Shown here in pieces: positions 1 through 63,388 of a stretch of 63,388 nucleotides of DNA. The first letter of the stretch is position 1. Each line of letters opens with the position of its first letter. Source of the stretch: Prevotella sp. (GTDB lineage: Bacteria; Bacteroidota; Bacteroidia; Bacteroidales; Bacteroidaceae); the NCBI GenBank assembly GCA_017483805.1, contig JAFUUL010000127.1, forward strand, positions 1 through 63,388. The letters run 5' to 3'. The notes under the pieces were generated by a model that saw only the letters and a list, made by a program, of their open reading frames with translations, had not been told where the DNA came from and made no database searches. The position numbers and the translations under genes are program-made.

Positions 1-135
1 AAATGCCGTCTATATGCATAGCCGCATCTGTCACCCGACAGGTGCTATTCTTTCTTATGTCATTATATTCAAAAACATAGATAAGTTAAACAAAAACAGG
101 TCTCTACAGCAATGTGAGACGATTAAAATTTACGT

Positions 136-2148
136 ATGAAACGAATTTTCTTTTTCCTTGCTCTGCTGATGAGCGCAATGACTATGAGTGCAGCCAAGAA
201 CACGAAGACGACGGTCAGTCGTATCGACCCCACCGACTGGTTTGTGGGCATGAAGAATCCCAGTGTGCAGTTGATGGTCTATGGTCAGGGCATCCGCGAC
301 GTGAAGAGCGTCACGACCGACTATCCCGGCGTGACCATCGACAGTCTGGTGCGCCTCGACTCGCCCAACTACCTGCTGGTCTATCTGAACCTGAAGGATG
401 CCAAGGCGGGCACGATGACGCTCCGGTTCGACAAGCAGAAGGTCAGTTATACGCTGAAGGAGCGTGAGATGAGCGGCGACAAGCGCATGGGCTTCACCAA
501 TGCCGATGTGCTCTATATGCTCATGCCCGACCGCTTTGCACAGGGGGCCGGCCACAATCCTCAGATCAAAGGTATGCGTACCTATGTGGAAGACCGCACG
601 AAGCCGAGCCTGCGCCATGGTGGCGACCTGAACGGCATCCGCGAGCATCTGGACTACTTCTGCGATCTGGGTGTGACGGCCCTCTGGCTGACGCCCGTGC
701 TGGAGAACGACTCGCCCGACTCGGAGAACGGCTACTCCACCTATCACGGCTATGCCACGACCGACTACTATCGCGTGGATCCGCGCTTCGGCACCAACGA
801 GGACTACCGCCGTCTCTGCGATGAGGCTCATCAGAAGGGGCTGAAGGTGGTGATGGACATGATCTTCAACCACAGCGGCTTCGAGCATCCCTGGACGCAG
901 GACATGCCGACGAAGGACTGGCTCAACCAGCCGGAATGGCTGACGGAGAAGCAGAGCGGGCGCGACCCCATGACGGGCTTCACGGCCAAGAGCGACGGCA
1001 CGGCTCCTGAGAAGAGCAAATATCTGCAGACCTCCTATAAACTGACGCCGGTGGTCGACCCCTACGCCTCTCAGGTAGACCTGCGCGAGACGGTAGAGGG
1101 TTGGTTTGTGCCCTCCATGCCCGACCTGAATCAGCACAACCCTCACCTGATGCGCTATCTCATCCAGAACAGCATCTGGTGGATAGAGACCGTGGGCATC
1201 GACGGCATCCGCATGGACACCTATCCCTATGCCTATGCCGACGCCATGGCCCAGTGGATGAAGGAACTGGACGACGAGTATCCCAACTTCAACACCGTGG
1301 GTGAGACCTGGGTGACCGAGCCCGCCTATACCGCTGCCTGGCAGAAGGACTTCGCCCTCAATTCTGAATTACAAAGTCTAAATTCTAATGCTTATAATTT
1401 AAAATTTAGAATTCCTAATTCTTACTTAAAGACCGTGATGGACTTCTCGTTCTTCGACAAACTCAATCAGGCCAAGAACGAGGAGACCGATGCCTGGTGG
1501 ACAGGCCTCAACCGCCTCTACGGCTCATTTGTCTACGACTACCTCTATCCCAACCCCTCGAGTGTGATGGCCTTCATCGAGAACCACGACACCGACCGCT
1601 TCCTGGGCAACGGCCGCGACACGCTGGCCCTGAAGCAGGCCCTGGCCCTGCTGCTCACGGTGAACCGCATCCCGCAACTCTACTACGGCACTGAGGTGCT
1701 GATGAATGGCACCAAGGAGGTGACCGACGGCAACGTGCGCAAGGACTTCCCCGGCGGCTTCCCCGGCGATACCCACAACTGCTTCACCCATGAAGGCCGC
1801 TCGAAGGCGGAGAACGCCATGTTCCAGTGGACCAGTCGTCTGCTGCACTGGCGTCAGGGCCGCTCGGCCGATGGCCGCTCGCAAGGCGAGAACGAGGTGA
1901 TCACCAAGGGCCGCCAGACGCAGTTCATCCCCTACAATGGCATCTACGTCATTGCCCGTCAGTACGAAGGCCGCACGGTGCTCACCATCCTCAACGGCAC
2001 ATCGAAGCCTGCCACCCTGGAGGTGGAGCGCTATCAGGAGGTCATAGGAAAAGCGACCCGTGTGCAGGATATACCCACAGGCCGCTACTTCGATCTCTCC
2101 CACGACTTGACGCTCAAGCCGCGCCAGTCGTTAGTGCTGGCTTTTTGA
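136..2148 (+). CDS. GH13 alpha-amylase family (neopullulanase/cyclomaltodextrinase-like)
   Basis: Hydrolyses alpha-glucans such as pullulan or maltodextrin, probably in the periplasm or at the cell surface. An N-terminal signal peptide (MKRIFFFLALLMSAMTMSAA) is followed by a beta-rich domain like the cyclomaltodextrinase N-terminal module (about residues 25-110), then the catalytic barrel. The four GH13 regions are visible: VMDMIFNH (D241, N245, H246), GIRMD with nucleophile D361, VGETW with acid E390, and FIENHD with D485. The start was chosen at the ATG in front of the signal peptide. No SusC/SusD genes are adjacent, so this is not a complete starch-utilisation locus. Residues about 409-430 come from an AT-rich repeat inserted in frame. 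Its 3' end overlaps the convergent GH43 gene by 18 bp. Confidence 0.9.
   Translation: MKRIFFFLALLMSAMTMSAAKNTKTTVSRIDPTDWFVGMKNPSVQLMVYGQGIRDVKSVTTDYPGVTIDSLVRLDSPNYLLVYLNLKDAKAGTMTLRFDKQKVSYTLKEREMSGDKRMGFTNADVLYMLMPDRFAQGAGHNPQIKGMRTYVEDRTKPSLRHGGDLNGIREHLDYFCDLGVTALWLTPVLENDSPDSENGYSTYHGYATTDYYRVDPRFGTNEDYRRLCDEAHQKGLKVVMDMIFNHSGFEHPWTQDMPTKDWLNQPEWLTEKQSGRDPMTGFTAKSDGTAPEKSKYLQTSYKLTPVVDPYASQVDLRETVEGWFVPSMPDLNQHNPHLMRYLIQNSIWWIETVGIDGIRMDTYPYAYADAMAQWMKELDDEYPNFNTVGETWVTEPAYTAAWQKDFALNSELQSLNSNAYNLKFRIPNSYLKTVMDFSFFDKLNQAKNEETDAWWTGLNRLYGSFVYDYLYPNPSSVMAFIENHDTDRFLGNGRDTLALKQALALLLTVNRIPQLYYGTEVLMNGTKEVTDGNVRKDFPGGFPGDTHNCFTHEGRSKAENAMFQWTSRLLHWRQGRSADGRSQGENEVITKGRQTQFIPYNGIYVIARQYEGRTVLTILNGTSKPATLEVERYQEVIGKATRVQDIPTGRYFDLSHDLTLKPRQSLVLAF
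1360..1430. repeat. AT-rich interspersed repeat (type B) inside the GH13 gene
   Basis: This sharply AT-rich stretch sits in an otherwise GC-rich gene. It contains the motif TAAGAATTAGGAATT (read on the minus strand), also found between genes at about 33045, plus partly complementary CTAAATTCTAA and TTTAGAATT segments. It carries no stop in the gene frame and adds about 20 residues just before the conserved LKTVMDF segment. Confidence 0.7.
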
Positions 2149-3189
2149 CCACTTCACCAGTCGCTTGTACTCCTTCTTCGTCAAACGCATAAAGGAGCCG
2201 TGCTGCGGAGCCGTGACGCCCTCGATGTCCACGGGGTCGTGGAACCCTCGCAGGTTCTCGTCGGCCTTGCAGATGCGGTAGTGCTTCGGACGGTCGCTAT
2301 ACTGGATGTAGGCCACGCGCCACGTCGGGTCGCCTATGAGTTGGAAGGCACTTGAGCCCTCGCACTTCTTCTTGCCCTCGAAACTGACGTAGTCATCCTC
2401 CACCGGCTCGCCCCAGCCCTGCGTCAGGTGGTCGCTGGTGGCAGTGTAGATGCCGGGCTTGCCGCCCTCCTTCTTGATGAGCATATGGTAGCGGCCGTCG
2501 GCCAGCAGGTTGATGTCGGCATCGATGGTGGCATAGCCCCAGTCGAAGAGCAGCCTGGGCTGCGTCAGCCGGGTGAACGACTTGTCGGCATACGAGTAGT
2601 ACATACGGTCGTATTGCTCCTCAGCCCGGTTCCACATGGAGTAGTAGATCATATAGCCGCCCCGTTCGCCGTTCTCCCATGTGTAGTTGGGGTCCCAGAA
2701 TATCTGCGGAGCCCACACGCGGTTGATGGTTGACCAGTCCTTGTAGACGCTCTCGGTCTCAGGATCGGAGAAGATCTGCCTGCCCTGGCGGTAGTCGAAC
2801 GAGACGCTCTGCCAGTGGATGAGGTCCTTGCTCTTCAGCAGGTCGATGCCGTAGTTGTCCCACTCGCTCTGCTTGCCCAGGGCCTTGGTCGTCGCGTTGT
2901 TCATGTCGGTGGTCACCATCACGTAGCCTTTGCCGTCCCACGAGCGGCAGATGTAGGCGTCGCGCTGTCCACCCTCTATGCGGGCGTGCTCCTTAGGGTC
3001 CATGATGGGCTCGCCGCCCAGGATGTCCTCATAGTGATAGCCGTCGCGGCTCACGGCATAGGCCGTCCATTGTCCCTTGTCGCTCATGTGGCAGTACAGG
3101 TAGCCATAGTCGCCCTTCTGCGGGTTCTGTGCCCCCGCGGTCAGCGTGGCCGTCAGCGCCAGGAGCATGATTGTCAGTTTCCTCTTCAT
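2131..3189 (-). CDS. Secreted GH43-like glycoside hydrolase
   Basis: A predicted five-bladed beta-propeller hydrolase that probably acts on arabinose- or xylose-containing glycans. The start is the ATG before the signal peptide MKRKLTIMLLALTATLTAGA; a longer frame upstream has no plausible signal. GH43-like catalytic positions can be seen: RDAYI (base Asp), TIDADI (pKa-setting Asp) and KCEGSSAF (acid Glu). The protein is about 352 residues with no extra binding module. It matches the N-terminal half of the divergent neighbour (GYLYCHMSD against AYLFTYFNS, RDAYI against RDPHI, DADI against DGDI), so the two arose by duplication. Its promoter lies in a 10-bp inverted repeat. The exact substrate cannot be read from the sequence. 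Confidence 0.8.
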   Translation of the reverse strand: MKRKLTIMLLALTATLTAGAQNPQKGDYGYLYCHMSDKGQWTAYAVSRDGYHYEDILGGEPIMDPKEHARIEGGQRDAYICRSWDGKGYVMVTTDMNNATTKALGKQSEWDNYGIDLLKSKDLIHWQSVSFDYRQGRQIFSDPETESVYKDWSTINRVWAPQIFWDPNYTWENGERGGYMIYYSMWNRAEEQYDRMYYSYADKSFTRLTQPRLLFDWGYATIDADINLLADGRYHMLIKKEGGKPGIYTATSDHLTQGWGEPVEDDYVSFEGKKKCEGSSAFQLIGDPTWRVAYIQYSDRPKHYRICKADENLRGFHDPVDIEGVTAPQHGSFMRLTKKEYKRLVKWSKSQH

Positions 3190-3212
3190 AAGTGTTAAAA
3201 CGGATATAGTTA

Positions 3213-3260
3213 GTACTTTTGCTGTGTGCAAAAGTACGTATTTTCCTTCTCTCTGCCAAA
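3213..3260 (-). promoter_or_regulatory. Promoter of the single-domain GH43 gene inside a perfect inverted repeat
   Basis: On the minus strand a -7 box TACTTTTG (3229-3236) and a -33 TTTG (3257-3260) are separated by 20 nt, the usual Bacteroidetes arrangement. The -7 box lies in a perfect inverted repeat, GTACTTTTGC (3213-3222) and GCAAAAGTAC (3228-3237) around TGTGT. The other arm shows a second TACTTTTG facing the opposite way. This could be an operator or a bidirectional promoter. Confidence 0.65.
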
Positions 3261-3321
3261 TTATTCGCAGGAAAAATCCTTTTTCCTTCCGATAAGTGAT
3301 GGCGGTCTCGGGAATTATTTG

Positions 3322-3329
3322 TATCTTTG
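3322..3329 (+). promoter_or_regulatory. -7 box of the double GH43 gene
   Basis: TATCTTTG lies 21 nt before the first candidate ATG. No clear -33 TTTG was seen at the usual distance. Confidence 0.5.
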
Positions 3330-3350
3330 TCGGCAGAACCAATAACAATA

Positions 3351-5309
3351 ATGACGATGAACATGAAGAAAACTCTGCTGGCGGCCCTGTTGATGGCCGT
3401 CTGTGTGTGTCCCGCTTCGGCTGGCAAACAGAAGGAAACGGTGCAGGAGCCCCAGGACCCCAACGAGATGGTGGCCTATCTCTTCACCTATTTTAATAGT
3501 AACGACCCCAAAGACGAGCAGATATGCTACGCCCTGAGCGACGACGGCTACAACTACACGCCGCTGAACGACGGCCTGCCCGTCATAGAGAGCGACACTA
3601 TCGCCCTAACCCAGTGCGTGCGCGACCCTCACATCCTGCGCTGCCAGGATGGCAAGACTTTCTATATGGTAGCCACCGACATGAAGTCGAGCCTCGGCTG
3701 GTCGAGCAACCGCGGCATGGTGCTGCTCAAGTCGACCGACCTCATCCACTGGACGCACTCCGCCATCAACTTCCCCACGCGCTACACGAAGGCGTGGAAG
3801 AACGTGATCCGCGTGTGGGCCCCAGAGACCATCTACGACCACAAGGCCGGCAAATACATGGTCTTCTACTCCTTGCGTACCAGCGACCGCCGGTCGTATG
3901 ACAAGATATACTACCAGTACGCCAACGAGGACTTTACGGATCTGGAGGGCGAGCCCCAGTGGCTCTTCGATGCCGGCAATGCCACCATCGACGGCGACAT
4001 CGTCTACAACGAGGCCGACCAACTGTATCACCTTTTCTACAAGCAGGAGTCGGGCCGTGGCATCTATCAGGCCGTGGCCAAGAACCTGACCGACCGCTGG
4101 CAGATGCTCGACGGCAACGTGGAGCAGACGAAGGAGTCGGTGGAGGGCGTTGGTGTGTGCAAGGCCATCGACGGCAAGTCGTGGATCATCATGTACGACT
4201 GCTATGGCAACGGCCACTATCAGTTCTGCCGGTCGGAGGACCTGAAGACCTTCCAGTTTGTGCAGAACACCCAGACGAAAGGTAAGTTCACGCCCCGCCA
4301 CGGCACCATCATCCCCATCACCCGTGCCGAGAAGGAGCGCTTGTTGCAGACCTTCGGCAATCACCGCCAGCCCATCCTGCCCGGCTTCCATGCCGACCCT
4401 GAAGTGCTCTACAGCACCAAGACCAAGAAGTACTACATCTACAGCACCACTGACGGCACTCCCGGCTGGGGCGGCCACGACTTCAGTGTCTTCTCGTCGA
4501 CCAACCTCATCGACTGGACCGATGAAGGAAAAATGCTCGACGTGAAGGGCGACCAGGTTCCTTGGGCCACGGGCAATGCCTGGGCACCGTGTATCATCGA
4601 GAAGAAAGGCAAGTACTACTTCTACTTCTCGGCCCATAACCCGCAGTCGAACCGCAAGGAAATTGGCGTGGCCGTCAGCGACAGTCCCACTGGGCCCTTC
4701 GTGGAGAGCGGCGCCCCCATCATCACTGATGCCGACAGGCCCAAGGAGGCCCGTGGCGGACAGGCCATCGATGTGGATGTCTTCAAAGATCCCAAGTCGG
4801 GTAAGTACTACCTCTACTGGGGCAACGGCTTTATGGCCGGAGCCGAACTCAACGACGATATGCTCAGCGTGAAGCGGGAGACCATCACCCACCTGACGCC
4901 GCAGGGCGGCTCGCTCCACACGTGGGCCTTCCGCGAGGGAGCCTATGTGTTCTATCGCAAGGGCACCTACTACTTCATGTGGAGTGTCGACGATACCGGC
5001 TCGCCCAACTACCATGTGTGCTACGGCACCAGCAAGTCGCCTCTCGGTCCCATTGCCATCGACGAGCAGAACTACCTAGTCATCCGTCAGAAGCCGGAGG
5101 ATCAGATCTACGGCACCGCCCACAACTCGGTGCTCCAGATTCCCGGCCGGGATGAATGGTACATCGTCTACCACCGCATCAACCGTCACTTCATCGACCA
5201 CGAGCCGGGCATCCACCGCGAGGTGTGCATCGACCGCCTGACCTTCGACCCTCAGGGCCGCATCATCCCCGTGGTGCCCACCCTCAACGGTCCTGCTCCA
5301 CTGAAATAA
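3351..5309 (+). CDS. Secreted protein with two GH43 domains
   Basis: Two five-bladed propeller hydrolase domains in one polypeptide. The signal peptide is MKKTLLAALLMAVCVCPASA. The ATGs at 3351, 3357 and 3363 are all possible starts; the first was taken. Domain 1 (about residues 45-335) resembles the divergent single-domain neighbour, with RDPHI, TIDGDI and ESVEGVG. Domain 2 (about 340-650) is a more typical GH43 with FHADPEV (base D349), AIDVDVF and WAFREGAY (likely acid E529), and the substrate-facing GTAHNS. A two-site enzyme could remove two different side chains or linkages from a plant arabinoxylan- or arabinan-like polymer; that role is inferred. Both GH43 genes are read outward from a shared intergenic region. 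Confidence 0.83.
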   Translation: MTMNMKKTLLAALLMAVCVCPASAGKQKETVQEPQDPNEMVAYLFTYFNSNDPKDEQICYALSDDGYNYTPLNDGLPVIESDTIALTQCVRDPHILRCQDGKTFYMVATDMKSSLGWSSNRGMVLLKSTDLIHWTHSAINFPTRYTKAWKNVIRVWAPETIYDHKAGKYMVFYSLRTSDRRSYDKIYYQYANEDFTDLEGEPQWLFDAGNATIDGDIVYNEADQLYHLFYKQESGRGIYQAVAKNLTDRWQMLDGNVEQTKESVEGVGVCKAIDGKSWIIMYDCYGNGHYQFCRSEDLKTFQFVQNTQTKGKFTPRHGTIIPITRAEKERLLQTFGNHRQPILPGFHADPEVLYSTKTKKYYIYSTTDGTPGWGGHDFSVFSSTNLIDWTDEGKMLDVKGDQVPWATGNAWAPCIIEKKGKYYFYFSAHNPQSNRKEIGVAVSDSPTGPFVESGAPIITDADRPKEARGGQAIDVDVFKDPKSGKYYLYWGNGFMAGAELNDDMLSVKRETITHLTPQGGSLHTWAFREGAYVFYRKGTYYFMWSVDDTGSPNYHVCYGTSKSPLGPIAIDEQNYLVIRQKPEDQIYGTAHNSVLQIPGRDEWYIVYHRINRHFIDHEPGIHREVCIDRLTFDPQGRIIPVVPTLNGPAPLK

Positions 5310-5352
5310 CCCCTACGATCCTGCACCCCTGCTAATCAAAATAATAGGCTTG

Positions 5353-7374
5353 CTATGCAGGCAGGGTGAACACGAAGCGGGCACCGCCGGTGTAGGTGGT
5401 GTCGAGCGTGAGGTCGCCATTCATGCGGCGAGCCATGGTGCGGGCCACAGTGAGGCCGATGCCAGTGCCGTCGGCGAAGGAGTCGAGTTGAACGAACTCC
5501 TGGAAGATGTGCTCTGCCTCTTCGGGCGGGATGCCGATGCCGGTGTCCTCGACGGCAAAGGCGACTTGACGGCCGTCTGACGTCAGGGCGGCGGAGAGGG
5601 TCACACGGCCCTCGTGGGTGAACTTCATGGCGTTGCCCAACAGCAGTTCCAGCACGCGCGAGGCATAGTGGAGGTTGGTGCGGAGCATGGTCTGCCCCAC
5701 GCCGTCGGGGATATGCATCTCGAACGCGACGGGGCCGCCTGCCCGCTCGACCATGGCCATGTCGGCAGCCGTAGCGGCAATCTGCTCGACCGAGGCATCG
5801 TCGGTGCGCTCGATGGTGAGCGTGCTGCTGGCCTCGCTCAGTTCCAGCATCTTGTTGACCAACCGGGTGATGCGGTTGGAGTTCTCTGAAATCTCTTTTT
5901 GGGCGTTGACCATCTCCTCTTCGGAGAGGGTGACACCGGGCATGGCCACAATCTGGGTGAAGCCGTTGAGGATGTTGAGCGGGGTGCGGATCTCGTGGGA
6001 GATATTCTTGATGAACTCGGCCTTCATCCGCTGTGACTCCTCGGCTCGGGCGTTGGCGGCTTGCAGTTCTTCGTAGCCTCGCTCCAGTTTCTCGTTGCTC
6101 TCCAGCAGCAACTGGTGTTCGCGCTCCAGACGCTTTCCGGCACGGTAGCGCGAATAGAAGTAGAGCATCAGGGCCAGCACCACAAGCAGGGCCAGCACGG
6201 CGATGCCGAGCAGATAGCGTGAGCGCTCCAGGCTGTTCTGCATCTTCAGTTCGTCTACATGGAAGAGCGTGTTCAGTTCGTCCAGTTGCATACGCATCTC
6301 GCGACTGAAGATAGAGTCCTTTTCGACAAGCAACTTCTCGTAGATGCCGATGGCATCGGCTGCCCTGCCGGAGCGGACGTAGGTCTTGACCTTGAGCATC
6401 GACACCTTGTCATCGAAGGTCTCATTCATATTGGAGAGGCTGTCGACGTAAGCCTGGGCCTGGGCCACATCGTCGCGAGCCAAGGCCAGGTCGGCGCGCA
6501 GACAGCAGATGTAGTAGGCGGCCAGCGCGGTGGGGTAGAGGTCGTTGTAGGTCTCGGCCTTGGCCAGATTCTGGTCGGCTTCGTCGAGCCGTCCCAGCCC
6601 CAACAGAGCGGTGGCCCGCGTGAGGTAGGCCGAGCAGTAGGGGCCGCTGGTCATCTTCTCGCCGTGCTTCTTGACCACGACGGCCAGGTAGTCCAGCCAC
6701 TCATCGCTGACGGCCAGTTCCTGCTGGTAGTCTTTCTTCATGTCGAGTGCCTTGCAGCGGAAGTCGTAGAGACCGCTGGCCACGCCCGAACTGTCGTTGT
6801 GCTGCAAGAGCAGGGAGATGCTCTGGCGGAATGCCTCGTCGGCCTGTTCGTACTGGTGGACGTCATAGTAGATGATGCCCATCTGCTTGTAGGCCATGGC
6901 GCTGCCCGTGCTGTTGCCCCGCTTCAGGGCATCCTCACGCATCAACTGGGCTTCGCGCAGCGAGGTCTGCACCTTGTCCATGTCGTGCAGTGCCGAACAC
7001 TTGCGCTGCCACACCTGGTAGTAGCGTTCCCAGATGCCATGCGACTTGAACCACTCCATCTGCCGCTCAGCCTCGACGGCCAGTTCTGCGAAGCGGGCTG
7101 AGTTGTTGAGCACGGCCACACGGCTCCAGCGGGCGTTGCCCTCTTTCTCAATGTCGCCCTGCTTCTGACGGAACGCAATCAGATCGTCGAGGGTTGTCAG
7201 TGCACTGTCAATCTCACCCTGGGCATAGTAATAGAGGTAAAGGTCAACGTAGGCGTTGGCCAGCCCCTCGCCTTCGAGTTGTGGTAACTGTGCCCGGATG
7301 GAGTCGGACTGGGAGTCGGCAAATAGCGACAGGTGGCCGAGCAATGCTATCAGGAGTATGGCGGTTCTTCTCAT
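5353..7374 (-). CDS. TPR-containing membrane sensor histidine kinase
   Basis: Sensor kinase of the Bacteroidetes type with a periplasmic helical-repeat sensor. In order: signal peptide (MRRTAILLIALLGHLSLFA), TPR-like helices to about residue 375, a transmembrane helix (about 383-404, LLGIAVLALLVVLALML), a coiled-coil linker, the dimerisation box FIKNISHEIRTP with phospho-acceptor H460, and an ATPase domain with N box (GNAMKFTH), G1 box (DTGIGIP) and G2 (GTGIGLT). No receiver domain is fused and no response-regulator gene is adjacent, so the partner is encoded elsewhere. It starts 17 bp after the NigD-like gene, suggesting one transcript. It converges on the double GH43 gene. Confidence 0.88.
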   Translation of the reverse strand: MRRTAILLIALLGHLSLFADSQSDSIRAQLPQLEGEGLANAYVDLYLYYYAQGEIDSALTTLDDLIAFRQKQGDIEKEGNARWSRVAVLNNSARFAELAVEAERQMEWFKSHGIWERYYQVWQRKCSALHDMDKVQTSLREAQLMREDALKRGNSTGSAMAYKQMGIIYYDVHQYEQADEAFRQSISLLLQHNDSSGVASGLYDFRCKALDMKKDYQQELAVSDEWLDYLAVVVKKHGEKMTSGPYCSAYLTRATALLGLGRLDEADQNLAKAETYNDLYPTALAAYYICCLRADLALARDDVAQAQAYVDSLSNMNETFDDKVSMLKVKTYVRSGRAADAIGIYEKLLVEKDSIFSREMRMQLDELNTLFHVDELKMQNSLERSRYLLGIAVLALLVVLALMLYFYSRYRAGKRLEREHQLLLESNEKLERGYEELQAANARAEESQRMKAEFIKNISHEIRTPLNILNGFTQIVAMPGVTLSEEEMVNAQKEISENSNRITRLVNKMLELSEASSTLTIERTDDASVEQIAATAADMAMVERAGGPVAFEMHIPDGVGQTMLRTNLHYASRVLELLLGNAMKFTHEGRVTLSAALTSDGRQVAFAVEDTGIGIPPEEAEHIFQEFVQLDSFADGTGIGLTVARTMARRMNGDLTLDTTYTGGARFVFTLPA

Positions 7375-7391
7375 GTGCGGTTTGGTTAGGG

Positions 7392-8087
7392 TTATCTGAT
7401 GGCGAATCGTTTCTCTATAAGGCCGTCGTAAGTATTGATGGTCAGCGCGACGGAGTCTGCTTCGGCCTCGGTCAGGGGAATGCTCATGTAAGTGCGGGCG
7501 GAGTAGTATTGAGGCACGTCGGCCTGATCGTGGTAGAGGCGCAGGTGGAGGGTGCTGGTGCCGTCGGCATTGACCATCAGCGTGTCGCGGTGGCAGCCTA
7601 TCTTTTGTACGGCCTCTTCGTCATCGGTGGCACCCAGCATCAGCCATACCGACAGGTTCAGGTAGCGGTGCGACCGGGCCAGCCAGACGCTCTCCAGCCG
7701 CACGGGGTCGGTCTTCATGTCACTGATGCTGCGGGGGGTGATCACTCCGACCCTGTCGAGTCCGATGACCTCGGCGCCCTGCTCCACCTTATTATAATAG
7801 AACACGGCCCGATAGACGGTGTCAGCCTTGGGCATCAGTTTCGAGGTGAAGGGATTGCTGACGGTGAAGCGCTCATCGGCATCGGTGACGAAGGTGGTCA
7901 CCCGGCCGTCGGCAGCCGTATAGCCGTCGGCCATCTCGGCCACCATCTGCGAGTAGCGGCCCTCACCCTTGTCGTAGGCATCCTGGGTGCAGGAGGAAGT
8001 GATGAGTGACAGGTGACAGGTGATAAGTGCAACACCTATCACATACCATCTTCTGCGAATATTCAACCAATACTTATCACTCATCAT
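7392..8087 (-). CDS. NigD-like lipoprotein
   Basis: A 231-residue predicted lipoprotein with a Cys after LITSS acting as a lipobox. The mature part is beta-rich (YLNLSVWLM and STLHLRLYHDQAD segments) and resembles NigD-like proteins of Bacteroidales; the biochemical role of that family is not established. The first residues MMSDKYW and the hydrophobic core TCHLSLITSS are encoded by the two inverted arms of a type C repeat, so most of the export signal is repeat sequence. It lies between the acyltransferase gene (17 bp) and the kinase gene (17 bp), apparently in one operon. The start is the first ATG; the second codon is also ATG. Confidence 0.6.
   Translation of the reverse strand: MMSDKYWLNIRRRWYVIGVALITCHLSLITSSCTQDAYDKGEGRYSQMVAEMADGYTAADGRVTTFVTDADERFTVSNPFTSKLMPKADTVYRAVFYYNKVEQGAEVIGLDRVGVITPRSISDMKTDPVRLESVWLARSHRYLNLSVWLMLGATDDEEAVQKIGCHRDTLMVNADGTSTLHLRLYHDQADVPQYYSARTYMSIPLTEAEADSVALTINTYDGLIEKRFAIR
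7998..8029. repeat. Type C repeat, left arm
   Basis: GTGATGAGTGACAGGTGACA followed by GGTGATAAGTG. It is the reverse complement of the CACTTATCAC-type sequence at 8072-8126 and codes for the hydrophobic core of the NigD-like signal peptide. Confidence 0.65.
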
Positions 8088-8126
8088 TTTTCACTTATCA
8101 CTTATCACTTCTCACTTCTCCTCATC
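8072..8126. repeat. Type C repeat, right arm
   Basis: Tandem CACTTATCACTTATCACTTC-type units. They form the end of the acyltransferase gene (its last residues RRSEK and the stop) and the start codons of the NigD-like gene. Confidence 0.7.
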
Positions 8127-9256
8127 GCTTTCCCCTTGTTAATGACGGGGTTGGCATACATAGTGAGCATCTTTTCGCGCAGGAAAGGCTCATCCTTTTC
8201 GGGCAGTTTGATCTTGGCCAGTTGGCCCTTCAGATAGGACTCGAAGCGCTGGCGGTCGGCCTCGGTGTAGCGGTCGGCATACTCGCTGGTGCCGCTGAGT
8301 TCGTCGGCAGCGATGTAGTTGCAGGGGTAGAGGGTGTAGCCCTGATGTATCTCGCTGTCCATGCGCTGGGCCAGCGTGGCGAAGTACTCCTTCTTGGGCA
8401 GGTCCTTCAACTCGTCTATCCACTGGTTGATGGGCGTGCCGCAATGGTACTTCACGCGGCCCTTGTAGCCGAAGATGCCCGTCTTCATGTTGTCCAGGTC
8501 GTCCTGCTTGCTCTTCTTGAACGCGGGGTCGTCACGCTTCTGCTGGAACTCCTGAGCCTTCAGGTAGTCGCAGGGGTCGAACTCGTAACTGATGGTCAGC
8601 GGCACGATGTTCAGTTCTTTCAGGTCGCCCCCCATTGCCATCATCTTCAGCACCGACTCCTGGGTGCGGTCGTCTGAGTCCTTGGCGCGGCCCTCGCGCT
8701 GGGCAATCCAGATATTTTCCTTCTTCTGGGTGACGGCAAAGTGGATATAGCGGCTCATCAGTTGGCTGGACGCCATCATCTCGTGGGCCGTCAGGCCGCG
8801 GCGCACGGTGAAGGCCTTGTTCATGCGCACCAGTCGCTTGATCCAGGGATAGATGAGCAGGTTGTCGCCGATGCCTATCTCCACGGTAGTGGGATAGCCG
8901 TTCTGGATGAGCAGCAGGTCGAGGAAGGCCGAGTCGAGCACGATGTCGCGGTGGTTGCTGACGAAGGTGTAGCGCAGTTGCTTGTCTCTGGGCAGCAGAT
9001 GCTCGTCGAGGGTGCAGCCGTCGGTATGCTTGCGGATGATGTACTTCACCACCGGCTTCATGAAGCGGAGTTGGAAGTCGAGTGGCGACTTGACGCCCAC
9101 GAAAGCCAACCGCAGCAGGCCGTTGCGCACAAACTTAGGCAGCCACGGGGCGAAGCCCTTCATGATGAGGTTGAACTGACGATCCTTCAGCAGATCCTCG
9201 AAGGCCTGCTTCATCTCCTCCGGCTCATACGGCCTGATCTCATCGAACTCGTTCAT
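8105..9256 (-). CDS. PlsC-like phospholipid/glycerolipid acyltransferase
   Basis: A 383-residue protein of the 1-acylglycerol-3-phosphate acyltransferase type, expected to transfer an acyl chain to a lipid acceptor at the inner membrane. The signature is FVSNHRDIVLDSAF. H102 is followed by Asp after five residues (D108) instead of the usual four, with another Asp at D104. RREGRAKDSDDR and a later SYEFDP region resemble the substrate-binding and PxTP-equivalent segments. It lies 1 bp downstream of ddl, so it belongs to the PASTA-rluD-ddl operon. Its last codons run into a type C repeat. Its natural acceptor is unknown. Confidence 0.7.
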   Translation of the reverse strand: MNEFDEIRPYEPEEMKQAFEDLLKDRQFNLIMKGFAPWLPKFVRNGLLRLAFVGVKSPLDFQLRFMKPVVKYIIRKHTDGCTLDEHLLPRDKQLRYTFVSNHRDIVLDSAFLDLLLIQNGYPTTVEIGIGDNLLIYPWIKRLVRMNKAFTVRRGLTAHEMMASSQLMSRYIHFAVTQKKENIWIAQREGRAKDSDDRTQESVLKMMAMGGDLKELNIVPLTISYEFDPCDYLKAQEFQQKRDDPAFKKSKQDDLDNMKTGIFGYKGRVKYHCGTPINQWIDELKDLPKKEYFATLAQRMDSEIHQGYTLYPCNYIAADELSGTSEYADRYTEADRQRFESYLKGQLAKIKLPEKDEPFLREKMLTMYANPVINKGKAMRRSEK

Positions 9257-9257
9257 A

Positions 9258-10259
9258 TCAGAATTGGTTTTCTACAATATCAGTCAGCACCTCGGTCATG
9301 GTGAGGCCGGCGGCACGCACCTGCTGAGGAATGAAACTGGTGGCCGTCATGCCGGGCGTGGTATTGATCTCGAGCATATTGATGACGTCGCTGCCATCCT
9401 CGCCCTTGGTGATGATGTAGTCGATGCGGATGATACCGTTGCAGTGCAGGATGTCGTAGATGGCCGACGTGAGGTCCTGCACACGCTTGGCCAGTTCGTC
9501 GGGGATGCGGGCAGGAGTGATCTCCTCCACCTGACCGTTGTACTTGGCGTCGTAGTCGAAAAACTCGTTCTTGGTCACCACCTCCGTCACGGGCAGCACC
9601 ACCGTCTTCTGCTTCGTCTTGTAACAGCCCACGGTGATCTCGGTACCGTCCAGATACTGCTCGATCATCACCTCGTCGCTCTCCATCATCGCCTTGCGCA
9701 TGGCAGCGGCCAACTGGTCGGGCTTGCGCACCTTCGACACACCGAACGAACTGCCGTCGTTGGCGGGCTTGACAAAGCAGGGCATACCCACTATGTCGAT
9801 GATCTCCTTCTTGCTGACCTGGCGCTCCTGACCGCGGCGCACCAGCACGCTCTCGGCCACTTTCACACCGTAGCCGCGCAGATACTGGTTAAGCACGAAT
9901 TTGTCGAAGGTCAGGGCCTCCACCAGCACGCCACTGGTGCTATAGGGGATGTGCACCAGGTCGAGATAGCCCTGCAGGATGCCGTTCTCACCGGGGGTGC
10001 CGTGGATGGTGATGTAGGCATAGTCGAAGAGACGGGTCTTGCCGTCCTGCTTGAACGAGAAGTCGTTCAGGTTGATGCGCGATGCCGTGCCGTCAGGCAG
10101 TTCCACCTGCCAGTCGGTGCCTTTCACGTCGACGATATAGACGTCGTATCGGTCTTTGTCAAAAAAAGAATAGATGCCCTGAGCCGAACGCAGGGAGACA
10201 TCGTGTTCTGAAGAGTCGCCACCGCAGACGATGGCAATCGTACGCTTTTGCTGTTTCAT
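9258..10259 (-). CDS. ddl: D-alanine-D-alanine ligase
   Basis: Joins two D-Ala using ATP to give the dipeptide that MurF adds to the cell-wall precursor. ATP-grasp features: AIVCGGDSSEHDVSL at the N terminus, TIHGTPGENG, FVKPANDGSSFGV (ATP-binding lysine and glycine-rich loop), a metal-binding MLEINTTPGMT and the C-terminal SFIPQQ. 333 residues is normal for the family. It lies 12 bp after rluD and 1 bp before the acyltransferase. The substrate-supplying alanine racemase and MurF are encoded as a fusion at 36-38 kb. Confidence 0.95.
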   Translation of the reverse strand: MKQQKRTIAIVCGGDSSEHDVSLRSAQGIYSFFDKDRYDVYIVDVKGTDWQVELPDGTASRINLNDFSFKQDGKTRLFDYAYITIHGTPGENGILQGYLDLVHIPYSTSGVLVEALTFDKFVLNQYLRGYGVKVAESVLVRRGQERQVSKKEIIDIVGMPCFVKPANDGSSFGVSKVRKPDQLAAAMRKAMMESDEVMIEQYLDGTEITVGCYKTKQKTVVLPVTEVVTKNEFFDYDAKYNGQVEEITPARIPDELAKRVQDLTSAIYDILHCNGIIRIDYIITKGEDGSDVINMLEINTTPGMTATSFIPQQVRAAGLTMTEVLTDIVENQF

Positions 10260-10271
10260 ATCTTTAAATTT

Positions 10272-11345
10272 TCAATTTTCAATCTTCAATTTCAGCCTGT
10301 TCCTCCATTTATCTATCAGCCTGCTCAGGTCATCTGGCAGGTCGCTGGTGAAGTCCATCTGCTGGTGTGTCGTGGGATGCACGAAACCGAGGGTCTGGGC
10401 ATGCAGGGCCTGACGCGGACAGAGCCGGAAGCAGTTTTGGATGTATGCCTTGTAACTGGCCGTTCGCTCGCCGCGCAGGATCTGGTCTCCGCCATATCGC
10501 TCGTCGGCAAAGAGCGGATGGCCGATGTGCTTCATGTGGGCACGAATCTGATGGGTGCGCCCCGTCTCCAGCCGACATTCCACCAGCGTGGTGTAGCCAT
10601 AGCGTTCCAGCACCCGGTAGTGGGTGACGGCAGGCTTGCCAATCTCTGCGTCGGGCGGAAACACATCCATGCGCAACCGGTCCTTGGGGTCGCGGCCTAT
10701 GTTTCCCTCTATGCGTCCCTCGTCCTCCACGAAGTTGCCCCACACCAAGGCCACGTAACTGCGATGGGTGTCGTGGCGGAAAAACTGCTTGCCCAGGTCC
10801 GACTTGGCCTCGGGCGTCTTGGCCACCACCAGCAGTCCGCTGGTGTCCTTGTCGATGCGGTGCACCAGTCCCACCTGCGGATCGTTGGGGTCGTAGGTGG
10901 GCAGGTTGCGCAGATGCCAGGCAATGGCATGCACCAGCGTGCCGTGGAAGTTGCCACAGCCAGGATGAACCACCATCCCTGCCGGCTTGAAGACAACCAT
11001 CAGGTCGTCGTCCTCGTAGCGCACGTCCAGCGGAATGTCCTCGGGCTCAATGGTCGTGTCGAAGTGCGGACGGTCCAGTTTCAGGGTGATGATGTCGCCT
11101 GCGCGAACCTTGTAATTACTCTTGACGGGACGGTCGTTGACAAAGAGGAAGCCAGCATCGGCAGCCTGCTGGATGCGGTTGCGCGAAGAGTGCTGCGTGT
11201 GCTCGGTCAGGTATTTGTCGATGCGCAATGACACCTGCCCACGGTCCACCTCCAGCCGCAAGTGCTCGTAGAGTTGGCCGTCGGCATCACCTTCTGGGTC
11301 GATACCATTCTCAATCAGCAGTTCCTCGTCGTCAAAACTCTCCAT
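10272..11345 (-). CDS. rluD: 23S rRNA pseudouridine synthase, RluD type
   Basis: Isomerises uridines in helix 69 of 23S rRNA. The start MESFDDEEL is taken because it lies 2 bp after the stop of the PASTA gene; an open frame runs further upstream but overlaps that gene. An S4 domain (about residues 40-100, LRIDKYLTEH) is followed by the catalytic domain with HRIDKDTSG (catalytic D165) and GRTHQIRAHMKHIGHP. The last residues LKLKIEN are encoded by an A/T-rich repeat (AATTGAAAATTGA-like), so the natural C terminus may have been altered. It is second in the PASTA-rluD-ddl operon typical of Bacteroidetes. Confidence 0.93.
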   Translation of the reverse strand: MESFDDEELLIENGIDPEGDADGQLYEHLRLEVDRGQVSLRIDKYLTEHTQHSSRNRIQQAADAGFLFVNDRPVKSNYKVRAGDIITLKLDRPHFDTTIEPEDIPLDVRYEDDDLMVVFKPAGMVVHPGCGNFHGTLVHAIAWHLRNLPTYDPNDPQVGLVHRIDKDTSGLLVVAKTPEAKSDLGKQFFRHDTHRSYVALVWGNFVEDEGRIEGNIGRDPKDRLRMDVFPPDAEIGKPAVTHYRVLERYGYTTLVECRLETGRTHQIRAHMKHIGHPLFADERYGGDQILRGERTASYKAYIQNCFRLCPRQALHAQTLGFVHPTTHQQMDFTSDLPDDLSRLIDKWRNRLKLKIEN

Positions 11346-11347
11346 AC

Positions 11348-12013
11348 TTATTCTGTAGAAATCGGAAGTTCCGTCACTTCCTCCATATCGTCCGGCTCGT
11401 CGCTGATGCGCCCCATGCCGTAGTCTTCCAGATATTCGTCCATGTCGGCCTCCTCGCCCACCAGACCGTTGCCGATAAGCAGCGTCAGGTGAGACTCCTT
11501 GGCCACCAGGTCGCCTGAGGCCAGGCTGCGGCCGTCGCACTGGATGCCGTACACCCAATCCTTCTCGCCCTCAACGAGTTTCGGCGGCAGCACCACGAAG
11601 TCGAGTGCCAGCAGTTTGGCCTGAGCCTCACGGTAACTGCTGTTGTCAATCAGGTCGGGGATGGCCACTCGGGGTAGCGTCAGCGAGTTGATGGTCACAT
11701 AGATGATGCGGCCCTCCTTCACCTGCGAACCGACCCCTGGCTGCTGCAGGACCACACATCCTGCAGGCATCTCCTTGATGTAGGTGGAGTCGTTGGCCAC
11801 CAGCATCAGTCCTTTCTCCTCTGCCACCTCAATGGCGCGGGTATAGTTCTTACCGACAAAGTCCGGCACTTCCACGCCTTCGCCATGATTGGTGTATAGG
11901 TCCAGTCCCCAGATGACACCGAAGCATAGCAGCACGATGACCGCAGCCATCGCCAGCAGATTTATCCACAGGAAAGGTGCCTTTAATTTATCCATTATAT
12001 CCTTTACAGTCAT
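11348..12013 (-). CDS. Membrane-anchored PASTA-domain protein
   Basis: A 221-residue protein with a short cytoplasmic N terminus, one transmembrane helix (about residues 16-38, LLAMAAVIVLLCFGVIWGL) and PASTA repeats outside: VEVPDFVGKNYTRA, VVLQQPGVGSQVKEGRII and ATIPDL-like VAIPDLIDNSSYREA. The tail is acidic. PASTA domains can bind peptidoglycan fragments; no kinase domain is present. The start is MTVKDIMDKL, downstream of a good promoter; the longer frame begins upstream of that promoter. First gene of the rluD-ddl operon, which fits a link with cell-wall synthesis. Confidence 0.88.
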   Translation of the reverse strand: MTVKDIMDKLKAPFLWINLLAMAAVIVLLCFGVIWGLDLYTNHGEGVEVPDFVGKNYTRAIEVAEEKGLMLVANDSTYIKEMPAGCVVLQQPGVGSQVKEGRIIYVTINSLTLPRVAIPDLIDNSSYREAQAKLLALDFVVLPPKLVEGEKDWVYGIQCDGRSLASGDLVAKESHLTLLIGNGLVGEEADMDEYLEDYGMGRISDEPDDMEEVTELPISTE

Positions 12014-12044
12014 ACTTATTTTGCTTTCTCTATATATTTTGTTG

Positions 12045-12052
12045 CAAAGATA
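12045..12052 (-). promoter_or_regulatory. -7 box for the PASTA-rluD-ddl operon
   Basis: TATCTTTG read on the minus strand, 31 nt before the PASTA start codon. It matches the TAnnTTTG consensus. Confidence 0.65.
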
Positions 12053-12154
12053 CAAAAAATATTTCAGTCGGCAAGGGTTTTTCGGAGAAAAATTACACCC
12101 GAATGCAACGTAAGTCACATTCGGGTGATAACTCTATGCTTTGGCGAGCACGGA

Positions 12155-12310
12155 TTACTTACCGTGGTTCTCGTCAGAAACGGTTAACTTCTTGCGGCCC
12201 TTAGCGCGGCGTGAAGCCAGGACGCGACGGCCATTCTTTGTGGCCATACGCTCGCGGAAACCATGCTTGTTCACGCGGCGACGATTGTGCGGCTGAAATG
12301 TTCTTTTCAT
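12155..12310 (-). CDS. rpmH: Ribosomal protein bL34
   Basis: A 51-residue basic protein, [20 protein letters not shown] followed by [20 protein letters not shown], a textbook L34 sequence with a short family-typical C-terminal extension ([11 protein letters not shown]). It is part of the large ribosomal subunit. The start is the ATG before KRTFQP. It is transcribed alone, divergent from efp. Confidence 0.97.
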
Positions 12311-12355
12311 TGCTTTATACTCTTTTTGTTTATTGTTATTTACGCTTTTGGGCTG

Positions 12356-12363
12356 CAAAATTA
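12356..12363 (-). promoter_or_regulatory. -7 box of rpmH
   Basis: TAATTTTG on the minus strand, about 45 nt before the start codon, a close match to TAnnTTTG. Confidence 0.5.
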
Positions 12364-12437
12364 CACAAATCTTTTGAAATACGCAAGTTTTTCCTAAAAA
12401 ATTATGAATTATGAATCAAGAATTAAGAAATATTTCG

Positions 12438-12445
12438 TACCTTTG
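12438..12445 (+). promoter_or_regulatory. -7 box of efp
   Basis: TACCTTTG, 41 nt before the efp ATG. A type B AT-rich repeat (ATTATGAATTATGAATCAAG) lies directly upstream, where the -33 element would be. Confidence 0.65.
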
Positions 12446-12486
12446 CACCCGAAAATTAACAAAACATACATTATTATATTAGTTAT

Positions 12487-13053
12487 ATGATTAATTCACA
12501 AGACATTAAGAAAGGCGTTGCCGTACGCATGGACGGCGGCATTTGGGTTTGCATTGACTTCCAGCACCGCAAGCCGGGTAAGGGTAACACCATCATGATC
12601 ATCAAGTTGAAGAACGTCAGCGACGGCCGCGTGCTGGAGCGTCGTTTCAACATCGGTGAGAAACTGGAGGACGTGGTCATCGAGCGTCGTCCCTACCAGT
12701 ACCTCTATGAGGACCAGAGCGGTCGTATCTTCATGAACCAGGAGACCTTCGAGCAGATTCCCATCGACAACGAACTGGTGATCGGCCATGAGTATATGAA
12801 GGAGAGCGACATCGTGGAAGTGGTCAGCGACACCACCGACGGCACCATCCTTTATGCTGAGATGCCCGTGAAGACCATCCTGCGCGTCACTCACTCTGAG
12901 CCCGGCATCAAGGGCGACACCGCCACCAACACCCTGAAGCCCGCCACTCTGGAGACCGGCGTCGAGGTGCGCGTTCCCCTGTTCATCAACGAGGGCGACC
13001 TGATTCAGGTTGACACCCGCGACGGCAGTTACCTGGCTCGCGCAAAGGAATAA
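12487..13053 (+). CDS. efp: Translation elongation factor P
   Basis: Helps ribosomes through polyproline stretches. 188 residues, the normal length, with three beta-barrel domains (KOW-like, then two OB folds). The loop tip that carries the functional or modified residue reads HRKPGKGN with K32 at the apex. The C-terminal signature GVEVRVPLFINEGDLIQVDT is intact. No EpmA/EpmB modification genes are nearby. It has its own promoter. A repeat-derived palindrome follows before the glycosyltransferase. Confidence 0.97.
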   Translation: MINSQDIKKGVAVRMDGGIWVCIDFQHRKPGKGNTIMIIKLKNVSDGRVLERRFNIGEKLEDVVIERRPYQYLYEDQSGRIFMNQETFEQIPIDNELVIGHEYMKESDIVEVVSDTTDGTILYAEMPVKTILRVTHSEPGIKGDTATNTLKPATLETGVEVRVPLFINEGDLIQVDTRDGSYLARAKE

Positions 13054-13057
13054 CTCC

Positions 13058-13149
13058 GTTAAGTTCTAAATTCTAAATTATGAATTATGGGTTGTAGGGC
13101 TATAAGCCTAACTTATAGTTCATAATTTGTAATTCATAATTTATGATTT
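13058..13149. repeat. Palindromic AT-rich repeat (type B) between efp and the glycosyltransferase
   Basis: AAATTATGAATTATG on the left is mirrored by CATAATTTGTAATTCATAATTT on the right, around a small GGGCTATAAGCCT hairpin. It fills the whole gap and runs to the start codon of the next gene. It may also work as a terminator. Confidence 0.65.
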
Positions 13150-14283
13150 ATGAATACAACGTATTCATTCATCGTTCCGGTCTTCAATCGTCCTGATGAG
13201 GTCGATGAGTTGCTGCAAAGCCTTTGCCAGCAGGAACAGAAAGACTTTGAGGTCATCATTGTTGAAGACGGATCGAAGAAACCATGCAAGGATGTCTGCG
13301 ACAAGTATGCAGGCATCCTTGATTTGCATTATTACTTCAAGGACAACAGCGGCCCCGGTCAGAGCCGCAACTACGGTGCAGAGCGTGCCCGCGGCGAGTG
13401 GCTCATCGTCCTCGACAGCGATGTGGTCCTGCCCCCCGGCTATCTTAAGGCGATAGACGAGCAGACCCACCCCCAACCCCTCCCTAAAGGGAGGGGAGTG
13501 GATGCTTCTGCGGCACCAGACAGCGTCAAATCTACATACTCCCCTCCCTCACAGGGAGGGGCTGGGGGGTGGGTCTCTTTCGGCGGCCCCGATGCAGCCC
13601 ATCCGTCGTTCACGCCAGTGCAGAAGGCCATCAGTTACTCGATGACCTCGTTTTTCACCACTGGCGGCATCCGCGGCGGCAAGGGAAAGAAACTCGATAA
13701 GTTCTTCCCCCGTTCCTTCAACATGGGCATCCGCCGCGAGGTGTATGCCGAACTCGGTGGCTTTTCTAAGATGCGCTTCGGCGAGGACATCGACTTCTCC
13801 TACCGCATCGTCGAGGCCGGCTACAAGACGGCACTCATCCCCGAAGCCTGGGTGTGGCACAAGCGTCGCACCGACTTCCGCAAGTTCTTCCGCCAGGTGT
13901 ACAACAGCGGCATTGCCCGCATCAATCTGGAGAAGCGCCATCCCGGCACACTCAAACTCGTTCACCTCCTGCCCACCGTTTTTACGCTGGGCGTCATCGG
14001 TCTGCTGCTGGTGTCGCTGCTGGGTGTGTTGAGCAGTATCTTCATTGGCTGTTGGGGCATCGTCGTCGCCATGCTGGCCCTTACACCTCTTTTATTATAT
14101 AGCGGTCTTATTTTTGTTGACTCGTCCATCCGTAACCGCAGTCTCTGGGTGGGGCTACTCTCCGTTCCCGCCGCCTTCGTCCAACTGATGGGCTATGGCC
14201 TCGGCTTCATCGAGTCGTGGTGGAAGCGCTGTGTGCTGAAGAAGGATGAGTTCACTGCGTTCGAGAAAAATTTCTATAAATGA
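13150..14283 (+). CDS. Family 2 glycosyltransferase with C-terminal membrane helices
   Basis: A GT-A fold transferase, probably adding a sugar to a surface polysaccharide or lipid. The N-terminal nucleotide-binding core is SFIVPVFNRPDEVDELLQSL; the first Asp cluster is VLDSDVVLP (about residues 95-103); the later GEDIDFSYRI supplies the acidic base. The C terminus has hydrophobic segments (about 280-345). About 37 residues (about 105-142, including PQPLPKGRGV and SPPSQGGAGG) are encoded by a GC-rich palindromic repeat inserted in frame between the DSD motif and SFGGPDA, the usual position of the (F)GGP motif. Its last four bases overlap the start of radC. Confidence 0.85.
   Translation: MNTTYSFIVPVFNRPDEVDELLQSLCQQEQKDFEVIIVEDGSKKPCKDVCDKYAGILDLHYYFKDNSGPGQSRNYGAERARGEWLIVLDSDVVLPPGYLKAIDEQTHPQPLPKGRGVDASAAPDSVKSTYSPPSQGGAGGWVSFGGPDAAHPSFTPVQKAISYSMTSFFTTGGIRGGKGKKLDKFFPRSFNMGIRREVYAELGGFSKMRFGEDIDFSYRIVEAGYKTALIPEAWVWHKRRTDFRKFFRQVYNSGIARINLEKRHPGTLKLVHLLPTVFTLGVIGLLLVSLLGVLSSIFIGCWGIVVAMLALTPLLLYSGLIFVDSSIRNRSLWVGLLSVPAAFVQLMGYGLGFIESWWKRCVLKKDEFTAFEKNFYK
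13464..13575. repeat. GC-rich palindromic element (type A) in frame within the glycosyltransferase
   Basis: The outer ends are GACCCACCCCCAACCCC on the left and GGGGCTGGGGGGTGGGTC on the right. Each arm is itself a stem-loop, CCCCTCCCT-AA-AGGGAGGGG and CCCCTCCCT-CAC-AGGGAGGGG, giving a dumbbell. It belongs to the same family as 26923-27063. No stop codon occurs in the gene frame. Confidence 0.85.
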
Positions 14284-14969
14284 GCGAGAAACTGACCATT
14301 GCCAATTGGTCGCCTGACGACCAGCCGCGCGAGAAACTGCGCGACAAGGGGACGCAGGCACTGAGCAACGCTGAACTTCTGGCCATCTTGGTCGGGTCGG
14401 GCTATCCGGGAGTCAGTGCCGTGGAACTGATGCAGCAGATACTGAAGGACTGCAACAACAACCTGAACACACTGGGCAAGATGACCATCCGCCAACTGAC
14501 GGAATACAAAGGGGTGGGGGAGGCTAAGGCCATCACCATCCTCGCTGCCTGCGAACTGGGCAAACGCCGTCAGGCTGAAAATCCGGAAGAGCGTCCCGGC
14601 CTGACTACAGCCACCAGGATCTACAACCACATGCACCCCTTGATGCAGGACCTTGACGTGGAGGAGTTCTGGCTCCTGCTGCTCAACCAGAACCATCGTC
14701 TCATCAAGAAAATGCGCATTGCCCACGGCGGCATCTCTGAGGTGAGCGTCGACATCCGCATCCTGATGCGCGAGGCCGTGCTGGCCAACGCCACCATCAT
14801 GGCCGTCTGCCACAATCATCCCAGCGGCAGCATCCGCCCCAGTGCGCAGGACGATGCACTCACACAGAGCATCCAGCAGGCCTGCCAACTGATGCGCATC
14901 CACTTTATGGATCACGTCATCGTGGCCGACGGCCTCTACTACTCCTATCACGAGGAGGGCAGAGTCTGA
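14280..14969 (+). CDS. radC: RadC-family JAMM-domain protein
   Basis: A 229-residue protein historically linked to DNA repair, although that role is disputed. An N-terminal helix-hairpin-helix region (about residues 20-85, with LSNAELLAILVGSG and YKGVGEAKAITI) is followed by the JAMM metal-binding domain with HNHPSGSIRPSAQDD (H178, H180, D191). All metal ligands are intact. Its ATG overlaps the glycosyltransferase stop (ATGA), so translation is probably coupled. Confidence 0.92.
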   Translation: MSEKLTIANWSPDDQPREKLRDKGTQALSNAELLAILVGSGYPGVSAVELMQQILKDCNNNLNTLGKMTIRQLTEYKGVGEAKAITILAACELGKRRQAENPEERPGLTTATRIYNHMHPLMQDLDVEEFWLLLLNQNHRLIKKMRIAHGGISEVSVDIRILMREAVLANATIMAVCHNHPSGSIRPSAQDDALTQSIQQACQLMRIHFMDHVIVADGLYYSYHEEGRV

Positions 14970-14991
14970 GCGGCGCTGCCCCCTGTAACTC

Positions 14992-15756
14992 CTAAACCTG
15001 GCTTTCGCCCTCTATGTATTGCTGCATGAAGAGGTGTTCGCCGTCCCATACCACATAACTGAAGTGGCTGATCCAGTCGCCCAGTATGATGACGCGGGCC
15101 TTCTTCGTCAGTTGCAGGTCCACCTCTATGTGGCGGTGGCCGTAGATGAAGTAGTCCACGTTGGAGTGATACTGTATGTACTTCTTCGTGTAGAGTATCA
15201 GGTGCTCACGGTCTTCACCCATGTAGGGCGGCTCCTCGCCCCCCGGCCGCTTCAGGCGCGAGTGCTTGGCCCAGGTCTGCCCGAACCACATACCCCACCT
15301 GGGATGCAGGGCCGAGAAGGCCCACTGGCACAGGCGGTTGTGGAAGATGCTCTTGATGACCTGAAACTTCTTGTCGGGGTCGCCCAGCCCGTCGCCGTGG
15401 GCCAGATAAAAGACCTTGCCGTAGATCTCCGTCGTCTCAGGCTGCTTGTGCAGTGTGACGCCGCACTCCCGCTGCAGGTAGTCGTAGGCCCAGATGTCGT
15501 GGTTGCCGGTGAAGTAGTGCACCTCCACGCCCATGTCGGTCAGTTCGCTGAGTTTGCCCAGGAATCGTGTGTAGCCTCGTGGCACCACGTAGCGGTATTC
15601 GTACCAGAAGTCGAACATATCGCCCAGCAGGTAGATGGCGGCTGCCTTCTCCTTGATCGAGTCCAGAAACCTCACCAGCCGTCGCTCCTGCATCCGCTTA
15701 TGGTCGATGGCCCAGGACCCGAGGTGAGCGTCAGATAAAAAATAGACGTTCTTCAT
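14992..15756 (-). CDS. lpxH: UDP-2,3-diacylglucosamine diphosphatase (LpxH type)
   Basis: Calcineurin-like phosphoesterase of the lipid A pathway that cleaves UDP-2,3-diacylglucosamine to lipid X and UMP at the inner membrane. The metal-binding motifs appear in order: SDAHLGS, LGDMFDFW, FTGNHD, LAHGDGLG and YGHRHIE. 254 residues is the normal length. It is downstream of, and on the same strand as, the SufT-like gene (19-bp gap), so probably co-transcribed from that gene's promoter. Confidence 0.92.
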   Translation of the reverse strand: MKNVYFLSDAHLGSWAIDHKRMQERRLVRFLDSIKEKAAAIYLLGDMFDFWYEYRYVVPRGYTRFLGKLSELTDMGVEVHYFTGNHDIWAYDYLQRECGVTLHKQPETTEIYGKVFYLAHGDGLGDPDKKFQVIKSIFHNRLCQWAFSALHPRWGMWFGQTWAKHSRLKRPGGEEPPYMGEDREHLILYTKKYIQYHSNVDYFIYGHRHIEVDLQLTKKARVIILGDWISHFSYVVWDGEHLFMQQYIEGESQV

Positions 15757-15775
15757 AACTCTACACTTCTCAATA

Positions 15776-16096
15776 TCAATCGAACCCCAGTTCCACTCTT
15801 GCTTCTTCAGTCATCATGCTTTGGTCCCATGCAGGCTCGAAGACCAGGTTGACATTGGCAGTCTTGATGCCATCCACGCTCTCCACCTTCGTGCGCACAT
15901 CCTCCAGTATGAAGTCGGCGGCGGGACAGTTGGGAGCCGTGAAGGTCATGTCCAGGTCGACGGTGTTGTCGTCCTGCACGTCAATCTTGTAGATCATTCC
16001 CAGGTCATAGATGTTAACGGGAATCTCCGGGTCGTAGACCGTCTTCAGCACATCCACGATGCGCTCTTCTATCAGTGTCTTTTCTTCTTGTGTCAT
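15776..16096 (-). CDS. MIP18/DUF59-family Fe-S assembly protein (SufT-like)
   Basis: A 106-residue single-domain protein. Motifs: VYDPEIPVNIYDLGMIY near residues 20-36 (the DPE and DLG signatures) and FTAPNCPAADFI with the conserved Cys. Members of this family help mature iron-sulfur proteins. No other SUF genes are visible here. It has a strong consensus promoter and heads a likely two-gene unit with lpxH. Confidence 0.9.
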   Translation of the reverse strand: MTQEEKTLIEERIVDVLKTVYDPEIPVNIYDLGMIYKIDVQDDNTVDLDMTFTAPNCPAADFILEDVRTKVESVDGIKTANVNLVFEPAWDQSMMTEEARVELGFD

Positions 16097-16120
16097 AAAT
16101 CTATAGTGTTATTTTATCGG

Positions 16121-16152
16121 CAAAGATACAGCAAAGTGGGCGAAAAACCAAA
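16121..16152 (-). promoter_or_regulatory. Promoter of the SufT-like gene and lpxH
   Basis: On the minus strand TTTG (16149-16152), 20 nt, then TATCTTTG (16121-16128): a full match to the Bacteroidetes -33/-7 pattern. Confidence 0.75.
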
Positions 16153-16179
16153 ACAAATCCAAATTTTTTCTTAAAATTC

Positions 16180-16210
16180 TTTGCAGATTCAGAATTAATG
16201 TTTATCTTTG
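16180..16210 (+). promoter_or_regulatory. Promoter of structured RNA copy 1
   Basis: TTTG (16180-16183), 19 nt, TATCTTTG (16203-16210). Transcription would start near 16218, which is where the similarity to copy 2 begins. Confidence 0.75.
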
Positions 16211-16217
16211 CACCCGA

Positions 16218-16586
16218 AATGGCCTGCCCTTGCGTGGGTGGGCGACAAAAACAATTTTGTGGAACGAGACCTCTGGCCAGTTGTACGGCCAGTCTCGAAA
16301 GGACGTTTTCAACACGTTACCTGTCTGAGTATTCAAACTTCGCAAACTTGAATCTATGAACAGCGGTAATGCAACTGAGACGTCTACGTTCGGGTTGATC
16401 TTGTATCATCCTACGCCTGATATTTCCTTTTATATATATAATAAGGTGTATGTCAGGTGGTAGTGTGTATATGTATATCATCACCTGACGTGGGCAGGCT
16501 TTCACGTTGCTTATCCTTTCATAGGGGCAATGCGAAGGCCTGAATACTAGGATAGGCGCGGAGAGATTTACTCCCACGTCTTTTTT
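16218..16586 (+). ncRNA. Candidate structured non-coding RNA, copy 1
   Basis: No credible reading frame, but a clear likeness to 25259-25600. Shared blocks are: a strong hairpin at 16265-16296 (GAGAC, TGGCC, a GTTGTAC-containing loop, GGCCA, GTCTC); GTATTCAAACTTCGCAAAC at about 16329 with TTCAA/TTGAA ends; and a 3' block GGCGCGG (16555-16561). In copy 2 the GGCCA arm becomes GGTCG, which still pairs through G-U, so the stem is kept. The 5' GCCTGCCC can pair with GGGCAGGC near 16500, closing a long molecule. It ends near a T-run (16579-16585). Its identity is unknown; the Rfam Bacteroidales-1 motif is one possibility that could not be checked here. Confidence 0.65.
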
Positions 16587-16836
16587 GTTTCCAAAAGATT
16601 AAGTGAAGAGTGAAGTAGGGCAGAAGCAAAGGGAAGTGCCAATTCTCTTAATTCTTAACTCATAACTCTTAATTGACGACCGATCTGGGAGTATCGGCCG
16701 GCACCGCTGTGTGCTCTCCTCTGAGGTCAGGCGTGATCGCAGAACCCAAACGGTAGACATTAAACCGCAAACGGTAAACAAAAGAATACATTTTTTTATT
16801 AACAATTTATTTATTAACAATTTAAAACAAAACATT
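16587..16836. other. Gap before the MBG-repeat gene
   Basis: Contains a type B repeat (TTAATTCTTAACTCATAACT near 16660), a small hairpin CCGAT...ATCGG (about 16682-16700) and two copies of CAAACGGTA (near 16748 and 16769). No gene was found, and no convincing promoter for the MBG gene was seen. Confidence 0.4.
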
Positions 16837-19800
16837 ATGAGAAAACATTTTCTTTTATTGTTCTTGATGGCGCTCTTGCCTTTGGCAGGATGGGCTTTGG
16901 ACTTGAGTGATGTTTATCAGGTTCGCTTGTCCTACCCACAGGCAGATCACATCTACTACAATGCTCAGGATCGTTCAGGTATCGCTTGGAACATTGAAGT
17001 TCAGATGGAAGCAGACGGTGCTTGGACTGCTATCAATCTGGAGGATGTGGCGTTGACCTATCACGCTACGGCAGATGGTGATGATTTGGCAGAAGGAAGC
17101 GTGAAGAATGCCGGTACTTATTATGTTGGCATTGCGGCTAGTGGTCTTGCATACGAGGGCGCAGTACCCGAAAACAAGCGTCCGACTTTCGAGATTGAAC
17201 AGATTCCCCTGACTATTGTGGCACAGAATGCTACAAAGGTTTACGGCGAAAGTGACCCTGCTACCCTGCAGTGGGCTGTTAAGGCAGGTCAGACTCTGCC
17301 TGAACCTGCAGAGAACATTGCTGTTACGTTCAATTATGCTAGAACGACTGCCGTTACTCCTGAGAATGTAAGACAGCAGGAGAAGGTGAACGAGTCAACT
17401 GGTTATCCTCTGACTGTCACAGCAACCGCTACCAACTACACCATTACCGCAGAAGGTCCTAGCAGTGCTGCCAACCCTGTGCTGTTTATCACTCCGAAGC
17501 TTCTGACGGTGAACTATGGTAATACTAGTGATGCTAACTATGCAGATGGAGTCTTCACCAAGACTTTCGGTGCTGACAACTCGACCGTCTTTACCGCAAC
17601 CGTTCTGAGTAATGTGACTTATGAAGGTTTTGTAACAAATCTGGCTGGTACTGGTGTAAATGATGATAAGACCCGTCTTACTGGTACGATCACTCCTGTG
17701 CAGACTACCACTGATGCTAACGTCACATCTGCAGGTGCAGCACTTAGTCCTGCTGTTGCCCCCTATACTATTGACTTCTCTTCCAGCACGCTGGCTGCTA
17801 CCGATGGTAACTACACTATCCGATATGCTCCTCGCACCATGAAGATCAAGCAGGTTGATATTGCTGCTGAAGGTTTCTTCTTCCAGAGAACTGCTGCTAC
17901 ACAGAGTCAGACTTATACCTATAATGGAGAAGTTCAGGGTCCTGAGTATGAGGTGTATGTAGGCACTACTGCCGACCCGGCAAAGAAGTTGACTGAGAAC
18001 TCAGACTACACTCTGACTATCAACGAGAATGATGGTGTTGCCAAGAATCATGGTGAATATACTGTTAAACTTCAGGGTAAGGGTAACTACGGTGGTACTA
18101 TCGATGCTGTTGAAGCCTTTGCTTTCGAGATTCAAAAGAAGACCCTGAATGTTGTCGTTCTGGACGAGACGAAGGTCTATAATGGTACTGCTGTTGCTGA
18201 GCCTGAAACCGGCTGGCGCGTAAGTTACTCTGGTTTCGTTGGTGATGAGAACGAGGACATGACAGGTTTCCAAAAGGCTACTGTCTCTATCGAAGATGCT
18301 GCTGCTAATGTGAAGGATGGTGGATATGTAATTAAACTGACTCAGCCTGATTCAGAGAATGCCAACTATACTCTGTCGCTGACCAATGGTAAGTTTACCG
18401 TTACTCCGCTGACAGGTGTGAAAGTCAAGGCTTCTGCAAAGTCGAAGACCTATGGTACCGCCGATAATACCGGTGTTGGTGCTTTCGCACTGGAGATTGA
18501 TGCTAGTGGTACTGCTCCTGTAAATGAAACTGATCGTACTGCTCTCACAAATCTGGCTAATATACAGGTGACGAGAGATGCCAATGTTAAGGTTAACGGT
18601 GGCACAGAGAATGTCGGCTTATATCCCAGCGCACTAGTTCCCTCATGGACAGAAGCAGGTATGGCTCAGGCCATCTATAAGAACTATAATCCCGTGACTT
18701 TTGTTAGTGGTGATTTCACGATCAACAAGGCTAAGGTGACCATCATCACCATTGGTGACCAGAAGAATTATGGCACTTCGGATAACTATGTAACTGAGGC
18801 AGGTGTACAGGGTACAAGTTCAAATATGGCCGTTACAGGTCAGAAGGAAGGTGACGCTATCGGTGATGTTATCAAGACCTATCCTAAGTTGGTACGTGCT
18901 GCAGGTGAGGACGTAGGCTACTACGACATCACTATCGAGGAAGGCACTCTGGAACTGACCGATAACTACGATATCGAAAATGTTGAGTATAGTTATGGTC
19001 GTCTGAAGATTAATCCTATTGCGCTGACAATCGCTCCGCTGGAGCAGGCTGTTCCCGTACAGGCTACTGGTACTCCCGCTCTGAACCAGTCGGCTATCAC
19101 TTATGAGGGTCTGCTCTCTACTGACAATATTACTGATATCGACTATACCGTTGCTTATAGCAATAATGAACAGGCCTTCACGACTCAGACAACGGTAGAA
19201 AATGGTATTAAGATTACCATTCCTGAGACTCCTGCTGCAGGTAAGAAGAACAAGAACTACATCATCACCGCCACTGCTACTGCCAATCTGGTGATTACTA
19301 ATGGTTCTGCAGACCTCTATCTGAATGCTGATGACGTGAACCTGGCTACTAAGATTGCCACCAACAATGGTAAGACTGTCAACGTGAAGATCAAGTTGAA
19401 TCGTGGTGCTTCTTCCGTCGCTAGTTATGATGATAAATGGCGTGCCTTCCAGTGGAACGCACTTGTACTGCCGTTCGACGTGACAGTGAAGCAGGTCTCT
19501 CAGGCATTCGGCTATGCCATCGTGAATGTTGTCAATCCTGCTGCTGCTACACGCTATGCTTCTGGTACTGCTAAGGTTGCCTTCAAACTGAAGATGGACA
19601 ACGTGGTGATTCCTGCCAACACTCCGTTCATGGTGAAGACCTACGATGCAGTTGCTCAGGATGCTGTTGTTAACTTCGGCTCTCACGAGATTAAGGCTCC
19701 TGCTAACGCTGCCGCTTTGGAGACTGCCGCTTCAACCGCTGAAGGACTCAACTTCAAGTTCATCGGTACCTATGAGAAGGTTACCATGAACAATACCAAG

Positions 19801-20121
19801 TCTGACTATCAGTTCATGATCAACAGCGAAACTGTCAACAAGTTGGACTTCGTCCGTAGCGATTCTCCTGCAGCTACTACGTTTGACATCGTTCCTTACA
19901 ACGCTTACTTCTATGCACCTGCAGCAACAAATGGCGCTCGTGCAATAGAGATCTCGTTCGAGGAGGCTGATGGCAGCACAACCGTTATCCGCAACTTCTC
20001 CGTTGAGAACTCTGAAGTCAAGGCTGATGGCTGGTACAACCTGAATGGTGTACGCCTTGAGGGTGCTCCCACTCAGAAGGGTATCTACATCAACAATGGC
20101 AAGAAGGTTATCATCAAGTAA
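16837..20121 (+). CDS. Large secreted protein with MBG-type beta repeats and a type IX-like C-terminal tail
   Basis: 1094 residues from the ATG before the signal peptide MRKHFLLLFLMALLPLAGWA; an open frame extends upstream but has no signal sequence. The body is a series of immunoglobulin-like MBG/YDG-type modules, seen as repeats such as TIVAQNATKVYGESDP, LTVNYGNTSDANY, VVVLDETKVYNGTAV, VKASAKSKTYGTAD and VTIITIGDQKNYGTSDN. The end GWYNLNGVRLEGAPTQKGIY then INNGKKVIIK is the tail common on Bacteroidetes surface proteins. It is probably a surface adhesin or stalk. It precedes a 39-residue peptide and is less GC-rich than its left neighbours. Confidence 0.82.
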   Translation: MRKHFLLLFLMALLPLAGWALDLSDVYQVRLSYPQADHIYYNAQDRSGIAWNIEVQMEADGAWTAINLEDVALTYHATADGDDLAEGSVKNAGTYYVGIAASGLAYEGAVPENKRPTFEIEQIPLTIVAQNATKVYGESDPATLQWAVKAGQTLPEPAENIAVTFNYARTTAVTPENVRQQEKVNESTGYPLTVTATATNYTITAEGPSSAANPVLFITPKLLTVNYGNTSDANYADGVFTKTFGADNSTVFTATVLSNVTYEGFVTNLAGTGVNDDKTRLTGTITPVQTTTDANVTSAGAALSPAVAPYTIDFSSSTLAATDGNYTIRYAPRTMKIKQVDIAAEGFFFQRTAATQSQTYTYNGEVQGPEYEVYVGTTADPAKKLTENSDYTLTINENDGVAKNHGEYTVKLQGKGNYGGTIDAVEAFAFEIQKKTLNVVVLDETKVYNGTAVAEPETGWRVSYSGFVGDENEDMTGFQKATVSIEDAAANVKDGGYVIKLTQPDSENANYTLSLTNGKFTVTPLTGVKVKASAKSKTYGTADNTGVGAFALEIDASGTAPVNETDRTALTNLANIQVTRDANVKVNGGTENVGLYPSALVPSWTEAGMAQAIYKNYNPVTFVSGDFTINKAKVTIITIGDQKNYGTSDNYVTEAGVQGTSSNMAVTGQKEGDAIGDVIKTYPKLVRAAGEDVGYYDITIEEGTLELTDNYDIENVEYSYGRLKINPIALTIAPLEQAVPVQATGTPALNQSAITYEGLLSTDNITDIDYTVAYSNNEQAFTTQTTVENGIKITIPETPAAGKKNKNYIITATATANLVITNGSADLYLNADDVNLATKIATNNGKTVNVKIKLNRGASSVASYDDKWRAFQWNALVLPFDVTVKQVSQAFGYAIVNVVNPAAATRYASGTAKVAFKLKMDNVVIPANTPFMVKTYDAVAQDAVVNFGSHEIKAPANAAALETAASTAEGLNFKFIGTYEKVTMNNTKSDYQFMINSETVNKLDFVRSDSPAATTFDIVPYNAYFYAPAATNGARAIEISFEEADGSTTVIRNFSVENSEVKADGWYNLNGVRLEGAPTQKGIYINNGKKVIIK

Positions 20122-20136
20122 CTGAGTATATAGCAA

Positions 20137-20170
20137 GAGTCCGCTCCTGCTCTCAAGGTAGGGCGGACTC
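20137..20170 (+). terminator. Hairpin after the MBG gene
   Basis: GAGTCCGC (20137-20144) pairs perfectly with GCGGACTC (20163-20170), 16 nt after the stop. No strong T-run follows, so it may be a weak terminator or an mRNA-stabilising structure. Confidence 0.6.
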
Positions 20171-20209
20171 ATGTTTATATGATTTTTAAAATATAATTCA
20201 AGAAAGCAT

Positions 20210-20329
20210 ATGGAAAAGAAAGAATATACGGCTCCTGAGATGGAAGTCGTCAAACTGCAGGTTAATGATAGCCTTCTCCTGGAAGTAAGCGGCGAAAATA
20301 CCGAATTCGATGAACCGGGAGGTCTTTAA
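20210..20329 (+). CDS. 39-residue conserved-type small peptide
   Basis: Starts at an ATG 39 nt after the hairpin and reads MEKKEYTAPEMEVVKLQVND then SLLLEVSGENTEFDEPGGL. This layout (M-x-K-K-x-Y-x-x-P-x-x-x-V-V plus an acidic, Gly-ending tail) recalls very short Prevotella/Bacteroides peptides that sit beside large surface proteins. No function is known and there is no signal peptide. It is followed by a strong hairpin, which supports a real transcription unit. A ribosomally made, processed peptide is conceivable, but no modification enzyme is adjacent. Confidence 0.6.
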   Translation: MEKKEYTAPEMEVVKLQVNDSLLLEVSGENTEFDEPGGL

Positions 20330-20383
20330 TAAATGCAGCAAAGGGGTCACAAGAGTCTCCATATAGGATAATATACCTCTCTG

Positions 20384-20414
20384 GGGCGCAGGGCCATTTA
20401 AGCGCCTTGCGCCC
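20384..20414 (+). terminator. Strong GC hairpin after the 39-residue peptide
   Basis: GGGCGCAGGGC and GCGCCTTGCGCCC form a stem with CATTTAA in the loop. It separates the peptide gene from the AT-rich pair downstream. Confidence 0.65.
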
Positions 20415-20443
20415 TATTATTTAACTATAATCCGTAACTTGTC

Positions 20444-21253
20444 ATGCAAGAGATCCTACAGTTAACCGCCCAATTTATATCACTTTATTTTGAGTACATC
20501 GTTGGAGTGCTAGGCACCATAGGTGTGATATATACGATAGTTTCCTATTATAAGGCTCGTAGGGGGCAAAAACCTCGGTATATGACATTCACCTCGATAT
20601 TCCAGAGTAAAATGATTCAGAATTCATCGATTGAAGTGATACACTCTGGTAATACGATTCAGGACTTTGCAGTTTCGGCAGTTGCTATATGGAATGCGGG
20701 AACAACGATAAAGCGTGAGGATGTTGCTACGAAAGACCCTCTACATATTTCAATGAGCGATGATGCAGAAATCCTTGAGGCTCAACTTCTCTTTTCTGAA
20801 AAGCAAAATGATATCACTTGGCAACTTTCAGATGACAAGAAAAGTATTGTGATAGATTTTGAATATCTTGCAAAAAAAGAGGGCTTCGTAATGAAAGTCT
20901 TTCATACTGGGACGAAGAGTAACTCTCTTACTGCAGGATGCTCGTTGACAAGTGGGAAGAACTTGACTAAGTCTGAGTGGGGACTTTTTAAGTTGGCACG
21001 TAGAATAGGTCATCGTGTCCCCTATCACAGGTTTAGGAAGATATATGGATGGATGATTGTTATTATGTGCTTAATTGTTGCGGCAGAGGTTGTCCTGGCA
21101 TATAATAAACTTGTTATACCACATTCAGGTGGATTGACCAGTGCCATTATACAGACTGCTGTATATTTGTCTTTGGCTTACTATGCTTATCGGACTTTTA
21201 TTAGCCCAAGACTACCTAAGAAACTGACAAGATATTTTTATGGTGAAGATTGA
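20444..21253 (+). CDS. Membrane protein of unknown function paired with an ATPase/TOPRIM gene
   Basis: Not recognised. 269 residues: an N-terminal transmembrane helix (about residues 17-37, YIVGVLGTIGVIYTIVSYY), a soluble middle domain of beta-strand character (about 45-190), and two C-terminal helices (about 206-225 and 233-252). The topology suggests a sensor or effector with a cytosolic domain of about 150 residues. The gene is clearly AT-richer than the neighbouring housekeeping genes and lies 41 bp before the ATPase, same strand, suggesting an acquired two-gene unit. Confidence 0.6.
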   Translation: MQEILQLTAQFISLYFEYIVGVLGTIGVIYTIVSYYKARRGQKPRYMTFTSIFQSKMIQNSSIEVIHSGNTIQDFAVSAVAIWNAGTTIKREDVATKDPLHISMSDDAEILEAQLLFSEKQNDITWQLSDDKKSIVIDFEYLAKKEGFVMKVFHTGTKSNSLTAGCSLTSGKNLTKSEWGLFKLARRIGHRVPYHRFRKIYGWMIVIMCLIVAAEVVLAYNKLVIPHSGGLTSAIIQTAVYLSLAYYAYRTFISPRLPKKLTRYFYGED

Positions 21254-21294
21254 ATGATAAATTCAATCGTTATAGTCTAATACTATAAATAGAT

Positions 21295-22974
21295 ATGTTT
21301 TACTCAAAGATAAACCAAATAACTTTTAACAACGGAGAATCATTGGATATACAGCCCAATGATATTGTGATTTTCGTTGGTCCTAATAACTCTGGGAAAA
21401 GCCAGTCGCTTCGAGACATTTTCTCTCTAGCAGGGGAAAAAACTAATCCAATTGTAATAAAGAATGTTAGTATTTTGAAAGGAAACTCTGATGAACTAAA
21501 AACAGAAATTACTAACCATTCGAAAAAATTAAATGCATCAAACCCAAATCAAATACGGTATATTGGATATAACTATGATATATATGGCTGGCAATTGCAG
21601 GCATATAATAATGGGGAAAAACTAATGGACTCCATCAGAAATTACCTAATCTCATATCTAAAGACTGAGGAAAGGCTGACGATTTCTGATCCTCCAAAGG
21701 CGGTAGACAGAAACGATTCCTGGTCACACCCTATTCATTATCTTGTTTTTGAAGGAGAATATAGGAATAAGATTTCATATTATTTTAAGGAGGCCTTTGG
21801 GTATGAATTGACACCCAACTATGTGTCGAGGAAAACTGTCAGTCTTTGCTTGGGAGAAACACCGCACATGAATGCAGGTGATGCCCCTGCCATTATGGAA
21901 CAACTGGAGAATTTGTTTGCTTCATATCCAAAACTTCATGAGCAGGGAGACGGAATGCGTAGTTTCGCAGGTGTGGTGCTGCATCTTATCCTTAAGAATT
22001 ATGGCGTGTTTCTGATTGATGAGCCAGAATCCTTCCTCCATCCACCACAGGCAAGGATCTTAGGTAAGGTTGTTGGTGAATTGATTGGCACTGACCGACA
22101 GGCATTTATTGCCACTCATAGCGAAGATATTATAAAGGGCTTAATGGAGGTCTGCTCAAGTCGTATTAAAGTCATTCGTATCAGTAGAGAAGGAAATAAT
22201 AACCATTTTGCTCTTTTAAGGAATGAAGAATTTCATAATATCTGGGATGATTCTCTGTTGAGGCATTCGAATATTATGAAAAGTCTGTTCCACAAGAATG
22301 TGGTGTTGTGTGAGAGTGATTCTGATTGTAGTTTCTATTCCATCATTCTTGATTATTTGAAGTCCTTGGAAGGATCGTATTCAGAAACGCTTTTTATTCA
22401 TTGTGGTGGAAAACAGCGAATGAAACAGGTCGTTATGGCTCTACGTTCTTTATCCATTGAGTTCAGGTGCGTTCCGGATATTGATGTGCTAAATGATAAG
22501 AATATAATCAAAGGTTTATATGAAGCGTGTGGAGGAACTTGGGGTGCTGAAATGGAAACAGCCTATACTCGTTTCTCGTCAAATCTGAATGCTGGTCATG
22601 ATAGCATCACCAAACAAGAACTAAGAACTTCTTTTGAACAAGCAATAAGCGGGTTTGATAATGAAGAACTGACCTCTGCAGAGGTAAAGAGACTGTCATC
22701 ACAGTTGAGACTTGAAAATAAATGGGCCATGTTGAAATCGGGTGGCCAGGCAGTTATACCTGCGGGCCAGGCCACAGTTGCGTTTAATGAATTGAATTCG
22801 GCTTTCCAATCGGTAAATCTTTTTGTGGTTCCAGTGGGTGAATTGGAAAGGTTCGTTCCAGAAGAAGGGGGGCATGGGCCCGCTTGGCTAAATAGTGTTT
22901 TAGAAAACTATAAGGATATCGGTGGTGATGTGTTCAAGGCTGCAAGAGATTTTGTTTCATCATGGAGATTATAA
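21295..22974 (+). CDS. OLD-like ATPase fused to a TOPRIM nuclease-type domain
   Basis: 559 residues. N-terminal ABC/SMC-like ATPase: Walker A VGPNNSGKS (K35, S36), Walker B GVFLIDEPESFLHPP (D242, E243) and an H-loop FIATHSED. C-terminal TOPRIM: VVLCESDSDCSFY (E340) and PDIDVLND (D395, D397), with GGKQRMK between them. The architecture is that of OLD-family nucleases and of AAA/TOPRIM anti-phage proteins such as GajA or fused PARIS components, though it need not belong to any of these. Catalytic residues look intact. AT-rich codon use and neighbouring toxin-antitoxin genes fit a defence island. The last domain (about 430-559) is unassigned. Confidence 0.8.
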   Translation: MFYSKINQITFNNGESLDIQPNDIVIFVGPNNSGKSQSLRDIFSLAGEKTNPIVIKNVSILKGNSDELKTEITNHSKKLNASNPNQIRYIGYNYDIYGWQLQAYNNGEKLMDSIRNYLISYLKTEERLTISDPPKAVDRNDSWSHPIHYLVFEGEYRNKISYYFKEAFGYELTPNYVSRKTVSLCLGETPHMNAGDAPAIMEQLENLFASYPKLHEQGDGMRSFAGVVLHLILKNYGVFLIDEPESFLHPPQARILGKVVGELIGTDRQAFIATHSEDIIKGLMEVCSSRIKVIRISREGNNNHFALLRNEEFHNIWDDSLLRHSNIMKSLFHKNVVLCESDSDCSFYSIILDYLKSLEGSYSETLFIHCGGKQRMKQVVMALRSLSIEFRCVPDIDVLNDKNIIKGLYEACGGTWGAEMETAYTRFSSNLNAGHDSITKQELRTSFEQAISGFDNEELTSAEVKRLSSQLRLENKWAMLKSGGQAVIPAGQATVAFNELNSAFQSVNLFVVPVGELERFVPEEGGHGPAWLNSVLENYKDIGGDVFKAARDFVSSWRL

Positions 22975-23086
22975 TAACTGCTTGCTTGCCTCTTGGCGAT
23001 AGTCCATTTGCCCCCGTCATCTACGGCTCGTTCCGAAGCCACCTTTGGCAGGAAAGTGGCCTACTTTGCGGTCGTTCCGATGGGAC

Positions 23087-23125
23087 TTTACTATAGTAAA
23101 CTGCCATACTTTACTGCCTAAAGTA
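23087..23125. promoter_or_regulatory. Two palindromes before traX-like gene
   Basis: A perfect 14-bp palindrome TTTACTATAGTAAA (23087-23100) and a perfect hairpin TACTTTA-CTGCC-TAAAGTA (23107-23125). A weaker TACTTTG lies at about 23072. They precede a TACCTTGC -7-like box (23129-23136). They may be operator sites. The rest of 22975-23174 holds no gene. Confidence 0.45.
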
Positions 23126-23174
23126 GCATACCTTGCACCCGAAGATGACGCTCGAACAAACTGTACTTGCGACG

Positions 23175-23852
23175 ATGCAAAAATATAAGATACTCAGCGG
23201 CAGTTGGCTGAAGATAATAGCAATGGCCACCATGCTGGTTGACCACGTGGCACACTTCCTGTTGCGTGGGCAGGCGGAATGGATGGAGCCGCTGTTCATG
23301 GTGGGCAGCAGGCAGGTGTCGTGCTACTTCCTGATGCGCTGTGTGGGGCGGATGGCTTTTCCGCTGTTTGCCTTCCTCATCGTAGAGGGATTCCAGCATA
23401 CCCATCATCGCAGGGCCTATGGTCGCAACCTCCTGCTCTTTGCGCTACTGTCAGAGGTTCCCTGGCGGTTGGTGCATCCGGCAGGGCATAATGTCATGTT
23501 CACGCTGTTCTTCGGTTTCTTGGGAATGTGGGCTATAGAGCGCTTCAAGAGTAACCGTCGGTGTCTGTCTGTAGTCTTGTTAGGGCTATTTGCCTTTGCC
23601 TTTTTGTTTCGTGCCGACTATGGTGGGGCTGGCTTTGCGTTTATCCTACTGTTATACGTGCTGCGTCGTCATCTTCTGCTACAGGCCATCATTGGCGGTT
23701 GTATGTTGCCCATGAAGTGGGTGCCTGGTCTCGCCTTCATTCCCATCGCCCTCTACAATGGTCGGCGCGGCTTCATCCGCGGACGCTGGGCAAAGTATCT
23801 CTTCTACGCCTTCTATCCCCTTCACCTCCTGCTCCTCTGGCTGGTGCGGTAG
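23175..23852 (+). CDS. TraX-family integral membrane protein
   Basis: Polytopic membrane protein with about seven helices. The family signature is at the start: GSWLKIIAMATMLVDHVAHF, then MRCVGRMAFPLFAFLIVEGF (the conserved R-x-AFP-F). TraX of the F plasmid acetylates pilin; chromosomal homologues are of unknown acceptor. The ATG at 23175 is preferred because the apparent -7 box lies only about 9 nt before the alternative ATG at 23145. It is not part of a conjugation cluster here. Confidence 0.8.
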   Translation: MQKYKILSGSWLKIIAMATMLVDHVAHFLLRGQAEWMEPLFMVGSRQVSCYFLMRCVGRMAFPLFAFLIVEGFQHTHHRRAYGRNLLLFALLSEVPWRLVHPAGHNVMFTLFFGFLGMWAIERFKSNRRCLSVVLLGLFAFAFLFRADYGGAGFAFILLLYVLRRHLLLQAIIGGCMLPMKWVPGLAFIPIALYNGRRGFIRGRWAKYLFYAFYPLHLLLLWLVR

Positions 23853-23868
23853 GTGTCACGCCCCAATT

Positions 23869-24138
23869 TTAATACTCTATCTGCAAAAGAAATTCTTCGG
23901 AGGTCATAAAAGGAATTCGGCAGAATTCGTAGAAATCGCGTTTGTTGTTTGTAACAATAACATCACATCCTGCTGCCAAAGCGCATTGGTATTGTAGCAT
24001 ATCTTCGTAGTCTTTGACGGGTGTTGCCAATGCATTGTCAAGTTGTAGGCCGTCGCATGGTAAAACCGTGGTGATACTTCTGGCATTACGAATCATTCGG
24101 TAACGCTCTCCTTTTGTGCGATGACGAAGAATGTACCG
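23869..24138 (-). pseudogene. 5'-truncated PIN-domain toxin remnant
   Basis: The C-terminal two thirds of a VapC-like PIN domain remain: ARSITTVLPCDGLQLDNALA, VKDYEDMLQYQCALAAGCDV and IVTNNKRDFYEF. The N-terminal part with the first catalytic Asp (an LDTN-type motif) is absent. The frame is open back to a stop overlapping the end of the antitoxin-like gene, and no start codon gives a full domain. It is best read as a deletion remnant of a toxin-antitoxin pair. Confidence 0.7.
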
Positions 24139-24420
24139 TCATTGCTTGTACCCTAGGATATATTGTGTCCGCTCGTCATTCATTTCTTCTGCAGAGAGGG
24201 ATAAATCACGAACAAGGTCTTTGGTCTCTTGTGAAATAGCAAGACTCTGAAACTTGTTGCGAATTATCTCTGCAGGGCTTTCTGTGGGCGACTGGGCCTC
24301 TGCCATTGCCTCTTGCAGGAACGTCACAACAATTTGCATCTCGGAGGGCTTCATGTTGCGTAGGACTTCCGCGTAGGGAGCCATTGGCGTTTCTGAGATC
24401 TTATTTGCTAATGCCGTCAT
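24139..24420 (-). CDS. Antitoxin-like protein upstream of the PIN remnant
   Basis: 93 residues from MTALANKISETPMAPYAEVL. Helical, with a region PSEMQIVVTFLQEAMAEAQS and a tail SLSAEEMNDERTQYILGYKQ. Proteins of this kind sit directly before PIN genes in Bacteroidales, and this one is immediately upstream of the PIN remnant on the same strand, so an antitoxin role is inferred from context. With its toxin broken it is probably a leftover. Confidence 0.55.
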   Translation of the reverse strand: MTALANKISETPMAPYAEVLRNMKPSEMQIVVTFLQEAMAEAQSPTESPAEIIRNKFQSLAISQETKDLVRDLSLSAEEMNDERTQYILGYKQ

Positions 24421-24558
24421 AATGCTGATGTTTTTTGATTTTGCTGCAAATTTACGATTTTTTTCTGAATTAACAAGGCTTTTGCTGAAATAATTCACTC
24501 GGCACTTCATTAAGCGTGGAAAGTGCAGTAAGTGCACCTTGTAATTTATTGCCAAAAA

Positions 24559-24590
24559 TTTGGAGGATTCGGAAATTATGCTTATTTTTG
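24559..24590 (+). promoter_or_regulatory. Promoter of the intact toxin-antitoxin pair
   Basis: TTTG (24559-24562), 20 nt, TATTTTTG (24583-24590). The region CGGAAATTATGCTTA..TTTGCA is repeated at the RNA copy 2 promoter 660 bp downstream. Confidence 0.65.
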
Positions 24591-24612
24591 CAGGCGAGAA
24601 AATAATGATTGT

Positions 24613-24744
24613 ATGACAGCATCAACATGGGAGAGCCTCCCCGTAGAGGTTAGGAAGTATTTGGTGAAGAAGAGAATGGAAGCCTCTGACAGGACTCAAG
24701 GTACTGCAACCTGTGAGAAGTACGGAGTCTATATGAAAAGTTAA
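24613..24744 (+). CDS. Short antitoxin-like protein
   Basis: 43 residues, MTASTWESLPVEVRKYLVKK RMEASDRTQGTATCEKYGVYMKS (shown split). Charged and helical. Its stop overlaps the PIN gene start (TAATG), the coupling seen in toxin-antitoxin operons, and it begins just after a good promoter. It is shorter than typical antitoxins, so the role is inferred from position only. Confidence 0.6.
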   Translation: MTASTWESLPVEVRKYLVKKRMEASDRTQGTATCEKYGVYMKS

Positions 24745-25166
24745 TGAGGATTCTAATAGATACTTGCGTCTTCATTCATTTGGCAATTGACAGAGAGCAG
24801 TTGTCGGATGATGTGTTGGCTGTGCTTACTGATTATGACAATACAATTTGTGTGAGTGCAGAAACTCCTCGCGAATTGGTCATTCAATATAATAACAAGA
24901 AACTTGTCTCAAAATACTGGAAGAATGCTCGTGAGATGATTGATTCGATCGAGAATGATTACTTTATACACATACTTCCTCTAAAGGAGGAGCATATGAA
25001 GACGTATGCGGATTTGGTCTTGAATGTGGGACAAGACCATAAGGATCCCTCTGATCATGTCATTATCGCACATGCTATTACTGAGAAGATACCCCTGATT
25101 TCAGATGACGGGAAATTTGCTTTCTATCGAAAGCAAGGTCTCGACTTTATTCAAAATAAGAAGTAA
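24744..25166 (+). CDS. PIN-domain ribonuclease toxin (VapC-like)
   Basis: 140 residues. Acidic PIN residues are in place: RILIDTCVFIHL (first Asp at 6), SAETPRELV (Glu), KDPSDHVIIAHA (Asp) and LISDDGKF (last Asp). PIN toxins cut tRNA or rRNA when not bound by antitoxin. It overlaps the small upstream gene by one base. Unlike the neighbouring remnant, the fold looks complete, so this is probably an active module. Confidence 0.82.
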   Translation: MRILIDTCVFIHLAIDREQLSDDVLAVLTDYDNTICVSAETPRELVIQYNNKKLVSKYWKNAREMIDSIENDYFIHILPLKEEHMKTYADLVLNVGQDHKDPSDHVIIAHAITEKIPLISDDGKFAFYRKQGLDFIQNKK

Positions 25167-25220
25167 TTTCCCTCATAAGATTTTTTCAACCGTACGGGTA
25201 GAAGTTTTTCCAGAAAATGC

Positions 25221-25251
25221 TTGGATATCTCGGAAATTATGCTTAACTTTG
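25221..25251 (+). promoter_or_regulatory. Promoter of structured RNA copy 2
   Basis: TTGG (25221-25224) and TAACTTTG (25244-25251), about 20 nt apart. Transcription would begin near 25259. Confidence 0.7.
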
Positions 25252-25258
25252 CAAGCGT

Positions 25259-25600
25259 AAAAGCCTGTTCATGTGTGGATAGGTGATCTTACATTGGTGG
25301 AACGAGACTTCTGGCCATTTGTACGGTCGGTCTCGGAGATGTGCTTAAACGACTATTGTCCGTGTATTCAAACTTCGCAACTTTGAACTATGTTCGGACG
25401 GTGTGGCGGTAAGGCGTCTGCGCAGAGGCAAAGGTCCCTGCGGCTGATTAATCCCTCTTCATTTACGGTTAAGGTGTGCCTGCAAGGGTGCGGCATTGTC
25501 GAAATTCCTAAACGCAAAGCAGTCCAGACGGTGGGCGCGGTGTGAGGTTCGAGTCCTCGCTTTGTCGGCGACTTTTCGCAAGAAAAGTTATGCTTTTTTT
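25259..25600 (+). ncRNA. Candidate structured non-coding RNA, copy 2
   Basis: About 340 nt with its own promoter and a clear terminator, and no reading frame of note. It shares with copy 1 the hairpin at 25304-25334 (GAGAC...TGGCC, loop ending TTGTAC, GGTCG...GTCTC), the GTATTCAAACTTCGCAACTT block at about 25364 and the GGCGCGG block (25534-25540). After that block lies a tRNA T-arm-like stem-loop (TGAGG-TTCGAGT-CCTCG, about 25543-25559), but no cloverleaf or CCA end is present, so it is not a tRNA. It lacks the RNase P core and the usual tmRNA 5' and 3' ends. Confidence 0.68.
25571..25600 (+). terminator. Rho-independent terminator of RNA copy 2
   Basis: ACTTTTC-GCAA-GAAAAGT, a perfect 7-bp stem with a GNRA loop, followed shortly by seven T residues (25594-25600). 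Confidence 0.75.
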
Positions 25601-25670
25601 AATTGTTAATTAAGACACATTAGGCCCTTCTGGCTCGTGAGAGTAGGCAGGGCTAACAAAACGAAAACGA

Positions 25671-25702
25671 AAGTCGCCGGCCCGTGATGGGTCGGCGACT
25701 TG
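25671..25702 (-). terminator. GC-rich hairpin after ackA
   Basis: AAGTCGCCGGCCC-GTGA-TGGGTCGGCGACTT forms a long stem 24 nt beyond the ackA stop. It has no T-run, but is placed to end the pta-ackA transcript. Confidence 0.5.
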
Positions 25703-25725
25703 TGTGGATGAATGTTCTGTATTGC

Positions 25726-26916
25726 TTACAGCAGATTCATGGTGTCGGTGGCAATCATTAGTTCCTCGTCGGTGGGGATGACGACAACCTTCACCTTGGA
25801 ATCGTCGGCAGAGATGATGGCCTCTTCGCCGCGCACTTGGTTCTTCTGCTCGTCGAACTTCACGCCCAGGAACTCCAGACCCTTGCAGACCTCAGAGCGC
25901 ATAGAGATCTGGTTCTCGCCGACACCTGCGGTGAAGACGATGACGTCTACGCCACCCATAGCGGCTGCATAGGCACCGATGTACTTCTTGATGCGATAGA
26001 AATACATGTCCTGAGCCAACTTGGCACGAGGCTCGCCGGCCTTGGCGGCATTCTCCACGTCGCGCATATCGCTGGAGCCACCGGTGATACCGGCTACGCC
26101 GCTCTTCTTGTTCAGCAGGTTCGACATGCCGTCGGCATCCAGGCCGAGTTTCTTCTCGATGAAGGTCACGGCACCGCCGTCGATGTCGCCCGAGCGGGTG
26201 CCCATGACGAGACCCTCCAGCGGGGTGAGACCCATCGAGGTGTCAACGCACTTGCCGTCGACCACGGCTGCGATGGAACCGCCATTGCCCACGTGGCAGG
26301 TGATGACCTTCGTGCCCTCGGGCTTCAGGCCCAGGAACTCCAGGGCGCGGGCCGACACATAGCGGTGGCTGGTGCCGTGGAAGCCGTAGCGACGTACGCC
26401 ATACTTCTCGTAGAGTTCGTAGGGGATGGCGTACATATAGGCCTTGGCGGGCATGGTCTGGTGGAAAGCGGTGTCGAACACGCCCACCTGGGGCAGGCCG
26501 GGCATGAGTTCCTTGACGGCATTCACGCCCTTGAGGTTGGCGGGGTTGTGCAGCGGAGCCAGGTCGCTGACGGCCTCGAAGGCGCTGAGCACCTCGTCGG
26601 TCAGCAGTACGCTCTTGTTGAACTTCTCGCCGCCATGCACCATACGGTGGCCCACGGCGTCAATCTCTTTCAGGTCTTTGATGACACCGATTTCGGGGTC
26701 GGTGAGCAGTGAGAAGATGAACTTCACGCCCTCGGTATGTTCGGGGATGTCGTGCATGATCTGTTTCTTCTCGCCATTGGCCAGTTTCACCTTCACGAAG
26801 GCACCGTCCAGTCCCACGCGCTCTGCGCCGCCGCTGGTCATCACGCTTTTGTCGTCCATGTTGTACAGGGCGTACTTAATAGAGGACGAACCGCAATTCA
26901 ATACTAATATCTTCAT
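25726..26916 (-). CDS. ackA: Acetate kinase
   Basis: Makes ATP and acetate from acetyl phosphate, a main energy-yielding step in fermentation. 396 residues, normal length. Signatures: MKILVLNCGSSSIKYALYN (N-terminal ASKHA motif), GHRMVHGG, RRYGFHGTSHRYV (catalytic Arg/His region), CHVGNGGS, DTSMGLTPLEGL and FTAGVGENQ. It lies directly downstream of pta on the same strand; a type A palindromic element fills the gap. Confidence 0.97.
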   Translation of the reverse strand: MKILVLNCGSSSIKYALYNMDDKSVMTSGGAERVGLDGAFVKVKLANGEKKQIMHDIPEHTEGVKFIFSLLTDPEIGVIKDLKEIDAVGHRMVHGGEKFNKSVLLTDEVLSAFEAVSDLAPLHNPANLKGVNAVKELMPGLPQVGVFDTAFHQTMPAKAYMYAIPYELYEKYGVRRYGFHGTSHRYVSARALEFLGLKPEGTKVITCHVGNGGSIAAVVDGKCVDTSMGLTPLEGLVMGTRSGDIDGGAVTFIEKKLGLDADGMSNLLNKKSGVAGITGGSSDMRDVENAAKAGEPRAKLAQDMYFYRIKKYIGAYAAAMGGVDVIVFTAGVGENQISMRSEVCKGLEFLGVKFDEQKNQVRGEEAIISADDSKVKVVVIPTDEELMIATDTMNLL

Positions 26917-26922
26917 ATAACA

Positions 26923-27063
26923 GACCCCCTCCCGACCTCCCCCTGTATGGGGAGGAGTAGTTACTTTACAGGGAGTTTTAGGGGCATTTTTCTATTGTAA
27001 TTAATACTTTTATAATAAAACTATATACTCCCCTCCATACAGGGAGGGGCAAGGGGGAGGGTC
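26923..27063. repeat. GC-rich palindromic element (type A) between pta and ackA
   Basis: The ends GACCCCCTCCCGACC and GGGGAGGGTC are inverted. Inside them are stem-loops CCTCCCC-TGTA-TGGGGAGG and CCCTCC-ATAC-AGGGAGGG around an AT-rich middle, with GGAGTA/TACTCC inner ends. It is organised exactly like 13464-13575. The right end touches the pta stop codon. Confidence 0.85.
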
Positions 27064-28073
27064 TACTTCTTAGCGTCCATAGCCTGGCAGGCGGTGATGG
27101 CGACGAGGTAGTAGATGTCCTCGACGGAGCAGCCGCGAGAGAGGTCGTTCACGGGACGGGCGATACCCTGCAGGATGGGGCCGATGGCGGTGGCACCAGC
27201 CAGACGCTGCACCAGTTTGTAGGCGATGTTGCCCACTTCGAGGCACGGCATCACCAGCACGTTGGCCTTGCCGGCAATCTCGGAGCCGGGAGCCTTCTTG
27301 GCACCTACGCCAGGCACCAGGGCGGCATCAGCCTGCAGTTCGCCGTCGATCTTCAGGTTAGGATCCAGTTCCTTGGCCAACTTCGTAGCCTCTACCACCT
27401 TGTCGACCACCTCGTGAGAGGCACTGCCCTTGGTGGAGAAACTCAGCATGGCCACGCGGGGATCCTGGAAACCAGCCACCGAGCGGGCGGTCTGAGCCGT
27501 GCAGACGGCAATCTGAGAGAGTTGGTTGGCATCGGGCATCGGGGTGACGGCCACGTCGCCGAAGACGAGCACGCCGTTCTCACCGTATTCGGGCTTGTCG
27601 GTAATCATCAGCATGGCGCCGCTGACGCAGGTGATGCCGGGAGCGCACTTGATGATCTGCAGGGCGGGGCGCAGGGTCTCGCCAGTGGTGGAGAGGGCAC
27701 CGGAGATCTGGCCGTCTGCACCTTCGGTCTTGATGATCATGCAGCCCAGGTAGAGGGGATCCTTCACCAGTTCGCGGGCCTTCTCGATGGTCATGCCTTT
27801 CTTCTCGCGCAGTTTCTGCAGGAGTTGGGCCAGTTCCTCGCTCTTCTCGTAGTTCAGCGGGTCGATGAGTGTAGCCTTGTCGATGTGGGTGAGGCCCTTC
27901 TCCTTGGCCAGGGCGTGCACCTTCTCAGGGTTACCAATCAGAATGAGGTCTGCAATGTCGTCGGCCAGCACGCGGTCGGCTGCACAGAGGGTGCGCTCCT
28001 CTTCTGCTTCGGGGAGCACGATGCGCTGCTTGTTACTCTTGGCACGCGCAATGATTTGTTCAATTAATCCCAT
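27063..28073 (-). CDS. pta: Phosphate acetyltransferase
   Basis: Converts acetyl-CoA and phosphate to acetyl phosphate, feeding ackA. 336 residues from MGLIEQIIARAKSNKQRIVL; an earlier frame begins upstream in the promoter region and was rejected. Motifs: IVLPEAEEERTL, GCMIIKTEGADGQISGALST (catalytic Ser region), MLSFSTKGSASHE and ANVLVMPCLEVGNIAYKLVQ. The short form without the DRTGG or N-terminal domain is usual in anaerobic Bacteroidetes. Confidence 0.96.
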   Translation of the reverse strand: MGLIEQIIARAKSNKQRIVLPEAEEERTLCAADRVLADDIADLILIGNPEKVHALAKEKGLTHIDKATLIDPLNYEKSEELAQLLQKLREKKGMTIEKARELVKDPLYLGCMIIKTEGADGQISGALSTTGETLRPALQIIKCAPGITCVSGAMLMITDKPEYGENGVLVFGDVAVTPMPDANQLSQIAVCTAQTARSVAGFQDPRVAMLSFSTKGSASHEVVDKVVEATKLAKELDPNLKIDGELQADAALVPGVGAKKAPGSEIAGKANVLVMPCLEVGNIAYKLVQRLAGATAIGPILQGIARPVNDLSRGCSVEDIYYLVAITACQAMDAKK

Positions 28074-28115
28074 AGAATGTTTTTGATTTAACGTGTTAAA
28101 AGATAAATATGCTTG

Positions 28116-28123
28116 CAAAAGTA
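28116..28123 (-). promoter_or_regulatory. -7 box of the pta-ackA operon
   Basis: TACTTTTG on the minus strand, 42 nt before the pta start codon. Confidence 0.6.
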
Positions 28124-28186
28124 CAAAAAATAATTGGAAACCAAGCGTTAAAGGAGCATAAATTTTTCCATCTCAAATAAAATGAC

Positions 28187-28194
28187 TAACTTTG
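28187..28194 (+). promoter_or_regulatory. -7 box of the M6 peptidase gene
   Basis: TAACTTTG, 26 nt before the ATG chosen for the peptidase. It also argues against the ATG at 28182, which would lie inside the promoter. Confidence 0.6.
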
Positions 28195-28220
28195 CAGCCC
28201 AAATGGAATACATATTTAAG

Positions 28221-29900
28221 ATGAAAAGACTTGTTATGGCAACGCTGCTGTCGGTCATCTGCTTGGCTGTCAGTGCCATTCCCGCCAAGCGGGGCTGGTA
28301 TGTGCTGACGCTGGCCGACGGCACCGAAGTGAAGGCTCAACTGACGGGTGACGAACATCTGCACTACTGGTTGACCGAAGACGGTCGCCGGCTGTCGTGG
28401 CAGGGCGAGTGGCTGGTGGAGACCGACATGGCCCGGCTGCAGCAGAAGGCTGCCAGCCGGCGGGCCGTGAGGGAGGCCGAGAGTGCGGCGCGAAGGGCTG
28501 TCAGCATGGGCGAACATACCTCTTACAAAGGACAGAAGCGCGGACTGGTCATCCTGGCACAGTTCACCGACGTGAAGTTCAAGACGGCCAACAACAAGGC
28601 CAAGTACCAGAAGATTATGAATGCCGAGAACTACGCCACGAGCGAGGGCTTCGTGGGTAGCGTGGCCGACTACTTCAGGGCGCAGAGCAGCGGGCAATTT
28701 GAGATTGCCTTCGACGTGGTGGGCCCCTACACGCTGGCCAACAACCAGAAATACTATGGTGAGAACGACAAGGACGGCTATGACATGAGAGCCCACGAGA
28801 TGATAGTGGAGGGTTGCCGTCTGGCCGAAGCCGAGGTCGACTTTGCCGACTACGACTGGGATGGTGACGGTGAGGCCGACCAGGTCTACGTGATCTATGC
28901 CGGCAAGGGCGAGGCCGACGGCGGCAGCAGTGTGGCCAACACGGTGTGGCCCCACATGTGGACGCTCTACGACGCCATGGGTGAGACCCTGACGCTGGAC
29001 GGCATCACGGTCAACACCTATGCGTGCAGCAACGAGATAGACAGAGATGGCCACATAGAGGGCATCGGCTCCATCTGCCATGAGTTCAGCCACTGCCTGG
29101 GCTATCCCGACATCTACGACACGCTGGGCGACAACTACGCTATGGGCAGTTACGACCTGATGAGCGGCGGCAACTACAATGGCGACTCGTTCGTGCCCGC
29201 CGGCTATTCGGCCTATGAGAAATGGATGGCCGGATGGATAGACCTGACGCCGCTGTCGGCCGAGAGCGTCAGCGAGAGCAGCCTGAAGCCCGTCAGCGAG
29301 GGTGGGGAGGGCTACATCATCTACAACGACGGGCATCCCGACGAATACCTCATCGTGGAGAACCGTCAACTGACCAACTGGGACTCAGAACTGCCCGGCC
29401 ACGGACTGATGGTGACCCAGGTGGACTTCGACGAGGACATCTGGGAGTGGAACATACCCAATGCCTTTGTCACCGAGAGCGAGTCGAAGGATGAGGATGG
29501 CATTTACTATGGCTTCCCCGCCAACGACCACCTGCGACTGACCATCCTGACGGCCGACAACAAGGCCAGTTACTGGAGCGAGCAGAACGACCTCTTCCCC
29601 TACGGCAAGAAGGACAGCCTGACCTACAACTCGAAGCCCGCCGCCCGCTTCTACAACGACAATCTGCAAGGCACCCGCCGACTGCCGGGCTCACTGCACA
29701 ACATTGCCGAGAATGCTGACGGCACCATGCGCTTCGACTACGTGGCCGACGGCATCGCCAGCGGCATCCATTCATCGCTCATCACTCATCGCTCATCACT
29801 TCTCTTCGGCCTGCATGGCCGTCGCATCCAGCGCCCCCACAAAGGCCTATACATCCGCAACCAAAAGAAATTCTTAATTGATACTCGGCGAAGCCGATAA
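28221..29900 (+). CDS. Secreted M6-family metalloprotease
   Basis: 559 residues. The signal peptide MKRLVMATLLSVICLAVSAI is followed by a propeptide-like region, then the M6 (immune inhibitor A-like) domain with HEFSHCLGYPD (zinc ligands H287 and H291, base E288) and a downstream GSYDLMSGG (the Met-turn type M6 motif). The C terminus shows the surface-protein tail LHGRRIQRPHKGLYIRNQKK, but a type C repeat (SSLITHRSSL) is inserted just before it, and the tail runs into a type B repeat, adding DTRRSR after KKFLI. The altered end may affect export or anchoring. Likely role: protein degradation outside the cell. Confidence 0.85.
   Translation: MKRLVMATLLSVICLAVSAIPAKRGWYVLTLADGTEVKAQLTGDEHLHYWLTEDGRRLSWQGEWLVETDMARLQQKAASRRAVREAESAARRAVSMGEHTSYKGQKRGLVILAQFTDVKFKTANNKAKYQKIMNAENYATSEGFVGSVADYFRAQSSGQFEIAFDVVGPYTLANNQKYYGENDKDGYDMRAHEMIVEGCRLAEAEVDFADYDWDGDGEADQVYVIYAGKGEADGGSSVANTVWPHMWTLYDAMGETLTLDGITVNTYACSNEIDRDGHIEGIGSICHEFSHCLGYPDIYDTLGDNYAMGSYDLMSGGNYNGDSFVPAGYSAYEKWMAGWIDLTPLSAESVSESSLKPVSEGGEGYIIYNDGHPDEYLIVENRQLTNWDSELPGHGLMVTQVDFDEDIWEWNIPNAFVTESESKDEDGIYYGFPANDHLRLTILTADNKASYWSEQNDLFPYGKKDSLTYNSKPAARFYNDNLQGTRRLPGSLHNIAENADGTMRFDYVADGIASGIHSSLITHRSSLLFGLHGRRIQRPHKGLYIRNQKKFLIDTRRSR
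29771..29804. repeat. Type C repeat inside the M6 peptidase gene
   Basis: TTCATCGCTCATCACTCATC followed by GCTCATCACTTCTC. In frame it encodes HSSLITHRSSLL, just before the C-terminal tail domain. Confidence 0.7.
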
Positions 29901-29933
29901 CTCTTAATTCTTAACTCTTAACTCTTAATTCAA
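29875..29933. repeat. Type B repeat with small hairpin head at the M6 peptidase end
   Basis: Contains the hairpin CGGCGAAGCCG, then AACTCTTAATTCTTAACTCT repeats, nearly identical to 33460-33510. It encodes the last residues and stop of the peptidase and fills the gap to the nitroreductase. Confidence 0.75.
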
Positions 29934-29935
29934 AA

Positions 29936-30676
29936 ATGAAATCCCTCCTTACCCGCCGTACTATCCGCAAATATGCTGACCGCCCTGTCAGCGACGAACT
30001 GCTCAACCGCCTGATGAACGAGGCGGCCCGCACCCAGACCATGGGTAACCTGCAACTCTATAGTGTCGTCGTCACCCGCTCCGATGAGATGAAGCAGCGG
30101 CTGGCCCCGGCCCACTTCAACCAGCCCATGGTGACTGCGGCCCCCGTGGTGCTGACCATCTGCGCCGACTTCAACCGCACCAGCCAGTGGGCCCGCTGCC
30201 GCAAGGCTGAACCGGGCTACGACAACTTCCTCTCCTATCAGAATGCAGCCATCGACGCCCTGCTCTTCACCCAGACGCTCTGCTGTCTGATGGACGAAGA
30301 GGGGCTGGGCTACTGCTATCTGGGCACCACCGTCTATATGCCGCAGATGATCATCGACACGCTCCGCCTGCCTCAGTTGGTCATGCCCGTGGCCACCCTC
30401 ACCGTAGGCTGGCCTGCCGAGGAACCTCCCCTTTCCGACCGTCTGCCGCTGGAGAGTTTCGTGCACAGCGAAACCTACCACGACTACACGCCGCAGGACA
30501 TTGACACCTATTATAATAATAAGGAGCAACTGCCGGAGAACCGCCACTTTGTGGAGATCAACCACAAGGAGAGTCTCGCCCAGATCTTTACGGACATCCG
30601 CTACACCCGAAAAGACAACGAGGCGATGTCGGCGACGCTCCTCGGTGCACTAAAAAAACAGGGGTTCCTCGACTAA
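29936..30676 (+). CDS. Nitroreductase-family flavoprotein
   Basis: 246 residues, the FMN-dependent NAD(P)H oxidoreductase fold. Motifs: the N-terminal TRRTIRKYADRPVS, NLQLYSVVV, DALLFTQTLCCLMDEEGLGY and the GTTVYMP loop, then VGWPAEEPPLSDRLPLESFV, like the NfsA/FRP branch. The substrate is not evident (quinones, nitro compounds or flavins). The start is ATG directly after a type B repeat. The stop codon lies within the loop of its terminator. Confidence 0.88.
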   Translation: MKSLLTRRTIRKYADRPVSDELLNRLMNEAARTQTMGNLQLYSVVVTRSDEMKQRLAPAHFNQPMVTAAPVVLTICADFNRTSQWARCRKAEPGYDNFLSYQNAAIDALLFTQTLCCLMDEEGLGYCYLGTTVYMPQMIIDTLRLPQLVMPVATLTVGWPAEEPPLSDRLPLESFVHSETYHDYTPQDIDTYYNNKEQLPENRHFVEINHKESLAQIFTDIRYTRKDNEAMSATLLGALKKQGFLD

Positions 30677-30695
30677 GTCAGGAACCCCCTTTTTA
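30661..30695 (+). terminator. Rho-independent terminator of the nitroreductase gene
   Basis: GGGGTTCCT (30661-30669) and AGGAACCCC (30680-30688) form a perfect 9-bp stem; TTTTT follows. The stop codon is in the loop. Confidence 0.85.
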
Positions 30696-30723
30696 CTTTT
30701 TTACCTTTTTACTTTTTTACCTT

Positions 30724-31086
30724 TCACCTCGCCTTCTGCATCGCTTCGCGGGCCCACTTCATGCGCAGTTCCGCTTTGCTGCGGGCCTCTTTGGCCCACC
30801 GCATCCGCAAAGTGGCCTTGTCTGAGGCCTCCTTGGCCCAACGGGTGTAAGTGCTCACTTTGTCGGGCTTGTTGCTGCGGGAGTAGCGTTCGGCATCGCG
30901 CAGATAGCCCTGCGCCTTGTTGTTGTAGTACTGCGCATCGCGGTCGTAGCCTTCCGCTTTCTTTGTGTAGTACTCAGCCTCCCGCATATAACTATTGGCC
31001 TTGTCCATATAGCACTTGCTGTCCTGGGCCATAGCCGCAGGACAGGAAAGTACCAGTATGAAGAGGGTCAGCAGAATTTGTCTCAT
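30724..31086 (-). CDS. Small secreted helical-repeat protein
   Basis: 120 residues, family not recognised. Signal peptide MRQILLTLFILVLSCPAAMA. The mature part is built from 14-residue helical repeats of two kinds: REAEYYTKKAEGY and DRDAQYYNNKAQGY, rich in Tyr, then RWAKEASDKATLRM, RWAKEARSKAELRM and KWAREAMQKAR. It would form a highly charged coiled coil in the periplasm. It follows the MFS gene by 4 bp on the same strand and may be co-transcribed. Function unknown. Confidence 0.75.
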   Translation of the reverse strand: MRQILLTLFILVLSCPAAMAQDSKCYMDKANSYMREAEYYTKKAEGYDRDAQYYNNKAQGYLRDAERYSRSNKPDKVSTYTRWAKEASDKATLRMRWAKEARSKAELRMKWAREAMQKAR

Positions 31087-31090
31087 TGTC

Positions 31091-32989
31091 TTATTCCACT
31101 ACGATGGGCTTGTACTTCGGCACGAGGGTCTTCATGATGAACCAGCCGATGAGGTAGGCCACGGCACAGATACAGAAGATAATCATGTAGCCAGCGGGCT
31201 TACCGTTGAAACCGAGAGCATGGAGCGGAGACTGTTTAATCTCGCAACCGTGTTGCTTGAAGGCCTCTGCCAGTTTCTCACCGTCGCCGGAGAGTTCAGA
31301 ATAGTTGCCGCTGTTAACAACAACGTATGCCTTTGCATCAAGTACCTTAGCCTGAGCCAGTAATTTGTTGGCCTGAACTGTATCAGCCATTGCGTCGTAC
31401 TTGTCAAGAACAGCCTGAGTCTTGGAGTCGTCAGCCATCTTCTCCCCTGTCAGTTCATTGATGATAGCGATACGGGCAGCCGTCTCATTGAAACTGGTGC
31501 CACCTTTCTCCATGAACTTGTCAAATGAAGCAGTAGCGGCTTCTTGGTCGGCCAAAGCAGCGAAAGCCTGGTTAACTTCGGCTTCACCCTTCGCTACCAG
31601 TTCTGATTTCAGCACCTGCTTATAGGCCTTAACACTCATTTCCTGAGGTTCCGTATTGGTGTTACCCGACAGTACAAATGAGCCTGCAGCGAAAGTAAAC
31701 AACACACCAGAGCCCATATTAATGGCAAATGATCCAAGACCTCCAGCCATAGAGCCAATACCGGTGATGGTGCCGATGGTAGACTTGGGGAACATATCGC
31801 CAATGGTAGAGAACAAGTTGGCTGACCAAGCCTGGTGTCCTGCACCTAATAAACCAATCAGAATAGCAGGCCACCATGCGCTATAAGCACCGAGAGGCTG
31901 AGCAATAAGACCCAACAAGGGGAAGAAGGCGAAGATGAGCATAGCACGCATACGGCCTAGATAGGGGTTCATACCACGAGTTTCTACAAAATACTTGGGC
32001 AGGTAGCCACCACCAATGGAGAGAATGGTGACAATGGAGTAGAGTGTCAGTATAAGCAGGATACCCATGGTTGAGTCGCTGGTATAGCCATACTGGTCAG
32101 AGAAATAGGCGGGAGCCCAGAATAGGAAGAACCACCATACGCCATCGGTCATCAGTTTACCAACAATAAATGCCCATGTCTGCTTGTAGGTGAAACACTT
32201 CCAGAAGGGGATAGCCTTTTCTTCTTTCACCTCGCCACGATCTTGTACGTTGGCAATGTCGTTGTCCTGTTCGATATAATTGAGTTCGGCCTGATTAACA
32301 TGGCTGCTCTTGTGAGGCTTCTCATAGAGCCATGTCCACAGTCCCATCCAGAGGAAACCAAGAGCACCAATGACGATGAATGCCATCTCCCAGCCCCAGG
32401 CACGAGCCAACAGGGGAATCGTGGCAGGAGCAGCCAGGGCACCTACCGATGCACCGCTATTGAAGATAGAGGTGGCGAAGGCACGGTCCTTCTTGGGGAA
32501 ATACTCGGCCGTCACCTTAATGGCGGCGGGGAAGTTGCCGGCCTCACCAACAGCCAGAATAAGGCGGCAGGAGAGGAACAGCCACACCGAGATGGTGGCA
32601 ATGGCTACGGCGGCATCACTGCCTGCCTGCACCAGACGAAGGGCAGCAACAGAGTCGTATCCCTCGATATACATGGTCATCCATCCACATCCAGCATGAA
32701 GCACTGCACCCAGAGACCATACGAAGATGGCAATCAGGTAGCCCTTTTTACTGCCCATCCAGTCGATGAACTTACCTGCAAAGAGGTTGGCAATGGCATA
32801 GAAGACGGAGAAGATGGCCGTGATGTAGCCATAGTGAGCATCGGTCCAGTGGAAGTCCACGGCGATGAAGTCTTTCCACGTGAGAGACAGGACCTGTCGG
32901 TCCATGTAGTTGACAGTGGTTGCCAGAAAGAGCAACGCACAGATGACCCAACGGAAGTTGCTCATCTTTGTTTTCTGAATAGCATTCAT
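31091..32989 (-). CDS. MFS transporter, hexuronate/anion symporter type, with large soluble insertion
   Basis: 632 residues against about 430-480 for the family. The N-terminal half has the typical signatures: VNYMDRQVLSLTWKDF, AIFSVFYAIANLFAGKFIDW and GEAGNFPAAIKVTAEYFPKK, as in ExuT-like carriers. A soluble segment of about 140 residues (about 450-590; helical, charged, from VKAYKQVLKSELVAKGEAEV on) is inserted before the last transmembrane helix (MIIFCICAVAYLIGWFIM). It probably imports a uronate, which fits the nearby KduI. A four-helix-bundle gene and repeats separate it from kduI. Confidence 0.8.
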   Translation of the reverse strand: MNAIQKTKMSNFRWVICALLFLATTVNYMDRQVLSLTWKDFIAVDFHWTDAHYGYITAIFSVFYAIANLFAGKFIDWMGSKKGYLIAIFVWSLGAVLHAGCGWMTMYIEGYDSVAALRLVQAGSDAAVAIATISVWLFLSCRLILAVGEAGNFPAAIKVTAEYFPKKDRAFATSIFNSGASVGALAAPATIPLLARAWGWEMAFIVIGALGFLWMGLWTWLYEKPHKSSHVNQAELNYIEQDNDIANVQDRGEVKEEKAIPFWKCFTYKQTWAFIVGKLMTDGVWWFFLFWAPAYFSDQYGYTSDSTMGILLILTLYSIVTILSIGGGYLPKYFVETRGMNPYLGRMRAMLIFAFFPLLGLIAQPLGAYSAWWPAILIGLLGAGHQAWSANLFSTIGDMFPKSTIGTITGIGSMAGGLGSFAINMGSGVLFTFAAGSFVLSGNTNTEPQEMSVKAYKQVLKSELVAKGEAEVNQAFAALADQEAATASFDKFMEKGGTSFNETAARIAIINELTGEKMADDSKTQAVLDKYDAMADTVQANKLLAQAKVLDAKAYVVVNSGNYSELSGDGEKLAEAFKQHGCEIKQSPLHALGFNGKPAGYMIIFCICAVAYLIGWFIMKTLVPKYKPIVVE

Positions 32990-32994
32990 TTTAT

Positions 32995-33063
32995 TTTAAA
33001 TTTAGAATTTAGAGTTTAGAATTTAGAGTTATTGCCTTTGGCAATTAAGAATTAGGAATTGAG
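32995..33063. repeat. Type B repeat before the MFS gene
   Basis: TTTAGAATTTAGAGTTTAGA units, then a small hairpin TTGCC-TTT-GGCAA and AATTAAGAATTAGGAATTGA. The hairpin differs in sequence from CGGC-GAA-GCCG at 33467 but keeps pairing. The block lies on one side of the four-helix-bundle gene, inverted relative to the block on the other side. Confidence 0.7.
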
Positions 33064-33065
33064 AA

Positions 33066-33434
33066 TTATTCGAGTCCGAGGTTCTTTCGCTTGGTCTTGA
33101 TAATGGAAACGAGAAGACGTTTCAGTTCATCACCATCATCATAAATAGATTTGAATTGATTTTCATCCAGGTCGTTCACTTTTCTTAGAAGCCGAAGCCA
33201 GTAAAGAGTCTCGTTACATTCTTTTAAAGAAATGTACAATTTTGCCAAGAAATCATTGTCGCTGATAGCACATTCTGCCTCGGCATAATTTGCTCCTATG
33301 CTCATTCCGCTACGCATGATTTGATCAACAATATGCTTACCTTTCCTCTCTTTGTCCAAGAAACGGCATAAATTGACAATCCTAACAGCGAACATGAGGC
33401 ATTTCTCATCCAGCATTTTGCCAAAGTCACTCAC
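33066..33434 (-). CDS. Four-helix-bundle protein (S23/23S rRNA intervening-sequence family)
   Basis: About 122 residues if the GTG at 33434 is used (SDFGKMLDEKCLMFAVRIVN), or 116 from the ATG at 33416. The family pattern is clear: IVDQIMRSGMSIGANYAEAE, SDNDFLAKLYISLKECNETL and YWLRLL. Relatives lie in 23S rRNA intervening sequences of Leptospira or act as the RNA-binding Avd of diversity-generating retroelements. Solitary copies have no known function. It sits between uronate genes, with inverted AT-rich repeats directly against both ends, which looks like a self-contained inserted cassette. Confidence 0.78.
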   Translation of the reverse strand: MSDFGKMLDEKCLMFAVRIVNLCRFLDKERKGKHIVDQIMRSGMSIGANYAEAECAISDNDFLAKLYISLKECNETLYWLRLLRKVNDLDENQFKSIYDDGDELKRLLVSIIKTKRKNLGLE

Positions 33435-33440
33435 AGTGAT

Positions 33441-33510
33441 AATTCTTAATTGGAAAATCTTAATCGGCGAAGCCGACAACTCTTAATTCTTAATTCTTAA
33501 CTCTTAATTC
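33441..33510. repeat. Type B repeat between kduI and the four-helix-bundle gene
   Basis: ATTCTTAATTGGAAAATCTT, the hairpin CGGCGAAGCCG, then CAACTCTTAATTCTTAATTC units. Closely similar to 29875-29933. Confidence 0.75.
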
Positions 33511-33512
33511 CG

Positions 33513-34487
33513 TCATTGGATGTCAATGACGGGAATGTTGTCCTTGTCGTTGTAGTAGAGGTTCTCGCCTGCCATGCCCCAGATGAAGGTGTAGTAGTAG
33601 GTGCCGGCAGCGGCGTGGATGCTCCACTCGGGGCTCATGATGGCCTGCTCGTTGTGCAGCCAGACCACGCGGCTCTCCTGCGGCTCACCCATGATGTGGG
33701 CGATGGTCTGCTCCTGAGGCAGGTTGAAGTAGTAGTAAGCCTCGATGCGACGACCGTGGGTGTGGGGCGGCATGGTGTTCCAGGCAGCACCGGGGTTGAG
33801 TTGCGTCAATCCCAGTTGCAACTGGCAGGGACCTTCCTCCAGCACGTCGTTCACAATGAGTTTGTAGACCGTGCGGTTGTTGCACTCCTCCAGCGAGCCC
33901 ACGGGGCCCCAAACGGCTGCCTTCAGCGAGCCCTTGCGACCGTCGAGCGTAATCCACTGCGTCTTGTAGTGCTGGTGGGCTGTGGCGCTGTTCAGATAGA
34001 ACTTAGCGGGCTTCGCCGCGTCCTTCGAGCGGAAGAGCACCTCTTTGTTCACGTCCTTGTCCTTGCCGATGTGGCCGCGACCGATGTAGAGGGCCTCCTT
34101 GGGAGAGAGGGCATACTCCTTGCCATCGACGATGACCCAGCCGTCGCCCTCGCCGCAGTTCACCACGCCGAGTTCGCGGTTATAGAGGAAATACTTGTCC
34201 TTGATGCCGGGGTCTACGTCGAGGCCCAGATCGCGGAAGTTCTCCAGTTTCAGGTCCTTGGTCACAGGCATGGCTCCACCGAAGATGAAGCGGTCGTAGT
34301 GGCTGTAGGTCAGGTGGATTTTGTCGGCCTCCATCACCTTCTCCATCACGAAGCGGTCGCGCAGTGTCTGTGTGTCGTAGTGTTTCACATCCTCAGGATG
34401 GCAAGCCGCCTGGAACTTCACATCCTGCTGGGCCTGTATACCCAGCGCGCCCATGATTAGGGCGAAACTCAGAATTGCTTTCTTCAT
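33513..34487 (-). CDS. kduI: 5-keto-4-deoxyuronate isomerase (KduI) with a signal peptide
   Basis: Interconverts 5-keto-4-deoxyuronate and 2,5-diketo-3-deoxygluconate in breakdown of pectin- or glycosaminoglycan-derived unsaturated uronates. 324 residues, against about 278 usually. The cupin metal ligands are kept: [19 protein letters not shown] (two His and a Glu) and [21 protein letters not shown]. The N terminus [20 protein letters not shown] is a convincing signal peptide, and an insertion (about residues 77-105, [15 protein letters not shown]) is also present. Export of this normally cytosolic enzyme is unusual. It starts 10 bp after the EIIC gene, so shares its transcript. Confidence 0.88.
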
Positions 34488-34497
34488 AATTCGTATT

Positions 34498-35934
34498 CTA
34501 TTTGTTGTTTTCTTCTTTGACGATTCGCATACGGTTCCAAACGACCATAGCGATGGTGATGAGGGTGAGGACGCCCATGCCAATCCACTGCAAGTACTTC
34601 ACACAGGCATAGATGACATAGCCGAAGAGGCTGGAGGCAAAGTCCATAGCGCCAGCCTCAAAGCCCTCTGGAATCTGGGCGGCCTTGTCCTGTGTGGCCT
34701 CGAAGACCGTGTTGGCGGCCAACGTGAAGGCGGGAGCCATGTCGGTGACGAAGTAGAGACCGATGGTGACGGCCACCAAGCCGATGATGAAGGTCTTCAC
34801 CACGTTGCCCTTGGTGTAGGGCAGCACCATCACGAAGACATAGAATATACCGGCCAGCGATGCCAATGGCAGGAACTGGTTGCCGGCCTTCGAGAGGGCG
34901 ATGGCCAGGATGAGCGTCACAGGGATGAGCAGCAGCGACACGACGAGGGTCGTGGGATGGCCGATGACAAGGGCCGGCGACATGCCGATGTAGACCTTCT
35001 TGCCGTTGAACTTCTTCTTCACCACCTCCTGTGTCTTCTCAGAGATGGGCATCAGACCGTCGATGAAGAGGCGGGTGATGCGGGGGATGAGTTCCATCAC
35101 GGCACCCATCGTCACACCCAGGAAGAGCACCGACTTGACAATGCTCATCACGGCATCGGTGGTCGACTCGAAGCCTGCGGCATAAGCGGCAAAGTTTTGG
35201 AAGTGGTCAAAATGGGCAGCAGCCCCAATCAGGGCACCCACGATGACACCCAGCACCAGCGGCTCGCCCAGCACGCCGAACTTCTGCTTCAGGCCTTCAG
35301 CATCGATGTTGAGTTTAGAGAAACCGGGAATCTTGTCCAGCAGCCAGTTGATGCAGATGGCGAAAAGCGTGAAACTCTGGCAGAAGGGCTGTGGAATCGA
35401 GATGCCGTCCATATTGTCATAGTAGCCCTGGAAGCGGTCGGCCGTCAGGTCGGCCATCACCAGCGTGACGATGTAGCACGAGATGGCGGCGAAGTAGCCC
35501 CACAGCAGGCTCTGGTCCATCACGAAATAGGCCACGGCCCCGATGAAGGCAAAGTGCCAATAGTTCCACAGGTCGATGTTGACAGTGCGGGTACACTTGG
35601 TGACCAGCAGCAGGAAGTTGATGCCCAGACAGATGGGAATGATCAGCGCACCCACGGCTGTGTTGTAAGCCACGGCGGCAGCAGCGGGCCAGCCCATGTC
35701 GAAAACCTTCAGGTCGAGGTTGAAAATCTTCGAGATGGCATCGAGCGGCGTGTTGAAGTTGGTGGTCAGCAGGGCTGTAACGATGCCCAGACCCACGAAG
35801 CCGACGCCCACGTAGAGGCCGCTCTTGAGCGATTTGCCGAACTTCATGCCGATGCACAGGCCGATGATGGTGAAGAGAATCGGCATCATGACCGACGCTC
35901 CCAACTGGATGATGTAACTAAAGATTTGTTCCAT
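34498..35934 (-). CDS. Galactitol-type PTS EIIC-like membrane transporter
   Basis: 478 residues, about twelve hydrophobic segments, resembling GatC of the PTS GAT family ([32 protein letters not shown] and [20 protein letters not shown]). No EIIA, EIIB, HPr or enzyme I gene is present. Bacteroidetes generally lack a sugar PTS, so it may work as a secondary carrier or permease without phosphorylation. It leads the unit containing kduI, suggesting transport of a uronate or related acid sugar; that is inferred. Confidence 0.78.
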
Positions 35935-35973
35935 TTTATCTTTGTTTTATTTGTTTTAAGCGTAGTTTGGGTG

Positions 35974-35981
35974 CAAAGTTA
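35974..35981 (-). promoter_or_regulatory. -7 box of the EIIC-kduI unit
   Basis: TAACTTTG on the minus strand, 40 nt before the EIIC start codon. A type B repeat (GAATTATGAATTATGAATTA) lies upstream, next to the murF-alr end. Confidence 0.6.
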
Positions 35982-36028
35982 CAAAATAATTGTGAATTAT
36001 GAATTATGAATTATGATTTATTTTCATT

Positions 36029-38494
36029 TTAGTCCTGGAAGTAGATGCGTTTCACCCGGTTGGAGACGCCCGTCAGCACTTCGTAGGGGATGGTGTCGAG
36101 GATATCGCTCAGCACGGAGACAGGCAGGTTGCGACCGAAAATCTCCACGCTGTCGCCCTCCTGACACGCCACATCCGTCACGTCGACCAAGGCCACATCC
36201 ATGCAGATGTTGCCCACATACTCTGCTTTCTGTCCGTTCACCAGACAGTAGCCGCGGCGGTTGCCCAGACGGCGGTTCAGGCCATCGGCATAGCCGATGG
36301 GGATAGCGGCGATGCGGCTATCGCGCTCCAGCATGGTGCGGCGGCTATAGCCCACGCTCTCGCCTGCCGGCACCTCGCGTATCTGGAGGATGGTGGTCTT
36401 GAGGGTGCTGACGCACTTAAGTGATGAGTGATGAGAGAGAAGTGATGAATAGGGGTCGACGCCGTAGAGGCCGATGCCGAGGCGGCACATGTCGAGTTGG
36501 CGTTCGGGGAAGTGCTCGATGCCGGCAGAATTACAGATGTGACGCAGTATCTTGTGCGAGAAGGCGGCCTGCAACTGCTGGCTGGCCTGATCGAAGCACT
36601 GGAACTGCCGCTGCGAGAAGGCATCGAAGTCATCGCTGTCGGAGCCCACGAAGTGGGAGAATACTGAGCGGGGAATGATGGCCGACTGGTGGCGCAGGCG
36701 GTCGATGAGTTGATCCATGTCCTGCTGCGGGTCGAAGCCCAGACGGCGCATACCGGTGTCCAGTTTGATGTGGACGGGCCAGCCGGTGATGCCCTGATGG
36801 CGGGCGGCACGGATGAGGGCGTCCATCAGTCGGAAGGAGTAGACTTCGGGCTCGAGGTCGTAGTCGAAGAGCGTCTTGAAGGACGACATCTCCGGATTCA
36901 TCACGATGATGTTCTGGGTGATGCCAGCCTTGCGCAGGGTGACACCCTCGTCGGCCACCGCCACGGCCAGATAGTCCACGCGGTGGTCTTGCAGCGTCTT
37001 GGCTATCTCGACGGCTCCAGCACCATAGGCGTCGGCCTTGATCATGCAGACCATCTTGGTCTCAGGGCGCAGGAAGGAGCGGAAGTGGTTCAGGTTGTCC
37101 ACCACGGCGTTGAGATCCACCTCGAGGATGGTCTCGTGTACCTTTTGCTCCAGTTGCTCGCTGATGCGCTCGAAGCCGAAGGGGCGGGCTCCCTTCAGTA
37201 GCACCACGTCGTCGTGCAGATTGCGGAAGACGCTGCTCTGCAGGAATTGCTCCACATCGGGGAAGAACCACTTCTGGCCTATGGCGAACAGAGAGGCCTG
37301 CGACGCAATCTGCGGACCGATGCCCACAAAGCAGTCAATGCCGCGCTTCTGCAGCAGGTCGGACACCTGACGGTAGAGGTCGGCCGGTGTCTCGCCGCTC
37401 TGGTAGATGTCGCTCAGAATGAGCACCTTGTGCTTGCCCTCCTGCTCTGGGCGGCGGTTCATGAAATCGAGGGCGATGTCGAGCGAGTTGACGTCGCTGT
37501 TGTAGGAGTCGTTGATCAGGGTCAGCCCGCGCTGCCCCTCCTTCACCTCCAGTCGCATGGCGATGGGCTCGAGCCGGGCCATGCGCTCGGCAATCTGTTC
37601 GGGCGTCAGGCCCAGATAGAGGGCCACGGTGGCACAGGTGATGGAGTTCTCGATGCTGGCCTCGTCGAAGAAAGGCATCTCATAGGAACCCTCTACACCT
37701 TTATATATATAAGAGATGTGGCGACCTTCGGTCTTGACAAACATGGGGGCCTTCTCGCTGTAGCGGCTCCAGCCGATGCGCTCGCCCTGATACTGTGAGC
37801 GGCGGATGCAGCGGCTGACGGTATCGTCGTCAGACGGATAGACAATGACCTCGGTATCGCGGAAGAGTTGCAGTTTCTCCATGCACTTCTCGTCCAGCGA
37901 TCGGAAGTTCTCCTGATGGGCGGAGCCGATGGAGGTCAGCACGCCGATGGTGGGCTGGATGATGTCGTGGAGGGCAAGCATTTCGCCGGGCTGGCTGATG
38001 CCGGCCTCGAAGAGGGCCACGCGGGTCTGCTCGTTGAGCAGCCATACGCTGAGGGGCACACCAATCTGTGAGTTGTAACTCTTGGGCGAGCGGGTCACCT
38101 TCATCGAGGGCATGAGCAGTTGGTAGAGCCACTCCTTGACCCAAGTCTTGCCATTAGAGCCCGTGATGCCCACCACGGGGATGCTGAACTCGTCGCGATG
38201 GCGCTCGGCCAGTCGCTGCAGGGCTGCCAGCGGCGAGGGCACCTTCAGGTAGTTGGCATCGGGGGCGAGGGTCGCAGGGAGGGTCTCCACCACGAAGTTG
38301 CGCACGCCGCGCCGATAGAGTTCGTCGATGTACTTGTGTCCGTCGTTGCGCTTGCTGCGCAGGGCGAAGAACAGGGTTTGCTCAGGGAAACACAGTGAGC
38401 GGCTGTCGGTGAGCAGCCAGCCGATGCCAGCCTCAGCGTTGCCGTAGCGTCGGGCCCCGATGAGGGTGGCCACTTTCTCAATGGTATATATCAT
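36029..38494 (-). CDS. Bifunctional MurF ligase-alanine racemase
   Basis: 821 residues, a fusion known from Bacteroidetes. The N-terminal half is MurF-like (adds D-Ala-D-Ala to the UDP-MurNAc-tripeptide) with the ATP loop GITGSNGKTWVKEW and the later LINDSYNSDVNSLD. The C-terminal half is an alanine racemase with PLP lysine K486 in MVCMIKADAYGAGAVEIA and the C-terminal catalytic-Tyr region GESVGYSRR. A type C repeat adds YSSLLSHHSSLK just before TLKTTILQI in the racemase half. Together with ddl (9.3 kb) it covers three consecutive D-Ala steps. Confidence 0.93.
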   Translation of the reverse strand: MIYTIEKVATLIGARRYGNAEAGIGWLLTDSRSLCFPEQTLFFALRSKRNDGHKYIDELYRRGVRNFVVETLPATLAPDANYLKVPSPLAALQRLAERHRDEFSIPVVGITGSNGKTWVKEWLYQLLMPSMKVTRSPKSYNSQIGVPLSVWLLNEQTRVALFEAGISQPGEMLALHDIIQPTIGVLTSIGSAHQENFRSLDEKCMEKLQLFRDTEVIVYPSDDDTVSRCIRRSQYQGERIGWSRYSEKAPMFVKTEGRHISYIYKGVEGSYEMPFFDEASIENSITCATVALYLGLTPEQIAERMARLEPIAMRLEVKEGQRGLTLINDSYNSDVNSLDIALDFMNRRPEQEGKHKVLILSDIYQSGETPADLYRQVSDLLQKRGIDCFVGIGPQIASQASLFAIGQKWFFPDVEQFLQSSVFRNLHDDVVLLKGARPFGFERISEQLEQKVHETILEVDLNAVVDNLNHFRSFLRPETKMVCMIKADAYGAGAVEIAKTLQDHRVDYLAVAVADEGVTLRKAGITQNIIVMNPEMSSFKTLFDYDLEPEVYSFRLMDALIRAARHQGITGWPVHIKLDTGMRRLGFDPQQDMDQLIDRLRHQSAIIPRSVFSHFVGSDSDDFDAFSQRQFQCFDQASQQLQAAFSHKILRHICNSAGIEHFPERQLDMCRLGIGLYGVDPYSSLLSHHSSLKCVSTLKTTILQIREVPAGESVGYSRRTMLERDSRIAAIPIGYADGLNRRLGNRRGYCLVNGQKAEYVGNICMDVALVDVTDVACQEGDSVEIFGRNLPVSVLSDILDTIPYEVLTGVSNRVKRIYFQD
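36418..36450. repeat. Type C repeat inside the racemase domain
   Basis: TAAGTGATGAGTGATGAGAG then AGAAGTGATGAAT. In frame (minus strand) it gives SSLLSHHSSL between GVDPY and the strand TLKTTILQI. Confidence 0.7.
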
Positions 38495-38520
38495 AGTACT
38501 GTTTTTTTGCTTTCAAGATG

Positions 38521-38528
38521 CAAAGTTA
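38521..38528 (-). promoter_or_regulatory. -7 box of murF-alr
   Basis: TAACTTTG on the minus strand, 27 nt from the start codon. Confidence 0.6.
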
Positions 38529-38572
38529 TAAAATAATTATGAATTAAGAATTAAGAATTAAGAATTATTTTG

Positions 38573-38580
38573 TACCTTTG
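38573..38580 (+). promoter_or_regulatory. -7 box of purL
   Basis: TACCTTTG, 38 nt before the purL ATG. A type B repeat (GAATTAAGAATTAAGAATTA, about 38541-38568) occupies the -33 position. Confidence 0.65.
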
Positions 38581-38617
38581 CACGCAAATTCAAACTTATA
38601 TTTATCAATAAGGTATT

Positions 38618-41600
38618 ATGATACTCTTCTTCAAGACTCCCTCACAGAGTGTGATAGCCACTCAGGTGGACCATCAACTCAACCAAGACGAAGTAAAGGA
38701 ACTGTGCTGGCTCTACGGCGACGCCACGCTGCTTAACGAGCAGACGCTCAGCGGATTCTTTGTAGGTCCGCGCCGCGAGATGGTCACCCCGTGGTCGACC
38801 AACGCCGTGGAAATTACCCAGAACATGAACCTGAAAGGCATCAGCCGCATAGAGGAATACTTCCCCGTCAGCAGCAAGGATGCCGACCACGACCCGATGC
38901 TGCAGCGTATGTATGAGGGCCTGGATCAGGACATCTTTACGATCAACATCAAGCCGGAGCCCATCAAGCATGTGGAGAATCTGGAGGAATACAACGAGCA
39001 GGAGGGTCTGGCCCTCTCGCCCGAAGAGATAGAGTATCTGCACGGACTGGAGAAGCAGAACGGCCGTCCGCTGACCGACTCGGAGATATTCGGCTTCGCC
39101 CAGATTAACTCTGAGCACTGCCGTCACAAGATATTCGGCGGCACCTTTATCATTGACGGCAAGGAGATGGAGTCGAGCCTCTTCGCCATGATCAAGAAGA
39201 CCACGCAGGAGAACCCCAACCAGATTCTCTCGGCCTACAAGGATAATGTAGCCTTCGCCCAAGGTCCCGTTGTGGAGCAGTTTGCCCCGAAAGACCAGTC
39301 GACCAGCGACTACTTCCAGGTGAAGGACATAGAGAGTGTCATCTCGCTGAAGGCCGAGACGCACAACTTCCCCACCACTGTGGAGCCGTTCAACGGCGCC
39401 GCCACAGGTACGGGCGGCGAGATTCGCGACCGCATGGGCGGTGGTGTCGGCTCGTGGCCCATTGCCGGAACAGCCGTCTACATGACCGCCTATCCCCGTC
39501 TGGCCTCCCCCAACCCCTCCGAAGGAGGGGAGAGCGTTGCCCGTGACTGGGAGGACATTCTGCCCGTACGTCAGTGGCTCTATCAGACGCCCCAGCAGAT
39601 TCTGACTAAGGCCTCGAATGGTGCCAGTGACTTCGGCAATAAGTTCGGACAACCGCTCATCTGCGGTTCCGTGCTGACCTTTGAGCACCAGGAGGGCAAA
39701 GAGAAATATGCCTACGACAAAGTGATCATGCTGGCCGGCGGTGTGGGCTATGGCACCAAGCGCGACTGTCTGAAGAAGGAGCCCCAGAAAGGCAACAAGG
39801 TCGTGGTGGTCGGTGGCGACAACTACCGCATCGGACTGGGCGGCGGCTCCGTGTCTTCCGTTGATACTGGCCGATACAGCAATGGTATCGAACTGAATGC
39901 CGTGCAGCGTGCCAACCCCGAAATGCAGAAGCGTGCCTACAATCTGGTGCGTGCCCTCTGCGAGGAGGATGTGAACCCCGTTGTCTCTATCCACGACCAC
40001 GGTTCGGCCGGTCACCTGAACTGCCTCTCCGAGTTGGTGGAGGAGTGCGGTGGCGAAATCGACATGACCAAACTGCCCATCGGCGACCAGACGCTTTCTT
40101 CGAAGGAGATCATTGCCAACGAGAGTCAGGAGCGCATGGGACTGCTCATCGACGAGAAGCACATCGAACATGTACGCCGTATTGCAGAGCGTGAGCGTGC
40201 CCCGCTTTATGTGGTCGGCGAGACCACTGGCGACGCCCACTTCTCGTTTAAGCAGGGCGACGGCGTGAAGCCTTTCGACCTCGACGTGGCCCAGATGTTC
40301 GGCCACTCGCCGAAAACCATCATGCGCGACAACACCGTGGAGCGGCACTACGCCCCGGTAGAGTATACTGGACAATCAGGAAAGGCCAGAATATCCGGCG
40401 AACAGTTCACCGAATATCTGGAGCGTGTGCTCCAGTTGGAGGCCGTCGCCTGCAAGGACTGGCTGACCAACAAGGTGGACCGCTCGGTGACGGGTAAGAT
40501 AGCCCGCCAGCAGTGTCAGGGCGAGATACAGTTGCCGCTGAGCGACTGTGGCGTGGTGGCACTGGACTACCGCGGACAGAAGGGCATAGCCACTGCGCTG
40601 GGCCATGCACCGCAGGCCGGTCTGGCCTCGCCCGAGAAGGGCAGCGTGCTCTCTGTGGCTGAGGCCTTGACGAATATCGTCTGGGCACCGCTGGCTGAGG
40701 GCCTCGACTCAGTGTCGCTCTCTGCCAACTGGATGTGGCCCTGCCGCTCGCAGGAGGGTGAGGATGCCCGCCTCTATGCTGCCGTCAAGGCGCTGAGCGA
40801 CTTCTGCTGCGACCTGCATATCAACGTGCCGACGGGCAAGGACTCGCTGTCGCTCTCGCAGCAGTATCCCAACGGCGAGAAGATCATCTCCCCGGGAACG
40901 GTCATCGTAAGTGCCGGTGGCGAGGTGAGCGACGTGAAGAAGGTGGTGAGCCCCGTGCTGGTCAACGACAAGCGCGCCTCGCTCTATCATATCGACCTCT
41001 CGTTCGACGAGCAGCGACTGGGCGGCTCAGCATTTGCCCAGAGCCTGGGCAAGATTGGCGACGATGTGCCCACGGTGAAGAATCCCGAATATTTTGCCGA
41101 TGGCTTCAACGCCATACAGGAACTCATCAACCGCGGCTGGATCTTGGCCGGTCACGACATCTCGGCCGGCGGCCTCATCGTGGCCCTGCTGGAGATGACC
41201 TTCGCCAACACCAAGGGCGGTCTGCACATCAATCTGCACGACCTCTGTCAGGATGGCGATATCGTGAAGGCACTCTTCGCTGAGAATCCGGGTGTAGTGA
41301 TTGAGGTGAGCGACGAGCATAAGTTTGAGTTCAAGGAGTTCATGGAGGACCAGGGCATCGGCTATGCCAAGATAGGCTATCCCGTGGAGGACAGCCGCAG
41401 CATTGTGGTCAAGGCCGATGATCAGGAACTGACCTTCGACATCGACCACCTGCGCGACGTCTGGTATAAGACCTCTTACCTGCTCGACCGCAAGCAGTCG
41501 TTCAACGGCAAGGCCCTTGAGCGCTTTGAGAACTACAAGAAGCAGCCGCTGGAGATGAAGTTCCCCAAGGGCTTCACCGGCAAACTGGCTCAGTATGGCA

Positions 41601-42376
41601 TCAGTGCCGACCGCCGCGAGATGACCGGCATTAAGGCCGCCATCATTCGCGAGAAGGGCACCAACGGCGAGCGTGAGATGGCCTACTCGATGTATCTGGC
41701 AGGCTTCGACGTGAAGGACGTGATGATGACCGACCTCATCAGTGGTCGCGAGACGCTGGAGGACATCAACCTGATAGTCTTCTGTGGCGGCTTCTCTAAC
41801 AGCGACGTGCTGGGCTCTGCCAAGGGCTGGGCAGGTGCATTCCTCTTCAACCCGAAGGCCAAGGAAGCACTGGATAAGTTCTATGCCCGCAAGGACACCC
41901 TGTCGCTCGGCATCTGCAATGGTTGCCAGTTGATGGTGGAACTGGGGCTGACAGGCGCAGCAGGAGCAAAAATGCTGCACAACGACAGCCATAAGTTTGA
42001 GAGCGAGTTCATCAGCCTGAGCATTCCGCAGAACAACTCGGTGATGTTCGGCAGCCTGAGCGGCAGCAAACTCGGCCTGTGGGTGGCTCACGGTGAGGGT
42101 AAGTTCTCGTTGCCAGAGTCAGAGAGTGCTTACAATGTCATCGCCAAATACAACTATGCCGGCTATCCCGCCAATCCGAACGGCTCCGACTACAACGTGG
42201 CCGGCATCTGCTCGGCCGACGGTCGACACCTCTGCATGATGCCCCACCTGGAGCGTGCCATCTTCCCCTGGCAGAACGCCTGGTATCCCGCCGATCGCCG
42301 TCAGGACGAGGTGACGCCGTGGATTGAGGCCTTTGTCAACGCACGGAAGTGGATTGAGGAAAAGGTAAAAAAGTAA
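38618..42376 (+). CDS. purL: Phosphoribosylformylglycinamidine synthase, large single-chain form
   Basis: Purine synthesis step that turns FGAR into FGAM using glutamine and ATP. 1252 residues with the full order of domains: N-terminal (to about 180), FGAM synthase domains with EIFGFAQINSEHCRHKIF and SLKAETHNFPTTVEPFNGAA, a second AIRS-like half, and a C-terminal class I glutaminase with GICNGCQLMVELG (Cys) and the terminal His-Glu region around PHLERAIFPW. About 11 residues (296-306, ASPNPSEGGES) are encoded by half of a type A palindromic repeat between YPRL and RDWEDILPVRQWLY. Confidence 0.96.
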   Translation: MILFFKTPSQSVIATQVDHQLNQDEVKELCWLYGDATLLNEQTLSGFFVGPRREMVTPWSTNAVEITQNMNLKGISRIEEYFPVSSKDADHDPMLQRMYEGLDQDIFTINIKPEPIKHVENLEEYNEQEGLALSPEEIEYLHGLEKQNGRPLTDSEIFGFAQINSEHCRHKIFGGTFIIDGKEMESSLFAMIKKTTQENPNQILSAYKDNVAFAQGPVVEQFAPKDQSTSDYFQVKDIESVISLKAETHNFPTTVEPFNGAATGTGGEIRDRMGGGVGSWPIAGTAVYMTAYPRLASPNPSEGGESVARDWEDILPVRQWLYQTPQQILTKASNGASDFGNKFGQPLICGSVLTFEHQEGKEKYAYDKVIMLAGGVGYGTKRDCLKKEPQKGNKVVVVGGDNYRIGLGGGSVSSVDTGRYSNGIELNAVQRANPEMQKRAYNLVRALCEEDVNPVVSIHDHGSAGHLNCLSELVEECGGEIDMTKLPIGDQTLSSKEIIANESQERMGLLIDEKHIEHVRRIAERERAPLYVVGETTGDAHFSFKQGDGVKPFDLDVAQMFGHSPKTIMRDNTVERHYAPVEYTGQSGKARISGEQFTEYLERVLQLEAVACKDWLTNKVDRSVTGKIARQQCQGEIQLPLSDCGVVALDYRGQKGIATALGHAPQAGLASPEKGSVLSVAEALTNIVWAPLAEGLDSVSLSANWMWPCRSQEGEDARLYAAVKALSDFCCDLHINVPTGKDSLSLSQQYPNGEKIISPGTVIVSAGGEVSDVKKVVSPVLVNDKRASLYHIDLSFDEQRLGGSAFAQSLGKIGDDVPTVKNPEYFADGFNAIQELINRGWILAGHDISAGGLIVALLEMTFANTKGGLHINLHDLCQDGDIVKALFAENPGVVIEVSDEHKFEFKEFMEDQGIGYAKIGYPVEDSRSIVVKADDQELTFDIDHLRDVWYKTSYLLDRKQSFNGKALERFENYKKQPLEMKFPKGFTGKLAQYGISADRREMTGIKAAIIREKGTNGEREMAYSMYLAGFDVKDVMMTDLISGRETLEDINLIVFCGGFSNSDVLGSAKGWAGAFLFNPKAKEALDKFYARKDTLSLGICNGCQLMVELGLTGAAGAKMLHNDSHKFESEFISLSIPQNNSVMFGSLSGSKLGLWVAHGEGKFSLPESESAYNVIAKYNYAGYPANPNGSDYNVAGICSADGRHLCMMPHLERAIFPWQNAWYPADRRQDEVTPWIEAFVNARKWIEEKVKK
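39505..39532. repeat. Half of a type A palindromic element inside purL
   Basis: CTCCCCCAACCCCTCC-GAA-GGAGGGGAG, the same arm as in 13464-13575 but single. It keeps the frame. Confidence 0.7.
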
Positions 42377-42386
42377 AGAGGTAAAC

Positions 42387-42935
42387 GTGAATAACGTATA
42401 TTGGGATTCATTTAAGACCTTCTTCAAGATTGGCATGTTCACCCTCGGGGGTGGATATGCCATGATACCTATCATCGAGACTGAGGTGGTGGACAAGCAC
42501 CACTGGGTCTCGAAAGAGGAGTTTCTCGACCTGATTGCCATCGCCCAGAGTTGTCCGGGCATCTTTGCCATCAACATCAGCATCTTCATCGGCTACAAAT
42601 TGAAGAAGATTCCAGGCGCCATCGCTACGGCACTGGGCACCGCCCTGCCCTCGTTCCTCATCATTCTGGCCATAGCCATCTTCTTCCATCAGTTTGAGGA
42701 CAACCCCATCGTGGCCGCCATCTTCCGTGGCATCCGCCCTGCCGTGGTGGCCCTCATCGCTGTGCCCACGTTCAATCTGGCTAAGAGTGCCAACATCACG
42801 TGGTCCACCTGCTGGATTCCCATTGCCGGTGCGCTGGCCATCTATCTCATCGATGGCTTCTCGCCTATATACCTTATTATATTGGCAGGCGTCGGCGGCT
42901 GGGTCTATGGTAAATATGTTAAACCGACGGAGTGA
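42387..42935 (+). CDS. Chromate transporter (short ChrA-like), first of a pair
   Basis: 182 residues, one CHR domain with about six hydrophobic segments. Signature: KTFFKIGMFTLGGGYAMIPI at the N terminus and AIAQSCPGIFAINISIFIGY. Short CHR proteins work as paired halves and carry chromate or other oxyanions. It begins with GTG, 10 bp after purL, possibly continuing that transcript. It ends 26 bp before its partner. Confidence 0.85.
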   Translation: MNNVYWDSFKTFFKIGMFTLGGGYAMIPIIETEVVDKHHWVSKEEFLDLIAIAQSCPGIFAINISIFIGYKLKKIPGAIATALGTALPSFLIILAIAIFFHQFEDNPIVAAIFRGIRPAVVALIAVPTFNLAKSANITWSTCWIPIAGALAIYLIDGFSPIYLIILAGVGGWVYGKYVKPTE

Positions 42936-42961
42936 GAATCAAGAGTTAAGAATTAAGAGTT

Positions 42962-43543
42962 ATGGATGCGGTACTGATTTATCTGGAACTGTTTTGGACC
43001 TTCTTCCTGATTGGGCTCTTTGGCTTCGGGGGCGGCTATGGTATGCTGTCGCTCATCCAGACGAAGGTGGTGCCCCAATGGATCACCACCGCCCAGTTCA
43101 CCGACATCGTCGCCATCAGTCAGATGACGCCTGGCCCCATCGGCATCAACTCGGCCACCTACTGCGGCTACATGGCCTGCCACAATGCGGGCTTGGGCAC
43201 CACTGCCTCGGTGCTTGGCTCGGCCATCGCCACGTTTGCGCTGGTGCTGCCCTCGCTCATCCTGATGATTATCATCGCCAAACTCTTCATCAAATACATG
43301 AACACACCCACGGTGCAGTCAGTCTTCACCGGTCTGCGCCCCGCTGTGGTGGGCCTGTTGGCTGCTGCCACGCTGCTGCTCTGCAATAAGGAGAACTTCT
43401 CCACACCGTCGGAGAACCCCTGGCAGTTCTGGATCAGCGTCGGTCTCTTCTTCGCCACCTTCATTGGCACCAAGGTCTACAAGGTCAACCCCATCAAGAT
43501 GATTGTCATGGCTGGCTTTGCCGGGCTGCTCCTCCTTTATTAG
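42962..43543 (+). CDS. Chromate transporter (short ChrA-like), second of a pair
   Basis: 193 residues, with FFLIGLFGFGGGYGMLSLIQ and AISQMTPGPIGINSATYCGY, the classic CHR motifs. The antiparallel partner of the upstream gene is expected to form a heterodimer in the inner membrane. A short type B repeat (CAAGAGTTAAGAATTAAGAG) fills the 26-bp gap up to its start codon. Confidence 0.86.
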   Translation: MDAVLIYLELFWTFFLIGLFGFGGGYGMLSLIQTKVVPQWITTAQFTDIVAISQMTPGPIGINSATYCGYMACHNAGLGTTASVLGSAIATFALVLPSLILMIIIAKLFIKYMNTPTVQSVFTGLRPAVVGLLAAATLLLCNKENFSTPSENPWQFWISVGLFFATFIGTKVYKVNPIKMIVMAGFAGLLLLY

Positions 43544-43656
43544 TCAACCGAGGCCGTCTATCATAGGAAAAAAAGGGGGACAACCCTGCTATCCTGCTTC
43601 TCACGGAGTCAAGCCGCTCATTTGCAATGTGTTAGGGGTAGCAGGATTGCTTCTCA

Positions 43657-43689
43657 ACCCTGCTTCTACCCTGCTTCCACCCTGCTTCT
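43657..43689. repeat. Three 11-bp tandem repeats
   Basis: ACCCTGCTTCT, ACCCTGCTTCC and ACCCTGCTTCT. A looser copy lies near 43575. It is part of a gene-free region (43544-44082) that also holds the 22-bp array. Confidence 0.7.
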
Positions 43690-43708
43690 GGCTCGGAGCA
43701 ACTTTTCA

Positions 43709-43818
43709 TTTTGGCTGGAGCCGCAAGACCTTTTGGCTAGAGTCGCAAGGTCTTTTGACTGGAGCCGCAAGACCTTTTGGCTAGAGCCGCAAGACCTTTT
43801 GGCTGGAGGCGCAAGGAA
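43709..43818. repeat. Five 22-bp tandem repeats (minisatellite)
   Basis: The consensus starts TTTTGGCTGGAGCCGCAAGA and ends CC; there are five consecutive units with a few changes each. Each unit holds a GGCT-nn-AGCC-type palindrome. Since 22 is not divisible by three, a protein read through it would cycle frames, and the frames here have no recognisable protein, so it is treated as non-coding. Confidence 0.8.
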
Positions 43819-44007
43819 GTTTGAAGGCTTCTTTCTCCCGGTTTCAAGGCCATTTCCGCCCGGTTTTCGCCATACCTGTCCCCGATAACAAGCATCGCTA
43901 CGGGCGTAAAGTGCCATTGAAACGCGCCCAGCAGGGCCAGAAGCAGAATCTGGACGCCTTTTCTTTTTGCGAAAAAAAGCAAACATCTGCTAAATACGGA
44001 CCTAATA

Positions 44008-44039
44008 TTTGCCCATATCATACCTTTTTCGTACCTTTG
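44008..44039 (+). promoter_or_regulatory. Promoter of the OmpA-family lipoprotein gene
   Basis: TTTG (44008-44011), 20 nt, TACCTTTG (44032-44039), with a partial second TACCTTT upstream at 44020. Confidence 0.75.
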
Positions 44040-44082
44040 GCCGCGCCAACAACAGATTATTAACAAAAAATCATTGAAGGAT

Positions 44083-44940
44083 ATGAAAAAGAACATCATG
44101 TTTATCGCAATGGCCGGCCTCGTGCTGGTGAGCAGTTGCGCAAGTAAGAAAGAACTGGCCAGTTGTCGCGACGAGAACAAGTCGCTGACCTCTAACCTGC
44201 AGTCGACCAAGGAAGACCTGGCCGGCAAGAACGCCCGCATCACCTCGCTCGAGGAGCAGTTGGCCGCACAGAAGAAGGCCCTGCAAGAGCAGAAGGCAGC
44301 CTATGCCAAGTTGCAGGAGTCGCTGGACAAAAGTCTGAGCAACGCTTCGCAGAACAACGTCTCGATAGAGAAACTGGTCGACCAGATCAACGAGTCGAAC
44401 CAGTACATCCGTCACCTGGTGGAGGTGAAGTCGAAGAGCGACTCGCTGAACCTGGTGCTGACCAACAACCTGACCCGTTCGCTCTCGAAGGAGGAACTGA
44501 AGGAGGTCGACGTGCAGGTGCTGAAGGGCGTGGTCTACATCTCGCTGGCCGACAATATGCTCTATAAGAGCGGCTCTTATGAAATTAATGACCGTGCACA
44601 GGAGACGCTGTCGAAGATTGCCAAGATCATCACCGACTACAAGGACTACGACGTGCTGATCGAAGGCAACACCGACAATGTGCCCATCTCGCGCCAGAAC
44701 ATCCGCAACAACTGGGACCTCTCCTGTCTGCGTGCTTCGAGCGTGGTGCAGGAACTGCAGACCAAGTACGGTGTAGACCCGAAGCGCCTGACCGCTGGTG
44801 GCCGTGGTGAGTACAACCCCCTGCAGAGCAACGACACCGAGGTGGGCAAGCAGCGCAACCGCCGCACCCAGATTATCATCACGCCGAAACTCGACGAGTT
44901 CATGGAACTCATCGGCGAGGCTCCTGAAACTGAGAAGTAG
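44083..44940 (+). CDS. OmpA-family lipoprotein
   Basis: 285 residues. Lipoprotein signal with Cys after LVLVSS, then a long coiled coil (about residues 25-115, rich in heptads such as ITSLEEQLAAQKKALQEQKA) and a C-terminal OmpA domain that binds peptidoglycan (LIEGNTDNVPISRQNIRNNW, LSCLRASSVV, GRGEYNPLQSN and KQRNRRTQIIITPK). It links the outer membrane to the wall. It precedes the TonB-dependent receptor gene by 2-17 bp, depending on start choice. Confidence 0.9.
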   Translation: MKKNIMFIAMAGLVLVSSCASKKELASCRDENKSLTSNLQSTKEDLAGKNARITSLEEQLAAQKKALQEQKAAYAKLQESLDKSLSNASQNNVSIEKLVDQINESNQYIRHLVEVKSKSDSLNLVLTNNLTRSLSKEELKEVDVQVLKGVVYISLADNMLYKSGSYEINDRAQETLSKIAKIITDYKDYDVLIEGNTDNVPISRQNIRNNWDLSCLRASSVVQELQTKYGVDPKRLTAGGRGEYNPLQSNDTEVGKQRNRRTQIIITPKLDEFMELIGEAPETEK

Positions 44941-44957
44941 AAGTGGGGCTCAGCCGA

Positions 44958-46943
44958 ATGCGACTACTGCCTATAGGCATCCTGTTGATGCTTTGCACTA
45001 CCGTCTTTGGACAGACCGTTGACAGCATAACGACTGACTCCATCAAGACGATGAGCCTGAACGACGTGACCATCACGGCACGGCGTTCAGGCACTCATCG
45101 CATCAAGGGTGCTGAGAATGCAGCAGTCATTGGGCGCGAGGAATTGTTCAGGGCTGCCTGTTGCAATCTGGGGGAGAGTTTCACCACCAATCCTTCCGTC
45201 GACGTGAACTACAGCGATGCAGCGACAGGCGCCAAACAGATCAGGCTGTTGGGACTGAGCGGTACCTATGTGCAGATGCTCACCGAGAATCTGCCCAACT
45301 TCCGCGGGGCCGCCGCACCCTATGCCCTCGACTACGTGCCTGGGCCGTGGATGAAGAGCATTCAGGTGTCGAAGGGTGCCTCGTCGGTGCGCAATGGCTA
45401 CGAGAGCATCACGGGACAGATTGACGTGGAATATCTGAAGCCGGATGATGACCAGGGACTCACCGTGAATCTCTATGGCAACACCTTGGGACGGCTGGAG
45501 GCCAACGCCGATGCCAATGTGCATCTGGACGGCAGGCTGAGCACCGAACTGCTGCTGCACTATCAGGATGACTACGGACACCACGACCAAAATGATGATG
45601 GCTTCTTGGATCAGCCCAATGTGCGACAGTGGAACCTGCAGAACCGTTGGAAATGGCGGGGCGACCGTTATCTCTTTCATGGCGGTATCAGCATGGTGAA
45701 GGAGCAGCGCGACGGAGGGCAGACCCACCACACCGCTCCTGGCGTCCACCACCTTTATACTATCGGCATCGAGACCGACCGCTATGAGGGATACATGAAG
45801 CACGCTCTGGTGCTCAGCCCTGAGCACGGCACCAATGTGGCCCTGATGGGCAACGTGTCGCTTCACAAGACCGATGCCTGCTATGGCCTCAAGCAGTATG
45901 GCGTGGACGAGAAGAATGCCTACGCCCAGTTGATGTTCGAGACCAACTTCACGCCCCAGCACAATCTTTCGGTCGGGCTCTCGCTGAATCACGACTATCT
46001 GAAGGAAGAGGTTTTCGTGAACGGTGCCACTCCCGCATCGACTCAGGAGACCACGCCAGGCGCCTATGCCCAGTACACCTATACGCTCGACACGCGGCTT
46101 ACGCTGATGGCAGGCCTCCGTGCCGACCACAGCAGCCACTATGGCACCTTTGTCACGCCCCGCTTCCACCTGAAGTTCACCCCCGTGGAGGCTCTCACCT
46201 TCAGGCTCTCTGCCGGCAAGGGCTATCGCACGGTTCATGCGTTGGCTGAAAACAACTATCTGCTGGCCAGCGGACGGGCACTCGTCATCGACGACCTTGA
46301 GCAGGAGAGTGCCTGGAACTACGGCGTGAGCAGTTCGCTCTATGTGCCCCTGTTCGGCAAGACGCTGAAACTGAACGCCGAGTACTACCACACCCGCTTC
46401 AGCCATCAGGCCGTCATCGACTACGATACCGATCCCACGCAGATACATATTGCCAACCTCGACGGACGCTCCTACTCCAATACGGTGCAGGTGGATGCCA
46501 CCTATCCCGTAGTCAGCGGGCTGGAACTGACGGCTGCTTGGCGATGGAACGACGTGAAGACTACCTATGGTGGCGTGCTGATGGAGAAGCCGCTTACCAG
46601 CCGTTACAAGGGTCTGGTGACAGCCAGTTACAAGACACCGCTCGGACTGTGGCAGGCCGACGTGACACTCCAACTGAATGGCGGCGGACGCCTGCCCAGC
46701 ACCCAAATCCCATGGGACACGCACTTTTCTGCTTACGAGCAGTTGTCGGCACAGGTCACCCGTTGGTTCCGCCACTTCTCTGTATATATAGGCGGTGAGA
46801 ACCTGACTGGCTTCCATCAGCAGCAGACCATAGTCAATGCCGCCGACCCGTGGAGCCCGGCCTTCGACCCCACCATGGTGTGGGGGCCGGTGCATGGGGC
46901 AATGGCCTATGCCGGAGTCCGTATCAACATTGGAAGACTGTAA
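44958..46943 (+). CDS. TonB-dependent outer-membrane receptor, probably for a metal complex
   Basis: 661 residues from MRLLPIGILLMLCTTVFGQ; a GTG 15 bp upstream is possible. The plug domain has MSLNDVTITARR (TonB-box-like), QIRLLGLSGTYVQMLTENLP and VSKGASSVRNGYESITGQID, followed by a 22-strand barrel. It lacks the carboxypeptidase-like domain of SusC proteins, so resembles siderophore or metal receptors. The HMA-domain gene directly after it points to copper or another soft metal; this is inferred from context. Confidence 0.85.
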   Translation: MRLLPIGILLMLCTTVFGQTVDSITTDSIKTMSLNDVTITARRSGTHRIKGAENAAVIGREELFRAACCNLGESFTTNPSVDVNYSDAATGAKQIRLLGLSGTYVQMLTENLPNFRGAAAPYALDYVPGPWMKSIQVSKGASSVRNGYESITGQIDVEYLKPDDDQGLTVNLYGNTLGRLEANADANVHLDGRLSTELLLHYQDDYGHHDQNDDGFLDQPNVRQWNLQNRWKWRGDRYLFHGGISMVKEQRDGGQTHHTAPGVHHLYTIGIETDRYEGYMKHALVLSPEHGTNVALMGNVSLHKTDACYGLKQYGVDEKNAYAQLMFETNFTPQHNLSVGLSLNHDYLKEEVFVNGATPASTQETTPGAYAQYTYTLDTRLTLMAGLRADHSSHYGTFVTPRFHLKFTPVEALTFRLSAGKGYRTVHALAENNYLLASGRALVIDDLEQESAWNYGVSSSLYVPLFGKTLKLNAEYYHTRFSHQAVIDYDTDPTQIHIANLDGRSYSNTVQVDATYPVVSGLELTAAWRWNDVKTTYGGVLMEKPLTSRYKGLVTASYKTPLGLWQADVTLQLNGGGRLPSTQIPWDTHFSAYEQLSAQVTRWFRHFSVYIGGENLTGFHQQQTIVNAADPWSPAFDPTMVWGPVHGAMAYAGVRINIGRL

Positions 46944-46956
46944 TCAATTAAGCAAT

Positions 46957-47262
46957 ATGAAGAAGACTATCCTTTTGTTCGTACTGGTGCTGACCGCCGT
47001 GGTCTGCCAGGCGAAAGACATTAAGACCGTGGTGGTCACTACCACGCCGCAGATGCATTGCGCTACCTGCGAAAAGAAAATCAAGGGCAACCTGCGTTTC
47101 GAGAAAGGGGTGAAGAAGATAGAGACCGATATCCCCGCACAGACCGTCACCATCGAGTATGATGCTGAGAAGACCAACGTAGAGAAACTGCTCAAGGCCT
47201 TCCCCAAGTTCGGCTACGAGGCAAAACCCGTAGAGCCGAAGACTCCCCAGAAATCCAAATAG
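46957..47262 (+). CDS. Periplasmic heavy-metal-associated (HMA) domain protein
   Basis: 101 residues. The signal peptide MKKTILLFVLVLTAVVCQA is followed by one HMA domain with the metal-binding motif MHCATCEKKI. This is a copper- or mercury-type carrier fold outside the inner membrane. It starts 13 bp after the receptor gene and forms one unit with it. It converges with the giant surface-protein gene, with stop codons adjacent. Confidence 0.88.
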   Translation: MKKTILLFVLVLTAVVCQAKDIKTVVVTTTPQMHCATCEKKIKGNLRFEKGVKKIETDIPAQTVTIEYDAEKTNVEKLLKAFPKFGYEAKPVEPKTPQKSK

Positions 47263-50200
47263 TTATCTCACCACGACCTTCCGGCCATTGCAGATATAGA
47301 GGCCCGCTTTTGTAGGGCGGCTGTCCAACTTCACGCCATCGGCGGTGTACCAGATGTCAGCATGGGGTACAAGGTCGACGTCGGCTGTTGAGGGCTGGAT
47401 TATCTCCTCGATACCAGTAGTAGTGCCGTCGGCCGTGGACCTGATGGCGATGGAATTGGCTGTGCGGGCACCGCCGGCGGTGGGCAGATTCCATACGGCT
47501 ACAGGCAGGCGGTCGGAGGGCACACAGAGATAAGCCGTGTTGGCCGCCATCACATCGCGGCTGTCACCATAGAGATGCAGACGGTAGAAGCCGGCTGCAT
47601 CTTCTGCTTTCGGGCCGTCGCTGGTCAGTGTCTGTGCCTGCTGGTCGTAGGTCCACGTCCAGTGCACGTTGGTCAGGATAAACTTGGTGTAGCCAGAGAC
47701 ATCTTCATAGTATAGTTGCCCCTCCGCCACATGGGCCTGCATCAGGTTGTCCGTGCCGAAAGCGGTAGCCGTGGACGACGGGGCCGTGGTGATGGCAGGC
47801 GTGAACAGGGGCACGTGGTAGGTGGCAGTGGCGGGCACGCCGCTGACCTGTCTCATCACGATGCCATCGTCGGCAGGCACGTAGCCGTCCTCATCGACGG
47901 CGGTCAGTGCCACGGTGGCCGTATTGAGGTCGTAACTGTCGTAGGTCACGGCGAAGGCATCGGCATTGTTGGTGGTGAGATGGCCCGTCAGTGCATGGTC
48001 GATGCCGTGACTGCGGCTTTCAGTGGCCCAGGCCACGCCGCCTATCTGGTGCATGGTCTTGAAGATGTTGGTGACGCCGATGATGTAGACCTCGGCATCG
48101 GCCGAGAATGTGATGACGGCATCGGCATTGGCCGTGAAGTGGTACTTGTACTGCTGCTGGTCGGCATCGACATCGTCGGTGACCTCCTCTGTGGCCGACA
48201 CACTGGCAGGCTTACGGCTGCTGCGGATGTAGATGTAGTAGGAGGCAAAGTCGTCGCCCGGCTTGGGCACGATGACGGTGCTGCCGGCCGTGAGCATCAA
48301 CTTGCCGTCGCGCCAGGTGTGAGGGAATACCACCGACGAACCCCCGCCAGCGGGAATGGCCGTGGGTGGATTGCTGACCGTGCTCTGCATGTCGAGCGTC
48401 AGTCGGTCTGCCGACTTGTCGCTGATGCTGAATCCGAGGCCCTCGGTCTCAGGCAGCAGGCCCAGGGTATGGCTGACCAACTGGGCACCATCGACGAAGT
48501 AGGACCCATACTTGCGGCTGTCGTAATCGGCGGTGACGGCCTGTTCTAGGTCGCCGCTCTCCGTCCAGGTATCCACATCGCGCCGCCCTTCATGAGCCCG
48601 TGTAGACCCTGTGCCGTATTCTATCCGCGTCAACCTGAAGTTGTCGGCCACAAACCATCGCGCCGCCACGTTGTCGAAGTTCTTCACGCCGATGCGCAGA
48701 GTGCCGTTGGTCACCTGGATGGCCGATGTGGAGTAGGTGTTGAAGTCGGTACCCTCGACATCGACAACCACGCGCTCATCGAAACTGCCGTTGTTGGCAT
48801 AGAGACAGCAGGTGGGCTTGAAGATGGCCCCGGCCTCGTCGTTCAGCGAGTTGTACATATCGGCACTGACGATGTAGTAGCCATTGGGCACGCTGAGGGT
48901 CTGGTAGTAGTCGAAATAAGAATCGCTGTGCGGAGGTGTGCCCCATGCCCAGAATTCTATAGCAGCATTGTTTAGCAACTGCCGATTGCTATTGGCACCC
49001 GTGATGGTCCAGCCTGTAGTAGAGCCGTCGAAACCGGGATTGACGATGCTGCTCGTCATGTCGGTCGCCTTGTCGTACACAGCAGCGTCGCTGTAGTGCG
49101 GGTCCTCGGCATAGCGGTCATCGTCGGCTCCGCCCACGCTCGCCTTCGTGTCGGCGAAATACTTGGTGAAGTCCCAGGTGTAGGGATAGGTCTGACGGGG
49201 CTGTGCGCCGATGGTGATGATCCATGTGTTCTGGTTGGCCACGTACTTCATGTTCTGTGAGTAACTGGTCAGGGTGACATAGGCCTTGCCCCAGCCGTCC
49301 TTGTAGGTGAAGGAGGCCGTGGCATCGCCACCGTCGGACTTTGAGGCACCCGTGCCGGCGTTCAGGTTGCCCTCCAACGAGATGGTCCACACCTGTGGGG
49401 CGTTGGGGGCGTTCTGCGAATCCTTGGGCAGAAAGACCAGGGTGTGCTCGTTGCCGTCGCAGACATACTGATGGGCTACCTGGCGCGCTTCGGTCTCATC
49501 GCCGTCGACATAGGCCATCAGTTGGGGCGCCATCGACGAGTTGTAGTCCCATCCCGGCTCGTGCAGTTCAATCTGCTGGATGCTGATGTAGACGTTGTCG
49601 GCCACCTCGAAGACTGCGTCCAGACAGCCGTCGGCATCCAGTTGGTCGGGCGTGGCGTCGGGGTTCACTTGGAACATATAGGTGCTGGTCTGGCCGGGAA
49701 TGTTGTAGAAGCAGTTGCCAATCTTGTAGATCTCGTTGATATACTTGCCGTTCACGTCGACCAGGTTCTGCATCTGCACACGCTCGGCCAGGTCATCCTG
49801 GTGGCGCGTCCAGCGCACCTCTATCCACTGGCCGGGCTTGACCTTGGGGATGACCACCTGGCCGCCACGCAGTATCATCAGGTTGCGGCAGGCATAGTCC
49901 CCATTGGTCAACTTGGGCACACCCACATTGTTGATGCGCTCGTTGTCCATCTCAACACCCAACTGCTTGCCGCTCTGGGTGGTGCGCAGATAGAGGCCAG
50001 AGGTCTCGGGGATGACTAGGGCATTGGTGCCCACGACGGAGTGGTTGTAGTAGTAGATGATGGACGATTCGGGGTGGGAGACACCCATCTTGCGCACAAA
50101 GCACCAGTCCTTCGTGTCGTCGCCAGTGGCCGATGCATCGACGGGCTCCTCGAAGGTGTAGGTGTTGCTCCAAGTGCCTACGTTCTTGGGCGTCCAGTTG

Positions 50201-53200
50201 CCCAGCCTGGGCAGCAGGTCGCCCTCGAAGTTCCACACATGGCTGCTGTAGGCCACGGTGAGCACGCCCTCGAGCGCGATGGTCTCGCTGTTGTAGGTGC
50301 AACTGGCGTAGATGGGGATGGTGCCACCAAGACCTTCGGGCAGACCGGAGATGGTCAGTCGGTTGCCGTCCTGAGTGTAGGCGGGCGTGATGCCAGCCAG
50401 GTCGCCCAGGATGCCGCTGGTCATGCGACTGGTGTCGAACGAGAAGTTGCTGCCGCCTTGGATGACGACGGTGTAAGAGCCCTGAGTGTTGGTGATGACA
50501 GGTGCGGTCTCGTTCAGTGCAGCACCCCTGACGCGGTATACCATCGTGTGGGTGATAGACCCCAGTCGCGCCTGCAGCACCACATCGCCAGTGCCCTCGA
50601 TGACTAGGTTGTCGCCGTCGAAATAGGCCACCGACACCTCTTTGCTCATAAAGGAATAGACTACTTTCGACTTCAGCACGTCGTTGTCCAGTCCGCTGTA
50701 GTTCTGGATGGTGATGTCGTCCTTTGGGGTGAAGGTCGTCTTGCCCGTGGCGTCGATGGTCTTCTCGACAGGACTCGTCACGCTGAAATCGATGACATAG
50801 ACCTTATAGGTGCCGGTCTTGCCGGCCAGCAAACCAGAGCCGCTGCCCGTGACCGTCACTTCGTAGGAGCCGTAGGCACCCACGCGCTGCGTCACCGTGC
50901 CGTCAGCGCTGATGCTCTGGCAGATGTTACCGTCGCTGCCGCCGCTGTCGGCGGTGCGCTCGTAGTTGAGCGTCGTCTCGCCCTGGTTGATGACGTAGTT
51001 CTTAAAGGTGCCGCCGGGGGCCGTGTAGGTCTCTTCACCATAGTAGAACACCATGTCGGACATCAGCCGGATGTAGTTGACGAAGAGGCCCAGGTTCGAC
51101 GACGGATTGATGATATCGACATAACCGTCGCGATTGGCGATGAAGTACTGCGAGGCGCTGGTCTCGTCGACGTAGAAATGCTCTACGGCCCCTGAATTGA
51201 GCAGGTCGTTGACACCGTCGAGGTCCATTTCCGACTGCATGCCTTCTGCATAGGCATTGATCTCAATCTGCATACCCTTGCGAACGGGGATGCGCAGTAT
51301 GCCACCATACCCATAGCGGGCTGCATTCTGTTCATTACTGCCCTTGCCGAACAGGTGCAGGCGGCCGTCGCCGTTGTTCTTGGCCCATGTCAGTCGCATT
51401 TTGTAGCGCGACTCCAGACCGACGGCCTGCACCAGCGGCTCGCCATTGGCCTGGATGAAGTTCTCGAATTGCTCAGTGTCACGAAGCAGATTATAACTGG
51501 TATAGGTGCCCGACCAGCCTTCAGCACCATACATCGCCTGATGATTATAATATTTATAGGTACGGAAGTCCCAATAACCATTGACGGCCATCAGTCTCAG
51601 TGTCTTGGTGATGGGGGAGAAATAGTTCTTGTAGGCATCGGTAGGCTGTACGGTAAGTGTCACCTCGTAGTAGCCCTGATCTGCATCGGCTGGGGCCGTC
51701 ACTTCGCCGGTGGCGTTGTTGACGCTGATGCCGGTCAGTGAATGGGTGATGGTGTAGGTGCCGGTATTCTCGTAGTAGGCAGAATAGTCGCTGTCGCCCA
51801 TCTTAATGGTGAAGTAAGATGGTATGGCACTCTCCCCTGCAAACAACACGTCGTTGTCGTTGCCCACCATCGTGGGATAATTGAAATCAAGTACTGGTTG
51901 CTGGCGGTAGGCTTCAATTTGTGTGATTGTCACGTCGCTGTCGCTGGTGTTGGTGATAGTGACCGACGATGCACTGCTGTTAGTGGTGGCGGTTAGCAGC
52001 CGAGTGCCGTTGGCGGTTGCTGTCGTAACTGCAGTATTGGTGAGGCTTAGTGTGCCGCCGCCCGTTGCCGTCAGGGCGAAATACAGGTTGTAGCCTGCTG
52101 GTACGGTGTAGAATTCGCCGGGAGCCAGCACGAGGTTGGGCGTCTCGGTATAGTCGAAACTATAGAGCCGTGTGGTGGCCGTTGCCTCAGCGAAGTAGTC
52201 GGTCTCGGCAAAGGTGGCCGTCAGCAAACCTACACCCTGGCCGATGCGTACCTTGTATTCGTCGGTGCCATCGCGGTAGTAGGTACATCGGCCATTATCC
52301 AGTGACTTCGACGGAGTGTTGCTGTTGGCATTTGCGAACCCCTCATCTCCGGTATAACTAAACGTCACGTCGCCATAGAAACCTTTTGTTTCCTCGAAGT
52401 GTACAGCGTTGTCCATCTCGTCACCGCTGTGCCCATAGAGGTAGGGGTTGGCCATCTGCAGGTCAATAGTACCCTTCGTCTCGTCCAACAGACCATCGTC
52501 TACATCGTATGTGATGGTGATGCTGTTCAGCAGGAACTGATAGTAGTCCTTGGTACCAGTGCTTGTGAGTTGTATCGTCAACTCTTCGCCCGACAGTCCG
52601 CTTACTGTCAGCATGCTATTGGCTGTAATGGTGTGGCCAGCATCGCTGTTGATGCTCACCGTGGGTGAGTGCTGTGCTTTCGAACCAATGTTCAGTTTGA
52701 CACTACGGAAATTGAAGGTGCCCGTGGCCCCGCTCTTCTTGCGTGGCTTGATGGTGATTTTGCCGTTCTGTGCATTGGTTGAGGTATCACCGTTCTTCAC
52801 CAGGAAATTGCCCGATTTGTAACTGATGCCGTTTTTGCCCTCGAATTTCAGGTTAAAACCTGGTATGTCTCGGTCCATTCGGTTCAGGTTGGAGTTCTGG
52901 TCGGGAAAAAACAACAGCGACTGGTCAATGAGGTTGATGGTGGTGCCCGACATCTTGGTCAGCGTGGCACTGTTCAGATAGAGCGTTGGATAGGTATTTG
53001 TGTCGGGTGTGGTGGTATCGTCGCCAGAAGGTCTTCCGGTGTCTTTGGTTTCTGGGAATACATAATATGTTACACCACCCATGAGCAGTGTACTGAATGA
53101 GAAGGTCTGCCATGCGTTGGCTGTGACGGATGAGGCACTGATTTTCTCGAGTACGTTGCCATCGGTGTCTGTCAGGCGCAGTCCATTGGCCGCTGTCATC

Positions 53201-54771
53201 AGTGCGTAGATGGTGAGTGTGCCATTGATGCCCTTTGTGGGGGTGAATGCAAAATAGGAACCCTTTGTAGGAATGCCGTCAGGAGCATAGACATGGCTAT
53301 AGCCTCCGGTGTCTATACCGTAAAGCGCACCGGCAGGATTGACCTGCTGTGTCTCCAGCGGGCTGCCGATGCCTATCGTGAGCCAGTTGCCACTGAGGGT
53401 CTCCGGCAGATAGCCTGTTCCACTGACAGTCATGGTCTCGTAAGTATCGGGAGTGGTGGGCGTGAATGTGGCTGTTGCCTCAGACTCACCAGTGACGTTA
53501 ACGGTGTGTTCGGCATAATACTCCACGCCATCGATCGTAACACGAGCGGTGATGGTGGCGGTGCCGTTATGGTGGAAGGTGACACTGGGGCGCCCTTTGC
53601 CGTCAGTCACGACGGTGGCTACGGTGGTGTTATTCGACGTGTAGGTAGGTGTCTGCCCGCTGTTGTTATATATGCTAGGTGTCTTCGTGTCGCCACAATT
53701 ACGATTGGTAGATGCAGAATTGAAGGCCAGAATGGGGCGGATGTAGAAATAGTCGAGGGCATAGTTGGCCGAGCCTCCGCTAACGCTGACAGGCTGTAGG
53801 GCAGTAGTCTGACACACCTGGCTGAACGCCCCCCATGAGCCTGTGCCAGTGTATGTCAGTAGCGATGTGTCGCCAGAGCGGAAAGTGAAGGTGGTCTTAT
53901 TGTTGGCATAGGCACCACCACTGATCTGGTAGGCACCGACGGGTAGCGTTTTGGGTATGTTGAAGGGCGTGACGGTATAGCCGCCTGCACCCATTGACGA
54001 ACGGCTGCCGTTGCCCACTTGCTCGGTGCGGGTCAACACATCTTCGGCTTCAGTAAAATAGAGTATATCGGTTTCACTCGTTTGGCTGTAGGTTAGTCGC
54101 CCCTCATAATTATTTGTACTGAGTGTTAGGTTGTATTTATACCAGGGATCGGTATTGTGGTCACGATGCCACAATGTACCACTCACATTAATGTATCTTG
54201 GAAATCCATAAGTGATGGTGGAGCCTTTTGTGCCGTAGCCAGTAGCCAGGGTTGCCAGCGTGTTGCCCTCTGAGTCCTGTCCGTAAATGGTGTAGCGATA
54301 CTGGTTGCTGAACACCACGGCAGCCACAATGCCACCATATCGGTCGAGCGTCACGGTGATGTCGTTGCCTGTCTCGCTGATGTCATAACATTGGTAGCCA
54401 GTCTGTGCCGAGAGAGTTTCGTTCAACTCGCCGCGGTTGATGGTTGCATACACTCCATTGTAATGCTGCAATACCAGCACATCGCCCTGCATGACGGGAA
54501 TGGTGACGGTGGCACTGCGAGTACCCGAGCCAAAATTATGGAGTCCCCATTGCCCACCATCTCGATAGCGCAAGTCGCCGTCCGTTGGCAGCACGGCGGG
54601 TGTATTGGTCTGGAAGTTATAGAGGGTGGCATCGCTCTCTTCGTAGTCAGGCATAGTGACAGATGTGCCCAGCGTGCGGGTATAGCCGTCGGCTCTAGCC
54701 GTATGGCTGATAGCCATAAACAGCAAGAGGAAGAGCTGGGTGCTGAAGCGATATGTGACAGGTCTGATCAT
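47263..54771 (-). CDS. Giant 2502-residue secreted surface protein
   Basis: Not assigned to a known family. Signal peptide in MIRPVTYRFSTQLFLLLFMA; the body is almost wholly beta-rich, Ser/Thr/Asp-rich sequence with recurring short modules (for example VTFHHNGTATITARVTIDGV, a Big-like domain around residues 365-430). It ends with WYTADGVKLDSRPTKAGLYI then CNGRKVVVR, the same tail type as the MBG protein and the M6 peptidase. It is the last gene after the Mfa2-like gene, 6 bp apart, so a tip, stalk or accessory adhesin of the fimbrial operon is likely. No enzymatic motif was recognised. Confidence 0.75.
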   Translation of the reverse strand: MIRPVTYRFSTQLFLLLFMAISHTARADGYTRTLGTSVTMPDYEESDATLYNFQTNTPAVLPTDGDLRYRDGGQWGLHNFGSGTRSATVTIPVMQGDVLVLQHYNGVYATINRGELNETLSAQTGYQCYDISETGNDITVTLDRYGGIVAAVVFSNQYRYTIYGQDSEGNTLATLATGYGTKGSTITYGFPRYINVSGTLWHRDHNTDPWYKYNLTLSTNNYEGRLTYSQTSETDILYFTEAEDVLTRTEQVGNGSRSSMGAGGYTVTPFNIPKTLPVGAYQISGGAYANNKTTFTFRSGDTSLLTYTGTGSWGAFSQVCQTTALQPVSVSGGSANYALDYFYIRPILAFNSASTNRNCGDTKTPSIYNNSGQTPTYTSNNTTVATVVTDGKGRPSVTFHHNGTATITARVTIDGVEYYAEHTVNVTGESEATATFTPTTPDTYETMTVSGTGYLPETLSGNWLTIGIGSPLETQQVNPAGALYGIDTGGYSHVYAPDGIPTKGSYFAFTPTKGINGTLTIYALMTAANGLRLTDTDGNVLEKISASSVTANAWQTFSFSTLLMGGVTYYVFPETKDTGRPSGDDTTTPDTNTYPTLYLNSATLTKMSGTTINLIDQSLLFFPDQNSNLNRMDRDIPGFNLKFEGKNGISYKSGNFLVKNGDTSTNAQNGKITIKPRKKSGATGTFNFRSVKLNIGSKAQHSPTVSINSDAGHTITANSMLTVSGLSGEELTIQLTSTGTKDYYQFLLNSITITYDVDDGLLDETKGTIDLQMANPYLYGHSGDEMDNAVHFEETKGFYGDVTFSYTGDEGFANANSNTPSKSLDNGRCTYYRDGTDEYKVRIGQGVGLLTATFAETDYFAEATATTRLYSFDYTETPNLVLAPGEFYTVPAGYNLYFALTATGGGTLSLTNTAVTTATANGTRLLTATTNSSASSVTITNTSDSDVTITQIEAYRQQPVLDFNYPTMVGNDNDVLFAGESAIPSYFTIKMGDSDYSAYYENTGTYTITHSLTGISVNNATGEVTAPADADQGYYEVTLTVQPTDAYKNYFSPITKTLRLMAVNGYWDFRTYKYYNHQAMYGAEGWSGTYTSYNLLRDTEQFENFIQANGEPLVQAVGLESRYKMRLTWAKNNGDGRLHLFGKGSNEQNAARYGYGGILRIPVRKGMQIEINAYAEGMQSEMDLDGVNDLLNSGAVEHFYVDETSASQYFIANRDGYVDIINPSSNLGLFVNYIRLMSDMVFYYGEETYTAPGGTFKNYVINQGETTLNYERTADSGGSDGNICQSISADGTVTQRVGAYGSYEVTVTGSGSGLLAGKTGTYKVYVIDFSVTSPVEKTIDATGKTTFTPKDDITIQNYSGLDNDVLKSKVVYSFMSKEVSVAYFDGDNLVIEGTGDVVLQARLGSITHTMVYRVRGAALNETAPVITNTQGSYTVVIQGGSNFSFDTSRMTSGILGDLAGITPAYTQDGNRLTISGLPEGLGGTIPIYASCTYNSETIALEGVLTVAYSSHVWNFEGDLLPRLGNWTPKNVGTWSNTYTFEEPVDASATGDDTKDWCFVRKMGVSHPESSIIYYYNHSVVGTNALVIPETSGLYLRTTQSGKQLGVEMDNERINNVGVPKLTNGDYACRNLMILRGGQVVIPKVKPGQWIEVRWTRHQDDLAERVQMQNLVDVNGKYINEIYKIGNCFYNIPGQTSTYMFQVNPDATPDQLDADGCLDAVFEVADNVYISIQQIELHEPGWDYNSSMAPQLMAYVDGDETEARQVAHQYVCDGNEHTLVFLPKDSQNAPNAPQVWTISLEGNLNAGTGASKSDGGDATASFTYKDGWGKAYVTLTSYSQNMKYVANQNTWIITIGAQPRQTYPYTWDFTKYFADTKASVGGADDDRYAEDPHYSDAAVYDKATDMTSSIVNPGFDGSTTGWTITGANSNRQLLNNAAIEFWAWGTPPHSDSYFDYYQTLSVPNGYYIVSADMYNSLNDEAGAIFKPTCCLYANNGSFDERVVVDVEGTDFNTYSTSAIQVTNGTLRIGVKNFDNVAARWFVADNFRLTRIEYGTGSTRAHEGRRDVDTWTESGDLEQAVTADYDSRKYGSYFVDGAQLVSHTLGLLPETEGLGFSISDKSADRLTLDMQSTVSNPPTAIPAGGGSSVVFPHTWRDGKLMLTAGSTVIVPKPGDDFASYYIYIRSSRKPASVSATEEVTDDVDADQQQYKYHFTANADAVITFSADAEVYIIGVTNIFKTMHQIGGVAWATESRSHGIDHALTGHLTTNNADAFAVTYDSYDLNTATVALTAVDEDGYVPADDGIVMRQVSGVPATATYHVPLFTPAITTAPSSTATAFGTDNLMQAHVAEGQLYYEDVSGYTKFILTNVHWTWTYDQQAQTLTSDGPKAEDAAGFYRLHLYGDSRDVMAANTAYLCVPSDRLPVAVWNLPTAGGARTANSIAIRSTADGTTTGIEEIIQPSTADVDLVPHADIWYTADGVKLDSRPTKAGLYICNGRKVVVR

Positions 54772-54777
54772 TTCGTG

Positions 54778-55785
54778 TTACAGTTCTTCGTTTTGTATCC
54801 TTAGTGCCCATGAGAGCACGTTGATATGGATGGTGATGTAGCACCAGGTCTCGTGGTTGCCCGTGCCTTCGAAGCCGAAGTCGAGCCGGTAGTCGTACTC
54901 GCGGTCCAGATACTCCTGGATGCCGTAGTGCTGGTATTCGTAGGCGTTGCGGGCCAGTGCCAGATAGTAGCACAGGTCGATGTTGACCACCTCATGGCCG
55001 GTGGCGCGGTTGCGAATGATGAGGCGGGCATTCTGGCGGGCGTCGTCGTGACTGATGAGCCGCCCCAGCGACAGGTCGTAGTGGGCATGCCGCTCGGCCA
55101 GCACGCTGTCGGTTAGGGTCTCGGTGGTCCACTGGGCGAAGGGACGGTAGTTGACGCTGTCGCTGACCAAGACTTCGTACTGCTCGTGGTTGATGTTGGT
55201 CAGCGTGTCGCGGCGGAACAGGATGATGTTGAGGTCGTTGGTCAGTCGCATCAGCGGGACGGTGGCCTCAGTCGGTTCGCGCTCCGGCACCTCGATGTCT
55301 ACGGGCTGAAGTGTGTTCCAGATGGTGTCCAGATGCAAGGCTGGCACTTGGCCTTCGCCGTCGGTGGGCAGGGTGAACTGCAACTTGCTGATGGGCTCGC
55401 CGTCAGTGGGGGCAGTCATCAGCAGTGGTTGGTCGGAGACGGAACGGCCAGTGGCGTAGAGCCGATAGCGGCCGGGGGTGAGACCCTCGAAGTTGAAGGC
55501 GAAGGACGGGTTGCGCAGAGGCTGTGCTGTGGCGGTGTTCTGCGCCGTCTGTTGCTCTACCACGATGCTGGTCTGGGCATCGACCACATAGGCCGTGGCC
55601 TGCTGGACATGGTCGTTGAACATATTGGCACGAGCCGTGTTGTAGTCGTAGCGCAAGATGACGCGCAGCGGGTTGCGACACTCAGGGCAGTCAGAGCGGT
55701 CGTCCTCCATCATGCTGCAGGAGGCAAGAGTCAGGAGGCAAGAGGCCAGAAGCCAGAGGGCGTTATGTTTATTTGTCAGTTTCAT
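54778..55785 (-). CDS. Mfa2/FimB-like fimbrial anchor lipoprotein
   Basis: 335 residues from MKLTNKHNALWLLASCLLTL; an ATG 24 bp upstream is possible. Lipobox LASC. The mature start SDCPECRNPLRVILRYDYNT, together with NMFNDHVQQATAYVVD, is typical of Mfa2/FimB-type proteins, which anchor the fimbria and limit its length. It is followed by the giant protein and preceded by three Mfa1-like subunits. A type C repeat lies at its 5' end. Confidence 0.82.
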   Translation of the reverse strand: MKLTNKHNALWLLASCLLTLASCSMMEDDRSDCPECRNPLRVILRYDYNTARANMFNDHVQQATAYVVDAQTSIVVEQQTAQNTATAQPLRNPSFAFNFEGLTPGRYRLYATGRSVSDQPLLMTAPTDGEPISKLQFTLPTDGEGQVPALHLDTIWNTLQPVDIEVPEREPTEATVPLMRLTNDLNIILFRRDTLTNINHEQYEVLVSDSVNYRPFAQWTTETLTDSVLAERHAHYDLSLGRLISHDDARQNARLIIRNRATGHEVVNIDLCYYLALARNAYEYQHYGIQEYLDREYDYRLDFGFEGTGNHETWCYITIHINVLSWALRIQNEEL

Positions 55786-55795
55786 ATTTCGATCA

Positions 55796-55831
55796 TTATC
55801 ATTCATCACTTATCACTCATCACTTCTCACG
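55796..55831. repeat. Type C repeat between two fimbrial genes
   Basis: TTATCATTCATCACTTATCA then CTCATCACTTCTCACG. It spans the gap between the third Mfa1-like gene's stop and the upstream alternative start of the Mfa2-like gene. Confidence 0.65.
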
Positions 55832-57236
55832 GTGTCGGACGCCCAATGCCGGACAGACTGTTGAGCGTCAGGTTGTAGGCATTATTCCTGACGACGCCGT
55901 AGGTGTGGGTCTCATCATGCTTTATCTTATAGGTGTAGTACATTCTGCCTTCACGGAAGCCTTTGGTGTAGCCGCTTAGTTCAGTGGCCAGGGCGTTGAG
56001 GGCGGTGGTCTCCTCGGCACTGAAGGATTCGTTGGTCAGCGTGACGGTCACCGACCCGTCGGCGTTGAGAACAATCGTCGGATGCTTGTAGACCTCATCC
56101 ACCGTCCGGTCTTTGATGGCAGCATACTCCGTTCGTCCTTTGTGTGTGGCCCAGCCAGTCTTGTAGTAGGCAATGAGTTGCTCGGGGCTGGTGTAGAGGG
56201 TGTTGTCGTCATGGAAGTTGAAACACTCGCGCATCAGCATATTAGAGGCATCTTTCAGTTGCACCTCGACGATGATCTCCGTTTGGTCGGCTTCGGTATC
56301 GGTGGTGTTCTCTGCCACGTAGACAGCATCGCCTGCCTCGTAGGCTTGCTGCTGATAGACGTCGAAAATGTTGGGAGCCGACGTGTCTAAACTGATGGGT
56401 ATGCCACTGCCGGTCAGGGATGTGGCCCATCTCTCGGGGGTCTTGTAACCGTTGCGGATGGCGTAGCACTGGGTGTTATAGTTGTTCAGCGCCCATGCCA
56501 TGTGGTGGAACCGAGCCTTGGCCGATGTGCCGTTCAGCGTGATGCCAGTCAGGTTGTCGCCCGATGCCAGATTGCTGGCCACGCTCACCTTGGCGGCGGC
56601 ACGCTCTACGTCGACATTCAGATATTTGGCACCTGAAGCCCTCGCCTCTTCCTCCGTGTCATAAAGGTACGACTGCTTCGACGCGTCGTTGGGGTAGACC
56701 ACGCGTAGCACCGTGCCGTCTTCTTTGTAGGTGCAGGTCATGTAGAGGCCTACGTGCTCTTCGGTACTGCCCACGCTGTTGATGGTCATGGCCTGTATGT
56801 CTGACCGCTTCTTGCCCTGGAGCGATGTGCCGTTTAGGTAGAGCATATCGTCCTTGACGCTGAATCCCGTCGAGGTGGTGTTCAGCAGTGTCAGCACGTA
56901 GAGTTTGCGGTCGTCGTAGTTGTGGGTGCCTGTCACTCGCTGGGTGATGTTAATGGAAGTGCTGTTGCCTGGGTTATTGACCAATTGGTCGATGACCACA
57001 GCACTCTTCAGCGTGGCATTTCCCTCTGCCGTTCCTTCGAAGATAGCCAAGATTCCGTCATAGATGGCGTTCTCCTGTTGTTCGGAGGCGCGGGTCGCGG
57101 CGTGCTGATGGTCGGTGATGTGCAGGTTGAGATAAGCCGCTGTACGGGAGGACGCCTGCTGAAGAGGCTGCTCTTCCAGCATCTCATCGACGCTGCAAGA
57201 GGCAAGAGGCAGGAAGCCAAAAGCCATGTGGTCCAT
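55827..57236 (-). CDS. Mfa1-like fimbrillin with out-of-frame signal peptide (possible phase-OFF allele)
   Basis: Fimbrial subunit of the Mfa1/FimA fold: mature start ASCSVDEMLEEQPLQQ, then YLNLHITDHQ, DVERAAAKVSVAS and a C-terminal EGRMYYTYKIKHD (donor-strand-like). The in-frame start at 57236 gives only MDHMAFGFLPLASC, a poor signal. A proper signal, MKRYRLYIWTTWLLASCLLP, begins at 57259 in another frame. The frames would join if one more copy of the 7-bp repeat at 57195-57208 were present, giving LLPLASCSVDEM. Either a phase-variable OFF state or a frameshift mutation. Confidence 0.8.
   Translation of the reverse strand: MDHMAFGFLPLASCSVDEMLEEQPLQQASSRTAAYLNLHITDHQHAATRASEQQENAIYDGILAIFEGTAEGNATLKSAVVIDQLVNNPGNSTSINITQRVTGTHNYDDRKLYVLTLLNTTSTGFSVKDDMLYLNGTSLQGKKRSDIQAMTINSVGSTEEHVGLYMTCTYKEDGTVLRVVYPNDASKQSYLYDTEEEARASGAKYLNVDVERAAAKVSVASNLASGDNLTGITLNGTSAKARFHHMAWALNNYNTQCYAIRNGYKTPERWATSLTGSGIPISLDTSAPNIFDVYQQQAYEAGDAVYVAENTTDTEADQTEIIVEVQLKDASNMLMRECFNFHDDNTLYTSPEQLIAYYKTGWATHKGRTEYAAIKDRTVDEVYKHPTIVLNADGSVTVTLTNESFSAEETTALNALATELSGYTKGFREGRMYYTYKIKHDETHTYGVVRNNAYNLTLNSLSGIGRPTP
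57195..57211. repeat. 7-bp repeat (GCAAGAG) in signal-peptide codons
   Basis: Two complete GCAAGAG units (57195-57201 and 57202-57208) plus GCA. One extra unit (+7, that is +1 in frame) restores an ideal lipoprotein signal. The paralogous Mfa2-like gene has the uninterrupted equivalent WLLASCLLTLASCS. Confidence 0.8.
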
Positions 57237-57284
57237 ATGTACAGTCTGTATCTCTTCATTTTTATCTATTAACTATTCACTATC

Positions 57285-59033
57285 TTATAGGTCTTGGTTG
57301 TGGTTTGTCCAGTTCTTGATGGTCAGCGTGGCGTTGAGCAGTTGCTCCACTTGGTCGTCGGCATTCTGCGTCAACTCAGGGATGACGGGCGAGCCCACGT
57401 GTGTCACCCTGCGGATGCTGACGGTGTACCAGTTGTTGCGCACCACGCCATAGCGGCCCAGATAGTCGGCATCATTACCGGCATAGGCAGCGGCAGGCGT
57501 CTCATCGGTCATGGCGGGTGCAGAGGACCAGGGCGTCAGTTCGTCGCCGAAGTGCTTGATGGGCACTCGGTAGTAGCAATAGCCCTGATGGTAGTAGTTC
57601 ACCACGATGTTGTTGGCCAAATAGGTGTCCAGTGCCAGTGCCTCGAAGGCAGTGACGCCTGCTCCGCTCGCTTGGGCCGTCTGGGTGATGCTGACGGTGG
57701 CCAGGCCTGTTGAAGAATTGCCGAGCACGGCAATCTTTATGTGCTTTGTTTCGCCTGCGGCATAGGTTCTCACCCAGTTGCGCAGGTCGCTGTTGGTCTG
57801 CCAGAGCCACTCGCGCAGATATTCATCGATGGGCTTGGCGGTGCTCACCTCACTTGAACGGCGACGGGCAAACGACTGGTTGGCACTGGTGCCCTCTTCG
57901 CTGACGGTGGTGGCAGGCTCCTGATAGACGATGTCGCTGCCAGTGACGTTGGTGGTGTAGAAGTTGTTGCCTCCGTTCAGTTGAAGGCGCACCAGCACGG
58001 AGGTTGTGCGGTCATCCTGCATATGGCTGACGGCGAAGGTGTTCTCGGCACAATAGTCGCTGGCCCCCATCGCCTGCCACTGCTTGAAGACGGCATCGGG
58101 CGTGCTGCTATTGTCGTAGTTGGCATCCGTGGCCCAGTAGGTGCGGTATTTGCCAGTGGATAGGGCTACACTCTCAACAAAGCGATAGCCTGTAGACGAG
58201 GCATTATAGGGCAGCCAACTCTCGTCGAAGTGGCGCACCAGATAGTAGTTGGTGTTATAATTGTAGAGCGAGTACTGAATGTCTGCTCTCGTAAAGTCAA
58301 TGTCGGTGTTGCCTGCGACGCGTAGGTCGAGGCTGGCGTGCGTGTCTACCGTCACCTTGACGGCAGCACGCTCCAGGTAGATTTGCACTCCAGCCGGATG
58401 GGTTGAGGCTTCTTCGGCGCTGCCATAGAGATTGTTTGGATCTATCCATGTCAGCGTCTCTGTCTTGCCAGAGCCATCGTTGGCAGTAGCCAAAGGACTG
58501 CTACTCATGACAAAGTAGTCTGTTCCATCAATTTCAGTTGCAATATTATTGATAACCGTTTGTTTCAGACTGGCATAGGTGCTGCCAGCATTAATGGTTG
58601 TAGACAGGTTGGCAATAGCCAAGATATATAAGTGGTCACCTGCCGTGATGTTGTCTGCACTAATTTGTATTGTTTTCTCCGTGTGGTGGGTTATTTGCTG
58701 GTGTTCGTCTGTTGCGGGCGAATAGAGCACATTGTAGGTGCTGGCTACACGCATCTGGTCCTCTGTCCCAGTGCCATGTAGCAGCACGAGGGTTAGTGTT
58801 TTGATGGTGCTTTCAGTATCTTCACCATCGTCGAAGGAGCCATTGGCGGCTCGTGTAAAGCCGCCAATGGCGTCCGGTGAGATGTCTAAGGTCAGCCACG
58901 CCTTGCCCTCGGCATTGAAACACGACGTGATGTCACGCTGTGCTTCAACACCCTCATCAGCCTCTTCCGTGCTACAACAAACACAGACGAAAGCCAATGA
59001 CAAGAGCAGTGCAATGTTTCTGAACCAGTTCAT
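57285..59033 (-). CDS. Mfa1-like fimbrial subunit
   Basis: 582 residues. Lipoprotein signal MNWFRNIALLLSLAFVCVCC, N-terminal fimbrillin domain (AWLTLDISPDAIGGFTRAAN, where an Arg in FTRA is a likely Rgp-type cleavage or maturation region), the family motif YLERAAVKVTVD and a C-terminal strand HQGYCYYRVPIKHFGDELTP. Probably a minor or alternative subunit of the same fimbria. The gene lies 9 bp after the first Mfa1-like gene. Confidence 0.82.
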   Translation of the reverse strand: MNWFRNIALLLSLAFVCVCCSTEEADEGVEAQRDITSCFNAEGKAWLTLDISPDAIGGFTRAANGSFDDGEDTESTIKTLTLVLLHGTGTEDQMRVASTYNVLYSPATDEHQQITHHTEKTIQISADNITAGDHLYILAIANLSTTINAGSTYASLKQTVINNIATEIDGTDYFVMSSSPLATANDGSGKTETLTWIDPNNLYGSAEEASTHPAGVQIYLERAAVKVTVDTHASLDLRVAGNTDIDFTRADIQYSLYNYNTNYYLVRHFDESWLPYNASSTGYRFVESVALSTGKYRTYWATDANYDNSSTPDAVFKQWQAMGASDYCAENTFAVSHMQDDRTTSVLVRLQLNGGNNFYTTNVTGSDIVYQEPATTVSEEGTSANQSFARRRSSEVSTAKPIDEYLREWLWQTNSDLRNWVRTYAAGETKHIKIAVLGNSSTGLATVSITQTAQASGAGVTAFEALALDTYLANNIVVNYYHQGYCYYRVPIKHFGDELTPWSSAPAMTDETPAAAYAGNDADYLGRYGVVRNNWYTVSIRRVTHVGSPVIPELTQNADDQVEQLLNATLTIKNWTNHNQDL

Positions 59034-59042
59034 ATACGCGGC

Positions 59043-60782
59043 TTAGAGGGTTACATGCTGGTTGCGAAGTGCCCAAGAAAGAATGTTGATACGTACCTTC
59101 AGGTATGCGTCGATTTCGTCGTCAGGCGTGTCAGTTGGAATATCCGGCACTGAAGGTTTGCCTATGTGCTTGATGCCATCTAACGTAATGCGATACCAGT
59201 TGTTGCGAACGATACTATAGCGGCCTAAATAATTCTGTGCACGATTGGTGGTGGAATAGATGTCGTCGTAAGTAGTGCCAGCAATCTCGGCAGCAGGTTT
59301 CAAGGGAGTCTCGATGTCGCCAAAGTGCTTGATGAGAACCTTATAATAAGCCATTCCGTTTAAGAAGTAACTGAACATTACATTTGCATTTATCTCGGTC
59401 TTAATGGTTGATGCATCTTCGCCACCGCTTAGTGTTATAGTATTTACTTTCGCGCTACCGTCAACAGCATTAGTGAAAGTGACATCAGTTGCTGTTGCTC
59501 CATACTTGCTTGTAATATACTCCTTCACTTTATTTTCCATATCAGGCACACTGAATATCTCGTCAGCACCGCCAAGTGAAGAAGTGTAGAAACTTGTGCC
59601 GCCATTAAACGGAACAGCCAGCACGATACGGGTCGTGTATTGCTGCAGCAGGCTTGCCTCGTCGATTGTGTTCTCTGCCAAGTAAACTACATCGCTAATT
59701 GATTTGCTGAGTCCAACTTGCTTACCAATCACGTCTGTGCTAGGAACATTCTCTGGTGCTGTCGAAGTGTAGTTGGCATCTTCTGCCCAAGGGATGCGAT
59801 AGTTCTTTGTGGTCATGCTTGGGTCAACTGCTGTCTCTTCAACAAAGCGGTAGAACGGTGTAGAACGCACTCCACTGTAATAGCCAAGATAAGTTGTGCT
59901 AACTTTACGGGTGAGATAGAATGATGTGTTGTAGTTCTGTACGTCCCATTTGATGCCACTGGGGTCATACTTTACTGCATCATCCGTGGTCAGACCCGTG
60001 GATGTGCCAGAAGGTACTGACAAGTCAATCTTTGCGGCCGCACGCTCGACATAGACTTCTACAAACTTGGAGCCCGCGTAGGCTTCTTCGATTGAATTGT
60101 AGATGTGGTCTGCTGTTAGTTCAGGCATGCACTTGATTTGTGGGCTTGATGGAGCAGAAGAGCCACCACCAGCAGTACTCATTGGTGGGTTGGTCATCAG
60201 TAGACCATTGGTTGTAGGGTCACCTATCTCATTCATGACATAGTCTTTAAACTCATTAAAGGTGGTGGTGGTTGATGTACTCAAAACTTGATCACCACTT
60301 TTTGTGGTCACCGTCAGGCCGCGATTTGCGGTAACCGTAAACTTACCATTGGTATTGATGGCTACAAAAGCATAGATATGATCACTACCAGTAATAGCAT
60401 TCTCACCCTTGTTGATCTGCTGTGCATAAAGCAAGCGGTCTGAGATTTGGTTGTTGCTGACAGGCTGGTTTACTTTTTCCGTAGGCAGTGTGTAGGCACC
60501 ATTAAACTTTGCTGTGGTCTCCTCAGTACCCTTGAACAGTACCAGTACGGCATCCTTCACCTCATACTCTGCTGCTGTTCCGTGGTCAAATTCGCCATTG
60601 GCACGAGTTGTTCCCGCTGTTGTCGGCAGGTTAATGGCAATGTTAACGTAGGCATTGCCCTGGGCATCAAACTTGCTGTCAAGAGAAGAGTCTTGAACAT
60701 CATCGTTGTCACTTGAGCATGCAGTGAAACTGAGTCCTACTGCGAAGAGTGCTCCGAATAAAAACAGTTTTTTCATAAACAT
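59043..60782 (-). CDS. Mfa1-like fimbrial subunit (likely main)
   Basis: 579 residues from MFMKKLFLFGALFAVGLSFT; the Met three codons in would also do. Lipobox TACSS. The order is the same as in its neighbour: AYVNIAINLPTTAGTTRANG (N-terminal domain with the TTRA region), VYVERAAAKIDLSV, then MAYYKVLIKHFGDIETPLKP and a C-terminal RINILSWALRNQHVTL. The best match to a classical Mfa1-type major subunit of the three. First intact gene after the interrupted DUF3868-type gene. Confidence 0.85.
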   Translation of the reverse strand: MFMKKLFLFGALFAVGLSFTACSSDNDDVQDSSLDSKFDAQGNAYVNIAINLPTTAGTTRANGEFDHGTAAEYEVKDAVLVLFKGTEETTAKFNGAYTLPTEKVNQPVSNNQISDRLLYAQQINKGENAITGSDHIYAFVAINTNGKFTVTANRGLTVTTKSGDQVLSTSTTTTFNEFKDYVMNEIGDPTTNGLLMTNPPMSTAGGGSSAPSSPQIKCMPELTADHIYNSIEEAYAGSKFVEVYVERAAAKIDLSVPSGTSTGLTTDDAVKYDPSGIKWDVQNYNTSFYLTRKVSTTYLGYYSGVRSTPFYRFVEETAVDPSMTTKNYRIPWAEDANYTSTAPENVPSTDVIGKQVGLSKSISDVVYLAENTIDEASLLQQYTTRIVLAVPFNGGTSFYTSSLGGADEIFSVPDMENKVKEYITSKYGATATDVTFTNAVDGSAKVNTITLSGGEDASTIKTEINANVMFSYFLNGMAYYKVLIKHFGDIETPLKPAAEIAGTTYDDIYSTTNRAQNYLGRYSIVRNNWYRITLDGIKHIGKPSVPDIPTDTPDDEIDAYLKVRINILSWALRNQHVTL

Positions 60783-60799
60783 AATGTTTTAGGAAGTTA

Positions 60800-61452
60800 T
60801 TAATTAATTGTTTGATTAGAAATGCTATTGAGATAGAGCGTCAGTTCGCTCACGTTGTGGCGGGCAGCGTCGTTGTCCACCTGGCTGAAGAAGTGCTTGG
60901 CGGCTGCATAGTCGCCACGGCGGGCGGCCAGCACGCCACGGGCTATGATTGCCGTCTCGCTCTGACCGGCCTTCATCAGGTAGCGCTCGGCAGCGGCCTG
61001 GTCGTTCTTGTTCAGCGCCGTGATGGCTGCGTTAAGGTTGGCCGTCTCATCCTCAGGATACATTCGGACGGCAATATCGAAAACATCATTATACTCCTGT
61101 GAGCCAGGCGTATAGGTGTTGGCCACGAGGAACATCTCGTTCAGGCTGAGTTGCTGGGGCTTGGTGCGTATCAGTTCGCGTGCCTCTTCTACCGAGAACG
61201 GACGGATGGTGTAACTGACGCGGTAGTCGCTGTGGCGCAGTGCCGGGAAGACATCGGCCAGCAATTGCTGCCATGCGGCGGGATAGCGGCGCTTCATGAG
61301 TTGCTCCTTCTGGTCGGCCTCCATGGCTGAGGTGGCTATATCCCTGATGGCTTGGCGGTCGGGCAGTGCCTGGCCGCTGTCGTCCAGCCACTTGATGAGG
61401 CCCTGCCAGTCCTCTGGCGTCGATGCCACGCTGAAGACCGATGCTGGCAGCG
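60800..61452 (-). pseudogene. DUF3868-type fimbrial-locus gene, cut by a group II intron
   Basis: The C-terminal ~217 codons survive: SVASTPEDWQGLIKWLDDSG, YRVSYTIRPFSVEEARELIR and TPR-like NAAITALNKNDQAAAERYLM. Proteins of this type precede Mfa1 genes in Bacteroidales. Upstream of the intron insertion point the frame runs nine further codons into intron sequence with a chance ATG at 61492 (MANPNIS). Intron sense is opposite to the gene, so splicing cannot rejoin the gene's message. The 5' part lies beyond the window. The function of the fimbrial operon's first gene is therefore lost unless a second copy exists. Confidence 0.75.
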
Positions 61453-61697
61453 GTGTGCCACGAGGCGCACATGATATATTAGGGTTGGCCACCCTCCATA
61501 TAGAATGAAGCCGTAACTATCAGAGAGATGAGGGCAGTCCCCTCGCAGTCGGCTTGCAGGAGCAGACTGCAAACCCTCTGCAAGCTGCTTTGCACGCAAG
61601 TGCATGGTGGTGAGCGTTGCAGAGAGGTACGCATGACGGAGCTGAACGCGAGTGAACCGTTATTGAAGCACCGTTAAATCGTGAAGTCACGTCGAAA

Positions 61698-61719
61698 GTC
61701 GGAAGTCGCTGCCTCCGAC
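61698..61719 (+). other. EBS1 stem-loop of the group II intron
   Basis: GTCGGA-AGTCGCTGCC-TCCGAC. A perfect 6-bp stem presents CGCTGCC, the complement of the seven bases directly before the intron. Confidence 0.75.
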
Positions 61720-62003
61720 GAGCAGGACAAGGCATGTAGCCTGCACAAGCTGGCCTTGTGGCGTGCGGTGTATAGACGGCAGGAACGTCATAGCAGGCTC
61801 TCTGATGGAACGTGGGAAGCAGCCGTGGGATGCCAAGGGAAATGCCGAAAGCAACCAGCAAGGCAGACAGGTACCGATGCCCACGGGTCTGTGGCGGATT
61901 ACCCCGTAGTAGTGTTGAAGCCGCTGTAATGGCGGTGGAGCGAAGGGGGGGACATGTCTTAGCCGAATGAATTGTACAACTTAACCTGTTTAAGGAGGAC
62001 ACA

Positions 62004-63293
62004 ATGCACGAAGCAAGTCCAAAGACAGTAAAACCATTTGAGATTGACCGCTGGCTTATCCAGCGAGCATGGTTGAAGGTGCGAGAGAACCGAGGCAGTG
62101 CGGGCATAGATAAGGAGACGATAAAGCAGTTTGATGAACATCGGGCTGACAATCTCTATAAACTGTGGAACCGCATGAGCAGCGGCTGCTACATGCCGAT
62201 GGCAGTGCGTCTTGTCGAGATACCTAAGCCCAATGGCGGCAAGCGTCCGCTTGGTATCCCATCAGTGACAGACCGCATAGCGCAGCAGGCGGCTGTGATG
62301 TACATAGAACCCTCGTTAGACCCCGTCTTTCATCCAGACTCGTATGCATACCGTCCCAACCGCTCCGCACATGATGCCATAGCCAAGGCAAGGAACCGTT
62401 GCTTCCAGTATGCGTGGGTGCTTGACATGGACATATCCAAGTTCTTTGACACGATAGACCACGAACTGCTCATGAAGGCAGTGAGGCTGCACGTCACGGA
62501 GCGTTGGGTACTGCTCTATATCGAGCGATGGCTCAAGGTTCCCTATCAGATGGCAGACGAGAGGCAGGTGGAACGCACCATGGGAGTACCGCAAGGCTCA
62601 GTCATAGGTCCCGTTCTCGCCAACCTCTTTCTGCACTATGTGTTCGACAAGTGGATGCAGATACACCATTATGACATACCCTTCGAACGCTACGCAGACG
62701 ACACCATCTGCCACTGCCGGACACGGGAACAGGCGGAACGTCTGAAAGCAGAGCTGGTAGCACGCTTTGAACAGTGCAACCTCAAACTGAATGAGGAGAA
62801 GACAAAGATTGTCTATTGTCCTACGAGCAACCGCCCCAAGCAGGACGGTGATGCTCCCGAGGAGTTTGACTTCCTTGGATTTACATTCAGGGCGCGAGGC
62901 GCAAGAAACGTGAAGCAGCAGGTGACCTTTACAAGTTTCCTGCCCGCAATCAGCAAGAAGTCACTCATGAAGATACGCGACAAGGTGCGCTCATGGGAAC
63001 TGCACAGGCTCATACAGAAGCCCATACAATACGTGGCGGCTGAAATGTCCCCGTACACTCGGGGATGGATAAACTATTACTCGCGCTTCGGACGCTCTGA
63101 GTTCCAGCAGGTGATGGTCTATCTGAACGTCACTATTGCCCGATGGGTCAAGCGTAAGTACAAGCGTTTCCACAGACGGCATCTGTTCCACGCCTTTCGG
63201 TGGCTTCAGAGAGTGTCAGAGCATGAACCTGCGCTCTTTCAGCACTGGCAGTGTGGCTATCTGCCCACACACGCCCCGAATGGTATGCGTTGA
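62004..63293 (+). CDS. ltrA: Group II intron reverse transcriptase/maturase
   Basis: 429 residues. RT blocks: KRPLGIPSVTDRIAQQAAVM, SYAYRPNRSAHDAI, AWVLDMDISKFFDTIDH, GVPQGSVIGPVLANLFLHYV and the active site YADD (230-233). The X/maturase domain includes GWINYYSRFGRSEFQQVMVY. The C terminus (LFHAFRWLQRVSEHEPALFQ) has no HNH endonuclease zinc motif, so it is endonuclease-minus and probably inserts at single-stranded or replication-linked targets. Preceded by a real Shine-Dalgarno AAGGAGG 9 bp before the ATG, unlike host genes, which suggests origin in another phylum. No frameshift is seen; the intron could be active. Confidence 0.95.
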   Translation: MHEASPKTVKPFEIDRWLIQRAWLKVRENRGSAGIDKETIKQFDEHRADNLYKLWNRMSSGCYMPMAVRLVEIPKPNGGKRPLGIPSVTDRIAQQAAVMYIEPSLDPVFHPDSYAYRPNRSAHDAIAKARNRCFQYAWVLDMDISKFFDTIDHELLMKAVRLHVTERWVLLYIERWLKVPYQMADERQVERTMGVPQGSVIGPVLANLFLHYVFDKWMQIHHYDIPFERYADDTICHCRTREQAERLKAELVARFEQCNLKLNEEKTKIVYCPTSNRPKQDGDAPEEFDFLGFTFRARGARNVKQQVTFTSFLPAISKKSLMKIRDKVRSWELHRLIQKPIQYVAAEMSPYTRGWINYYSRFGRSEFQQVMVYLNVTIARWVKRKYKRFHRRHLFHAFRWLQRVSEHEPALFQHWQCGYLPTHAPNGMR

Positions 63294-63311
63294 AATGGAC
63301 TGAGATATGAA

Positions 63312-63345
63312 GAGCCGTGTGATGGGAGACTATCAAGCACGGTTC
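63312..63345 (+). ncRNA. Group II intron domain V (catalytic hairpin)
   Basis: 34 nt: GAGCCGTGTGATGGGAGACT then ATCAAGCACGGTTC. It has the catalytic AGC triad near the 5' side, a GAGA tetraloop and the bulge before AGCACGG. Domain VI follows (63349-63383) with a bulged A near TCTACTC. Confidence 0.85.
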
Positions 63346-63388
63346 TGTGAGAGGGTGGAGGTGAAACTCCTCCGCTCTACTCGACAGA

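What the first reader, a model, noticed from the sequence alone, without database searches (positions are those of the whole stretch)
57180..57260. A fimbrillin one 7-bp repeat unit short of being ON
The Mfa1-like gene has its good signal peptide (from 57259) out of frame with the mature protein. Between them lie two copies of GCAAGAG. Adding one unit shifts by +7 (+1) and makes a continuous lipoprotein signal ending LLPLASCSVDEM, the same as in the Mfa2-like paralogue (WLLASCLLTLASCSMM). This fits slipped-strand phase variation of a surface structure; Bacteroidales usually switch fimbriae by invertible promoters instead. A simple one-off deletion is the alternative.
Basis: partly seen in the sequence, partly recalled or inferred. 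Interest (0 to 1): 0.82.

Follow-up and report, generated by a model that had tools for sequence, protein, structure and literature searches.

The report
Fimbrial gene switched by repeat slippage
The same assembled Prevotella genome carries two versions of one pilus-subunit gene that differ by a single 7-base repeat in the export signal, so the protein reads in frame in one version and out of frame in the other; this likely works as a slippage on/off switch for a surface fibre, although switching itself is untested.

Summary
Window 57195-57211 carries two GCAAGAG units inside the lipoprotein signal of a type V fimbrillin; from the conserved start (57259) the frame ends after 83 codons.

The decisive evidence is in the window's own assembly. 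A second contig, C149 (5745 bp), matches window 61535-55798 over its whole length. It differs only by one extra 7-bp unit and one mismatch five bases from its end, and it encodes the full 479-aa lipoprotein in frame. In ten near-duplicate contig pairs (71.9 kb) this unit is the only indel, against 7 internal SNPs. A sister Prevotella (88% identical) has the longer, in-frame array, so the two-unit form is probably derived; dN/dS is 0.16.

Because 7 mod 3 is 1, the array spells (LASCLLP)n in every frame. This resembles the Neisseria opa leader repeats, but in a Bacteroidales fimbria with no inverton in the short promoter region examined.

Cautions: only 2-3 perfect units; reversibility, rate and protein not observed; heptamer repeats are common in the genus and also occur in the signal of an LptC-like gene, so neutral slippage stays possible. 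I favour a low-rate, Opa-like translational switch (0.55).

The parts
57195..57211 (-). Perfect heptamer run: two GCAAGAG units on + (CTCTTGC on the coding strand); three units in the allelic contig C149
57192..57223 (-). Whole degenerate heptamer array (four units plus CAGC) that codes the hydrophobic core and lipobox of the signal peptide
57008..57259 (-). Reading frame from the conserved start in the window's two-unit allele: 83 codons and stop, out of frame with the fimbrillin
   Evidence: start supported
55827..57236 (-). Fimbrillin frame (PF15495; Mfa1-like fold) as open in the window, 469 aa; 479 aa and in frame from the conserved start in C149
   Evidence: (on the C149 copy)
57285..59033 (-). 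Second fimbrillin of the operon (PF15495, PF06321; NF038041 147.2 bits against a cut-off of 130)
   Evidence: run on the C149 copy
59043..60782 (-). First fimbrillin of the operon (PF15495; NF038041 163.6 bits against 130)
   Evidence: run on the C149 copy
54778..55785 (-). FimB/Mfa2-like anchor (PF08842), also with a heptameric signal array (55717-55744 match the three-unit pattern)
60800..61492 (-). 3' part of the operon's first gene; its DUF3575 part lies on contig C124 beyond the intron
61530..63385 (+). Group II intron (Rfam matches 61530-61628 and 63310-63385; maturase 62004-63293), antisense to the operon

Best explanation
The window holds the out-of-frame allele and contig C149 the in-frame allele of one fimbrillin gene, and loss or gain of one 7-base unit in the signal-peptide array likely acts as an Opa-like translational on/off switch. 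Shown: both alleles in one assembly, one unit apart; the frame each gives; the conserved start and lipobox; purifying selection on the gene. Inferred: the change arises by replication slippage and is reversible; the three-unit form is exported as a lipoprotein and built into a type V fimbria; the two-unit form ends as an 83-aa peptide and yields little or no exported subunit, perhaps also lowering the downstream anchor by polarity. Because 7 mod 3 is 1, the array spells the same hydrophobic lipobox peptide (LASCLLP)n in every frame, so the signal core tolerates any unit number and only the frame downstream changes.
For: C149 equals window 61535-55798 over 5745 bp except for one 7-bp unit and one mismatch 5 bases from its end and codes the 479-aa lipoprotein. 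In ten near-duplicate contig pairs (71,931 columns) there are 7 internal SNPs, 6 mismatches within 25 bp of a contig end, and this one indel. The sister species has the in-frame array length, dN/dS 0.16. The three-unit signal (MKRYRLYIWTTWLLASCLLPLASC) fits the published pattern for fimbrillin signals, the alternative window start (no Lys/Arg, 13 residues before Cys) does not (PMC11316588 passages). Own-genome matches to the three-unit pattern: 5, all in the two fimbrial signals or their C149 copy. No inverton-type repeat in L106:1050-1480.
Against: Only 2-3 perfect units. One indel event gives no rate; 13 other internal period-7 runs of 14 bp or more (3 of them 17 bp or more) did not vary. 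The sister array is interrupted. Heptamer runs are common in this window and genus, and one codes the in-frame signal of an LptC-like protein in two species, where a switch is not expected. A group II intron splits the operon's first gene, so the operon may be impaired anyway. Contigs may come from different samples.
Confidence: 0.55

Rival explanations
1. A recent one-off slippage deletion, or ordinary strain polymorphism, silenced the subunit in part of the population; there is no evolved switch and the array is a by-product of the genus-wide tendency to heptamer tandem repeats.
For: Short array; sister array interrupted; heptamer runs frequent in the genus and in this window; an LptC-like gene carries one in two species, in frame in both, while 0 of 28 other orthologues examined do; the operon's first gene is split by an intron.
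Against: Both alleles persist in an almost SNP-free background; in the own genome such arrays occur only in two surface-fimbria signals; purifying selection on the gene.
Confidence: 0.33
2. The two-unit allele is not off: translation from 57236 (or the Met at 57227) makes a subunit with a short, uncharged lipobox leader (MDHMAFGFLPLASC), so the switch changes amount or location rather than presence.
For: The array codes LPLASC in that frame too and the frame is open.
Against: The leader has no Lys or Arg and only 13 residues before Cys, against 2-4 positive residues and about 20 aa described for fimbrillin signals (PMC11316588, passages); the 57259 start is the conserved one.
Confidence: 0.07
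3. One of the two counts is an assembly error in a short repeat.
For: C149 belongs to a set of redundant contigs whose mismatches lie partly at contig ends; reads were not available.
Against: The repeat (17-24 bp) is far shorter than the roughly 141-bp contig overlaps, and no other indel occurs in ten pairs; the sister species has the longer count.
Confidence: 0.05

Closest known systems
Neisseria opa genes: CTCTT repeats in the leader-peptide region (PMC3960869, passages)
   Same: Tandem repeat, not a multiple of three, inside the signal-peptide code of a surface adhesin; unit number sets the reading frame.
   Different: Heptamer rather than pentamer, 2-3 perfect units, a lipoprotein signal, a type V fimbrial subunit in Prevotella; switching not demonstrated.
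Heptanucleotide repeats of Haemophilus influenzae: hmw1A/hmw2A promoters, AACAACC tract of a TonB-dependent receptor (PMC2651432, passages)
   Same: 7-bp units linked to surface proteins; frame change by unit number in one described case.
   Different: Long arrays (up to 38 units), mostly in promoters, other phylum.
Type V (FimA/Mfa1) fimbriae of Bacteroidales
   Same: PF15495 fimbrillins plus a PF08842 anchor; fold matches to 4jrf, Mfa1 5nf3 and FimA 6jzk.
   Different: Three fimbrillins before the anchor; the affected one scores 98.7 bits, below the NF038041 cut-off of 130; frame set by a repeat.
Invertible-promoter (inverton) control of Bacteroidales surface genes (listing only)
   Same: On/off heterogeneity of surface structures in the same order.
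   Different: No inversion repeat found in the 431 bp examined; here the reading frame changes, not the promoter.

Membership tests
Slipped-strand translational phase-variable locus | Tandem repeat in the coding start region with a unit length that is not a multiple of three | tested here: met
   7-bp units in the signal-peptide code
Slipped-strand translational phase-variable locus | Alleles with different unit numbers that put the gene in and out of frame | tested here: met
   Window two units, out of frame; C149 three units, in frame
Slipped-strand translational phase-variable locus | Hypermutable, usually long, perfect array | tested here: inconclusive
   2-3 perfect units; the only indel in 71.9 kb, but a single event
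Slipped-strand translational phase-variable locus | Reversible switching with a change in protein expression | not testable with these tools
   No reads, passage or protein data
Type V fimbrillin (FimA/Mfa1 family) | Fimbrillin sequence or fold | tested here: met
   PF15495 37.3 bits against 27; fold matches 4jrf, 5nf3, 6jzk
Type V fimbrillin (FimA/Mfa1 family) | NF038041 Mfa1-family score above the curated cut-off | tested here: not met
   98.7 bits against 130 for this subunit; the two upstream fimbrillins pass with 163.6 and 147.2
Type V fimbrillin (FimA/Mfa1 family) | Lipoprotein signal with conserved lipobox Cys | tested here: met
   C24 at least 90% conserved in 38 rows, in the C149 allele only; no signal-peptide predictor was available
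Inverton-controlled fimbrial operon | Inverted repeats flanking the operon promoter | tested here: inconclusive
   Only a 16-nt hairpin with an 8-nt loop in L106:1050-1480; more distant DNA not searched, and the link between C124 and the window is a 141-bp overlap

The most novel reading that the evidence does not exclude
Prevotella turns its heptamer tandem repeats into frame-neutral lipoprotein signals: each array spells the same export signal in all three frames, so surface genes such as this fimbrillin (and perhaps its Mfa2-like neighbour) become slippage-driven contingency loci, a second phase-variation route in Bacteroidales besides DNA inversion.
Probability: 0.3. Interest if true: 0.8.

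Novelty: new variant of a known kind. Interest (0 to 1): 0.6.

Why it matters
On/off variation of surface structures in gut and rumen Bacteroidales is usually credited to DNA inversion (established knowledge, listing). A repeat-slippage switch in a fimbrial gene would be missed by inverton surveys, would look like a pseudogene or a start-codon error in annotation, and can be counted directly in existing metagenome reads. Eight paper searches on repeats, slippage or phase variation (open-access full text, lists capped at 10-15 rows) listed no title that reports slipped-strand control of a Bacteroidales fimbria.

Tried and rejected
Assembly artefact: tested on 10 duplicated contig pairs; no other indel. 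Of the 21 contigs C134-C154 (20 fetched, plus C149), 10 have an identified counterpart: four were noticed, two, C149, and three more were picked and searched (3 of 3). The other 11 were compared only with the pieces held.

Wrong start codon as the cause: rejected, since the N terminus from 57259 is shared by homologues.

Inverton as the real switch: none found in the 431 bp searched.

A wide family of signal-peptide arrays: weak. Of 29 loci in other genomes (L047-L075), the script flagged 5 as near an ORF start (L051, L068, L069, L070, L073). L068 and L069 are one LptC-like gene in two species; L051 looks like a lipoprotein start with a loose array; I judged L070 and L073 spurious by reading, which is not tested. 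The reversed-pattern control also matched in several genomes (for example G180: 55, G233: 37), so the pattern is not specific to one repeat type. 0 of 28 other orthologues of the LptC-like gene carry the array (an earlier printout, showed 12 of these loci in the wrong orientation).

Cluster P0001 (479 aa, 4 members, 8 contigs, longest 109,104 bp) cannot be split by unit number, so I do not use it as proof of further in-frame copies; my notebook entry says more than the call bears.

Structure model: mean pLDDT 72.3, residues 1-41 under 50, so it says nothing about the signal.

PMC3711429, the only paper holding all terms, was checked by passages: general text on slippage, nothing on a Bacteroidales fimbria in the passages shown.

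Full report
What is there. The minus strand of the window carries a type V fimbrial operon: two Mfa1-family fimbrillins (59043-60782 and 57285-59033), a third fimbrillin (the gene in question), a FimB/Mfa2-like anchor (54778-55785) and a 2502-aa ORF with no Pfam or NCBIfam match. The third gene begins at ATG 57259: 6 of the 119 other listed homologues begin MKRYRLYIWTT, and the lipobox Cys is kept in 90% or more of 38 aligned homologues. In the window the frame from 57259 meets a stop after 83 codons (57010-57008), while the fimbrillin frame is open from 57236 to 55827 (469 aa) with an N terminus that has no Lys or Arg before the Cys.

Both alleles exist. The window is contig C75 of an assembly of 3.63 Mb in 199 contigs (91.7% complete, 7.2% contamination). 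Searching that assembly with the region returned a second place, on contig C149. C149 is 5745 bp and aligns over its whole length to window 61535-55798; the only differences are one additional 7-bp unit and one mismatch five bases from the contig end. In C149 the gene is a 479-aa ORF, MKRYRLYIWTTWLLASCLLPLASCSVDEM....

How unusual is that difference? The assembly holds other near-duplicate contigs. Ten pairs were compared (71,931 aligned columns): 7 internal SNPs, 6 mismatches within 25 bp of a contig end, and one indel, namely this unit (seven of the pairs also). Fourteen internal period-7 runs of 14 bp or more, four of them 17 bp or more, were in the compared set; one varied, this one, the longest. 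One event gives no rate, but it falls where slippage would put it. In the parts of the window searched (1-20000, 30001-50000, 50000-63388; 40 candidates scored in each search) C149 is the only long near-identical duplicate. One end of C149 lies in the group II intron and the other at an interspersed AGTGATG-type repeat. Whether C149 and the window contig come from one sample or two is unknown.

Which state is older? The sister MAG Prevotella sp. RGIG4792 (roe deer reticulum, L036, 88% identical) has the unit number of C149 (five in total, one altered) and reads in frame from a GTG start; dN/dS between them is 0.16 over 479 codons. So the gene has been under purifying selection, and the two-unit form is probably derived by loss of one unit. 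A doubled xASC motif seven residues apart near the N terminus occurs in 2 of the 240 homologous proteins held: this fimbrillin and its Mfa2-like neighbour. In the own genome the three-unit pattern YTYYTGV has 5 matches, all in those two signals or the C149 copy, with 1 match of the reversed control.

Mechanism. A 7-bp unit shifts the frame by one, and the coding-strand array reads (LASCLLP)n in all three frames. The signal core is therefore kept whatever the unit number; only the downstream frame changes. Inferred, not shown: replication slippage as the cause; export as a lipoprotein in the three-unit state, whose signal fits published features of fimbrillin signals (PMC11316588, passages); an 83-aa dead end in the two-unit state. 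A predicted model of the in-frame protein (mean pLDDT 72.3; signal not modelled with confidence) matches fimbrillins in the PDB: 4jrf, Mfa1 5nf3, FimA 6jzk. In the 431 bp around the presumed operon promoter on contig C124 there is a hairpin but no inverton-type repeat. C124 is linked to the window by a 141-bp overlap and by carrying the other part of the same first gene.

Against a true switch. Two to three perfect units is short, and the sister's array is interrupted. Heptamer repeats are a habit of the genus: 9 period-7 runs of 17 bp or more in this window against a shuffle mean of 0.0; 90 of 299 genus genomes match the three-unit pattern, though the reversed-pattern control also matches in several. 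A five-unit CTTTTGG-type array codes the signal of an LptC-like protein (19.8 bits against a cut-off of 21) in two species, in frame in both, and in 0 of 28 other orthologues examined. That gene has a match in 272 of 299 genomes, so its array is more likely neutral. The operon's first gene is split by an antisense group II intron on the window path: its two parts are adjacent in L036 and nearly so in L038. The operon may therefore be compromised for another reason.

Comparison. The closest working analogue is Neisseria opa, with CTCTT repeats in the leader region (PMC3960869, passages). Heptanucleotide repeats linked to surface proteins are known in Haemophilus influenzae (PMC2651432, passages). 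For Bacteroidales, the papers listed (listing only) and the passages shown of a 2025 review (PMC11868660) concern DNA inversion where they name a mechanism. Eight searches on repeats or slippage (some lists capped) showed no title on a slippage-controlled Bacteroidales fimbria; subscription papers are not covered.

Verdict. Phase variation by slippage is the best reading (0.55), with one recent slippage event and no evolved switch as a serious rival (0.33).

Noticed in passing
window 61530-63388 and C124 (L106) 86-1111: A group II intron with maturase, antisense to the operon, splits the operon's first gene (DUF3575 part on C124, rest at 60800-61492); the two parts are adjacent in L036.
   Followed up: yes
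own assembly: C137, C138, C140, C141, C142, C144, C145, C147, C149, C150: Ten small contigs are near-identical duplicates of parts of larger or equal contigs, so the assembly holds two versions of these stretches.
   Followed up: yes
window 8006-8120, 10267, 12400, 29909, 33481, 35993, 38541; L008, L023 and others: Heptamer tandem repeats of several sequences recur in this window and, as CTTGCYT, CTCCTGA or CTTTTGG arrays, in many genomes of the genus.
   Followed up: partly
L068/L069 1481-2155 (G189, G202): An LptC-like protein has a signal peptide coded by a five-unit CTTTTGG-type array, MESRLIRFWLLAFGFWLLVISC; absent in 28 other orthologues examined.
   Followed up: partly
window 16151-16600: Stretch upstream of a 1136-aa MBG-domain ORF with many relatives at about 73-82% identity elsewhere in the genome; no Rfam match.
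   Followed up: no
window about 43580-43917 and 13460-13568: Two further dispersed repeats; the second matches on both strands, as a palindromic element would.
   Followed up: no
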